Below the pieces are notes generated by a model. That model saw nothing but the letters and a program-made list of their open reading frames with translations, was not told the DNA's origin and searched no databases. Both the position numbers and the translations under genes were made by a program. From contig JANXWY010000486.1 in the NCBI GenBank assembly GCA_025350905.1, forward strand, positions 1 to 45,742: DNA of 45,742 nt, given 5' to 3'. Positions 1 to 45,742 of the stretch are shown piece by piece. Origin of the DNA: Verrucomicrobiota bacterium. GTDB lineage: Bacteria > Verrucomicrobiota > Verrucomicrobiia > Limisphaerales > JADLHS01. The stretch's first letter is position 1. Every line of letters starts with the position of its first letter.

Positions 1-691
1 TGGCCACTTCAAAGGAGGTCGCACTGTCAAAAACCACCCCGCCCACCGTGGCCGCCCCGGCGGAACCACCCGTGGCCTGGACAATGAAGGTATCGCCCGC
101 CGATACTTCGGCGACGTCAAAGAAGATCCAGTCGGAAACCCGGTTGTTATAGATGGCGGCGGTCGTCACCACCGCCCCGCTGCTGGCACCGGCCCCGTTG
201 GTCTGAACTAGTGTCACGCTGGCGGCGTTGGCAGCGGCGTTGTCCAGATTATCCACGAGCAGACCCACGCGAATCGTCCGCCCCACCGCTTGGTCATTCA
301 GGATGAAGCGAAAAACATCTGTGCTCACGCCCGCCCCCGGGAATGGGTTCATCGTGCCGGTCGTGAACAGGGCGGGAAGATTGGTCGGTTTATCCAGCAG
401 GGCATAATTGCCATTGCCAGGATAGGTGGTGGTGAGGATTGTCATTGCGCTTACGTAACTCGGCGTCACCGGCGGCAGGTTCACCAAATAATATCCGTCG
501 GTGCCGAGAATGAAGTCGCCATCAATATCCAGGGGCTTGGTGACGCTGGGCGTGCGCCAGCGGGAGCCGAGGTCGGTCTGGGCCCCGACGTAGGTGACGG
601 CGGCGGCGCGGGCGGGCGTGGCGTTCACGAGGGCAGCCAGCACCGCCGTCAGCGCGCCAAGCCGAAGCAAGCAAACAAAGTTGGTTGTCAT
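1..691 (-). CDS. Exported protein, partial (C-terminus beyond the window edge)
   Basis: An open frame runs from an ATG at 691 to base 1 with no stop, so about 230 residues of the N-terminal part are visible. It begins with a hydrophobic stretch ending in an Ala-rich cleavage-like region (VNATPARAAA), a good Sec signal peptide. The mature part is rich in Thr, Gly, Ala and Val with alternating hydrophobic residues, as in beta-sandwich surface proteins. Codon use is GC-biased at third positions over the whole length, which supports a real gene. Its upstream neighbour, the sigma-factor remnant, lies on the other strand. I do not recognise a named family. A sorting tail, if any, would be outside the window. 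Confidence 0.75.
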   Translation of the reverse strand, partial: MTTNFVCLLRLGALTAVLAALVNATPARAAAVTYVGAQTDLGSRWRTPSVTKPLDIDGDFILGTDGYYLVNLPPVTPSYVSAMTILTTTYPGNGNYALLDKPTNLPALFTTGTMNPFPGAGVSTDVFRFILNDQAVGRTIRVGLLVDNLDNAAANAASVTLVQTNGAGASSGAVVTTAAIYNNRVSDWIFFDVAEVSAGDTFIVQATGGSAGAATVGGVVFDSATSFEVA

Positions 692-852
692 CGGGTGATT
701 TCGATCTGAATCCTGACCCAGCGTCCCCGTTCCCGAACGCGAAGGCGAGCGTGTTTTTTTTGCCATTCATCGCGAGTACTGCGTATCCAAGCGCCCACGC
801 GGACCGGCATTAAAGCCAGGATCCAGGTGATGCCGCCATTAACAATTTCTCC

Positions 853-1151
853 GTGAGCGACCTCCCGCCGGCTTCACCCTTTGCCTCGAAGAGTCGGACG
901 CTGGTCCGGCGCGCGCGGGGGGAATCCGCCGCAGGCCGGGCCGCGTTGAGCGAACTCTGCGAAGCTTGCTACCAACCAGTGCTGCGATTTCTGCGCAGCG
1001 ACTCGCTCTGAGCGAAGGGGCGGTGAAAGTAACCTTCCATCGTTTGCGCAAACGCTTCCGCGAGATCGTCCGCTCGGAAATTTCTCAAACCCTGCGCGAC
1101 CCAGGACTCGTGGAGGAAGAACTTCACCACCTGATCGAAGCGCTCAGCTAG
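853..1151 (+). pseudogene. ECF-type RNA polymerase sigma factor remnant with internal deletion
   Basis: Two pieces of one sigma-factor family are visible. A GTG at 853 opens 52 codons with the typical N-terminus (TLVRRARGESAAGRAALSEL, then CEACYQPVLRFLR), stopping at TGA 1009-1011. In another frame, ending at the TAG 1149-1151, is the family's C-terminus: a region-4 helix-turn-helix part (LSEGAVKVTFHRLRKRFRE) and the tail VEEELHHLIEALS. Family members are usually about 200 residues or more, so most of regions 2 to 4 are missing. The junction lies near 1000-1010, where the N-part leaves and the C-part enters in a different frame. The product cannot work as a sigma factor. It probably once regulated neighbouring genes; that is inference. 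Confidence 0.75.
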
Positions 1152-1192
1152 CGCCGCGCTGTGGCTGTCTCGGGTACGCAACCGACCACTCT

Positions 1193-3688
1193 TCACGGAA
1201 GCTGCTGCGCCCGGAAAAAGCGTGGCGCACCGACCGGCGATCCGAGGTCAACCTGGACTTCACTGGTGGTGATCGGAACATTCGTGAGCGGCTGCCAGGT
1301 GACGGGCGGCGCAAGATTTGTGGCCGCGTCCACGCGGACCGTCGTGCCCAATGCGGCGGCAATGTCGAGCACCACGGACGAACCGACGGTCAGCGTGAGC
1401 CGGGGAGCAGTGCTGGCGAAGCTGATACGGAAAGCCGTGCCTTGATTGCGACCGCCACCGGCGCTGGTCGTGCCGTAGAGCGTGCCGTCCGAACCGCCCA
1501 CCAGCGACCCGACTGGATTTCCGCCGTCACCGCCGGTTCCGGAAAAGGCCCGGAGTTTCTCGTAACCAGTTCCATCGGTCTTGATCCGAAAGAGGCTGCC
1601 GTTGACAGAGCCTCCACCGAAGCGAGTCACGCCGTAAAGATAACCGTCACCGCCAAAGGCGAGGCCGGCCTCGGGCTGACGACCATCCCCGCCGATGGCA
1701 CTGAATTCATGCATCACGGTGAAGCCGCCGCCATTGGTCAGAATCTGGAAGACGCCACCGAAACCATCCGCGCCGCCCAGACTCGCGGTCCCGTAGAGCA
1801 CGCCGTTCGTATCCTGAATCAGCGCGCCTTTGGGTGTCCGCAAGCCGGTGCCGGTGGAAGCGAATGTCTTGAGCGGCGTGAAGCCAGACCCGGCCGTGCT
1901 GATGGCGAAGACCACGCCACCGCCGGACGGTCCGCCGGATTCGGTGACGCCGTAGAGCCGGCCATCCTGACCGGCGAGCAAGCGGGTCGAAGAATTCTGG
2001 CCACTACCACTGTTGGTGAAACGATGAATGAGGGTATAACCGTTCCCATCATTGCCGACGCGATAGATGGCCCCCGCCGCCGCACCGCCCCCGAAATACG
2101 CCGTGCCATAGAGCGCGCCGTCATTGCCCTCGATCGGCGCGGCCATCGGTTGCCGGCCATCGGCTCCGGTGCTGAGAAAAGTGTGCAGCACCTGGAAACC
2201 GGAGCCGTCCTCGTTCATGCCATACACCGTGCCCAAGGCGGTCGAACCGGGGGGCGCGATGCCACCCGCCGACATTGCGCCGTAAAACCGGCCGTCACTG
2301 CCCTGAATCACTCCGCTGAAAGCATCGCTGCCCTGGCTCAAGTCCGCGTAGCCGAAAAACTTCTTGGCCTCGAATCCGGAACCATCTGGCCGCAGGCGGA
2401 AGAACACGCCAGCGTTGGCCCCGCCAAAGCGCGCAGTGCCGTACAAAAAGCCGTTCGTGCCCACTGTCAGCCCGGCGACCACATTTGTTCCATCGCTGTC
2501 GAAGGTGGGAAACGTGTACGTGGTCACGAAGTTTGAACCCGCTTGATTCAACCGGAACACGGCCCCGTGCCCCGTGGCCATCCCTGCGGTTGAGCCCACG
2601 ATGACACCTGCGGGGCCGGGCAGCAACGGTCTGGGAGTGGAGCGGTTCACGTCCGCGCCGGCATCGTTTCCCAGGTAATTCGCCGGAAAATCCATCAGCT
2701 TGGTAAAGCCCGCGCCATCCTTGCCCACGGCAAAGATGTAACCGGCGCCCAGACGCGCGCTCGTGGACAAAGAACCATAGAGCCGGCCGTCGTTGCCTTC
2801 GAGCAACGACTCCACGACCTTCCCGTACGTGCTGCCGTCAGGAGCGGGCGGAAGGGCAGCAATGTTCGTGTAGCCAGTGCCGTCCAGTTCCATACGGAAT
2901 AACTTGGTCGTCGTATCGGTATAGGCGGCAAGATAAAACTTTCCGTCGCTGGCCTGCATCAACGCCGTGGGACTGATTCCCTCCGCCGCGGGAAACGCGC
3001 TGAAATTTCGCACCAACTGTCGCGCGCCAGTATCGGGGTCGAGGGCGACCAGATTGTTGCCATTGTCCATGGCATAAAGCAGACCGTTGGTGCCTTGCAG
3101 AAGCATGGGGGCGAAAGTCGTCGGGCCGTTGAGGGATGGCGTGATGGTGAAGCTCTGGTAGCCCGTGCCGTTCTTGGCCATGCGGACCAGCTTGCCGCCG
3201 GAGACCGCGTAAAGTTTTCCATCCAATCCTTCAAGCAACATGTCCCAGTCACCCCCGCCGGCAGCGGCGGCCGTGATGAGGGTGCTGAAGCTGCTGCCAT
3301 TGGTCGGCACCCGGATCAACCCCGCGCTGGCACCGGTCCAGGCGTAAATCGCGTCGTCACTTCCCGCCACGATCCGCTGCTGGGTGCCCACGCCGTTGGC
3401 GGAAAGGTTTTCGAAGCCGAAGACCAGCATCGGATTTTCACCGTTGGCGTCCACATGAAAGATGGCGCCGTGCGTGCCGGCCGGCCCGGTGCCGAGCACA
3501 GTCGCGCCATAGAAGGTTCCATCGGCGGCGCGCGCGAGGCCCGCCTGCGGAATTCCCCCCACCACATTAGTGGGCGCAAATGCATGGAGCTGCTGGTAAT
3601 TAAACGACGCCTGCGCTGGCACCCAAGTTGGCGCCAGGATCCAGCCGGCGCTGAACGCAAACAGGGAGAACAGTTTCAGAGTCTTCAA
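1193..3688 (-). CDS. GloVer (Gloeo_Verruco) tandem-repeat exported protein
   Basis: This encodes about 831 residues built almost wholly from repeats of roughly 50 to 70 residues with the core G-x-L/F-Y-G-x-T-x-x-G-G and then hydrophobic-x-D-G-x-G-F/Y. At least eight clear copies are seen (FLYGTARFGG, ALYGTAYFGG, YLYGVTRFGG, TLYGTTSAGG). This is the Gloeo_Verruco repeat, expected to fold as beta-propeller-like blades. The N-terminus is a signal peptide (LKLFSLFAFSAGWILAPTW, then VPAQA). I chose the TTG at 3688 because it starts directly before that signal, has AAGGA 12 bases upstream, and avoids a long overlap with the preceding gene; the frame is open further up to 3823. The C-terminus carries the W...RFFRAQQLP tail seen in other exported proteins here. 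It is the last gene of a four-gene minus-strand set. Function is probably extracellular; the ligand is unknown. Confidence 0.85.
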   Translation of the reverse strand: MKTLKLFSLFAFSAGWILAPTWVPAQASFNYQQLHAFAPTNVVGGIPQAGLARAADGTFYGATVLGTGPAGTHGAIFHVDANGENPMLVFGFENLSANGVGTQQRIVAGSDDAIYAWTGASAGLIRVPTNGSSFSTLITAAAAGGGDWDMLLEGLDGKLYAVSGGKLVRMAKNGTGYQSFTITPSLNGPTTFAPMLLQGTNGLLYAMDNGNNLVALDPDTGARQLVRNFSAFPAAEGISPTALMQASDGKFYLAAYTDTTTKLFRMELDGTGYTNIAALPPAPDGSTYGKVVESLLEGNDGRLYGSLSTSARLGAGYIFAVGKDGAGFTKLMDFPANYLGNDAGADVNRSTPRPLLPGPAGVIVGSTAGMATGHGAVFRLNQAGSNFVTTYTFPTFDSDGTNVVAGLTVGTNGFLYGTARFGGANAGVFFRLRPDGSGFEAKKFFGYADLSQGSDAFSGVIQGSDGRFYGAMSAGGIAPPGSTALGTVYGMNEDGSGFQVLHTFLSTGADGRQPMAAPIEGNDGALYGTAYFGGGAAAGAIYRVGNDGNGYTLIHRFTNSGSGQNSSTRLLAGQDGRLYGVTESGGPSGGGVVFAISTAGSGFTPLKTFASTGTGLRTPKGALIQDTNGVLYGTASLGGADGFGGVFQILTNGGGFTVMHEFSAIGGDGRQPEAGLAFGGDGYLYGVTRFGGGSVNGSLFRIKTDGTGYEKLRAFSGTGGDGGNPVGSLVGGSDGTLYGTTSAGGGRNQGTAFRISFASTAPRLTLTVGSSVVLDIAAALGTTVRVDAATNLAPPVTWQPLTNVPITTSEVQVDLGSPVGAPRFFRAQQLP

Positions 3689-3725
3689 GCTCTGGTGGAG
3701 TCCTTGGGTTTGCGAGGAAAGTGGG

Positions 3726-4298
3726 TCACGGTTTGAACAAACGATAGAACCTGGTGGGCAACGCCACGGGAACCACAATGGGATTCGTCGCGCCACTGGG
3801 GGAGTTCGTCCAATCCGGTGCATTCAACAGAGCCGTTTGTTGCAATACAAAGCCTGGGGTATTTGGCGTCCACGAAATCGAAGCATTGCCAGGAGTGGCG
3901 GGAACAATCGTGAGGGTGGGTGCGCCGGTGACTTGCACCGCTGTCGGCAACGCCCAGAATCCGCCGATAACCGAGAACTGTCCATTGGTCATCGGCCCGC
4001 TCGCATCCGGCTGGCCAATCGTCCCGCTCACCGAATAAACGCCGCCGGTGCTCGTGCCGCCACCACCCGCGACTTTGAACCAGTCAATGGCGTATTGGGC
4101 TTGGGCCGCGATCGCCGTTGTCAGGAACACAAACCCAACGATGAGTCGCCGACCCGATCTGACGGGCGCCAACGCTCGGGCGCGTTGAGCTGCCAGGTGT
4201 CGCCGGCCCCACACCGAAAGTGTCGCCGCGCCACCGCCCTCCATGCCGCTTCGCGTTTGCCCTTGGCCATTCTCTCTTCGCTCGTTTTGTGAGTTCAT
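3726..4298 (-). CDS. Verrucomicrobial exported hypothetical protein with GFWA and RFYR motifs
   Basis: This 190-residue protein overlaps the end of the preceding gene by ATGA (4295-4298), which suggests translational coupling. It has an unusually long, Arg-rich N-terminal extension of about 50 residues before a hydrophobic signal (LIVGFVFLTTAIAAQAQ). The extension may be an extended signal peptide, or the true start may be internal. The body contains IDWFKVAGGGGTSTGGVYSV, GTIGQPDAS and VIGGFWAL, a pattern I know from many uncharacterised Verrucomicrobia and Planctomycetes proteins. It ends in a short Ig-like segment and the tail DWTNS...TRFYRLFKP. A gap of 37 bases separates it from the GloVer protein downstream. 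No enzymatic motif is visible. Confidence 0.75.
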   Translation of the reverse strand: MNSQNERRENGQGQTRSGMEGGGAATLSVWGRRHLAAQRARALAPVRSGRRLIVGFVFLTTAIAAQAQYAIDWFKVAGGGGTSTGGVYSVSGTIGQPDASGPMTNGQFSVIGGFWALPTAVQVTGAPTLTIVPATPGNASISWTPNTPGFVLQQTALLNAPDWTNSPSGATNPIVVPVALPTRFYRLFKP

Positions 4299-6265
4299 TG
4301 GTTGTCTCCCTTCATTTTGTGGTTTAGCAGATATTCAAGTTTTTCCAAGCGGGTTTTCAAGTCCGCATTTTCCAATTCGAGTTTCTGAATTCTGCCATCT
4401 GCTTTCTGCCGTCCGCCTTCCACCTTCTCATTCAGCCCTTGAATGGCCGCCAGCGCCACGCCGTCGGCGTCCACGGTGGCAATGTGTTTGTCATCGGTGC
4501 CGGTGCTGAAAGCGGCATGAAAATCCTGCGCCATCGGGCCGACGTGCCGGACCGCCGTGTCGGTCTTGAAGTTCCATTCCAGGATCGGCAGCGCGGCGAC
4601 TTTCTCCAGGATGACGCGCGGCTCCACCGGTTTGAAGTGCTCCTTGAGGTTGCGGTCGCTGCTCGGGTTGAACGAAGTCGCCGACCAGTTGCCGTTCGCA
4701 TCGAGCGCCGCGACCCAGCTCGCCGCATTGCCGAACCGCGCGATCAGGCCCGTGCCCTGCGTCGAAACGCTCAGCGCCCCCTGGGCCGCATTGCCGCTGG
4801 CCACGACCCGCAAAGCGGGGCTGCTGTTGGCGGCGTTGTTCAGGTTCTCAAAGTAGGCCACCGAGTCGTTAAAGTTGCCGCTGTTCTTCGTGACCCGGAC
4901 GTCCAGTCCGCCATTGCCGGAAATCACGCCGGTTGCATTCAGCGGGCCGTAGAAGTGGCCGGCGTAACCGCTCTGGCTGGAGCCCAGCACGCCATCGCCG
5001 GTTCTGGATTCGCCGCCGATGCCAAAGCCGCTGCCGCTCAAACCGTACACGCCCCCGTTCCCGCCCACATCCGAACTGGCGCCGCCATTGATCCCCAGCA
5101 CGGCGATGTTGCCGCCGCTGTCCCCGCGCACGGCATGACCGTAGGCATTAGTCGCCTGCACCCCGGCATCACTGGAAATCAAACCCGAAGCCCGAACCCT
5201 GCCGTAGAAGTGACCGGCATAACCACTCTGACTCGAGCCCAGCACCCCATCGCCGGTGGTGGATTCGCCGCCGATGCCAAAGCCGCTGCCACTCAAACCG
5301 TACACGCCCCCGTTCCCGCCCACATCCGAACTGGCGCCGCCATTGATCCCCAGCACGGCGATGTTGCCGCCGCTGTCCCCGCGCACGGCATGGCCGTAGG
5401 CATTAGTCGCCTGCAATCCGGCATCACTGGAAATCAAACCCGAGGCCCGAACCTTGCCGTAGAAGTGACCGGCGTAACCGCTCTGGCTGGCGCCCAGCAC
5501 GCCATCGCCGGTGGTGGATTCACCGCCGATGCCAAAGCCGCTGCCACTCAAGCCGTACACGCCGCCGTTCCCGCCCACCTCGGAGCTGGCGCCGCCATTG
5601 ATCCCCAGCACGGCGATGTTAGCACCGCTGTCCCCGCGCACCGCATGGCCGTAAGCGTTCGTACCGTAAAGCGACGCACCGGAGAAGCCGAAGCCGTAAA
5701 CCCCGCTGGTTTGCCCGCCGAGGGCCCCGATATTCCCGGAGGTACTTATTCCCACCACGCTTCGATCCGCGGCGCTCCCCTGCAAACCGGGACCACCGCC
5801 GGTGTTGGTCGCGGCGATGAGCGGCCCCGGACTGTTGCTGGTCACGAACGAAGGTCCGGGCGGCCCCGGAAGGCCGGGGTTGCCCGAGGCGGCGTACAGC
5901 GCATACGGCGTCGCCGTGAGCGGCTGCCGGGGCGAGAGCGGGGTGAAGTTGGCAGCGCCGTTGGTGCGCGCGCCGATCTCCATGGCGCGCGGGCTGCCAT
6001 TGAATACGCCCGCCCCGAAATCGAGCGTCAAGGTGAACAGACCATTGGTGATCGACACGGCGGAGTTGGTAACAGCGACCCCCACCTGGCTGCCGCCGGT
6101 GGCGGCGTCGAAGAGGGTGAATTTCAAGTCGTACGAGCCGTTGGCGCCGGCCCCGTTGTCCATGAGCCGTCCTTGGTAGGTGAACGCCGTGCCCTGGGCA
6201 AAAGCTGGAAGGCAGAGGGCGGAAAGCAGAGGGCCGAGAGCGGTGAGTTTGAGCATGGTTCTCAT
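4295..6265 (-). CDS. Surface fibre protein with C-terminal S74 intramolecular chaperone and 85-residue repeats
   Basis: This 656-residue protein has a signal peptide (LTALGPLLSALCLPAFAQ) and a conserved N-terminal beta domain beginning GTAFTYQGRL and ending near LSPRQPLTATPYALYA. Next come a short Pro-Gly stretch and nearly three copies of an 85-residue repeat (AYGHAVRGDS, GGNGGVYGLSGSGFGIGGES, SGYAGHFYG). The C-terminus is a peptidase S74 chaperone domain: SDRNLKEHF supplies the Ser and Lys expected for self-cleavage, followed by GPMAQDF, DADGVALAAIQGLNEKV and a coiled coil. In phage tail spikes this domain drives trimer folding and then cuts itself off. The start at 6265 lies 3 bases after the upstream stop; a second ATG three codons in (MLKL) is also possible. 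Probably a trimeric surface fibre. No other phage genes are nearby. Confidence 0.85.
   Translation of the reverse strand: MRTMLKLTALGPLLSALCLPAFAQGTAFTYQGRLMDNGAGANGSYDLKFTLFDAATGGSQVGVAVTNSAVSITNGLFTLTLDFGAGVFNGSPRAMEIGARTNGAANFTPLSPRQPLTATPYALYAASGNPGLPGPPGPSFVTSNSPGPLIAATNTGGGPGLQGSAADRSVVGISTSGNIGALGGQTSGVYGFGFSGASLYGTNAYGHAVRGDSGANIAVLGINGGASSEVGGNGGVYGLSGSGFGIGGESTTGDGVLGASQSGYAGHFYGKVRASGLISSDAGLQATNAYGHAVRGDSGGNIAVLGINGGASSDVGGNGGVYGLSGSGFGIGGESTTGDGVLGSSQSGYAGHFYGRVRASGLISSDAGVQATNAYGHAVRGDSGGNIAVLGINGGASSDVGGNGGVYGLSGSGFGIGGESRTGDGVLGSSQSGYAGHFYGPLNATGVISGNGGLDVRVTKNSGNFNDSVAYFENLNNAANSSPALRVVASGNAAQGALSVSTQGTGLIARFGNAASWVAALDANGNWSATSFNPSSDRNLKEHFKPVEPRVILEKVAALPILEWNFKTDTAVRHVGPMAQDFHAAFSTGTDDKHIATVDADGVALAAIQGLNEKVEGGRQKADGRIQKLELENADLKTRLEKLEYLLNHKMKGDNQ
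4948..5663. repeat. Tandem 255-bp DNA repeat, about 2.8 units, inside the fibre gene
   Basis: The phrase ccgtagaagtg followed by the same long segment recurs at 4948, 5203 and 5458, a constant 255-base period (85 codons). Units differ by scattered single bases, so they are recent but not identical copies. The period is a multiple of three, so unequal recombination would lengthen or shorten the fibre without breaking the frame. Confidence 0.9.
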
Positions 6266-6268
6266 GAG

Positions 6269-8587
6269 TTAATTCTGGTGGGTTGAGAGTTTGGCTAGGA
6301 GCAGTTTGATTTCGAAAAGCTCGCGCTTCAACTGTTCATTTTCCGATTCGAGTTTCTGAATTCTGCCTTCCGCTTTCTGATTTCCGACTTCCACCTTTTC
6401 ATTCAACCCCTGGATGGCCGCCAGCGCCACGCCGCCTTCGTCAATCGGCGCGATGTGCTTGTCGTCCGTGCCCACGTTGAACGCAGAGTAAAAATCCTGC
6501 GCCATCGGACCGATGTGTCGCGTGTCAGCGTCTGTTTTATAGCTCCAGGCTGCCAACGGCAACTGGCTGACCTTGGCCAGAATTTCCGCCGAGCTGATTG
6601 CGACGAAATGCTCTTTGGCATTGCGGTCACTGTTGTTATTGAACGTCCCGGTCACGGTCACGGTGGTGGGGGTCCACTGCACGGCCAGGTGTTCCGTGCC
6701 GAATTGTTCGGTGGCCAACGCTCCGCCGCTGAACCCGAACAGCACGGGACCGTCAATGGTGCTGATGCCGGCAAAGGGTCGGCCGCTGCCATACCAACCC
6801 AAGCCATGTTGATTGTCGCCCTTGAACCAGACATTGGTGTTGTTAATTCGCACGCCGCCAGTGGCCGCCAACTCGGAGCTAAAGGTTTTAGCACCGGTGA
6901 AAGTTTGAGCGCCCGCCAACAGCGCCACGTTGGCGGAGAGCCGCGCATCGGCCAAAGTGCCGCTGGAAATATTCGCCGCATTGAGGCTGGTCAAACTCGC
7001 GCCGCTGCCGGTGAAACTATTGCCGGCGTTGTTCAAGGTCACCGCGCTCGAGTAAGTGCCGGACAACACTCCGCTGGGAACTGTTCCGCTGGATAGATTA
7101 CCCGCGCTCAAACTGGTCAGGGCTGCGCCGCTGCCGGCAAATCCATTCGCCGTCACGGTGCCGTTGACGTCGAGTGCCGTGGCGGGGTTATTTTTCCCGA
7201 TGCCAACGCCACCTTGCGCGCGGATGAGGAATTGATCGCTCAAGGTCGAGGCGAAGTCTGCATTTTGTGAATCGGCCCAAACGAACGCACCTTGGTGATA
7301 GGCTTTGGCGCGTCGGCCGGCGACCAGCGTCCAGGAATTCGTTGAAGAGGAAGCATCGCCCGTAGCGGTAGAAAATGGGCCGCTAGCAGTGGTGTTATTT
7401 CCCATCGCAGTGGAATATGGGCCGCTAGCAGTGGTGTTATTTCCCATCGATGTGGAATATGGGCCGCTGGCGGTGGTGTTGAACCCGATTGCGGTAGAAT
7501 GATGGCCGTCGGCTTTTGAATTATGCCCCATCGCGACAGAGTATTGACCACTGGCGATCGTGTAATACCCGCCCGCCGAGGAATGCTCGCCGCCGGCAAT
7601 ATTGTCTGAACCCCCGCCGATGAAGGAATAGGCGTTAGAAATCGAGTTGTTCTGGCCCCCGGCAATGACCGACTGCCAAGCGTTGCTCATTATCAAATTC
7701 TGCCGGCCGTTGACGATTACGGAATGATCCGCGCCAAACTGAATCCTGTTCCCACTTCCGCCACCGATACTGCTGAAGTCAGCCGAAATCTGGTTCGAAG
7801 AGGGGTTGCCCAAGAAGATAGTTGCGCCGCCGCCAGCGATTACAGCGCCCCTTACACCGGCATCAATCATGTTGACCGGCGATCCACCGACGATATTTGG
7901 CGAATCCGAGCTATTGGTCATTAAAAGTAATGCCCGCTGGCCATTGACCCGGATTTCTACAGCCTGATTGTTAGTGCTGCCGAAAAATTGTCCGCCGGAA
8001 ACATTGTTGCCGCCCAGATTCCAGAATGTTGTGGCGTCCAAACCGCCGAGCGTGGCGGCATTCACATTGGTCAGGTTGGCGCCGTTGCCGGTGTAGCTGG
8101 TCGCCGAAACGGCTCCGGAAAAATTGGGGCTGGCGGGCAACGACGAATTCGAGAGGATCCCACCGAGTTGCGCGGCGGGCAGTACCCCCGTCAAGTTGCT
8201 CGCCGTCTCGGCAAAAATGGCAGACGGCGTGGGGGTCAGGGTTTGCAACGGGCTCAAAACCGTGTAACCACTGCCGCCGTTGGTGCGCACGCCCACTTCC
8301 AGCCAGTTGGTGCCACCGATGAATATGCCCGCGCCAAAATCAATCGTCGTGGTGAACAGGCCGTTGCCCGCGGGCACGGAATTGGTCAGGTAGCTGGCGC
8401 CGACTTGAAAGCTGCCGTAAGGATCGTTGTAGAGCTTGAAACGGAAATCATACCGGCCATTCGCCGGATTCGCGCCGTCGTTTAGCCGGCCCTGATACGT
8501 GAATGCGGTGCCTTGGGCATGACTGGTTGAGAGTCGAGCGCTGGTGACCGATAGCAACAGCATTGTAACGACGAGTTTGTTTCGCAT
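6269..8587 (-). CDS. Surface fibre protein with YadA-like head repeats and C-terminal S74 chaperone
   Basis: This encodes 772 residues from the ATG at 8587. I chose this start because the signal peptide (MRNKLVVTMLLLSVTSARLS) begins there, although the frame is open to 8884. The order is: the same N-terminal domain as the next gene (GTAFTYQGRLND ... LSPLQTLTPTPSAIFAE), a beta-rich stalk (LTGVLPAAQLGG), then head repeats of the Hep/Hag or YadA type (SVAMGHNSKADGHHSTAIGF, then YSTSMGNNTTASGP copies). GIGKNNPATALDVNG motifs follow, and finally an S74 domain (NNSDRNAKEHF, GPMAQDF, GVALAAIQGLNEKV) with a C-terminal coiled coil. It probably forms a trimeric fibre whose chaperone removes itself. No YadA-type membrane anchor is present, so attachment is unclear. 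It is the first gene of the four-gene set. Confidence 0.85.
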   Translation of the reverse strand: MRNKLVVTMLLLSVTSARLSTSHAQGTAFTYQGRLNDGANPANGRYDFRFKLYNDPYGSFQVGASYLTNSVPAGNGLFTTTIDFGAGIFIGGTNWLEVGVRTNGGSGYTVLSPLQTLTPTPSAIFAETASNLTGVLPAAQLGGILSNSSLPASPNFSGAVSATSYTGNGANLTNVNAATLGGLDATTFWNLGGNNVSGGQFFGSTNNQAVEIRVNGQRALLLMTNSSDSPNIVGGSPVNMIDAGVRGAVIAGGGATIFLGNPSSNQISADFSSIGGGSGNRIQFGADHSVIVNGRQNLIMSNAWQSVIAGGQNNSISNAYSFIGGGSDNIAGGEHSSAGGYYTIASGQYSVAMGHNSKADGHHSTAIGFNTTASGPYSTSMGNNTTASGPYSTAMGNNTTASGPFSTATGDASSSTNSWTLVAGRRAKAYHQGAFVWADSQNADFASTLSDQFLIRAQGGVGIGKNNPATALDVNGTVTANGFAGSGAALTSLSAGNLSSGTVPSGVLSGTYSSAVTLNNAGNSFTGSGASLTSLNAANISSGTLADARLSANVALLAGAQTFTGAKTFSSELAATGGVRINNTNVWFKGDNQHGLGWYGSGRPFAGISTIDGPVLFGFSGGALATEQFGTEHLAVQWTPTTVTVTGTFNNNSDRNAKEHFVAISSAEILAKVSQLPLAAWSYKTDADTRHIGPMAQDFYSAFNVGTDDKHIAPIDEGGVALAAIQGLNEKVEVGNQKAEGRIQKLESENEQLKRELFEIKLLLAKLSTHQN

Positions 8588-8640
8588 AGTGTTTCTTTTT
8601 TGGATTTGGATTCTAAGAGTTAAGTGGCAATCAATCGGGC

Positions 8641-8919
8641 TTACGGCGCGTTCACGCGATACAATCGTGCGGGCTCGGTGGCCGTCACCGCGCGACGCCA
8701 ACTGCCATCCGGCGGCTGCGTCGGCACTCTGGCAGGGAACCAGGAATTGGCGACCGGGCAGGTGCTGGATGAACCGAAGCTGGCGAAAGCCAAAAGGCAG
8801 CCGACGGTGAAGTTGAATGAGACCGTGAGGAAAGAGAGAAGCAGCCGCAGCCCGGATCGGCGTCGCCAATACGCAATATCCCATAGGGTACTCTCCCTCT
8901 GATGATGAACGGGATGCAC
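8641..8919 (-). CDS. Possible small exported protein or 3' relic ending in ARLYRVNAP
   Basis: A GTG-started frame of 92 codons contains one hydrophobic stretch (LRLLLSFLTVSFNFTVGCLL) and ends in SWRRAVTATEPARLYRVNAP. That end resembles the terminal W...RFYR motif of the exported proteins at 1193, 3726 and 36059. It may be a small secreted protein, or the remnant of a larger gene whose 5' part was lost. It sits 53 bases upstream of the fibre operon on the same strand. No clear ribosome binding site was seen. Confidence is low because the frame is short. Confidence 0.3.
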   Translation of the reverse strand: MHPVHHQRESTLWDIAYWRRRSGLRLLLSFLTVSFNFTVGCLLAFASFGSSSTCPVANSWFPARVPTQPPDGSWRRAVTATEPARLYRVNAP

Positions 8920-9152
8920 GGGAGCATGCTGCCGGGCTAAAGTCGGCAGGTAAAGAAATTACATCCTGGACCGAGGATTCTGCCGGCTAGGGAGTGGAAG
9001 CCTCTGCCATCTGGCTCATTCCTCACTAGCTTCACGGCTGCGACTATCGACAACCTACGGCGAAACTGACGCGCGAGCGGACGCATCGTAGCGGTAATCG
9101 GTGACGACGTTCACTCCGCCGCATCGAGGTGACTGTAACAAGCCGGCCGGCC
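8920..9152. other. Intergenic space downstream of htpG
   Basis: I see no gene here. A 10-base palindrome GCCGGCCGGC lies at 9140-9149, just after the htpG stop, but it is not followed by a T-run on the minus strand, so a standard terminator cannot be claimed. Confidence 0.5.
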
Positions 9153-11000
9153 CTACGCTTTGGTCAGCACTTTTTCCAACAACTGATTGAGCCGGGTCAA
9201 CATCGTGCGCGGATCTTCCAACAAGCCGGCGGCCACGCGCGCGTTGTCCAGGATCTGCTCCGCCACGCTGGCCGCCAACGCGCCGTCCTGGACCCGCGTC
9301 GCTTCCAGCCGCGCCATGATGGGATGGGCCGGATTGATTTCCAGATCGTGCTTCATCGGCGCGCCGGCTTCGGCCTCCTGCTTCATCGCCTTCATCATGC
9401 GCCGCATGCTCGCGGTCATGAACTTGTCCGCATCCACCACCACCGCCGGGCTGGCCACCAACCGCTGCGAGAGGCGCACTTCGCCGACCTTGTCGCCCAG
9501 CGTTGCCTTGAACCATTGCGCCAGTGCTTTCGCCGCGTCCTCGGCCAGCGCCCCGTCCTTCTTGGTCTCGCTGAGATGGAGGTCCGCCTTTTCGGCGAGG
9601 CGCAACGACTTGCCGTCGAAGGTATGCAAATGCTCCATCACGAACTCGTCCCAGGGATCGTAGAGGAACAGCACTTCCCATTTGCGTTCGCGAAACACTT
9701 CGAAATAGGGACTGCTCTCCGCGGCCGCGCGATTCGGCGTGAGCAGACAATAAATCTCCTTCTGCTCGGACGGCATCCGCTTGACGTAATCCGCCAGGGA
9801 CGTCAGCTGGCCCATGTCCAGGGCCGAGGACTCAAAGCGCAGCAACTTGCCCAGCGCCTCCTTGTGCGTGAAGTCGGTGACGACGCCTTCCTTGAGAAAG
9901 CGCTGGTATTCGCTGTAAAACTTTTCGTAGGCCTCGGCTTCCTTCTCCGATTGTTCATCGAGGTATTTCAGGAACCGGCCCGTCAGCACCTTGTTTAACT
10001 TCTGCATCAACGAAGTGTCCTGCATCGTCTCGCGCGAGATGTTGAGCGGCAGATCTTCGCTGTCCACCACGCCCTTGAGGAAGCGCAGCCAGTCCGGGAA
10101 CAGCCCCTTGGCTTTCGCCGCGATGAGCACCTTGCGGCAATACAGATTCACCTCGGAATCCATCCGCCCCATGCCCATGGATTCAAAATTCCGTTGCGGC
10201 ACGAACAGCAACGCCTGGATGGCCAGCGGCGCATCTGCCGTGAAATGCAACCGGAACCGCGGCTGGTCGTGGTCATGGCCGACGAACGTGTAGAACTCGT
10301 TGTATTCCTCCTCCTTGATCTCGCTCTTGCTCCGCGCCCAGATGGCTTGCACGGTGTTGAGGCGTTTGCCGTTCAATTCGATGGGAAAAGGCACAAAGCT
10401 CGAGTAGCGCTGGATGATCCGTTCGATCGTGTCGGCCTGCGCGAATTCTTTTGCGTCGTCCTTGAGTTCCAGTGTGATCCTCGTGCCGCGGGGCAGGTCG
10501 GCAGCTGGCGCGAGTTCGTAACCGCCCCCGCCCTCGCTCACCCACTGCCAGCCCGGCTCCTCGGGCACACAGGAACGGCTCAGCACCGTAACGCGCTTCG
10601 CCACCATGAACGCCGAATAAAAACCTACGCCAAACTGCCCGATCAGTCCCACGTCCGGCTTCTTCTCCTCCGTGAGTTGCTTCAGAAACGCTTTCGTGCC
10701 TGAGTGGGCGATGGTGCCGAGATTCTCCACCAATTCCCCGTGCGTCATGCCCAGGCCCGTGTCCGCGATCGTGATCGTGCCCGCCTTGTCATCCGTCGTC
10801 ACGGCGATGGCGGGCGCAATTTCCGATTGCTGGATGGCTTGGCCGGACGACTGATTGAACCGCAGTTTTTCGCAGGCATCCGCCGCGTTGGAAATCAATT
10901 CCCGCACGAAAATCTCTTTGTCCGTGTACAAAGAATGAATCACGATATCCAGCAACTGCTGAATCTCCGCCTGAAACTGATGGGCCTCGGGTTTGCTCAT
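9153..11000 (-). CDS. htpG: Molecular chaperone HtpG (bacterial Hsp90)
   Basis: This cytosolic ATP-dependent chaperone has 615 residues, close to the usual 610 to 640. The N-terminal GHKL ATPase domain shows ELISNAADACEKLRF (catalytic Glu and Mg-binding Asn), DTGLGMT, GTKAFL and GQFGVGFYSAFMVA, followed by GTRITLEL. The middle domain has the family phrases YNEFYTFV, LPLNISRETMQ, and YCLLTPNR with a DPWDEFV segment near residue 450. The C-terminal dimerisation domain ends in LLEKVLTKA. The ATG at 11000 is supported by GGAG eight bases upstream. It stands alone on the minus strand; its upstream region is hairpin-rich. HtpG is often heat-induced, but no CIRCE-type inverted repeat was recognised. 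Confidence 0.97.
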   Translation of the reverse strand: MSKPEAHQFQAEIQQLLDIVIHSLYTDKEIFVRELISNAADACEKLRFNQSSGQAIQQSEIAPAIAVTTDDKAGTITIADTGLGMTHGELVENLGTIAHSGTKAFLKQLTEEKKPDVGLIGQFGVGFYSAFMVAKRVTVLSRSCVPEEPGWQWVSEGGGGYELAPAADLPRGTRITLELKDDAKEFAQADTIERIIQRYSSFVPFPIELNGKRLNTVQAIWARSKSEIKEEEYNEFYTFVGHDHDQPRFRLHFTADAPLAIQALLFVPQRNFESMGMGRMDSEVNLYCRKVLIAAKAKGLFPDWLRFLKGVVDSEDLPLNISRETMQDTSLMQKLNKVLTGRFLKYLDEQSEKEAEAYEKFYSEYQRFLKEGVVTDFTHKEALGKLLRFESSALDMGQLTSLADYVKRMPSEQKEIYCLLTPNRAAAESSPYFEVFRERKWEVLFLYDPWDEFVMEHLHTFDGKSLRLAEKADLHLSETKKDGALAEDAAKALAQWFKATLGDKVGEVRLSQRLVASPAVVVDADKFMTASMRRMMKAMKQEAEAGAPMKHDLEINPAHPIMARLEATRVQDGALAASVAEQILDNARVAAGLLEDPRTMLTRLNQLLEKVLTKA

Positions 11001-11055
11001 AGGCTTAACTCCATAACGGACTCACCCCGTCGCCGTCAAGCGGACAGCGAAGTCG

Positions 11056-11229
11056 GGGTGCGACCGGAAGTGGTGGTCAATCTGGGTGGTAGGAGTGTTC
11101 GCGCTGCGAACACTCCGCCCGCGTAGAGCGGGCGGAACGTACGGTGACTCGGGCGTGCCGCTGGACGCGGCACGACGGCTCGCAGCGCGAGCCGTTCTAC
11201 CACACGGACCGCCACTTCCAGTCGCACCC
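11056..11229. repeat. Hairpin-rich intergenic element bounded by inverted repeats
   Basis: The ends (11056-11076 and 11209-11229) are 21-base inverted repeats matching at 19 positions, beginning GGGTGCGAC. Between them are four consecutive stem-loops: 11092-11116 (11-bp perfect stem, GGAGTGTTCGC), 11114-11136 (9-bp, TCCGCCCGC), 11154-11174 (8-bp, CGTGCCGC) and 11175-11195 (9-bp, ACGGCTCGC). There is no coding capacity. A near-identical copy of the end sequence occurs at 41173-41193. The layout fits a REP/BIME- or MITE-like extragenic repeat; the class is inference. Confidence 0.75.
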
Positions 11230-11824
11230 GCGAGTCCGCGATTTACATAGATGGACGCGAATGAAGACGGATTCCGCAATCGCTAACCCCGCTCCGGGGT
11301 AAAGCTCAGCCAACGATGCCGTTTCCGGCAGGGTAGCAGCGACGCCTCGTCGGTTGGTGTGGCGGCGACGCCCGCGTCGCCAGTTCCTGGCCGCCAACCA
11401 AACCGCAGGCCTCAGGTCCCGCCGCCCCGTGACACTCGAAGTCCAGGTCCCGCGCCGAGCCACGATCCCGCACCGTTAGTTCATGTGTGGCTCCACGGAC
11501 GCCCGGCTTTGCGCATCACGAAGCTCCTCATCGTCCGGCTTGAGTGGAGCAAGCAAATGCCGCTGGCGAGCGGCATCGACCGCCGCGAGCATCGTCTATC
11601 AATTAGTGGAGGCGGGGGAAGGAATGGGTCGACAGGCACGATGCCGGTCCGACGCCCCCGGCCGAAGGCTCGCCGACATTTTCGTTTGCATCAACACGGT
11701 TTCGCCGGCGACCCCAACGAGGCATTCGTGTCAGATATTTTGCCAATCTCCACCCGGAGCGTTGCCCAAGTTCTGCGCCATCACGTTTTCTCCAATGTGG
11801 ACCGACGACTGCTTGTCTCCGCCT
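11230..11824. other. Intergenic region with further stem-loops
   Basis: I found no convincing gene in this stretch. It holds a small stem-loop at 11286-11300 (ACCCCG/CGGGGT) and a nested pair: an outer imperfect inverted repeat 11351-11366 with 11390-11405, and an inner perfect 8-bp stem GGCGACGC/GCGTCGCC at 11364-11381. The frame of the downstream DPBB protein is open back to 11483, but that stretch has no protein-like character (Cys/Ser/Arg-rich). Confidence 0.5.
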
Positions 11825-12280
11825 ATGGTGGTAAAGGAGCCGATTTGGAAGTTGCCGCTGGTGGGGAAAATATTTTTTGCTCCCGGTTTTTCGCAAAGCA
11901 TTTTCATCATGGTGGCGCTCACGCTGGGCTTCAAGGCCCCGGCCTACGGCGACATTCCGGCCACCCGGCCGGCCGGAGTGCGTTCAGCGACCCTGGAAAC
12001 CGGCCTAGCTTCGTATTACGGCGCGAAATATCACGGCCGGCCGACGGCCAGTGGCGAGCTCTTCACTAGGAATGAATTGACGGCGGCGCATCCCTGGCTG
12101 GCGTTTGGAACGCGGGTGAAGGTGACGCACCTCGTCAATGGCAAATCGGTGACGGTGCGCATCAACGATCGCGGGCCATTCGTGAAAGGCCGCGTGATAG
12201 ATTTATCCGAAGCGGCGGCCAACGAATTGCAGATGGTTAAGCGCGGTCTGGCGGCCGTGAAGCTTGAAATTGTCGAGTAA
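11825..12280 (+). CDS. RlpA-like septal/cell-wall protein, double-psi beta-barrel domain
   Basis: This encodes about 151 residues from the ATG at 11825. An N-terminal hydrophobic segment (SQSIFIMVALTLGF, then APAYG) looks like a signal peptide. The rest is a double-psi beta-barrel of the RlpA family: GLASYYGAKYHGRPTASGE, LTAAHPWLAFGTRVKV, VNGKSVTVRINDRGPF and GRVIDLSEAAA, including the conserved Asp of the DRGP motif. RlpA proteins are lytic transglycosylases or peptidoglycan-binding proteins of the cell envelope. No SPOR domain and no lipobox are present. The start is uncertain: no good ribosome binding site precedes 11825, and a later ATG at 11909 would leave a very short signal. Confidence 0.8.
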   Translation: MVVKEPIWKLPLVGKIFFAPGFSQSIFIMVALTLGFKAPAYGDIPATRPAGVRSATLETGLASYYGAKYHGRPTASGELFTRNELTAAHPWLAFGTRVKVTHLVNGKSVTVRINDRGPFVKGRVIDLSEAAANELQMVKRGLAAVKLEIVE

Positions 12281-12937
12281 GCCGGATGGCATTCGCGTCC
12301 ATTTTGGCGGCGTGAATCGCGGCCAACCCGGAATTTTTCGTGAAGGCGGGCCGGCCACGGGTTGGACCCTCTCGGGCGCCCAGCGGCTTGAGCGGAAACC
12401 GGTCTGCGATTGGTGATGGGGCCTTGGTTGGCGTGCGCGGTTGCGATTCCATTGACCTACCTGAGCAGCGCGCCGCGTCCGGCGTTGGAATTCTAACTGG
12501 GGTGACTACCCGCACTGAAAGCAAGTTCGCCCGCCCGCCCAAATGCCAACAGTCAAAAATGTGAGCAGATCAACCGACGCGCGAATAGCCCCGCTTCATG
12601 CAGCCGGAAATGGGTTCGTCCGGGAGGAAATTGATTTCAATGAGGGCGACGGCACGGGGCGCGGTTGCGTCGGGTCGCGAGTGCTGCGCGCTGCATCGGA
12701 ATTGAGCGGAGGCGCGTTCAACACGCCGTACCACCACTTCGTCACGCGCCCGCCCGAGTCGCCTGGGGGGGCTGGGGCGAGCAACGCCGATGGCGAGAAT
12801 CAGCCGAGTCCGTCAAGGTAGTGCTTCCCTGCTCTCACCTTGTGCGGATCTAGCCCCAAGGAACTTTTCTCACCTCGCCATGGAATTCGTGCGAGCCAAT
12901 TAGTGAACACATCGGCGCGATTGGTGTCTGATGACAC
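12281..12937. other. Intergenic region, no gene recognised
   Basis: Several short frames exist on both strands, but none has a recognisable domain, signal peptide or ribosome binding site. The longest minus-strand frame here continues through the HPr and HAD genes and looks like their shadow. Confidence 0.5.
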
Positions 12938-13189
12938 ATGAAGCAAGCTCAGGTTCGTGTCCCTTGGAAGGAAGGATTGCATTTGCGTCCGGCCTCCCGG
13001 TTGGTCCACCTTGCGAAGGCGTCCAAATCCGTGATCTGCCTGAGAGTGGGGGCAAAAGTGGCCGATGCCCGCAGCGTACTCTCCATCCTGCTCCTGTCCG
13101 CCGTCGCCGGAATGCTCGTGGACGTGGAGATCACCGGGGAAGACGAGGATGCGGTCCTGACGTCCATTACCAGCGTTTTCAATCAATAA
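12938..13189 (+). CDS. HPr-family phosphocarrier protein
   Basis: This 83-residue protein has the usual HPr length. GLHLRPAS places the phospho-accepting His at residue 15, in the normal position. ADARSVLSIL places Ser46, the site used by HPr kinase in many bacteria, in its conserved context. The remainder (VDVEITGEDEDAV) fits the last strand and helix. HPr carries phosphate from enzyme I to sugar permeases, or acts as a regulator. No enzyme I, EII or HprK gene is in the window, so here it is an orphan, more likely regulatory than part of a full sugar-transport system; that is inference. The ATG at 12938 gives a complete first strand. Confidence 0.9.
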   Translation: MKQAQVRVPWKEGLHLRPASRLVHLAKASKSVICLRVGAKVADARSVLSILLLSAVAGMLVDVEITGEDEDAVLTSITSVFNQ

Positions 13190-13290
13190 ATAGATGCTGG
13201 GCGAAAGTTGCAGCCAAAGCGCTTTCGCCGCCCGAAGCTTGCGCGTGGAAAAGCCAACGCGCTGCTTCATCGAACCGAAAAACCTAACGC

Positions 13291-13566
13291 ATGAAATTTG
13301 GAACTTTACCGCCGGCGATTCGCAAGGGCGTGCCGGTTGCCCGGGGAGTTGTGGCGGCACCGCCAAGACGCAGGGCAGCACCCGCAAAACTCCGGAGTCC
13401 GCCCGCGCACAATAAACGCACCACCGGGGGGCATTCGCTGGCGCAGCCGGTGCTATCGGCGGAGACGACGGACCCGTGTGAAATTTGCGGCACTCCCGTG
13501 GAGCGCGGACGAATTCATCATCACATGGTTCGATTTCACGGAGCTCGCAAAGCCGGCCGAAACTAG
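13291..13566 (+). CDS. Small basic protein with a C-terminal C2H2-like zinc-finger motif
   Basis: This 91-codon frame has a Pro/Arg/Ala-rich N-terminal half and a C-terminal motif CEIC at residues 63-66, followed by GRIHHHMVRFH (His 76-78 and His 83). The spacing C-x2-C-x11-H-x4-H is close to a classical C2H2 finger. The basic N-terminal region could contact nucleic acid. It lies 101 bases after the HPr gene on the same strand. I do not recognise a named family. It may be spurious, but the metal-ligand pattern is hard to get by chance and the frame ends right after it. Confidence 0.45.
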   Translation: MKFGTLPPAIRKGVPVARGVVAAPPRRRAAPAKLRSPPAHNKRTTGGHSLAQPVLSAETTDPCEICGTPVERGRIHHHMVRFHGARKAGRN

Positions 13567-13688
13567 TAGTTGCGCCGCCGATCGGGCGACGCGGAAGCTC
13601 CCCCTTGGATCGGCAGCGCGTCGGAGACTCTCGGGACGCAACCTCCCTTCGGCGATACCGTCGTTTCGTCACCTTCCGCTCCCCGGTT

Positions 13689-14321
13689 ATGATCAACGCC
13701 ATCATTTTCGATCTGGATAGCTGTCTGAGTGCTGCGGACGAACCCGGCCAAGAACTTTTTGCGCCCTCCTTTGCGGCCATTAAGGGTGCCAACAAAGGCT
13801 CGCACGCCAGCCAGGTCCTCGAGCAAGCCTTCGCGGAGATGTGGCGCTTGCCGTTCGATTGCGTCGCTCAAAAATACAACTTCACCCCCGCGATGCTGAC
13901 CGCTGGTTGGGAACAGTTGGCCCGCTTGGAAGTCACGACGCCAATGCATGGCTACGGTGATCTGGACTCGCTCGCGGATTTGCCGGCCCAGCTTTTCCTA
14001 GTCACCTCTGGCTTCCGACTACTCCAAAATAGTAAAATCCGTGCGCTCGGCATCGCACCCTTTTTCGCTGCCATTCATTTGGATGCTATCGACGAATCCG
14101 GCCACCGGGGCAAACAAAAGCTGTTTGAGGACATCATCCGGGCCGGCCAGCTTCAACCGCATCAGGTCTTGATTGTTGGCGACAACCACGACTCTGAAAT
14201 CGCTGCCGGCGTTCGGCTCGGCCTCCGCACCGTTCAAACCCTGCGCCCGGGCGCCCCGCGTTCTCCCCTGGCCACGCATCACATTCAGACCTTGCATGAA
14301 CTGCGCCCGTTGCTCGCCTGA
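13689..14321 (+). CDS. HAD-superfamily hydrolase
   Basis: This 210-residue protein carries the HAD motifs in order: IIFDLDSCLS (motif I, nucleophile Asp 8 and the acid/base Asp two on), LFLVTSGF (motif II), a Lys region near GKQKLFED (motif III) and VLIVGDNHDSEIAAG (motif IV, metal-binding Asps). A helical cap sits between motifs I and II, as in phosphoglycolate-phosphatase-like or FMN/haloacid-type subfamily I members. Motif I has Ser-Cys in place of the common Gly-Thr. It probably removes phosphate from a small cytosolic metabolite; the substrate cannot be told. The frame is open further upstream, but the fold begins at this ATG. Confidence 0.85.
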   Translation: MINAIIFDLDSCLSAADEPGQELFAPSFAAIKGANKGSHASQVLEQAFAEMWRLPFDCVAQKYNFTPAMLTAGWEQLARLEVTTPMHGYGDLDSLADLPAQLFLVTSGFRLLQNSKIRALGIAPFFAAIHLDAIDESGHRGKQKLFEDIIRAGQLQPHQVLIVGDNHDSEIAAGVRLGLRTVQTLRPGAPRSPLATHHIQTLHELRPLLA

Positions 14322-14652
14322 ACCCCTGGGACCCGCGACTTCCCTTGCCCGACGTTCCGCGATTTCATCGCAGCCAGAAAAGAAAACACCTGCATCGGTT
14401 CGTGATGGGATACAGCAGCGAATGCTCCCTTACTTGCGCCTGGGCGCGCGCGTGAATTTTAAATTGGGCGCGGTTGCCGCAGCAATCCCCCGTCAGCAAG
14501 TAGCCGCGGGCCAATCCTGAAACGGGTGTTGAATCCGGCTATCGGGCGTTTGTCCCCGCCCCCACGTTCGCTCTGACATCATCAACTTGGCGAATGGGCG
14601 AACAGAATTTTTCCATTAACGTCCGCAAGCGATGGCGGACTAAAATGCGCGC
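14322..14652. other. Intergenic region with a small inverted repeat
   Basis: No gene recognised. GTCCGC and GCGGAC form a 6-bp stem at 14621-14640, just before the short leader-like frame that starts at 14653. Confidence 0.45.
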
Positions 14653-14709
14653 ATGAAAACGAGAAACTGGAGTGGCGCGTTCAAGCGAAGCAGCGCCACT
14701 CCGGTTTAA
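14653..14709 (+). promoter_or_regulatory. Candidate leader peptide overlapping a strong stem-loop
   Basis: An 18-codon frame (MKTRNWSGAFKRSSATPV) ends 25 bases before the next gene. Within it, ACTGGAGTGGCGC (14666-14678) pairs with GCGCCACTCCGGT (14693-14705) at 12 of 13 positions around a 14-base loop. Such a structure could act as an attenuator, a terminator or an RNA-stability element. There is no biosynthetic-type codon run in the leader, so amino-acid attenuation is not indicated. Confidence 0.35.
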
Positions 14710-14734
14710 ACCCGCACTTAAAATCAAAAACACT

Positions 14735-15484
14735 ATGAAAAATTGGATTCCCAAAATTCTCGCAGCCCTATTCGTGCTCTTCCTTTCACCCTTCGCGGCT
14801 GACACCATCGGAGAGGGTAGCTTGGCCGTATGGGCACATTTAATTCCCGTCGGCCTCATCGCCGGATTAATGATCTTCGGCTGGTATCGTCCACGCGCCG
14901 GAGTCATTGCCTTCGCTGGGCTGGGAGCCGCACTGGTCGTCAGCCCCATCGTCGGACAACATGCCGGGTGGATTGTAGCCATCCCGGGTTTCGGTTTTGC
15001 GGTATTCTTTTGGTTCCAGCCCGACCAGTTAAAGTCAGCGCAGCCAGATCAAGATCAGATCGCTGTCAAAGCCAACGCCATCACCAAACACGCACTTCAA
15101 ATAGGTGCGCTGCTGACCGCCGGGCTGCTCCTGTCCGGGTGCAAGCCGAAGGCCCAGGTCGCCCAGGATGTCGACCCTGCCGGCGTGTACGCCTTGGTGA
15201 GCGTCAATGGGAGCGCCGTACCCGCCAGTGTCTCGCACGATGGCACCGCGCTACAGGTGCGCGCCGGCACGTTCACGATCAACGCGGATGGAACTTGCAG
15301 CACGAAAACGGTCTTTGTTCCGCCTTCGGGGCAGGAAGCCACCCGCGACGTGAGCGCCACCTACACGACGGCGGGTTCCAAATTGACCATGAAGTGGCAG
15401 GGCGCGGGTATAACCGCCGGCACCATCGAGGGCAGCACCTTCACGATGAACAACGAGGGAATGGTATTCGTTTACCGGAAGTAA
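14735..15484 (+). CDS. Membrane protein fused to a lipoprotein-like C-terminal domain
   Basis: This 249-residue protein has two parts. Residues 1-100 hold about four membrane segments (ILAALFVLFLSPFAA, LIPVGLIAGLMIFGW, GVIAFAGLGAALVVS, GWIVAIPGFGFAVFFWF). After a polar linker, LLTAGLLLSGC at residues 126-136 is a near-perfect lipobox with Cys136. The C-terminal part (GVYALVSVNGSAVPA, FTINADGTCSTKTVF, GTIEGSTFTMNNEGMVFVYR) looks like a lipocalin-like beta-barrel domain of bacterial lipoproteins. An internal lipobox is unusual. Either two genes fused, or the lipoprotein is made separately from a non-standard start; no internal ATG precedes the lipobox. The ATG at 14735 starts the first membrane segment. 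Confidence 0.75.
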   Translation: MKNWIPKILAALFVLFLSPFAADTIGEGSLAVWAHLIPVGLIAGLMIFGWYRPRAGVIAFAGLGAALVVSPIVGQHAGWIVAIPGFGFAVFFWFQPDQLKSAQPDQDQIAVKANAITKHALQIGALLTAGLLLSGCKPKAQVAQDVDPAGVYALVSVNGSAVPASVSHDGTALQVRAGTFTINADGTCSTKTVFVPPSGQEATRDVSATYTTAGSKLTMKWQGAGITAGTIEGSTFTMNNEGMVFVYRK

Positions 15485-15878
15485 ATGTCGTTTAGGAGAC
15501 GCGACCGGCGCCAAACTTTTCCCCGCAAATTTCGGCACCCGCCGGCAGCTGGGAGTGGCTGTTTTCCCAATGGTGTTCGGGATTCGGGCGGTGCTCTTTC
15601 TTCCGGCACGGTTGCTTGGGCCCCGAGGAAGATGTGAGAGCCGGGTTTGATCAACGCGTGGATTGCTTTGCTCCGGCGGGTGATTTGCCACTCGCCTCCG
15701 CCCGGTGCGCGTTGTTCCGTTCAACCCGCAGTGCCAGGAGTGGGGGCCGAACGCGGCCGTCGTGGCCTTGCGTGATTTTGAAGTCCCAGGCGATCGTCGA
15801 TTGAAGCGGGACGGTTGAACCGTCGGTGGAAACAGGGTTCTTGGAAGCGGCACGGTCGAATGATACGCTCCGGGGAAC
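15485..15878. other. Intergenic region, no gene recognised
   Basis: No convincing gene. A minus-strand frame (15651-15929) contains a protein-like phrase (AWDFKITQGHDGRVRPPLLA) but has no start context, domain or neighbour support, so it was not called. Confidence 0.45.
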
Positions 15879-16880
15879 ATGGCGAGCAGGTTCTATCATC
15901 GCCGGAGATTTCTGGCCGTCGGCGGTCAAGCGGTCGCCGCCCTAACCCTCACTGGCCGGGTCTCCACCGCCCGGGCGGGGCCTGCGCCGCTGACGACCAC
16001 GGGCCCGGTCAGCCGCATCCTGATCGACGCCCACACTCATTTTTACGACCCCACTCGCACCCAAGGCGTGCCGTGGCCTCCCCACGACGACCAACTGCTC
16101 TATCGCCCAACGCGGCCCAAGGATTACCGCGCTCTGCCGGTGCCCGAGCTGGTCACGGGAACGGTGGTCGTGGAGGCGAGTCCGTGGTTGGAGGACAACC
16201 AGTGGGTGCTCGAACTTGCCGCACACGAGCCGTTCATCGTCGGCTTTGTGGGAAACCTTCCGGTCGGAACGAAATTATTTGCCGCGCACTTGAAGCGCTT
16301 TGTGGCCAACCAACTCTTTCGCGGCATTCGCATCCGCGCCCGCAAACTGGACGATACCCAGGGCACTGCCGCCTTTGTCAGCGATTTGAAACTGCTGGCG
16401 CTCCATGATCTGTCGCTGGACCTGGTCGGCGGCACAGAGATTCTGTCGTTTGCAGAGCGGTTGGCCCAGGAAGTACCCGGCTTGCGGATCATCGTTGACC
16501 ATTTGGCGGGCGTCGTTGTCGATGGCAAAATGCCGCCGGCTGATTGGGTGACGCAAATGCAGGCCCTGACGCGAAGACCAAACATTTTCTTCAAGTTGTC
16601 AGGCCTGGTGGAAGGCACGGGGCGGAGCGATGGTTCTGCGCCCCGTGAGGTGGAGTTTTACCGTCCGGTCTTGGATCCGATGCGGAAAATGTTCGGCGCG
16701 GAGCGGCTGATCTACGCAAGCAACTGGCCGGTGAGCGAAAGGTTTGCGTCGCTGGCCACGGTGGAAGGGATCGTCGTGGATTATTTCCGCAGCCAAGGAC
16801 GCCGAGCGGAGGAACAGGTATTTTCGCAGAGCGCCAAGGCCGCCTACCGCTGGGTGCCACGGGAGAAATCAACAAAATGA
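15879..16880 (+). CDS. Tat-exported amidohydrolase 2 family protein (lactonase-like TIM barrel)
   Basis: This 333-residue protein starts with a twin-arginine signal (RRRFLAVGGQAVAALTL, then an ARAG cleavage region), so it is exported folded. The body is an amidohydrolase_2 TIM barrel: IDAHTHFYDP gives the His-x-His metal motif at the first strand, IIVDHLAG a later His, and LIYASNWPVS the last-strand motif. Asn in place of Asp in that motif is frequent in fucono- and rhamnonolactonase-type members. It probably hydrolyses a sugar lactone or related ester in the periplasm, possibly cofactor-loaded before export; the substrate is inferred. GGGGA lies close before the ATG. The next gene is on the other strand, so it ends its unit. 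Confidence 0.85.
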   Translation: MASRFYHRRRFLAVGGQAVAALTLTGRVSTARAGPAPLTTTGPVSRILIDAHTHFYDPTRTQGVPWPPHDDQLLYRPTRPKDYRALPVPELVTGTVVVEASPWLEDNQWVLELAAHEPFIVGFVGNLPVGTKLFAAHLKRFVANQLFRGIRIRARKLDDTQGTAAFVSDLKLLALHDLSLDLVGGTEILSFAERLAQEVPGLRIIVDHLAGVVVDGKMPPADWVTQMQALTRRPNIFFKLSGLVEGTGRSDGSAPREVEFYRPVLDPMRKMFGAERLIYASNWPVSERFASLATVEGIVVDYFRSQGRRAEEQVFSQSAKAAYRWVPREKSTK

Positions 16881-17141
16881 GGCCGGCAACAAAGTAATCC
16901 TCGCCGCCGGCGGTGCTCAAGTTTAGCGAGCGCCAAATGGCAAGCCCGATCGAGGCCAGGACCAAGTGAGGTTCAATCGGACACCGTGCCTTGAACCCGG
17001 TGGTGGGGCCGCTCATTCCGACGACGCCAGCGACCAGAAATTTCCAACCGTTGACCGCGCACGCGCACGAACGTTTGCGGCTCCGGCCTTACCCGGCCGA
17101 ACCGTGCGGGCGAGACAGCACGATGCTGTAACGGTCCGGAG

Positions 17142-18218
17142 CTAGATCCGTTGACCGAGCCAGTAGGCCGAGAGATTCCCGCAACCCTTGGCGTCCACGC
17201 GGTGGGCGGTTTCAAAATGATATTTGCCTTTCAGCCGTTCCTGCGTGGCCGTCGCGACTTGAATCCGTCCCGCGGTCGCCGTGGATTCCAGGCAGCAGGC
17301 GAGGTTGACGGTTTCGCCCCAAATATCGTAGGCGAATTTCTTGCGCCCGATTACACCGGCGATCACCGGGCCCGTGCTGATGCCAATCCGGATCCGAATG
17401 GAAGTATCATACTGCTGGTTGAGTCGCTCGACTTCATCCCGGAGATCAATGGCCAGTTGGGCGATGGCTTCGGCGTGGTCGGGTTGGGGGGCAGAGATTC
17501 CGCCGGCCACCATGTACGCATCGCCAATGGTCTTGATTTTCTCCAGGCCGTGATGTTCCACCAAGGAATCAAATGCGGAAAAAATCTCGTTCAAGAGTTG
17601 GACAATCTCACCCGGGTCAATATTGGCGGACAAAGAAGTGAATCCAACCAGATCGGCGAGGAGCACGGTGGCATCCGTGTGGCCGTCGGCAATGTTGGTC
17701 TCTCCATTTTTCATCCGTTCGGCGATGGCTTTGGGGAGAATGCTCAGCAGCAACTGTTCGGACCGAGCCTGTTCCCGTTGCAATCGATCATGGAGTTGAT
17801 TGGCATGAACCGCGTTGCCCACCCGGAGGATCACGTCCTGGATATCCACCGGTTTGTTGAGGAAGTCGTTCGCTCCGGCCTGAATGCCCAGGAGGCGGTC
17901 GCCGCGTTCGGACAGCGCGGTGACCATCAGAATCGGAAGATGCGCGGTCCGGGCATCCTGGCGCAACCGGCGGCAGACTTCGAGCCCGTCCAGCTTGGGC
18001 ATCATCAGGTCCAAGAGGATGACATCGGGCGGACGCGCGGCAATTTTCTGCAACGCTTGCAGGCCGTTTTCGGCCTCGGCGACTTCGTAGCCGCGCGCTT
18101 CCAACGGGTCGCGCAGGAGGGTGCGGTTTTGTTCTTCGTCATCCACGACCAGAACAAAGCCGAGGGAAGCGGTGGCCCCGTTGGCCGGGAGTTTGGGGAT
18201 TAGGATTTCATTTTGCAT
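17142..18218 (-). CDS. Receiver-domain class III adenylate/guanylate cyclase
   Basis: This 358-residue protein starts with a complete receiver domain (residues about 15-135: VLVVDDEEQNR, VILLDLMMPKLDG with phospho-Asp, MVTALSE, FLNKPV). A short helical linker leads to a class III nucleotide cyclase (about 175-345). Metal-binding Asps are in LLADLVGFTSLS and KTIGDAYMVAGG; Lys in EKIKTIGD and Asp in YDIWGE favour ATP as substrate. In the final motif, VNLACCLES, Cys stands where class III cyclases normally have the transition-state Arg (NLAxR), so activity may be reduced or absent. The ATG at 18218 lies 13 bases after the preceding receiver gene, which excludes the longer frame. Likely the output of the upstream kinases. 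Confidence 0.88.
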   Translation of the reverse strand: MQNEILIPKLPANGATASLGFVLVVDDEEQNRTLLRDPLEARGYEVAEAENGLQALQKIAARPPDVILLDLMMPKLDGLEVCRRLRQDARTAHLPILMVTALSERGDRLLGIQAGANDFLNKPVDIQDVILRVGNAVHANQLHDRLQREQARSEQLLLSILPKAIAERMKNGETNIADGHTDATVLLADLVGFTSLSANIDPGEIVQLLNEIFSAFDSLVEHHGLEKIKTIGDAYMVAGGISAPQPDHAEAIAQLAIDLRDEVERLNQQYDTSIRIRIGISTGPVIAGVIGRKKFAYDIWGETVNLACCLESTATAGRIQVATATQERLKGKYHFETAHRVDAKGCGNLSAYWLGQRI

Positions 18219-18231
18219 AAAACTTAAGGGG

Positions 18232-18627
18232 TTAATGGGCGAGCAGGTGCCCGTTGGCCACGGCAATTAATTTGGTGATGGTGGCGCAGAAGGTCCGGGT
18301 ATCGATCGGCTTGGTCAGATACCCATCGCAGCCCGCATTCAACGCGGCTTCCTCGTCGCCTTTCATGGCGTTGGCCGTGAGCGCGACCACGGTCAGGTGG
18401 TGCGTCGCGGGATCGGCTTTCAATATTTTGGTCGCGGACAAACCGTCCATGCCGGGGAGGCTGACATCCATCAGCACCAGGTCCGGCAGGAGGACGCGCG
18501 CCAGGCGCAGGCCTTCCTCCGCCGTTTGCGCCGAACCAACCAGGCAGCCGTTTGCTTCCAACAAGTCAGTGACCAACTCCAGGTTCAACAGGTTGTCCTC
18601 AATGATGAGAATTCGATTTCGCTTCAT
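18232..18627 (-). CDS. Stand-alone response regulator receiver (DivK-like)
   Basis: This 131-residue protein is a single receiver domain: ILIIEDNLLNLELV (acidic pocket), LVLMDVSLPGMDGL (phospho-Asp), VVALTANAM (Thr) and GYLTKPID (Lys), all key residues intact. There is no output domain, as in DivK or Spo0F relay proteins. It overlaps the stop of the MASE1 hybrid kinase by ATGA (18624-18627) and is followed after 13 bases by the receiver-cyclase, so the three are almost certainly co-transcribed. A phosphate-shuttle role between hybrid kinase and cyclase is inferred from this order. Confidence 0.92.
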   Translation of the reverse strand: MKRNRILIIEDNLLNLELVTDLLEANGCLVGSAQTAEEGLRLARVLLPDLVLMDVSLPGMDGLSATKILKADPATHHLTVVALTANAMKGDEEAALNAGCDGYLTKPIDTRTFCATITKLIAVANGHLLAH

Positions 18628-21600
18628 AGGCAGGCTTCGGGGCTGACCGCCTCGTCGTCTAGTTCATCCAATCGCTCCAATTCGGCGAGCAGGCTTCCCC
18701 GTTCCGTCTTGGACGTAATCGCCTGGACGTGGCCGGCCAAATGTTGGCGTTCCGCTTCCGTGAGAACGGTGCCGGTCTGGATCAGAATGGGGATCGCCTT
18801 GGTTCGGGAATTGGCCCGTAATTGTTCGACGACCTTGCCTCCGTCGAACTCGGGCATGCTGAAATCCAGAATGATCACGTCCGGGTGATGCCGTGTGGCC
18901 AGGGCCACGCCTTGGCGGCCCCCGTCCGCCCGCAGCACCCTGAATCCGGCTTGCAGGAGCGTCTTGGTCAGCAATTCGAGCAACGCCGGTTCATCGTCAA
19001 TAATCAGCACCGTCTTGAGTTCCTTCCCGGTGGTTTTGCCGGAGCGCCGGATGGCATCCACGAGTCGAAAATTCAGCCGCCCCGGCGCCGGCCGTTCCTT
19101 GCCGAATAAACGGAACGTCGGTCGGCCCGGGTCCCCGGCCGCAAAAATGACGAGCGGAATGCGGGCCGGCAGGATCGAGCGGTCCGTGGCCAATTCCCGT
19201 TCGCCGGCTGGATCCAGCAAATTGGAGTCAATGACCACGGCATAAAACCATCGGGCTTGCACTGCCCCGAGAATGGCCGCGACCCGCGAAACCACCGCCA
19301 CCTCGTAGCCCACCTCGATCAGGTAACCCGCGGCTCGTTCCTGGCTGGCGGCATCGTCCGTCACGAGCAACACGCGCGGGCGGAGGGTGTCGTCCCGCGC
19401 TTCGGGCTGGTCATCCGAGAGGCGCGGTTTGGCGAGGGCCTGCGGGAGCGGAATCAGAAAAGTGAACGTGCTGCCGCGGCCTTCGACCCCTTCACTCTCC
19501 ACCCAGATGCGTCCGCCGTGCATTTCGACGAGCCGCTTGGTTAGGGCCAGTCCCAGCCCGGTGCCTTGTTGTTGTCGGCCGTACGACGAGTCGACCTGCT
19601 CGAACTCCTGGAAAACGCGCTCCTGGTCGCGGGCCTGAATGCCAATGCCCGAGTCCTTAACGGCGACCACCAGGGCTTCGCCCGCCAGCGTCGTATCGGC
19701 GCTGGCGACGTCTGGGATCCCCGCGGTCACCCAGACGTTCCCGCCGTCCGGGGTAAACTTGATCGCATTGCTGAGGAGGTTATACATGATCTGCTTGAAT
19801 TTGGCCTCGTCGGCCAACAGCGAGGGCAGCTCCGGGTTCACCGCGAACTCGAGGTTGATATTTTTTTTGTTGGCGAGCGTTTTGACGATGGTGTGCACCT
19901 CAGCCAACGCTTTGGCCACGGCGAACGGGTGCGGCATCAGCTCAAGCCGCCCGGCCTCCACCTTGGCCAGATCGAGGATATCGTTGATGAGCTGGAGCAG
20001 GTGGCGGCCACTATTCAGGATGTTGTTGCTGTATTTGAGTTGCCGGTCGTTGAGTTCGCCAAACGTTTTGTCGGCGAGAATTTCCGAAAAGCCGATGATG
20101 GCATTGAGCGGCGTGCGCAGCTCGTGACTCATGTTGGCGAGGAACTGGCTCTTGGCGAGATTCGCGGCTTCGGCGGCGTCCTTGGTTTGTTGCAGGGCGG
20201 CCTCGGCTTGCCGGCGTTGGGTAATGTCGAGAAAGATGCCGTCGGCACACAGCCGGCCGGCGTGCGGTCGCGTGCCCAGCGCCCGGTCGTGCAACCAGAT
20301 CCAGGTGCCGTCTTGGCGGCAGATCCGGTATTCAACGTCGAATTTTTCGCCGTCCGAAAATAGTTTCTGATAGGCCGCGGCGACCCGCGCGGCGTCTTCC
20401 GGGTGCACCCGATGCCACCAAAGTTGTCCGCCGAGGAGTTCCTCGGCGCCATAGCCCAGCACTTTGACAACGTTGCCGCCGATATAGACCAGATCCCGGT
20501 TGGAATCGGCGGTCCAGACCACATCGGGAATATGGTCAATGAGCGAACGATATTTCTCTTCGCTCGCCCGCAACGCCTGTTCGGATTGTTTGCGCGGCGT
20601 GATGTCCTGAATCACCGCTTGGAATTCCCGGGTGTCGCCTTGTTCCTGAAACAAGCGCCGGACCCGGTATTGATGCCAGACCACCTGATTCGCCGACGAC
20701 CGGAGGCGATGGTCGAACGTGACCACCGGCTCATCCGCCGGCAGGGAGTTGATATAGCTTAAGGGGACGGCGGCATCCTCCTTGGAGAGGGTGTGGAAGA
20801 AATTGGTGCCGATCAGTGCTTCCTTGGATTTGCCATGGAAACGAGCGAACGCCTCGTTGACAAACGTGAGCTGCCCGCCCGGCTTAAACCGGCAAATCAA
20901 ATCCGTCTGATCTTCCACCACCGCGCGAAAACGCTTTTCACTTTCCGACACGGCCCGTTCGGCGGCGCGGCGTTCGGCGGCGGCGGCGGCCAGCAGCATA
21001 TTGGTGACCGCCAGAATCCCGATGTAACTGCCGATCAGCATCAGACTATCCTGTTCGGTATGGGTCACGAACGGCCCATTTTTTTCGAGCAAGGAGTGGA
21101 TGGCCAGCGCCGACACCAGCAACGTGCCCGAGGTGGCGCCCCGCTGGCCAAATCGCAATGCCCCCCAAACGAGAAAGGGAAACGGGAGGTAGGCCAGCGG
21201 ATAATTTTGAATGCCATGTACAAACCAGGAATTGAAGGAGATCAGGGTGCCCCCTACCAGGCCGACGCTACAGACAACGGCTTCCACCAATAGCCGGATA
21301 TTCCAACGCGTGGCCGACGGCGTGGCCCAGGTGATGATGAAGGGGGCCACCACCAGCCCCGCCAGCGCATTGGGCACCCACCACATCAGGGTGGTGGGAA
21401 AAAGATCGTCCCACGCCACCGCGCCGCCATAGGCCAGACTCACCACATTGAAGGCCGCATTCACGGTGGTGCCGAGGAAGCACGCCAATCCGATGTAGCC
21501 GGTCACATCCCGCGTGCGCTCCATGGCATTGTCGAAGCCGATTAATTTTCGCAGCAGGAAAGCGCAGACGATCGCGCCCATGGTGTTGCCAATCGCCGTT

Positions 21601-21857
21601 CCGAGCGTAAAGAATCCAAACGGCGTTCCGTTCATGAAGGAGAACAGCACCGCGCCCAACGCCACGCCCGGCCAAAAGCGGTAACCGAACAGCAGGATGG
21701 CGGCGAGTGCGATGCCCGCGGGCGGCCAGACCAGCGCGACACTGCCGGAGAGAAACGAGGACTCTTTGCCCACCAGTCCCCCGATAAAATAGAGGGCGAT
21801 GAGGATGACCACACGGGTGAACGTGGTCAGGTTGTGATCGCGGAAGGGTTTCGTCAT
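18624..21857 (-). CDS. MASE1-PAS-PAS hybrid histidine kinase with two receiver domains
   Basis: This 1077-residue membrane kinase has, in order: a MASE1 integral-membrane sensor with about eight hydrophobic segments (residues 1-290; ALVWPPAGIALAAILLFGYR, WWVPNALAGLVVAP), two PAS domains (about 300-430 and 430-555), a HisKA helix with His near 577 (NMSHELRTPLNAII), a HATPase domain (NLLSNAIKFTPDGG, VKDSGIGI, GTGLGLALTKRLV) and two receivers. The first receiver (about 840-950) is degenerate: it keeps VVIDSNLL but has no clear Lys-Pro motif. The second (about 955-1075) has VLIIDDEP and VIILDFSMPEFDG, with SKTERG in place of KP. The ATG at 21857 starts just before MASE1; the frame is open further up. 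Confidence 0.92.
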   Translation of the reverse strand: MTKPFRDHNLTTFTRVVILIALYFIGGLVGKESSFLSGSVALVWPPAGIALAAILLFGYRFWPGVALGAVLFSFMNGTPFGFFTLGTAIGNTMGAIVCAFLLRKLIGFDNAMERTRDVTGYIGLACFLGTTVNAAFNVVSLAYGGAVAWDDLFPTTLMWWVPNALAGLVVAPFIITWATPSATRWNIRLLVEAVVCSVGLVGGTLISFNSWFVHGIQNYPLAYLPFPFLVWGALRFGQRGATSGTLLVSALAIHSLLEKNGPFVTHTEQDSLMLIGSYIGILAVTNMLLAAAAAERRAAERAVSESEKRFRAVVEDQTDLICRFKPGGQLTFVNEAFARFHGKSKEALIGTNFFHTLSKEDAAVPLSYINSLPADEPVVTFDHRLRSSANQVVWHQYRVRRLFQEQGDTREFQAVIQDITPRKQSEQALRASEEKYRSLIDHIPDVVWTADSNRDLVYIGGNVVKVLGYGAEELLGGQLWWHRVHPEDAARVAAAYQKLFSDGEKFDVEYRICRQDGTWIWLHDRALGTRPHAGRLCADGIFLDITQRRQAEAALQQTKDAAEAANLAKSQFLANMSHELRTPLNAIIGFSEILADKTFGELNDRQLKYSNNILNSGRHLLQLINDILDLAKVEAGRLELMPHPFAVAKALAEVHTIVKTLANKKNINLEFAVNPELPSLLADEAKFKQIMYNLLSNAIKFTPDGGNVWVTAGIPDVASADTTLAGEALVVAVKDSGIGIQARDQERVFQEFEQVDSSYGRQQQGTGLGLALTKRLVEMHGGRIWVESEGVEGRGSTFTFLIPLPQALAKPRLSDDQPEARDDTLRPRVLLVTDDAASQERAAGYLIEVGYEVAVVSRVAAILGAVQARWFYAVVIDSNLLDPAGERELATDRSILPARIPLVIFAAGDPGRPTFRLFGKERPAPGRLNFRLVDAIRRSGKTTGKELKTVLIIDDEPALLELLTKTLLQAGFRVLRADGGRQGVALATRHHPDVIILDFSMPEFDGGKVVEQLRANSRTKAIPILIQTGTVLTEAERQHLAGHVQAITSKTERGSLLAELERLDELDDEAVSPEACL

Positions 21858-22086
21858 GGCTCGGTGGCGTGTCGCAGCGGCGCGCTTTTCGCTAAACCCA
21901 GCACGGCCGTGCCGGCCCGCGCGAAAATCCCGTTCCCTTCCGTTCCGGGCCCTGCCCGCTGGCCGGGCCGGGCGAGTAGCTGGGGCGAGCGCGGCGAAGG
22001 CCACCGGGTTGGGGACTCACCGACCCCGCTGGTGCCGGTAATTCCGGAGGGGGCCTGTTTCCAGCTACGGTTTGAGCGATGCCGAA

Positions 22087-24810
22087 TCATGATTCACGAT
22101 GGGCGTATTCCCGTGCGGCGGGTTGGGAATCCTGGTCCAGACAGCGGCGGATCCCCTCCAGCAAGGTGTTGGAAAAAAACGGTTTTTGCAGAAACAGGCT
22201 CGCGGATTGCCGACAAAACTCGGTGTCATGCGTGGCGATTTCCGAGCTGTAACCACTCATGAAAACGACTTTCAGCGTCGGGGCATGGGCCCGTAATCGC
22301 TCCACTAATTCGCTGCCCGTCATCCCATCGGGCAGGACGGCGTCCGTCAGCACCAGATCAAAATTCGCCTTCCGATTCTGCCAGATTCCGAGCGCGTCAT
22401 GGCCGGACGCCGCCTCGGCCACCTGATAGCCCGCGCTTTCGAGGATGCGGCGGGTCGACTGACGGACCGCGTGGTCATCTTCCACCAGGAGAATTCGTTC
22501 GTGGCCGACGTGCCGGAACGGCAGCGTGACCTTGAGTTCGGACGCCTCGGTCGGCGCGGGGAGGGCCGGCAGGAAGATGCGGAAGGTGCTCCCCGAGCCG
22601 AGGTGCGTGGCCACCTCGATCCAGCCTTGGTGTTGCTTGACAATGCTGTAGACGGTGGCCAGCCCCAGCCCGGTGCCTTTTCCCACTTCCTTCGTGGTGT
22701 AGAACGGTTCAAAAATGTGCGCCACATGTTCCGGCGAGATGCCCATGCCAGTGTCGGTCACACTGAGCGCGATGAACTGGCCGGGGCGCGCCTCGGGATG
22801 GAAGCGCCGGGCCTCGGCGCCCAGCTCCATCGACTCGGTGGTGAGGAGCAACTGGCCTCCGCCCGGCATGGCGTCCCGGGCGTTAATCACCAGGTTGAGC
22901 AGCACCTGCTCCAGCATCCCGACATCAGCCTGAACGAACGATGGACTGCGGGAGTAGTTGCATTGCAAATTTATGTCCTCGCCAATCAGGCGGTGGATCA
23001 TTTTGGTGATATTGACCACCGCGTCGTTGAGATTGAGCGGACGCAGCCGGACGGCCTGTTTGCGGCCAAAAACCAGCAGTTGGCGGGTCAGATTCGCGGC
23101 GCGTTCCGAGGCGGCGATGACTTGCTTGAGATAATCCGTAGCGGTCTCACCGAGCTGTGGGGCATCCATCAATACCAGTTCGGTGTTGCCGCGGATGACG
23201 GCCAGCATGTTGTTGAAGTCGTGAGCCACGCCGCCAGCCAGCAGGCCGATGGCCTCCATTTTTTGAGCCTGGCGGAATTGATCCTCCAATAGTTTCCGTT
23301 CGGTAACGTCGCGCAGGAGCACCAGCACCATCGGCTTTGCATGGAGGAGGATGCGGGTGAGGTCCGCATGCACCGGGGTAAAAGTGGCGTTCGTATTGGA
23401 AATTTCGGCATCATAGCCGCCCAACCGCCCCGGCCCTTCGCTGGCCGCAAATTCATCGAAAATCTTTCCTACTCCCGCCAGCTGTTCGGAAGCGCCAAAC
23501 TTCATGCCAACAATTTCGCGGCGGGGCCGGCTCAACAATACTTCCGCCTGCTTATTCGTGTCGATCGTGCGCCGGGATACAATGTCCACCAGGAAGGCCG
23601 CATCGCTCAGACTTTCGAACAAGTGCCGATATTTGTGCTCGCTCTCCCGCATCGTCTGCTCCGCTTGCTTGGCCGCCGTGACGTCGCGGAAGTTCCAGAC
23701 GCGACCATAATAGCGTTGGTCCGGGGCAATGATCGGGGCGGTGTAGCAGTCGAAGGTTCGGCCGTCGAGTAACCCAACCTCCTCCCGGCTGCTTTCCGTC
23801 CGGTGTTGATGGAGATACTTAATCCGTTTTTGAAAGCCCCGTGCATCGGCCACCTGGTCCGTCCCGAACTGCAACACCGCGGCGGCGGCTTGGGCCTGGA
23901 CCAACGTCGGCGGCAGGCCCCACATCTGGACCAGCCGCTGGTTGCACGACACGACCTTGCCGCCTTCATCCACCACCAGAATTCCGTCAATGCCAACCTC
24001 TTGTTCGGTGGCCAGGATGGTATTTCTAAACTTCAATTCCTCTTCCGCCCGTTTCCGTTCCGAAATGTCCTGCTTCACGGCGATGAAGTGCGTGATTTCT
24101 CCGCCCGCATCCAGGACGGGCGTGATGGTTTGTTCCTCCGGATAGTGACTGCCGTCCTTGCGGCGGTTGATCATCTCGCCCCGCCAGACCTTGCCCGCCA
24201 GAATGGTTTGCCACAGCTCATCATAAAAAGCGGCATCGTGGCAGCCAGACTTTAGCAGGCGCGTGGCCTGGCCGATTACTTCCCCGGCGCGATAGCCGGT
24301 GAGGTCGAGCAAGGCCTGATTGACCCACTCAATGCGACCGTTGCGATCAGCGATGACGATGGCATTGGCGGCCGCTTCCAGGGCCGTGGTGCGCAGTCCG
24401 AGCAACCGTTCGGTGTGTTGCTTGTGTTTGCGAATCTGGACTTCCCGCAACTCGCGCTCCACCGCTGGCACCAGCCGGGCCAGGTTGCCTTTCATGACGT
24501 AATCGTGGGCGCCGGCCTGCATTGCCTCGACGGCGCTTTCCTCTCCGATGGTGGCGGAAACATAGATGAAGGGCAGGTTTGGATCACTTTCCTTCACGAT
24601 GTTTAGCGCGGCGCGGCCGCTGAATTCCGGCAGCGTGAAATCACAAAGCACCACATCCCACAACGTGTGCCGCAGCGCGGCCTTCAAAGCGTCGGCGGTC
24701 TCGACCCGTTCGCAGGTGACCGCGTATTTTGCCCGCTCCAACTCCATCACGATCAACGCGGCGTCATCCGTGTTGTCCTCCACCAACAGAACGTATAAGG
24801 GTTTGATCAT
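22087..24810 (-). CDS. REC-PAS-PAS-PAS-kinase-REC hybrid histidine kinase
   Basis: This 907-residue protein has no membrane segment, so it is cytosolic. It starts with a receiver (YVLLVEDNTDD, VVLCDFTLP with phospho-Asp near 57, YVMKGNL), then has three PAS domains (about 130-255, 260-385 and 385-500; each ends in a DITERK/DVTAAK-type linker). The HisKA box GGVAHDFNNMLAVI (His near 529) is of the NtrB-like HDFNN class. The HATPase domain (NLVINARDAMPGGG, VTDTGMGIS, FYTTKEVGKGTGLGLATV) is followed by a second receiver (ILLVEDDHAVR, VLTDAVLPDGMTG, FLQKPF). The ATG at 24810 begins the first receiver; the frame extends further up without homology. It can both receive and donate phosphate in the relay. 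Confidence 0.92.
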   Translation of the reverse strand: MIKPLYVLLVEDNTDDAALIVMELERAKYAVTCERVETADALKAALRHTLWDVVLCDFTLPEFSGRAALNIVKESDPNLPFIYVSATIGEESAVEAMQAGAHDYVMKGNLARLVPAVERELREVQIRKHKQHTERLLGLRTTALEAAANAIVIADRNGRIEWVNQALLDLTGYRAGEVIGQATRLLKSGCHDAAFYDELWQTILAGKVWRGEMINRRKDGSHYPEEQTITPVLDAGGEITHFIAVKQDISERKRAEEELKFRNTILATEQEVGIDGILVVDEGGKVVSCNQRLVQMWGLPPTLVQAQAAAAVLQFGTDQVADARGFQKRIKYLHQHRTESSREEVGLLDGRTFDCYTAPIIAPDQRYYGRVWNFRDVTAAKQAEQTMRESEHKYRHLFESLSDAAFLVDIVSRRTIDTNKQAEVLLSRPRREIVGMKFGASEQLAGVGKIFDEFAASEGPGRLGGYDAEISNTNATFTPVHADLTRILLHAKPMVLVLLRDVTERKLLEDQFRQAQKMEAIGLLAGGVAHDFNNMLAVIRGNTELVLMDAPQLGETATDYLKQVIAASERAANLTRQLLVFGRKQAVRLRPLNLNDAVVNITKMIHRLIGEDINLQCNYSRSPSFVQADVGMLEQVLLNLVINARDAMPGGGQLLLTTESMELGAEARRFHPEARPGQFIALSVTDTGMGISPEHVAHIFEPFYTTKEVGKGTGLGLATVYSIVKQHQGWIEVATHLGSGSTFRIFLPALPAPTEASELKVTLPFRHVGHERILLVEDDHAVRQSTRRILESAGYQVAEAASGHDALGIWQNRKANFDLVLTDAVLPDGMTGSELVERLRAHAPTLKVVFMSGYSSEIATHDTEFCRQSASLFLQKPFFSNTLLEGIRRCLDQDSQPAAREYAHRES

Positions 24811-24971
24811 GCTCGGGTCCCGTTCAGTCCTTGGCCTGGCCGCTCCCGCCCCGGCCGCAGGCGCGTAGTCCCCCCAGCAGGGCCTGGCCGCGGAACCCGA
24901 ATCCGCAGGATTCGTCCGCGCTTGCCGGCCCGCGCCGCGCGTCGGCTGGTGGGGCGCCAACCCGGCTGCGA

Positions 24972-27908
24972 TTAGTTGACCACCGCTGCGTCCCGGGGCT
25001 GGGATTCAGTCCGCCGCTGAAATGAAATGCGATTTTCAACGGGATCACCGTTGCGGAGGGCGATGGGGAGCAAAACGTGATTTTGATTTTCGTTTTCATG
25101 ATGCCTTTCTTCCGCCGGGGGATCGGTCGGTTTTTCCGTGAACCGGGACGGCAGTGTAAAATAAAAGGTCGCGCCCTTGCCGATTTGAGCTTCGGCCCAA
25201 ATCCGGCCGCCGTGCCGATGAACGATGCGGCGCACCGTCGCCAGGCCGATGCCGGTCCCGGGAAACTCCCGCGCCTTGTGCATTCGCTGGAAGGGACTAA
25301 AAAGTTTGCCCGCGTAAGCCAGGTCGAAGCCGGCGCCGTTATCGCGGACAAAGTAGACGGTCTCGCCCCCGCGTTCGGTCGAACCGAACTCCACCCGCGC
25401 CGTTACTTGTTTGCTGGTAAACTTCCACGCGTTTTCCAGCAAGTTTGTCAGGGCAATTCGCAGCAGGCCGACGTCGCCTTGTACCACCAGGTTGGCAACG
25501 CCGACGAATTCCACCGTATGGCCCGGCATCGTCAGTTTAACTTCATTGGCCACCACGCCGACCAGCGCGCTCAGGTCGAAGGGGGCGCGGCGCATTTGTT
25601 CCAGGGTAATCCGAGAGAGCATCAGCAAATCGGCAATGAGCTGGTCCATGCGTTGGGCCCCGGCCACGACGCGGCGCAAGCTGTCGCGGGCCTTCCCATC
25701 CAGCCGCTCCGCGTAATCTTCCAGTAACGCCCGACTGAAACCGTTGATCGCCCGGAGGGGCGATTGCAAGTCATGGGAGACGGAGTAGCAAAACGATTCG
25801 AGTTCTTGGTTGGCCGTATCCAGTTGGGTGGTTCTTTCCGCCACCCGTTGTTCTAATTCGGCGTTGAGTTGGCGGATTTCCGACTCCACCGCCTTTAACG
25901 TCGTGATATCGCGCGCGGTGGCAAAGACCCCCAGGGCATGACCGTGCGCATCCCGATAGACCGTCGCGTTGTAAAGGACGTCGGTGACACGACCGGAGAT
26001 GTGTCGGAGGGCCAGGGGATAATCGCGCACGAAGCCTTCCGAGAAGACGCGCTGGTAGCTCGCCCTTGCCTTCGCCGGTTCGGTGAAGTAATCCGAAAAA
26101 TCCGAGCCCAGGATTTGCTCGCGAGGAGCGCCGGTGGCCTGAACGGAGGCTTCATTCAAATCCGTGATCTTGCCTTCGGCGTTGATGGTCACCAGCGGGT
26201 CGAGGCTGGCCTCCAGGAGGCTGCGGGTATAGGTGGAGTAGGAACGCAATGCCTGCTCGGCTTGTTTGCGCTCGGTGATGTCTTGCACAAACACGACGGC
26301 GCCCGACTGACCCTGGTAAAGAATCGGGGAAGCGGTCGCCTCAACGGGGACGGACGAGCCGTCCACCCGCAGATAGACTTCCTCTTGCGGCGGGGCCACC
26401 CCGCGCTCGCCTTGAAACACTTTCGTGGCGCGCTGTTGGATGCTGGTGTGATAATCCGGGTGGATGCGCGAGAGGACGGGTTGGCCAACCAACTGGTCGG
26501 GGGTTTCGGCGCCCAGCAGGTGCAAGGCGGCGGGATTGAGGTACACAAACTTCATGTCCAAACTCACGAATACCGCCATCGACGCCCCTTCGACCACGGC
26601 TCGGAAGCGCGCTTCACTTTCGCACACGGCGGCTTCCGCTTGCAGCCGCTCGGTGATATCGCGCGCGGTGGCAAAAACGCCCAGCACCTGACTTTGCGCG
26701 TCCCGATAAATCGTGGCGTTGTAGAGGACGTGCATGGCGCGGCCGGAGACGTGTTGGATGGCCAACGGATAATCCCGGACGAAACCCTCGGAGAAGACGA
26801 GTTCATAACCGGCGCGCGCCTGCGCCGGCTCGGTGAAGTATTCGGCGAAGTCGGTGCCGATGAGCTGTTCGCGGGGTACCCCGGTGGCGTGCACGGAGGC
26901 CGCATTGACGTCGGTGATCACTCCCTCGGCGCTGATGGTGACGAGCGGGTCGAGGCTGGCCTCAAGGAGATTGCGGGCATACGCCGCGGCGGTGCGCAAG
27001 TCGGCCTCCGCCGACTGCCGTTTGCGAGCCGCGTCGATCAATTTTTCCTGAGTGGTCGCCAGCCATCCGAGCACGCTGTTTTCGCGACCCGCCGGGAGCG
27101 TGATCGTGGCCGCGAGATCCCCGCTACCAATCCGGGCGATCTGTTCATGGACCGCGTGGATGGGGCCGCCGAGCGTGTCGTGCAACGCCAGATAGGTGCG
27201 CCAAAGCATGAACATGAGTCCAAGACCCATGGCGCTGAAGGCACTCTTTAGAACGGTGGCCTGGGTTTCCGCGGTTCGGACCGCCGCGAGCGTGCGTCGA
27301 TCCACCAAAACGAAAAATTCGTCAATGGGCTGCATCATGCCGGCCTTGGCCTGATGATACTTGTCATCATAAAGCATCCGCTGCGCTTTGGCCCAGTTTT
27401 TCGCGGCGGCCGGCCCGGTGGTCTCCACCAGTTTCATCGCCTCGATTTCGGGAATGGTGAGCGCATCCGAATTCGCCTTGGCGGTCGCCAGTTTGCGGAA
27501 TTCCTCCTCCGTAAAACCCGACTGCCGCATCAACTCCAGCAGCGCGATCGTCTGACCATTGTTGCCGCGTGGCAGCCGCGCTCCGGGCAGGACCAGATCC
27601 CAATAGGGTCGCCAATAATTCTTGGGCCAGGGTTTCTTCCCGTCCCGGATGTCGAGCACCTCCTGGAATTGTTGCCGGTAGACCGGGTCACCGGTCGCCA
27701 CGTAGGTCCGAACCATACGGGTGAGGTCGTCACCGCTTTGACGTAATATGTCGGCCAGTTGATAGGATCGATACCGGAGTTTATGGGCGCGATCCAATTG
27801 CTTGACCGACCAGGTGTAGGCGGCAAAAGCGACGACCAGGAGGATGAGCAGGACCGCGGAGCTCAATAGATCGCGCGTGAACGGTCTGGATTTGATTGGG
27901 AGGCTCAT
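24972..27908 (-). CDS. Membrane histidine kinase with HAMP and three PAS domains
   Basis: This 978-residue protein has two membrane segments (about 14-33, LLSSAVLLILLVVAFAAYTW; and about 222-240, SAFSAMGLGLMFMLW) flanking a periplasmic sensor of some 190 residues, then a HAMP-type linker, three PAS domains (about 311-418, 425-550, 561-668), HisKA with His near 710 (SVSHDLQSPLRAINGFSRAL) and HATPase (NLLENAWKFT, VRDNGAGFD, FPGTGIGLATV). PAS 1 and PAS 3 are near duplicates. A tail of about 50 residues after the ATPase domain is Arg/Asn/Glu-rich with no known fold. GGAG lies seven bases before the ATG at 27908. It is the first gene of the signalling block; 161 bases separate it from the next. 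No receiver is attached, so it must signal to one nearby. Confidence 0.92.
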   Translation of the reverse strand: MSLPIKSRPFTRDLLSSAVLLILLVVAFAAYTWSVKQLDRAHKLRYRSYQLADILRQSGDDLTRMVRTYVATGDPVYRQQFQEVLDIRDGKKPWPKNYWRPYWDLVLPGARLPRGNNGQTIALLELMRQSGFTEEEFRKLATAKANSDALTIPEIEAMKLVETTGPAAAKNWAKAQRMLYDDKYHQAKAGMMQPIDEFFVLVDRRTLAAVRTAETQATVLKSAFSAMGLGLMFMLWRTYLALHDTLGGPIHAVHEQIARIGSGDLAATITLPAGRENSVLGWLATTQEKLIDAARKRQSAEADLRTAAAYARNLLEASLDPLVTISAEGVITDVNAASVHATGVPREQLIGTDFAEYFTEPAQARAGYELVFSEGFVRDYPLAIQHVSGRAMHVLYNATIYRDAQSQVLGVFATARDITERLQAEAAVCESEARFRAVVEGASMAVFVSLDMKFVYLNPAALHLLGAETPDQLVGQPVLSRIHPDYHTSIQQRATKVFQGERGVAPPQEEVYLRVDGSSVPVEATASPILYQGQSGAVVFVQDITERKQAEQALRSYSTYTRSLLEASLDPLVTINAEGKITDLNEASVQATGAPREQILGSDFSDYFTEPAKARASYQRVFSEGFVRDYPLALRHISGRVTDVLYNATVYRDAHGHALGVFATARDITTLKAVESEIRQLNAELEQRVAERTTQLDTANQELESFCYSVSHDLQSPLRAINGFSRALLEDYAERLDGKARDSLRRVVAGAQRMDQLIADLLMLSRITLEQMRRAPFDLSALVGVVANEVKLTMPGHTVEFVGVANLVVQGDVGLLRIALTNLLENAWKFTSKQVTARVEFGSTERGGETVYFVRDNGAGFDLAYAGKLFSPFQRMHKAREFPGTGIGLATVRRIVHRHGGRIWAEAQIGKGATFYFTLPSRFTEKPTDPPAEERHHENENQNHVLLPIALRNGDPVENRISFQRRTESQPRDAAVVN

Positions 27909-28327
27909 GATCGTGCTCCGATCCGGCCCCCCTTCGGCAAGCTGAATTCAGGATTTCGCGGTTTCACCGAACCGTCCAACGGCCGATCGTGAGACACCGC
28001 CGCAGATAATCCGGAAGTGAGCGCACCGCGGCTGCTTTCCAAACGGCCGCTGGGAGCGCGTTGGAAAAGCAGCGGCGGACTTTCTGAGCTGCGGTAGTGA
28101 ATGGTGGCTTGACGCCCGGAGCGCTCGACTGCTTGGCGAGGTCGCTCCCGTTTCACCAAGTCCGTCTCCTGCGGGCGGACTTTGCCGCCGGGTTGGCAGC
28201 TCGACGCTAAGCTAGCCAACCCGACGGCCGTTTGAGTTTTCAATCCGGCCTGGAGACGGGAATCCATGTAAACGTGCTTTGGGTTCATTGGCGGGTTTAC
28301 ATGGACTTGGGGTTGCCGCGAACTGGC
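27909..28327. other. Intergenic region with an inverted repeat
   Basis: No gene recognised; a minus-strand frame of 127 codons (27905-28288) has no domain or signal. An imperfect 20-base inverted repeat lies at 28026-28045 and 28059-28078 (left arm starts CCGCGGCTGCTTTCC) and could form a long hairpin between the exported-protein block and the kinase block. Confidence 0.5.
28026..28078. repeat. Imperfect 20-base inverted repeat (hairpin)
   Basis: The arms are 28026-28045 and 28059-28078, separated by 13 bases; they match except for one substitution and a one-base offset. No T-run follows on either strand, so it is not a clear terminator, although it separates two transcription blocks. Confidence 0.6.
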
Positions 28328-29770
28328 TCATGGTCCCGCAATTGACCGGGCGCGGAAGAACATCGCGGGCGACACATTGGTAATACTCGTGATGGCGAGC
28401 CCATATTCGCTGCTCATGGTTCCCTGCCAGACCGATTGCCAACTGGTCGCCGGCAACTCCGAAGTCATTTGCACCTCATAGTCCACGCCGGGGTTGCCGT
28501 AGAGCACCAAGTTGGGGCGGTCATTAGTGCGGGCTAGTGCCTCCATCAAAGGTTCGGTCGCCACGACCGCCACCTGGCCGTCATGGGCCAAGATGCGCCA
28601 AACACTGGCGCCCGCCGTGTCGAGGTTCGTGAGGCCCACGTAGGTCAAGGGGGCGAAGGCGGAAGGGATCGCGGTCGCGCGGAAAGAGATGCGCGCGAGT
28701 TCCGAAGTAGACGGCAGTACCTGCCCCGTTCCGGCCGTGAACTCAATTTGCCACGTGTCCGGTGCGAGGTGGAGGAGCGTCGCATCGCCGACCTCCGCCG
28801 CCCAATCCGACAACGCCAACGCGACCGCCTTATTCTCCGGCGCTTGGAATACCACCTGAACGTTCGTCAGACTGGCACTCGTGGCCAACGATATCGGCAA
28901 GCTGTTGGTCCTACCGGTCCCGACCGCCATCCGGCCAAAACCGATTTCGACGTAGTCATCCACGACCACGGTGAAGGTATTTGTGGCGCTCGCCGCGGGC
29001 GCGCCCCCGTCGGTGACCACGACGGAGATAACATTGGTGCTACGGGCTTGGTCCCGGGCGGGCATCCAACAAAAAACGCCGTTGGTCGGATTCACGCTCG
29101 CTCCCGACGGGGCGTCATTCGCGAGCGCGAACGTCAACGGCAGGTCCGGATCGGCCGCGTAGTTCGTAATCACCAACGGCATCAAGACGTAAGCGATCTG
29201 ATCCGCCACCGGTTCGAATACCGGTCCTGGATTCACTTTGAGCACGTTGACCTGACACGTCAGGAGGTTCCCATCCGAATCGGCGACCGTATAGTGAAAG
29301 CTGTCGCCGCCGATGAATCCGGACGGGGGTTGATACACCACCCAGTTGCCAATCAGGGTGACGGTACCACCGAGCGCCGTGGTGGTATCTAGGTTGAACA
29401 AGGCCAGCGGGTCGCCGTCCGGGTCACTCACCGCGGTGAGCAGCGCGGCCAGCGAAATGGCGCCGGCGTTGTTGGTCACCGGCAGGGAAGGCGACGTGCC
29501 CTCGATGGGCGGCGAATCTATGTCGAACAAGAATCCGTCACCCAACGTGTAGCTGGCCGAACTGGCCGAACCGATGCACGGCTGCCCCACCGTGTCCAGC
29601 AGGCTGTAGGCAGCCGAGGAGGCGCTGCCACCGCCGGTGGCAACAACCGCGCTGGTTTGCGTTGCGGGCAACTTGACCGCAATCAGTAGGAGCACCGCCA
29701 AGACGAGCAACCGGGCCCAGGCCGACCGTTGCGAGCGGCCGGCTTGGGAGTGCAGTGAATTTGGTTTCAT
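28328..29770 (-). CDS. Exported protein with cadherin-like and cohesin-like beta domains
   Basis: This 480-residue protein has a signal peptide (ARLLVLAVLLLIAVKLPAT). The first domain has SAVVATGGGSASSAAYSLLD and VGQPCIGSAS, resembling the start of the 3726 protein family. Next is a tandem cadherin-like segment (DPDGDPLALFN, FIGGDSFHYTVADSDGN) and an Ig/putative-Ig-type unit (YAADPDLPLTFAL, NGVFCWMP, ISVVVTDGG). The region from about 275 to 410 reads like a cohesin-type beta sandwich (SLTNVQVVFQAPENK, ELARISFRA). The C-terminus has the W...MFFRARSIAGP tail. It follows the collagen-like gene after 34 bases on the same strand. Probably a surface or matrix protein. Confidence 0.8.
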   Translation of the reverse strand: MKPNSLHSQAGRSQRSAWARLLVLAVLLLIAVKLPATQTSAVVATGGGSASSAAYSLLDTVGQPCIGSASSASYTLGDGFLFDIDSPPIEGTSPSLPVTNNAGAISLAALLTAVSDPDGDPLALFNLDTTTALGGTVTLIGNWVVYQPPSGFIGGDSFHYTVADSDGNLLTCQVNVLKVNPGPVFEPVADQIAYVLMPLVITNYAADPDLPLTFALANDAPSGASVNPTNGVFCWMPARDQARSTNVISVVVTDGGAPAASATNTFTVVVDDYVEIGFGRMAVGTGRTNSLPISLATSASLTNVQVVFQAPENKAVALALSDWAAEVGDATLLHLAPDTWQIEFTAGTGQVLPSTSELARISFRATAIPSAFAPLTYVGLTNLDTAGASVWRILAHDGQVAVVATEPLMEALARTNDRPNLVLYGNPGVDYEVQMTSELPATSWQSVWQGTMSSEYGLAITSITNVSPAMFFRARSIAGP

Positions 29771-29804
29771 ATTGCTGGTGGTTCAGAGAATCCTTCGGGC
29801 TGGA

Positions 29805-32786
29805 CTACGGGCTGGTCGGGATGAACGCCACCGGTTCCCCGCGCGAACGGTAGTGGATATCAAATTCCAGCACATCAATCGCGGTGGGATAAGTGTCCAG
29901 GACGTTGTCCCCCTGGCGTTCCATGCGAATGCACAGCATCGAAGATACGTGGCCAGACGACGCATCCGGGGTCAGTCCCTCCGGTGGCAGATTCACCATG
30001 AGATGTTTCCACTTATCGGCCCCTGAGATGGAGACCACATTGGTCACCGCGGTTTCGGAAGGGAAAGTGCCACCAATATTGACCCAGGAATAGCGGGTCA
30101 CGAACACGACATTTCCGGAGTTCGTCGTGTTGGGCGACACGTGGATGTGCGGGTAGATGGTTGTGTTGGTCACATACTCATGAGAAAGTTGGGCGTTTAC
30201 AAACATGCACTGGGTGCCGCTCTCCGCGAAGGTAATGGAGAGCTTGTTGCTGTTGGGCCCAAAGGCGGATGACAACACCGCCGCGCTCGGCGTTCCACTG
30301 GGATTCAATTCTTGCGGTGTAAACCGCAGGTCTTCCCAAAGATTCGTGGCCGTGGCCGAAACCTCGAGTGCTGTAATCGTGCCGAGCACGGTCAGGTTGC
30401 TGGCGATGATCATATTTCCGACCACATGCAGCCGCTCGGTGGGTGACGTCGTGCCAATGCCAACGTTGCCCGCGGTGTAGTTTGCGTTCGTGCCGTTGAG
30501 TTCGAAGGGACTGACGCCGTTGGTTCCGTCGACCCCGGCCAGTCCTTGCGGGCCCGTGGCGCCGGTTGTTCCTTGAACGCCTTGCGGACCTTCTGGTCCT
30601 TGGCTACCAGTGGCACCCGTCGCACCTTGGATGCCTTGGGCTCCGGCCGCTCCGGTCGCTCCGGCGAGGCCTTGCGGTCCAGTCGCGCCATCAAGACCGT
30701 TGGTACCGGCAGGACCTTGCGGTCCGGTATCACCCGTCAAACCTTGGGGACCAATGGCGCCGGTTGCGCCCGCGGCGCCCGTTAGCCCGATCAAACCTTG
30801 CACGCCTTGTGGGCCCTGCGGTCCTTCGAGACCTTGGGCTCCGGTCAGTCCGGTCGCGCCGGCGGGGCCTTGCGGTCCAGTCGCGCCATCAACACCATTG
30901 GTACCGGCCGGCCCTTGCGGTCCCGTATCACCCGTCAAACCCTGGATCCCTTGCGGACCTGTCGCGCCCGTGGCGCCCGTTAACCCGATCAACCCTTGCA
31001 CGCCTTGTGGGCCCTGCGGTCCTTCAAGACCTTGCGCTCCGGTCGGTCCGGTCGCGCCGATGGGGCCTTGCGGTCCCGTCGCGCCATCAACACCGTTGGT
31101 GCCCGGTAGTCCTTGCGGCCCATCCTCGCCGATTAAACCTTGAAGGCCTTGTGGCCCTTGCGGTCCTTCGACGCCTTGCGGACCGGTGGCACCAGTAGCG
31201 CCCGTTGCACCGATCGAACCTTGTGGCCCCGTGGCGCCAGTAAAGCCTTGAATGCCCTGCGGACCTTCAGGTCCCTGTGGACCGATGGCGCCGGTCGCAC
31301 CCGTCGCCCCAGTGGCGCCATCGAGACCGTTGGTGCCGGCGGGACCTTGGGGACCTGTATCACCAAGCGAACCCTGGAGCCCTTGCGGTCCCGTTGCGCC
31401 GGTGGCGCCGGTTAACCCTATCAAACCTTGAACGCCTTGTGGGCCTTGAGGACCTTCGAGACCTTGCGTTCCAGTCGGCCCGGTCGCGCCGATGGGGCCT
31501 TGCGGTCCAGTCGCGCCATCAACACCGTTGGTGCCGGCAGGCCCTTGCGGTCCCGTATCACCCGTCAAACCTTGGATGCCCTGGGCGCCCGTGGCACCAG
31601 TCGCGCCTGTTGCTCCGACAGAACCTTGCGGCCCCGTTGCGCCGGTAAAACCTTGGATGCCCTGTTGGCCTTCTGGTCCTTGAGGGCCCACGGCGCCGGT
31701 CACACCCGTCGCCCCAGTGGCGCCATCGAGACCGTTGGTGCCAGCCGGACCTTGCGGTCCCGTATCACCCGTCAAACCCTGGATCCCTTGCGGACCTGTC
31801 GCGCCCGTGGCGCCCGTTAACCCGATCAAACCTTGCACGCCTTGTGGGCCCTGCGGTCCTTCGAGACCTTGCGCTCCGGTCGGTCCGGTCGCGCCGATGG
31901 GACCTTGCGGTCCCGTCGCGCCATCAACACCGTTGGTGCCCGCGGCGCCTTGCGGCCCCGTATCACCCGTCAAACCTTGGAGGCCCTGCGCGCCCGTGGC
32001 ACCAGTCGCGCCGACAGGACCTTGCGGCCCGGTTGCGCCGGTAAAACCTTGAATGCCCTGCGGGCCTTCAGGTCCCTGTGGACCCGTGGCGCCGATGGGA
32101 GTCCCGTTAATGCGGAATTGGCCAGTCACGTTGACGTCGCCCGCGACATCAAGCGCAGTGCTGGGGTTGCCCACCCCAATGCCAACAAAGCCGGCGCTCT
32201 CGACGATGGCGGAATTGCCGATCGTGTCGTCACCGGTAAATTTGCCGAGGTAGTTGGCCGTGCCCCCGCCCTTGAGGCGCGCGTTCCAACTCGCGATATC
32301 CGGCGTTTGAATGCCATGCGCCGCACTGGCGGCGAAGAGCGGGTCCGTCTCCGCGTACGACCCGGCCACCATGGCATAACCCACCGACGTAATTCGCCGG
32401 TCCGGCTGCATTTGTTGCGATCCATTGACGCCGTCATTGAACCAGACGCGGAGATACACTTCGTGATTGGTGAAGACCGTGGCGGGGATGAACTGGGTCA
32501 TGTTCGCCAGCTCCGCGTCGCCCAGGTTCACCGAAAAAATTCCGCGCGTGACTGGAAGCGGCACGGCCGAACCCGTCGGCTCCGCCCCGTTCACGCTCGT
32601 ACCGTTGTTACTCCAGAAGGTGTTGGTCCCGCTCGCATCGACGAGCGCAAACTTAAACTGACCCGCACCGTTAAAATTGGTGCTGTTGACGGTAATTTTT
32701 CCCTGGTGACTGAGGATGCCGGGGACTTGGGCGGAGGCGGAAATCGCCGTCGCGCATACAACGAGGAATAACAGGCGTAGTTTCAT
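29805..32786 (-). CDS. Collagen-like fibre protein
   Basis: This 993-residue exported protein (signal: [18 protein letters not shown]) has an N-terminal beta domain related to that of the two fibre proteins at 4295-8587 ([28 protein letters not shown]). A phage-fibre-like connector follows ([18 protein letters not shown]). Then comes a long run of Gly-X-Y triplets from about nt 32110 down to 30530, rich in GPQ, GAT and GLT, with repeat blocks such as [19 protein letters not shown]. After it a second connector ([17 protein letters not shown]) leads to a C-terminal globular domain of about 190 residues. The triplets should form a collagen triple helix. No S74 domain is present, unlike the two other fibres. 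Thr-rich triplets could be glycosylated; that is inference. Confidence 0.9.
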
Positions 32787-33353
32787 AATCTTGGAGTCAG
32801 GTTTTTTCGTGGGAACTTGTTGTTAGTTTCATAGTCATCGAACCAAGCTGGATTCTGGCAGCGATCGCCGGCCGGCTGAATTGCGCCCGCGAGTTGATGC
32901 CAATTATCCATGGCGAAACTTATACGCCGGCGAGCAAGCCCGGCACAATGGGAGGTCGGCTGATTCGCTTGTAGGCGACGGCTTACCCGCAGAGGCGAAG
33001 GCGAGGCAGTGGTTTGACGACTGCTGGCCTTGCCGCTCGCGGAACTTTCTGCGCGAGCTCCGTGCGGGTTCCGCCGGCGCCGGTGAGCGCAATCCTTTTG
33101 CCATTCCGTTCCGCGGCTTTTGGTTCACCGGAACGAGGTGGGGAACTTGCCACGAAAAATCACGAAGCAACCGAAATCCGGGACGGAAACGCACTTGGCG
33201 GGTCATGAAAGGGCCGCTGTCAGATCGGGCCCGGAGTCGAACCAAAGCTGACGGCATTTTCGCCGGCGCCAACCTCGGTATTCCTCGCGAGTCGGGCGTG
33301 AAGGTTTCTTCGGGTTCGAGAAACTTATTCCGGCTGGGCGCCGGAAACACATT
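32787..33353. other. Intergenic region with one copy of a dispersed repeat
   Basis: I see no gene. The region holds a 46-base repeat at 32941-32986 that recurs at 41064-41109. A run GGTTCGACTCC near 33235 on the minus strand resembles a tRNA T-arm, but no tRNA could be folded. Confidence 0.5.
32941..32986. repeat. Dispersed intergenic repeat, copy 1
   Basis: This copy begins GGCACAATGGGAGGT and ends GTAGGCGACGGCTTAC. It matches 41064-41109 at about 39 of 46 positions. The last 16 bases can form a small hairpin (GTAGGC with GCTTAC, one G-T pair). Both copies lie upstream of minus-strand genes. Confidence 0.7.
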
Positions 33354-35669
33354 TCAGCGGCTGGGCGCTGCGATATCCGACGGCGTTTGTGTCGGGCTGT
33401 TGCCGGATTCAAGTTTCGCCGGAACTTCCTCCCCGCAGTTCAGCATCTTGGCTCCAAAGAACGGATTGCGGAGCGGGCCTTGGGCTTGCACCCAGAGACC
33501 TGGCTTCGGCGCCATGGGACAGTGATAAATTTTCAAGCCGGGGAAGTTCGTTTCCGTCCGCCTCAACTCCATGGCCAACTCGACCACCGCGGTGCTGAAG
33601 GGGAGGAATTGTTTTCGAGCGTCGGTCAAGTCCGGTGCTGGATGCCATTGACTCGCGTGCACGAGTTCCTGGATCAACTGGCGGCGGCGCGGGTCCGGAT
33701 TGGACTGAGTTCGCATGGGGGCGAGGGCAGACGGGAGATTGGTGATGCAACGGTTGACCTGGGTGAGATCGTCCGCCGCCAGCGCCGCACTGATGACGCT
33801 GGCCAGAGCGATGCACGGACCCAACGGGTTGGCTGGTCCGAGGCTGGCCGAGTTCGATAGCGCGTACGGGTCCCTCTGGGCTTTCGAAATTGCCTCCATC
33901 CGCATCTGTCGCATACTCGCGCTCACCTCCCGACGGACGACATCGGCCTCCCGATGGGTCGGCGTTCTGTTTGTCATGCTGACGGCGGTGGGCGGCCTCG
34001 TCAACGGCGTGGGGGCATCGATTTGCGCGGCGACGGGGCGCATCATCGGCAGCGGTTCCGGTACGGATTCGTCTGCCAGAGGTAGCGCCGATCCCGACCG
34101 GAACACCGCAGGAAAGATTTGGACCGCGTCGGTCGCGAACGAAGACACATCCGCCTGCGCCTGCGCCTGCGCCTCCGCGATGATGACGGAGCGCAAGGCC
34201 TGCTGCTGATCCCGGTAGGCGGCGCGCAGCAGGCTGGTGTTGTGTCGTGGGCTGATTCGCTGCGGAACCGTTTCCGGACGCTGCGATTCGGCGAGTGAGT
34301 TGGCCGGGAACAATTGCGCGCGGTCGTCGGCTCCGAGGGGCTTCGCCGTTTGTGCCGCCCATTGGGCTGAGGCGCGGTCCGGCCCGGGTGCGCTGCCGAG
34401 GCTGATGATCGGGGCGGACGAAGACTCGGGATTTATTATGGGGGTGGCTTCCGTGCCGATCTCGTCCAAGTCCGTCAAGCCGGGTTGACAGTTTTGGTTG
34501 AACTGGGCCTGGGAATCAATGAGCACGTTGCCCGAGGTGACGACTCGTTCACCTTCCGTCAGGCCTTGGAGGACTTCCCACAGCGCATCGCCTTGGCGCC
34601 CCAGCCGAAGTCGTCGTTGTTCATAGTTGCCTGGGGCTTTCTCCACGTAGGTATAAGCCGACCCGGCGGGAAAGAGGACCGCCGTTCGCGGGACGGCCAC
34701 CACGTCCCGGGCCTCCACCTGCACGCGGCCTTCGGCATACATTCCGAAGCGGAGCAACCGTTGGGCTTGCCCGCTGAGTTCCACCATCGGGTTCTTGAGA
34801 TCGGCGCGGACCTTGACCGTCCGCGTGATCGGGTCGAGCGAGGCTTCAATAAATGAAACCACTGCGGGAAATTTTCGCCCCGGAACCGCCGGGACGGTTA
34901 CCACGATGGTTTGACCGATGCGAAACCAGGGCAGCTGTTGTTCATACACGTCAAAACGAAACCAGACCACTGCCGCGTCGACAATCGTCAGGAGTTTATC
35001 CCCTTCCAGAACAAATTGACCTTCGTAAACATTTCGCTCCACCACCACGCCGGATTGGGGGGCGAGCAGGTCGCCCGCGTACTGGTAGGCGCCGGTAGAC
35101 GGATCAAACCTGGCGTACGGGTTATGGTCCGTCGCATTGGTGGAAGTGCCCTGGGTAAGGAGCCGGGATGCAAATAGAAACCGGTTCTGTTGCTGTAACT
35201 CCGGGCTGAACAGGGTCACCAGACGTTGTCCTTGGGCAACCTCCATGCCGGCATACTTGACGGTCAACGCGTCGATCCGTCCCCGGGCGGGCGCCGCCAC
35301 GATGACCTTGTGCGTCTCATCCGCTTCCAGGGTGCCCGCAACTCGCAGGGAGCGGCTCAACATCTGGCGTTGGACCTTTTCTGTCTGAACATCGACCACC
35401 GTGATGCCGCTGGAACTCAAAACCACCAGGTTGGTCCCGATTACGAACTCCCGGTCCCCCTCGTAGATGGCCGTCAGGTCCATGCCGCAGATAGTGCATT
35501 TTCCGGCGTGAACGGATTTGATCCAGGGATGCATTGAGTCCTGATAACATTGGATCTTGCGGTCGCCGCCGGCGGTTTGGCGGTGGGCGTTGGCAATCAC
35601 ACCGTGGCCGAGCCAGCCCAACAACGTGGCGGCCGCCAGGAGCAGCGGAAGTTTAACTCTTGTTGGCAT
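33354..35669 (-). CDS. CusB-type RND efflux adaptor with heavy-metal-binding domain and long C-terminal extension
   Basis: This 771-residue protein has an N-terminal membrane anchor or signal (LPLLLAAATLLGWLGHG). A heavy-metal-binding motif follows (YQDSMHPWIKS, GKCTICGMDL; residues about 41-65), then a membrane-fusion-protein core (about 75-420: VAAPARGRIDALTV, LLAPQSGVVVERNV, VEARDVVAVPRTAVLFPAG, LTEGERVVTSGNVLID). After that comes a low-complexity linker of about 200 residues rich in Ala, Gln, Ser and Pro. The final part has YHCPMAPKPGLWVQ and MLNCGEEV, like the DUF3347-type domain found behind some CusB proteins. It should link an inner-membrane pump to an outer-membrane channel for Cu or Ag export. 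No CusA or CusC gene is in the window. GGAG precedes the ATG at 35669 by eight bases. Confidence 0.88.
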   Translation of the reverse strand: MPTRVKLPLLLAAATLLGWLGHGVIANAHRQTAGGDRKIQCYQDSMHPWIKSVHAGKCTICGMDLTAIYEGDREFVIGTNLVVLSSSGITVVDVQTEKVQRQMLSRSLRVAGTLEADETHKVIVAAPARGRIDALTVKYAGMEVAQGQRLVTLFSPELQQQNRFLFASRLLTQGTSTNATDHNPYARFDPSTGAYQYAGDLLAPQSGVVVERNVYEGQFVLEGDKLLTIVDAAVVWFRFDVYEQQLPWFRIGQTIVVTVPAVPGRKFPAVVSFIEASLDPITRTVKVRADLKNPMVELSGQAQRLLRFGMYAEGRVQVEARDVVAVPRTAVLFPAGSAYTYVEKAPGNYEQRRLRLGRQGDALWEVLQGLTEGERVVTSGNVLIDSQAQFNQNCQPGLTDLDEIGTEATPIINPESSSAPIISLGSAPGPDRASAQWAAQTAKPLGADDRAQLFPANSLAESQRPETVPQRISPRHNTSLLRAAYRDQQQALRSVIIAEAQAQAQADVSSFATDAVQIFPAVFRSGSALPLADESVPEPLPMMRPVAAQIDAPTPLTRPPTAVSMTNRTPTHREADVVRREVSASMRQMRMEAISKAQRDPYALSNSASLGPANPLGPCIALASVISAALAADDLTQVNRCITNLPSALAPMRTQSNPDPRRRQLIQELVHASQWHPAPDLTDARKQFLPFSTAVVELAMELRRTETNFPGLKIYHCPMAPKPGLWVQAQGPLRNPFFGAKMLNCGEEVPAKLESGNSPTQTPSDIAAPSR
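34152..34175. repeat. Short hexamer repeat (CGCCTG) in the adaptor linker
   Basis: Three full copies and one partial copy of CGCCTG encode an Ala-Gln run on the minus strand. Changes in copy number would keep the frame, so it can vary linker length but not switch the gene off. Confidence 0.7.
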
Positions 35670-36058
35670 AATCGGTTCTCCGTTTTCTGGTGTGGGTTTC
35701 AGAATTAGTCACCCTATCCCGCGGGCCCGGTTTGAATTCGCCGCGCAGCGCGACGACCAGTTCGGGCAGGTGGATCACGTAGGTTTTGCCCGGCCCGATT
35801 GGGGGCGGGGACATAGGCCTGGCAGCCGCCGTCCGCGGTGTGGACACCGCGGGACGCGCGCAGGAATGGGATGGACAACTTTTTTTCATTGCGTGGCGGT
35901 CGCCGCCCCCGAGTTCTCCGGGCGAGGCCAGCCGGGCCCGGTGCGTTTTCGCTCGCTTGCGATCCGATTCAGGAGGGAGTCGCAGCGTGTCCATAAAAAT
36001 TGGCCGGCGTCGGCGTGCTCGCCGGTGAGCGACGACACGCCAAAGCGCCGGGAACAGA
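35670..36058. other. Intergenic region upstream of the adaptor gene
   Basis: No reliable gene. A minus-strand frame (35653-35994) overlaps the adaptor start and has no recognisable domain. The stretch presumably carries the adaptor promoter; no operator or CueR-type box was recognised. Confidence 0.4.
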
Positions 36059-37303
36059 TCAAGGCACCAGCGTTGCCCGATAGAACCTTTGGCTCGCTCC
36101 CGGCGAACTCAGGTCGATAAACAAGTAAGGACTCGTCGGGAGATTGAGATTGGTGAGCGTGATCCAGGTTTCGTTGGTCAGAGAAGTTTGAAACTCAATT
36201 TTATACGTTTCGCCTGCCTCACCCGCGAGGGTCAAACCGGCGTACATTTTCAAACCCAGGAGCGAAACAATCGCCTCCGCACTACGCACCGAACCGACGG
36301 GGCTGCTTACGACGACGACATAGGCGCCTGCCTGCTCCGCGGTGAGGTTGTTCAGGGTCAGGCTCGCGTTGGTGGCGCCCGCGAGGTTCTGGTTGTCAAA
36401 CTGCCATTGGTAGCTCAGTGAATCGCCGGTGGCGGTGACGCTCAACGTCACGCTGCCGTTCACGCCGACCGTCGCGCTTTGAGGTTGGGTGACGATCTCC
36501 GGACCGGAGGCGAGCACCGTCAAGGTGGTGCTGCCAATGACGCCCGCCGCATCAGCGCTGACCGTGGTCGTACCCAAGGTTAGTCCGGTGACGACACCGA
36601 CCGCGTCGATGCTCGCCACGGCGGGATCACTGCTCGTCCAAACCACGTTGGCCGCCGGCAACTCGAGGATGGCGCCGTCGTCGTATTGCCCGACGGCGTG
36701 GAGCGCAGCGGTGTTGCTGATCGCCACAAATGGATTGACCGGAGCGAGGACCACATTGGTCAAGCCGGGTTGGCTGCCGTCGGAAAAAGAGGCGGCCCCC
36801 AGGGTAAAGCTCCCCGCATCCGGAGAAAAGAAGAGGATGGCCTGGTCGAACGCACTCCCCGTGAAATGAACGGAGCCGGTGGTGCGGCCGCCATTTTCCG
36901 GGTGCGCCGGGTCGTAGGGAAAATAGTTGGCCGTGGAAACTTCGGCGTCGGCGGAATCGTTGCCCGCGAGCTTGAAAGTGAGCGCGACGGCGTCCTCGAT
37001 TGGGCCGGCGACATTTTCGAGGATGAAGTCAAAGTTCAGCGTCGTCATGGCGCCGCTGAAATTGAAAATCAGGCTGCCATAAGTGGTGCCGTTGATGCCC
37101 GCCTGGTTGACTTGGGCGGCGCCCAGGCCACTGCCGAAGTTGTCGTAACTCAGGATTACGTTTCCCATGGCGTAGGCGTTGGGCAGGGTAATGTCGGCGG
37201 GGGTGACCACGGTTGAAAAATCAAGCGGGACCGACTGGGCCGCAACGGAGGCGGCCAGGGCGATCGGCGCGAGCCAACTGATCAGGAGGTTAAGCCGTTT
37301 CAT
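36059..37303 (-). CDS. Exported Ig-fold protein (Big_2 and Ig-like domains)
   Basis: This 414-residue protein has a signal peptide (LNLLISWLAPIALAASVAAQ). The N-terminal domain (about 25-190) is a beta sandwich with FNFSGAMTTLNFDFILEN, reminiscent of lectin-like or PEP-CTERM-associated domains. Residues about 190-270 are a Big_2 bacterial Ig-like domain (NVVWTSSDPAVASIDAVGVV, GTTTVSADAAG). Residues about 272-350 are an I-set-like Ig domain (PQSATVGVNGSVTLSVTATG, YQWQFDN, AGAYVVVVSSPVG). It ends in the ETWITLTN...QRFYRATLVP tail. AAGAAAG lies seven bases before the ATG. It follows the multicopper oxidase after 77 bases holding a strong hairpin. Probably extracellular, perhaps adhesive. Confidence 0.85.
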   Translation of the reverse strand: MKRLNLLISWLAPIALAASVAAQSVPLDFSTVVTPADITLPNAYAMGNVILSYDNFGSGLGAAQVNQAGINGTTYGSLIFNFSGAMTTLNFDFILENVAGPIEDAVALTFKLAGNDSADAEVSTANYFPYDPAHPENGGRTTGSVHFTGSAFDQAILFFSPDAGSFTLGAASFSDGSQPGLTNVVLAPVNPFVAISNTAALHAVGQYDDGAILELPAANVVWTSSDPAVASIDAVGVVTGLTLGTTTVSADAAGVIGSTTLTVLASGPEIVTQPQSATVGVNGSVTLSVTATGDSLSYQWQFDNQNLAGATNASLTLNNLTAEQAGAYVVVVSSPVGSVRSAEAIVSLLGLKMYAGLTLAGEAGETYKIEFQTSLTNETWITLTNLNLPTSPYLFIDLSSPGASQRFYRATLVP

Positions 37304-37331
37304 ATTATTTCTTTCTTGGTTGCTGCGGAGA

Positions 37332-37360
37332 GGCGGGCCAGGGTCGACCCCTGGCCCGCC
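37332..37360. terminator. Perfect 12-bp stem-loop between multicopper oxidase and Ig-fold genes
   Basis: GGCGGGCCAGGG at 37332-37343 pairs perfectly with CCCTGGCCCGCC at 37349-37360 around the loop TCGAC. It lies about 20 bases after the oxidase stop. On the minus strand it is followed by TCTCCGCAGC, not a T-run, so it may be a partial or factor-dependent terminator, or an RNA-stability hairpin. Confidence 0.55.
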
Positions 37361-37380
37361 CAGGGTTTAGGGTTCAATAA

Positions 37381-40300
37381 TTACTTGGTGGTCACCGTCA
37401 GCGTGCTGGTGTAAGCCGATCCACCGGCGTTGTTGTACGCCTGCACCCGGTAGCGATAAGTGGTCTTCGTGGTCAGACCGGTATCGCGATATTGCGTCGA
37501 GTTGGCCGCCGTTTGGGCGACTTGCACCCAGGTGGTGCCACCGTCCGTGCTCCGTTCCACGTTGAAGCCCAAGGCGCCATTGCCGTTGAAGGACCAACTC
37601 ATGATGACGTAGGTGGTCGTCGTGGTCGTCGCCCGCAGATTCGTCGGCGCATTCGGGACCGGGCCCGCCGTGGTCGTGGCACTCACCGGGCCGGCATACG
37701 CGGAACTGCCGGCGGAGTTAAAGGCGCAGAGCCGGTAATAATAAGTCGTCGACAGCGCGAGACTGGTGTCCTGATAGGAGGTCTTGTTCGCCGCCAACGT
37801 CGTCGTGGTGAGCGTGCCCGTGAAGGCCGAATTGGTTGCGCGTTGCAGGGTGAATCCGGTCTGGGTATTCCCAGCGGGATTGGACCAGGCCACGTTGATC
37901 ACCTGATTTCCGTTCGGCATGGTATTGGTCGCCGCGAGGTTCATCGGCATCGCCGGCGCGGCGGGGGCGAGTGTTACGGTGGCCACGTTGGACGGGGCCG
38001 ATTGACCGACGGCGTTAAAGGCGACGACGCGGTATTTATAGGTGACGCCGCCGTTGACATTGAGATCGGTGTAGTTGGTCCGGACGGGACCGATGGTGGC
38101 GATCGTGGTAAACGCGCCATTACCGACGGCCCGTTGGACGAGGAGTCCCACCACATCGATCGAGGCATTGCGCCACGCGAGATTGACCTGGGAGGTGCCG
38201 TTCGCGGTGGCTGATAAGCTCAGGGGCGAATTCGGCGCGACTTCTGGTAGCGTGAAGGCGATCGGCCGCATCATGTCGTTCTCTTCATGACCGAGCAGGT
38301 GGCAATGCCAGACATATTCCCAGGCAAAGTCGACAATCGCATTTGTCACCGTGATGGGCGCATTATTGGTGGGGCTGATCCCAATGAAGCCACTCGTGGA
38401 GCCCAAGGGCATGGTGACGTCCATGGGCCGGATGCTGTGCGGGATACCCCACGGCAGAACGGGCGCTTGCGGTTGAATCGCGATGATGCAGTCCTCGAGC
38501 GGATTCATCCGCACCGCTTCCTTCCAACCCAGTTCGTTGGCTTCGGGCAGCCGAATCGCACCGTCCCAGCCCACGCGATTAATGATCTGCACATTGAACA
38601 GGTGGAAATGGATCGTGTGCGTGTCAACGCCGTTGTGCGTGATCTTCCAGAGTTGCACCTGATTGTTGGTCATGAATTCAGTGACCGGATCCACGTAATA
38701 AAATGGAATGGTGGTTTGAGTGGTGATGGTCGTGAAGGGGAGCTCCACGCCGAGCAACGAATTCATGCGCCCGTACACTGGGTCAAACAGTTCCTGGATC
38801 GCCTTGGATTCCATATGCCGGGTGACGGCGTTGGAAGACCCGAGCGGTTTGTAGGTCAGGTAATTGTCCTCAATGCGGGAATAGACGTTGGCGAAATTGC
38901 TCCCGTAAGCCGGCGTATAGGCGGGTTGCGGCACGATCATGGGCGGTTGCGTGGCCGCGAAGACCGCCGGCAACTCGCTCTGCAGCGCCGTCGCGTTAAA
39001 GGGCGGGGCCGCGGTCCCCTTGACCCGGAATTGCATCATCGTCCGCGTATTCGGTCCGTAACCCGGCAACGTGGTCGGGGCGCCGCCGAATTCGGTCCAG
39101 TCGGGGCCGCCGGTATAGTAGTCGTTGCGACTGTCGAACGCCGGTACCGGCGCGGGCGCATCGTTGTACAAAATAATCGTGGCCCCGGACGGCACGCTCG
39201 AGAAATCAATGATCACATCCGCCCGTTCCGCCGGGCCCATGAACAAGGCCCGCTGGTTGACGTCGAGGACGACGATGTCCCGCCGGTTGTAATTGTAGTT
39301 GATGGGCCGGTTCGTAATGACGACGGGCCCCGGGAGGAATCCGCCTTCGGTGCCGATTTGAATCATGTTCGGTCCGACAGCGGTAGGCGCTGGCGCACCG
39401 CCATCCCGCCCGTCGATGGGCCAGTCCGGCGGATTGCCCGCTTGTGCGTAGGCTGGAATCATGGGCACCTCGGTCCCCCACTGGTCGCCATTGGCGTCGG
39501 TGACCATGAAGTTCGTCGGATCGGCATAATACAATTGCAGGTTGATATTGCGGTCGTTGCAACCGTTCAAGATCCGGAAGCGATACGCTTTGGGTTCCAC
39601 GTTCAAATAGGGGTAGGCCTGGCCGTTCACGACGGGTGTATCCATGAAGCTTTCGGGCACTCCCGAAACCAGAGGCAGATCGGCCTGAACCGGCGCCGGG
39701 GGCCAGAACCAGGGACCGTAGTCCCACCTGCCGAGCGGATTGGAGCCGCTGATATCGTTCGGGTTTTGGTTCGGCATGTACACGTGCGGGAACCAGAGAT
39801 TGCCCATTCCACCCCAGTTGTTGGTATCCCAGAGCGGATCTTCCGCGGCCAACTGAGCGGGCGGCGGCACGAAAGTCTTGTCCTGGATGATCAACGGGAT
39901 GCCCCAATTATAAACGCTGCCGCCGTTGTTGGGCAGCGTTCCCGAGCTGATCAGGTTGTCCTCGTTGGTGTCGTGCAGGAGATAACCCGCGACTTCGCCG
40001 GCATAGACGTTCAACCGGGTCAGGCCGTAAGCGTGATCGTGATACCACATCAAACGGGCGCTCTGTTGATTCGGATAGTAATAAGTGCCCACGCCATCGT
40101 TGTCGCTCGGCGCCACCACCGGCGTTCCCGGTCCCACCATGTCCGGCACGTTCTGAAAACTGACCCCTTTCCGGTAGGCGGTGGTTTCTCCGGGCGGCGT
40201 GATCCATTGATGTGGAGTGCCGTCACTGATCCAGGGTGTCACCCCTCCGTGCAGGTGCAGCACGGCCCGGTTTTGCGAATACAGCTCCATGTTATTGGTG

Positions 40301-40833
40301 GCCATGCCCGGTCCCATGCCGGCGCCCATGTAGGTCGTGTCCACCGGCAGGAAGAGCGAACTGTTCGCCGGTAACATGTTCGTGACCCAGAGCCGCACCG
40401 GGCGATCGCGCTCGGCCACGATGATCGGTCCCAGGTAGTGATTCGTGCCGTCGCTGTCGGGGTTGAGATCCCGATAACCCCGCAGCTTGGAAGCCGGCAG
40501 ATCGGAATGCATTTGCTGGCGATACTCGGAGATGCCGATGCGGTAGTAATCGGAGCCCGGAAACGTATTGGTATCTGGCATCGCGATCGGAATGTAATTC
40601 CCGAGATTGTTGGAATTGGCCATGCCCAATCCCGGCAGGGAATCGACGAATTTTCGAATGCCGCCCCCTCCGTTGGTCGACGGCAAGGGGCTGTTCGCGT
40701 AATTGGGAAGTGTGTAATCCACGCCCGGTACGAGCTGCGGTGGGGGCGCCTGGTTCTGGCCCTGGACGCTCACATCCGCCAGCAGCAGGGAAGCGAAGGC
40801 GAAACCGAGATGACGAAGGGATGGTCTTTTCAT
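37381..40833 (-). CDS. Exported multicopper oxidase with three C-terminal fibronectin type III domains
   Basis: This encodes 1150 residues from the ATG at 40833, chosen because the signal peptide (HLGFAFASLLLADVSVQGQ) starts there; the frame continues to 41013. The four copper motifs are all present: HLHGG (near residue 195), WYHDHAYG (near 265), HTIHFHLF (near 740) and WHCHLLGHEENDMM (near 846, with the type 1 Cys and axial Met). The enzyme should therefore be active, oxidising Cu(I), metals or phenols with reduction of O2. It is larger than typical oxidases because of insertions between cupredoxin domains and three fibronectin type III domains (about 870-955, 960-1055, 1057-1150), which may bind polysaccharide or the cell surface. 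The CusB-type adaptor three genes on supports a link with copper. Confidence 0.92.
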   Translation of the reverse strand: MKRPSLRHLGFAFASLLLADVSVQGQNQAPPPQLVPGVDYTLPNYANSPLPSTNGGGGIRKFVDSLPGLGMANSNNLGNYIPIAMPDTNTFPGSDYYRIGISEYRQQMHSDLPASKLRGYRDLNPDSDGTNHYLGPIIVAERDRPVRLWVTNMLPANSSLFLPVDTTYMGAGMGPGMATNNMELYSQNRAVLHLHGGVTPWISDGTPHQWITPPGETTAYRKGVSFQNVPDMVGPGTPVVAPSDNDGVGTYYYPNQQSARLMWYHDHAYGLTRLNVYAGEVAGYLLHDTNEDNLISSGTLPNNGGSVYNWGIPLIIQDKTFVPPPAQLAAEDPLWDTNNWGGMGNLWFPHVYMPNQNPNDISGSNPLGRWDYGPWFWPPAPVQADLPLVSGVPESFMDTPVVNGQAYPYLNVEPKAYRFRILNGCNDRNINLQLYYADPTNFMVTDANGDQWGTEVPMIPAYAQAGNPPDWPIDGRDGGAPAPTAVGPNMIQIGTEGGFLPGPVVITNRPINYNYNRRDIVVLDVNQRALFMGPAERADVIIDFSSVPSGATIILYNDAPAPVPAFDSRNDYYTGGPDWTEFGGAPTTLPGYGPNTRTMMQFRVKGTAAPPFNATALQSELPAVFAATQPPMIVPQPAYTPAYGSNFANVYSRIEDNYLTYKPLGSSNAVTRHMESKAIQELFDPVYGRMNSLLGVELPFTTITTQTTIPFYYVDPVTEFMTNNQVQLWKITHNGVDTHTIHFHLFNVQIINRVGWDGAIRLPEANELGWKEAVRMNPLEDCIIAIQPQAPVLPWGIPHSIRPMDVTMPLGSTSGFIGISPTNNAPITVTNAIVDFAWEYVWHCHLLGHEENDMMRPIAFTLPEVAPNSPLSLSATANGTSQVNLAWRNASIDVVGLLVQRAVGNGAFTTIATIGPVRTNYTDLNVNGGVTYKYRVVAFNAVGQSAPSNVATVTLAPAAPAMPMNLAATNTMPNGNQVINVAWSNPAGNTQTGFTLQRATNSAFTGTLTTTTLAANKTSYQDTSLALSTTYYYRLCAFNSAGSSAYAGPVSATTTAGPVPNAPTNLRATTTTTTYVIMSWSFNGNGALGFNVERSTDGGTTWVQVAQTAANSTQYRDTGLTTKTTYRYRVQAYNNAGGSAYTSTLTVTTK

Positions 40834-41063
40834 AGTTTTGAATTTTAGGGATTCCTGGGAATTAGGGGACCGAGATTCTGGTGGAGGCGTATTTGCGCGG
40901 CGAGCGGTGGTTGCGGGAGCGCGTGGAAGGACTCCAGCCGCCCACTCCGGAGTGGCCAACCGGCCGGCGCAAAATCCGTAGGGGATGGGGTCAGGTTTGC
41001 CACAGGAGCACACCGTAAGACCTCTCTGTATACCATGGGCTTAGTCTTAACCTGTCCTCATCC

Positions 41064-41109
41064 TGGCACAATGGGAGGTGCGCTGATCCTTATGTAGGCG
41101 ACGGCTTAC
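41064..41109. repeat. Dispersed intergenic repeat, copy 2
   Basis: This matches 32941-32986 at about 39 of 46 positions, same orientation, with identical GGCACAATGGGAGGT start and GTAGGCGACGGCTTAC end. Confidence 0.7.
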
Positions 41110-41172
41110 GTGGGCAGCCTGGCTCGCTCGGGTCGCTGACCGACCAGACCACCACGGCCAGCTGGTTCGGCT

Positions 41173-41193
41173 GGGTGCGATCGGAAGTGGCGG
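41173..41193. repeat. Copy of the end sequence of the 11056-11229 element
   Basis: The 21 bases begin GGGTGCGATCGGAAGTGG and differ from each end of the 11056-11229 element at only two positions or fewer. The rest of that element is not obviously present here. Confidence 0.65.
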
Positions 41194-41475
41194 TTAACGT
41201 TGAGTCAGGCCTCCCGAGCTGACGGAGCGGGCGCGCATCCGTGCCGCCCGAAGCAACGTTGCGCGGCCGGCCCGCCGAAGTGAAGCCTTGTGTAATTGCA
41301 CAGCTTCAGATGCCAGTGGTCGTGGGGCGGGGCCTCCAGTCAACTGGCCATCGTATCCACCCGTACCGAGGCCAGCGGCTTATTTGCCCGTTTGAGTTCC
41401 AATCCCACCCAGCGGGCGTCGTCTTTCGAAGCTCTCATCAAAATGACATTCAACCTTTTGTCGATTTCGTTTCCT

Positions 41476-41961
41476 TCAAGGGTGACCGCCGCTGGCGCTC
41501 CCGCCGTTCGCGGTGCGGCCTGGGCCCGGGGGCGGGGGCTCGTTGAGCACGAGCCAATACAGCCCCATTTGGCGAACGGCCTCGGCAAATTGTTCGAAAT
41601 CCACGGGCTTGCGGATGTAACTGTTGACGCCCAGGTCGTAGCTCTTCACCAGATCTTGCTGCTCCAAGGAGGACGTCAGCACGACCACGAGCAACCGGCG
41701 CAACCGCGGTTCGGCGCGGATGCGTCGCAGCACTTCCAGGCCGTCCACTTTGGGAAGTTTCAGGTCCAACAGAATCAAGGCGGGCAGGTCGTTGGTTTGC
41801 CCGCCCGTCGGGGTCCGGCCATGCAGCAACAGGTCCAGCGCCTCCACGCCGTCGCGGGCGACCATGACTTCATTGAGGATGTGATTTTTCTTGAAGGCCC
41901 GTCGCGTCAGTTCCACGTCGTCGGGGTTGTCCTCCACCAACAGGATCGTTTTATTGTTCAT
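41476..41961 (-). CDS. Rcp1-like response regulator receiver
   Basis: This 161-residue protein is a single receiver of the Rcp1 type, the usual partner of phytochrome-like kinases: ILLVEDNPDDVELTRRAFKK (acidic pocket), LILLDLKLPKVDGLEVL (phospho-Asp), VVVLTSSLEQQDL (Thr/Ser) and SYIRKPVDFEQF (Lys). The last 25 residues are a Pro/Gly-rich tail without homology. It overlaps the 3' end of the CHASE3 kinase gene by 11 bases, and GGAG stands nine bases before its ATG inside the kinase gene. It has no output domain, so it must pass the signal to another protein. The overlap makes it the direct kinase partner. Confidence 0.93.
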   Translation of the reverse strand: MNNKTILLVEDNPDDVELTRRAFKKNHILNEVMVARDGVEALDLLLHGRTPTGGQTNDLPALILLDLKLPKVDGLEVLRRIRAEPRLRRLLVVVLTSSLEQQDLVKSYDLGVNSYIRKPVDFEQFAEAVRQMGLYWLVLNEPPPPGPGRTANGGSASGGHP

Positions 41962-44900
41962 GTTTGAGTGCTCCGTGAGGGCCGGCGGGCGGGCGAGAGT
42001 CGCCTTTTTCAGAAGCCTTCGTCGGCAGGGTAAAATAAAAGGTGGCGCCCTGGTCGATCGCCGCCTCGGCCCAGAGCCGGCCGCCGTGGCGATGAATGAC
42101 CCGCTGCACGATGGCCAGGCCAATGCCAGTGCCGGGAAACTCCGTGGCGTTGTGCAAGCGTTGGAAGGGACGGAAGAGTTGTTTGGCATACGCCATGTCA
42201 AAACCGGCGCCGTTATCCCGGACGAAGCCGACCCAATCCCCAGCCCGATCGATTTGGCCGAACTCGACCCGAGGCGCGGGCTGCTGGTGCGTGAACTTCC
42301 AGGCGTTGCTCAACAGGTTGGTAAGCGCGACCCGCAACAAACGGGCGTCGCCAGCGACCGTCACCTCCGGCGCAACGACCAGCTGCACCACCCGTTCCGG
42401 GGTGGCGCGTTGCAACTCGTGGGTCACCTCCTGGACCAACGCGCTCAGGTTGACCGGGGTTACTTGCATTTGTTCCCGCGAGAGGCGCGACAGCATCAGG
42501 ATCGCGTCAATCAGCTGGCCCATCCGCTGCGAGGCCGTGCGCACCCGGCGCAGGCAATCCCGACCTTCCGGCTCCAGTCGGTGCTCGTAGTCTTCCAGCA
42601 GCACCCGGCTGAAACCGTCCATGGCGCGTAGCGGCGTGCGCAGGTCGTGCGACACCGAGTAGGCAAAACTTTCCAGTTCCTGATTGGCCACCTCCAGGGC
42701 CGCCGTCCGCTCGCGGACGCGTTGCTCCAGGCGGCCATTGAGTTCAAGGATTTTCGCCTCCGCCTGCTTCTGCGCGGTGATGTCCCAAAAAATGCCGAAG
42801 ATTCCGATGATCTTCCCGCTGCGATCCCGCACGGGCGCCTTGGTGGTGTGGACCCAAATTTCGTGGCCATCCAGAATATATTTTTCTTCCAATTCTTCGG
42901 TTTGTCCGGTCTCCAGGATCCGCCGGTCATCCGCGCGGTATTTTTCCGCGAGCGCGGTTGGGAAAAAGTCGTAATCGTCTTTGCCCACCGCGTCCTCCGG
43001 ACGACAGCCAAGATCCCGCGCATAATTCTGATTGACCGAGACCAATTTCAAGTCCCGGGATATGAGAAAGATCTTTTGCGGAATGTTCTCCACCAGGGTC
43101 CGGTAGCGGGCTTCGCTCACCCGCACGGCCGCCTCGGCCTGCCGCTGTTCGGTGATGTCCCGGGCGGTGGCATAGGCGACCCCATCAGCGGGCATATATG
43201 TGGCCCGCCAGGACAACGAAAGGTAGTCGCCGTCCTTGCGTTGATATCGGTTCACAAAATCCATGGAACTGCCGGTGGTCAGCTGCCGGGACATTTCCGC
43301 CGCCGTGGCCGGGCGATCGTCCGGGTGGATAAAATTGATAAACGGCCTTTCCAGCAACTCCGCTTCGGTATATCCCAGCAACTGGATCGTGGCCGGGTTG
43401 ACCCGCAGGAAACAGCCGGCCGGATCCGCGATCATCATCAGGTCCGGCGAGAGGTTGAAGAATTTGAAAAACTGTTCGCGTTCCGCTTCCGCCTGCTTGC
43501 GCCCGGAAATGTCGAAGATGATCGCGTGTAGTACCACGCGACCGCCGGTTTGGATCGGACACACCGAGGCTTGAATATCTCTCAGGTCGCCATTGGCCAG
43601 CCGATGTTTGAATTCGAACTGCTTGGCCTTTTGCGTCGCCACCGACGCGACAATTTTTCGGACTTCGGGTTCCGGCAGGACGTTGAGATCGTTGATCCGC
43701 AGGCCCAGCATCTGTTCCCGGGGGTAGCCGTAGAAGGCGAGGGCGGCGTCATTGGCATCCAGGAGGGCAGCGTTTTGCGGATCAATGAGGAGCATCACGG
43801 CGGTATTGTGGACAAATTGATTGCGGTAGGTTTGCTCGCTCTGGCGCAGTTTTGTTTCCGCCAGCGTCTGCTCCGTGATGTCCTGCGTGACTCCGCGGGT
43901 GCGCACCACGCGACCGCCGTCGTCCAGCACGACATGACCGAGTGATCGCACGTGCCGTTCGACCCCGTTCGCGTCGCGAATGCGATACTCCAGATCGTAA
44001 TCCTGTTTCGCCGCCACGGCGCTGGCCACCGTGGCCGCCACGCGCTCACGATCTTCCGGATGGGCATACGCCAGCGCTTGTTCCGGGGTCAGTTTGGCGA
44101 TCCCGGGTGCGAGGCCGAAGAGCCGGTACATTTCTGCTGACCACCGGATTTGGCCGGTGGCCATCACTTGTTCCCAACTGCCGAGATGCGCAATTTTTTG
44201 GGCCTCCACCAGCCGGGCTTCGCTGTCCATCAGTCGCTGCCACTCTTGCTTGCGTTTGGTGATGTCATTGCTCGTGGATCGGCTCAGCAGGAAATTGCCA
44301 GCGGCGTCCCGGACCGCCGTGGAGCTGACCAGCGTGGGCATGAGGGAACCATCCTTCCGGGTCAGTTCGACTTCCATGTCGGGCGCCACGTCGCCGACCT
44401 GAAGCTGACGGAAGGTTTCCCGATACCGGGGCCGGGTGCGTTCGGAAAGCAGGTCCGTCAGCTTGATTTTCCCGATCACTTCCTCCGGCCGGTAACCGAG
44501 CCAGGCGAGCTCGGTTTTATTCATGCGTACAATAACGTCGTCCCGGTTGATCGAATGGTAGCCGCACGGGGCATGATCATAGAGGTCCTGGAATTCTTCG
44601 GCCTGCTCGCGGAGGGCTGTCGCGACCCTTTTGCGTTCGGTGATGTCCCGTGAAGAAGCGTAGATATAGCGCTGTCCCTCCAGGTCAATCACCCGCGTGC
44701 TGATCTCCACTTCGATGGTCTGCCCATCCCGACGGCGGTGGCGCGTTTCGAAGACCGAGGAAAACTCCGTCACCTGATGCATTCGATCATTCAGTTCCGC
44801 GGCCGACCACTGCGCGTCCCAGTCCCCAACCCGCAGCACCGTGGGATCCTGGGGCGAATAGCCCAGCATTTGATAGAAGGAATCACTGGCCTCCAGCAGT

Positions 44901-45511
44901 TTCCCCTCCAGGTCAAAAATATGAATACCGTCGCTGGCGATCCGGAGCAGGTTCTGATAGTGGCTGCGGGCCCGGCGCAAACTCGCCTCCATGCGTCGGC
45001 GCTCCTGCAGCGAATCGGTGAGATTGATCAGCACCCCCAGCAGAGTCGCCAACCCCAACAGCAATCCCAGTTGCAGCACGAAATACTCCTCGCGAATTTG
45101 TTGCTCCGCTGCGGATTGCTGCGTCTGTCGCAAGGTGTCGATTTGGTCGTCAAGGTCCGCTGTGAGTCGGCGAATCTTATCCATCAGGGCTTTTGCCTGC
45201 CCGCCGCGCACCACCGCCGCGGCCGCGGCCAAGTCGTTCGTGCCCCGGCTCGCGATGGCTTGCCGCGCGAGCTCAAGGCGGGCCGCGATCACTGGCTCCA
45301 ATTCTTGCAGCAGCTTTTGCTGCGCGGGGTTGCCGGCCTCGGATTCATACAGGTGGGCAAACTCAATCGGGATCGCGTTGGTGGCCAGGATGAACGGGGC
45401 CAGGAAACTTTCCTGACCGGAGAGGAGATAACCCCGGGAGCCCGATTCCACATCCTGCACGAGCGAAAGCAACCGACGGCAATGAAAGCGTAACTCCATG
45501 GTTTCCGCCAC
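41951..45511 (-). CDS. CHASE3 histidine kinase with six PAS domains, N-terminus apparently incomplete
   Basis: This encodes about 1186 residues from a GTG at 45511. A CHASE3 extracytoplasmic sensor comes first (LLSLVQDVESGSRGYLLSGQ, residues about 1-140), then one membrane segment (LQLGLLLGLATLLGVLINLT, about 145-168), six PAS domains (about 185-310, 315-430, 435-560, 565-680, 680-800, 805-925), HisKA with His near 954 (SVSHDLRTPLRAMDGFSRVL) and HATPase (NLLSNAWKFT, VRDNGAGFDMAYAKQLFRPF, FPGTGIGLAIV). CHASE3 kinases normally have a membrane segment before the sensor; none is seen here, and the frame meets a stop at 45614-45616. The start therefore looks truncated or frameshifted. The kinase core closely resembles that of the 24972 kinase and of phytochrome-type kinases. 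Confidence 0.88.
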   Translation of the reverse strand: MAETMELRFHCRRLLSLVQDVESGSRGYLLSGQESFLAPFILATNAIPIEFAHLYESEAGNPAQQKLLQELEPVIAARLELARQAIASRGTNDLAAAAAVVRGGQAKALMDKIRRLTADLDDQIDTLRQTQQSAAEQQIREEYFVLQLGLLLGLATLLGVLINLTDSLQERRRMEASLRRARSHYQNLLRIASDGIHIFDLEGKLLEASDSFYQMLGYSPQDPTVLRVGDWDAQWSAAELNDRMHQVTEFSSVFETRHRRRDGQTIEVEISTRVIDLEGQRYIYASSRDITERKRVATALREQAEEFQDLYDHAPCGYHSINRDDVIVRMNKTELAWLGYRPEEVIGKIKLTDLLSERTRPRYRETFRQLQVGDVAPDMEVELTRKDGSLMPTLVSSTAVRDAAGNFLLSRSTSNDITKRKQEWQRLMDSEARLVEAQKIAHLGSWEQVMATGQIRWSAEMYRLFGLAPGIAKLTPEQALAYAHPEDRERVAATVASAVAAKQDYDLEYRIRDANGVERHVRSLGHVVLDDGGRVVRTRGVTQDITEQTLAETKLRQSEQTYRNQFVHNTAVMLLIDPQNAALLDANDAALAFYGYPREQMLGLRINDLNVLPEPEVRKIVASVATQKAKQFEFKHRLANGDLRDIQASVCPIQTGGRVVLHAIIFDISGRKQAEAEREQFFKFFNLSPDLMMIADPAGCFLRVNPATIQLLGYTEAELLERPFINFIHPDDRPATAAEMSRQLTTGSSMDFVNRYQRKDGDYLSLSWRATYMPADGVAYATARDITEQRQAEAAVRVSEARYRTLVENIPQKIFLISRDLKLVSVNQNYARDLGCRPEDAVGKDDYDFFPTALAEKYRADDRRILETGQTEELEEKYILDGHEIWVHTTKAPVRDRSGKIIGIFGIFWDITAQKQAEAKILELNGRLEQRVRERTAALEVANQELESFAYSVSHDLRTPLRAMDGFSRVLLEDYEHRLEPEGRDCLRRVRTASQRMGQLIDAILMLSRLSREQMQVTPVNLSALVQEVTHELQRATPERVVQLVVAPEVTVAGDARLLRVALTNLLSNAWKFTHQQPAPRVEFGQIDRAGDWVGFVRDNGAGFDMAYAKQLFRPFQRLHNATEFPGTGIGLAIVQRVIHRHGGRLWAEAAIDQGATFYFTLPTKASEKGDSRPPAGPHGALKHEQ

Positions 45512-45742
45512 CGACAGGGCGGCGGCGTGCGCGTATTCTCCTCGCCCGGGAGCGTGATCCGGACCACGGGCACAGGATTTTTGGTAATCTCTCCAACACT
45601 TCGCGACGATTTCTCAACTTCTCCCTTGAGTATATGGGTAGTATCCCCGATGATAATCAGGTCAGCGACGCCTGGACCCTGCGTCGCCCGGTTGTCGAGG
45701 CCTTTCCCGAATCCCTGGCTGCGCAGGCTCTGGAGAGCCTTG
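45512..45742 (-). other. Upstream region of the CHASE3 kinase with an incoming open frame
   Basis: A minus-strand frame different from that of the kinase enters at 45742 and stays open into the kinase gene (to 45289). Its first part reads like protein (GVADLIIIGDTTHILKGEVE, ITKNPVPVVRITLPGE), so a gene outside the window may end or be broken here. In a third frame AAGGGAG precedes a TTG at 45617. None of the frames shows the membrane segment expected before CHASE3. Confidence 0.35.

Follow-up and report, generated by a model that had tools for sequence, protein, structure and literature searches.

A receiver-cyclase gene at the end of a three-gene operon

The window analysed here is the whole 45,742-nucleotide stretch of DNA, which belongs to a draft genome in 489 contigs. 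A coding sequence on its minus strand (17142–18218; ATG at 18218, stop codon at 17142–17144) encodes a protein of 358 amino acids with two domains. The first is a receiver domain spanning residues 22–132 (17823–18155, minus strand; Response_reg, PF00072, E-value 5.1e-31, 107.6 bits) with the phospho-acceptor aspartate D70 (18009–18011, minus strand). The second is a class III cyclase domain spanning residues 180–354 (17157–17681, minus strand; Guanylate_cyc, PF00211, E-value 1.7e-54), which scores 184.7 bits against the PF00211 profile compared with a curated cut-off of 21.9. A predicted model of the receiver-cyclase has a mean pLDDT of 89.5 and aligns structurally with 5o5k_A, a bacterial adenylyl cyclase soluble domain, with a TM-score of 0.93 by target length and a Z-score of 28.0 over 215 residues (rmsd 1.9). 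The product of the gene is predicted to have a class III cyclase fold. A 350-amino acid open frame runs antisense to the cyclase gene (17151–18203, plus strand) and probably arises mechanically from GC-rich codon usage.

The cyclase gene is the last of an operon that consists of a hybrid histidine kinase gene, a single-domain receiver gene and the receiver-cyclase gene, in that order. The kinase ORF (18624–22004, minus strand), within which the true start may fall, has the Pfam domain order MASE1-PAS-PAS-HisKA-HATPase-REC. The single receiver (18232–18627, minus strand; PF00072, E-value 2.9e-25) overlaps the kinase gene by 4 bases, and the ATG of the cyclase gene lies 13 bases past the receiver stop codon. 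The receiver-cyclase has the features of a response regulator, namely a receiver domain with an acceptor aspartate (D70) and a histidine kinase encoded within its operon. The operon is directly preceded by genes for a further two large histidine kinases with PAS domains (957 and 978 amino acids; 22087–27908, minus strand), and related kinases are also found upstream of it in the close relatives L137–L141. Other minus-strand genes in the window encode a 993-amino acid protein with long collagen triple-helix repeats (29805–32786) and two proteins with Peptidase_S74 chaperone domains (4295–8884), one of which also carries YadA head repeats, resembling trimeric fibres or surface proteins.

The transition-state arginine is replaced by cysteine

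The arginine of class III cyclases contacts phosphate in the transition state. Alignment with HMMER placed this residue, as it occurs in the C2 domains of AC5, AC8 and AC9 (motif VN(L/V/I)ASRM), opposite C309 of the window's protein, which lies in the motif V304-N305-L-A-C308-C309-L-E-S. The codon is TGC (17292–17294, minus strand), one base from CGC. The other catalytic residues are all present, with their codons on the minus strand: the metal-binding aspartates D189 (17652–17654) and D233 (17520–17522), the substrate-base lysine K229 (17532–17534) and aspartate D298 (17325–17327), and the transition-state asparagine N305 (17304–17306). The earlier note, made from the sequence of the window, had described exactly this combination (cysteine in place of the class III arginine, a TGC codon one base from CGC, and metal aspartates and substrate lysine and aspartate kept), and each part of that description is confirmed. 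The window's protein therefore has the metal aspartates and the ATP-type Lys/Asp pair of a competent cyclase but lacks an intact Asn…Arg (NxxxR) pair. Class III adenylyl cyclases with an N-terminal receiver (PF00072 and PF00211) share its domain order, fold, metal aspartates, Lys/Asp pair and asparagine; it differs from receiver-class III cyclases in general by its cysteine, and its subfamily differs from them by the loss of the arginine in 9 of 23 members.

Distribution and catalytic residues of the subfamily

This subfamily comprises 23 homologues with E-values of 1e-121 or better in 320 genomes of the order, and the next match has an E-value of 5e-100. No member was found outside the order at 1e-105 among 384 genomes of the class and 387 of the phylum, sets that partly overlap with the order set. 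Of the 12 genomes in the same family, the window's genome and G010 are the two with a member, and none is present in the five other genomes of the window's genus.

At the arginine site, the 23 members have R (14), Q (3), C (2), H (2), G (1) or L (1); L186, L028 and L029, whose alignments do not cover the site, were left out of this comparison. The earlier note had proposed an alignment of close homologues and had counted arginine in them, together with read evidence for CGC, against its reading; arginine is indeed found in 14 members, but nine others lack it. The phospho-acceptor D70 and the cyclase residues K229, D298, G232, W300 and G301 are invariant (23/23), D189 and D233 are each kept in 22 members, and N305 is kept in 21. 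Seven of the nine members without the arginine retain all of their other catalytic residues. Lesions also occur in members that keep it: in L138 the first metal aspartate is replaced by asparagine, in L145 the second is replaced by glutamate, and L140 is interrupted by an in-frame TAG. The asparagine of the NxxxR pair is broken in L150 and L157; in the active enzyme Ma1120, the available part of the report describes a natural replacement of this asparagine (PMC4215837). Overall, a lesion, meaning a changed catalytic residue or a stop codon, is present in 12 of 23 members, and 11 are fully canonical and stop-free; in-frame stops are absent from 22. The copy with the stop codon, L140, is located at 4831–5901 in its locus in genome G125.

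We considered a special role for the vicinal pair C308-C309. Such a role is unsupported, because most subfamily members (18/23) have Cys308, and members without arginine have histidine, glutamine, glycine or leucine at site 309 as well as cysteine. No compensating basic residue was gained in the cyclase domains that lost the arginine. Site 275 is basic in all nine of these and in 9 of the 14 others, which is a weak difference.

The arginine was lost repeatedly

A protein tree was constructed from an alignment without the Asn and Arg columns, using ten rows from outside the subfamily as the outgroup (with L159 in place of its duplicate L132). This tree requires at least seven changes between arginine and other residues (7 to 8 across bootstrap trees), four of which are forced by well-supported branches alone, and a tree of the whole operon (kinase, receiver and cyclase) also requires at least seven (bootstrap 6 to 8), with three forced by supported branches; such counts do not separate loss from regain, and arginine is the outgroup state in nine of the ten rows. 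A single origin of the loss was rejected, with the nine members lacking arginine constrained to one clade (p-AU 7.3e-7).

The cysteine of the window's protein (L004) is private to its lineage, as the neighbouring L138, L139 and L144 all have arginine. The second cysteine, in L137, belongs to a genome of a different family, uses the same TGC codon and adjoins the arginine-bearing L139 in the operon tree (support 100/98). Placing L004 and L137 in one clade, as shared descent of the two cysteines would require, was rejected when the operon alignment was used (p-AU 1.05e-4) but not with the protein by itself (p = 0.073). Amino acid changes mapped on the operon tree number nine at site 309, two at N305, one each at D189 and D233, and zero at K229 and D298. 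A catalytic residue has been lost while the binding residues have stayed under constraint.

Codons and selection

The replacement codons at site 309 are TGC (two), CAT, CAC, CAG (three), GGG and CTG, all of which are one base from CGN. Seven of the nine are C-to-T or G-to-A outcomes of CpG, which suggests that CpG mutation may be behind those replacements. None of the replacements is favoured over the rest, and they therefore give no indication of a new catalytic residue. Arg309 varies like the loosely held arginine columns 42, 62, 245 and 275; R277 and R292 are nearly fixed.

The cyclase domain is under purifying selection. Its dN/dS (NG86) is 0.217 for L137/L139, 0.164 for L141/L142 and 0.139 for L004/L138, each a pair that includes a member without the arginine, and 0.09 to 0.17 for two pairs that keep it. 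We also compared the branch lengths of the cyclase and receiver domains on a fixed topology. The median cyclase/receiver ratio is 1.95 in lesion-bearing members and 1.10 in the others (p = 0.029, for a grouping that was chosen afterwards), and the highest ratio is that of the window's protein (3.95). Grouped by arginine loss alone, the faster evolution is not significant (2.0 where lost versus 1.46 where kept, p = 0.12). Together, the dN/dS values and branch-length ratios suggest that constraint has eased but not gone.

The operon is conserved around the altered cyclase

The arrangement of the operon is the same throughout the subfamily wherever the contigs reach. A homologue of the single receiver is directly upstream of the cyclase gene in 21 of the 22 other loci and a homologue of the kinase is upstream in 19; the one missing receiver and the three missing kinases all fall at contig ends. 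The His, N and G boxes of the kinase (histidine and ATP-binding) are kept wherever they are covered, as are the receiver aspartates. This suggests that the phosphorelay is intact while the output domain is without a catalytic residue. A search for a downstream gene that could be the target of the cyclase found none common to more than three subfamily loci.

The window's genome encodes two further class III cyclases with an intact NxxxR, in distant ORFs of 696 and 789 amino acids. It also has cNMP-binding domains in at least six ORFs. Since both groups remain, cAMP signalling as such is not lost.

Cyclases outside the subfamily

As controls, 80 loci from other bacteria were retrieved using six peptide patterns, one of which surrounds the second metal aspartate and none of which surrounds the arginine; weaker listed places without loci were left out of the comparison, and 24 of the 80 loci were used in alignment A1. 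These loci contain 85 cyclase ORFs, 84 of which have the residues DKDDNR, arginine included, and one of which has proline at the arginine site. L081 (start offset 2805), a cyanobacterial (Microseira) cyclase, has proline at this site and keeps all other catalytic residues.

Within the order, 79 receiver-type cyclases beyond the subfamily were compared, after the duplicates L159, L215 and L216 and three rows under 200 bits had been dropped. The arginine is lacking in 10 of the 79, compared with 9 of 23 inside the subfamily (Fisher p = 0.012), and it is the only residue lost in one of those 10 (L168, which has histidine), compared with seven of the nine inside (Fisher p = 0.0055); the rows are related, and both p-values are a guide only. 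Several receiver-cyclases of the same order are degenerate, with several catalytic residues changed in each (L019, L022, L032, L030/L214 and L194/L195/L199). The other receiver-cyclase of G125, L211, has glycine and glutamate at the metal sites and histidine at the arginine site. Pseudo-cyclases seem to have arisen repeatedly among the receiver-cyclases of this order.

Discussion

We interpret the product of 17142–18218, with moderate confidence based on its residues and relatives, as a putative pseudo-cyclase that would bind ATP-Mg and switch conformation as the output of a three-gene phosphorelay, in a subfamily where fast catalysis would be dispensable. The membrane MASE1 hybrid histidine kinase would pass phosphate to the single receiver, to the receiver of the receiver-cyclase, or to both, and the latter receiver would control a dimeric class III cyclase domain. 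With its transition-state arginine lost repeatedly and the residues for the adenine base and the metal-phosphate kept, this domain would serve as an output that senses nucleotide or binds a partner, and its cyclase activity would be a few percent of normal at most. The available portions of two reports put a size on the effect: replacing the arginine with alanine costs a mammalian cyclase approximately 100-fold (PMC5918993, citing Yan 1997), and bPAC R278A has approximately 2% of its dark activity left (PMC8522238). Mainly binding would therefore remain. For the window's protein, we infer ATP binding, a lack of useful catalysis and a regulatory output.

The earlier note had offered a choice between a recent inactivating change and a regulatory nucleotide-binding pseudo-enzyme. 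The pseudo-enzyme is favoured because eight other members, on several branches, are without the arginine, selection is purifying and the substrate pair is invariant; the cysteine itself is private to the window's lineage, but loss of the arginine is no one-off. Two observations count against a pseudo-cyclase. The cyclase domain has evolved faster in lesion-bearing members, most of all in the window's copy, which also fits slow decay, and the retention of all the other catalytic residues is also compatible with an enzyme that works weakly. It may also be that active members dominate the function of the family, given that 11 of 23 are fully canonical.

Degenerate GGDEF response regulators such as PopA likewise combine receiver control with a cyclase fold that has lost catalysis and become a binding or regulatory module, although they belong to another domain family (GGDEF, GTP). 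No paper using the term "pseudocyclase" was found in a literature search that had most subscription journals outside its reach. Natural losses of the class III arginine are already in print for NeoR and for cyclase-like proteins of Bacteroidetes. NeoR, a subunit of heterodimeric rhodopsin guanylyl cyclases, resembles the window's protein in having a class III domain without an intact NxxxR; the available text describes it as inactive alone, with a non-catalytic nucleotide site that affects the activity of the complex (PMC12264004). It differs, according to the same text, in forming a eukaryotic heterodimer, in having lost both the asparagine and the arginine (T455 and K459), in its GTP-type residues and in being no response regulator. 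Several of the Bacteroidetes proteins have Gln, His, Tyr or Cys for the phosphate-binding arginine (PMC4886424). Unlike the window's protein, they have a Glu plus Lys/Arg substrate pair and are read as likely guanylate cyclases, and the accessible part of that report does not interpret the replacements as repeated loss in one operon.

An alternative is that the protein is a dimmed but working cyclase, in which loss of the arginine is tolerated or even favoured, lowering cAMP output with receiver regulation intact. We consider this rather unlikely. It has a precedent in bPAC R278A, which at its approximately 2% activity has a light/dark ratio of 1330, similar to approximately 1630 in the wild type, so that regulation is intact in the part of the report available (PMC8522238). 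It also agrees with the retention of all other catalytic residues in seven of the nine members without arginine, and the cNMP-binding ORFs of the genome mean that cAMP can be read. However, a weak enzyme that is needed should not tolerate a broken metal aspartate (L138 and L145), a broken asparagine (L150 and L157) or a stop codon (L140). Furthermore, glycine and leucine occur among the replacements beside polar residues, and the genome has two more cyclases with NxxxR intact.

Neutral decay is also improbable in our assessment. Under this explanation, the cyclase output of the operon would be in the course of being lost in the order, and the arginine would go first because its CpG codon mutates fastest. 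The replacement codons (all nine one base from CGN, seven CpG-type), the resemblance of Arg309 to the four variable arginine columns, the TAG in one copy and the relatively fast cyclase domain of lesion-bearing members are all consistent with decay. Against it stand the five residues that are invariant in all 23 members, the 22 copies without an in-frame stop and the dN/dS of 0.14 to 0.22. There is also an excess of losses at the arginine: under equal drift at the six catalytic sites, at least 9 of 13 losses at this site has a p-value of 3.7e-5, and the p-value is still 0.02 under a threefold higher mutation rate for the arginine codon than for each other codon.

Class III active sites are shared between two chains, and a protein without the arginine could in principle supply the metal aspartates to a heterodimer in which another cyclase supplies the arginine. 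Mammalian C1 domains are of this kind: in our alignments AC5, AC8 and AC9 have His, Lys or Leu at the arginine position of C1, which is naturally without the arginine and keeps the metal aspartates like the window's protein. C1, however, is one half of a pseudo-heterodimer that receives its arginine from C2, and no such partner was found here. NeoR, which works in a heterodimer without its NxxxR, is a further example in the available text (PMC12264004). This explanation is very doubtful for the subfamily, because eight of the nine genomes without the arginine (six of the nine being at least 90% complete) have no second receiver-type cyclase above 100 bits, G144 being the exception. In addition, the only other cyclases of the window's genome are the distant ORFs of 696 and 789 amino acids, and the protein keeps its own substrate lysine and aspartate, which it would not need in that role. 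Finally, a wrong base from base calling or assembly, for which the single-base distance between TGC and CGC and the 489-contig draft leave room, is extremely improbable and unnecessary as an explanation: eight further genomes are without the arginine, their replacements comprise five different residues encoded by six different codons, and L137, from another family, also uses TGC at this position.

Returning to the pseudo-cyclase reading, a broader and more tentative version is that the whole family of phosphorelay outputs might use the class III cyclase fold for ATP-Mg sensing or switching, with catalysis optional and ATP recognition fixed. Parallel loss of catalysis, mostly via one CpG codon, would then have happened at least seven times, and the family would be a bacterial, class III counterpart of the degenerate GGDEF effectors. 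Pseudo-enzymes are usually viewed as single old losses, whereas this one operon family provides a series of losses of one residue in parallel, next to closely related sisters that keep the arginine. The cyclase domains of L137 (cysteine) and L139 (arginine), for example, are 89% identical. The role of the cyclase domain without catalysis can thus be tested on natural pairs. With a lesion in 12 of 23 subfamily members, receiver-cyclase genes that are annotated as adenylate cyclase in this order may not make cAMP.
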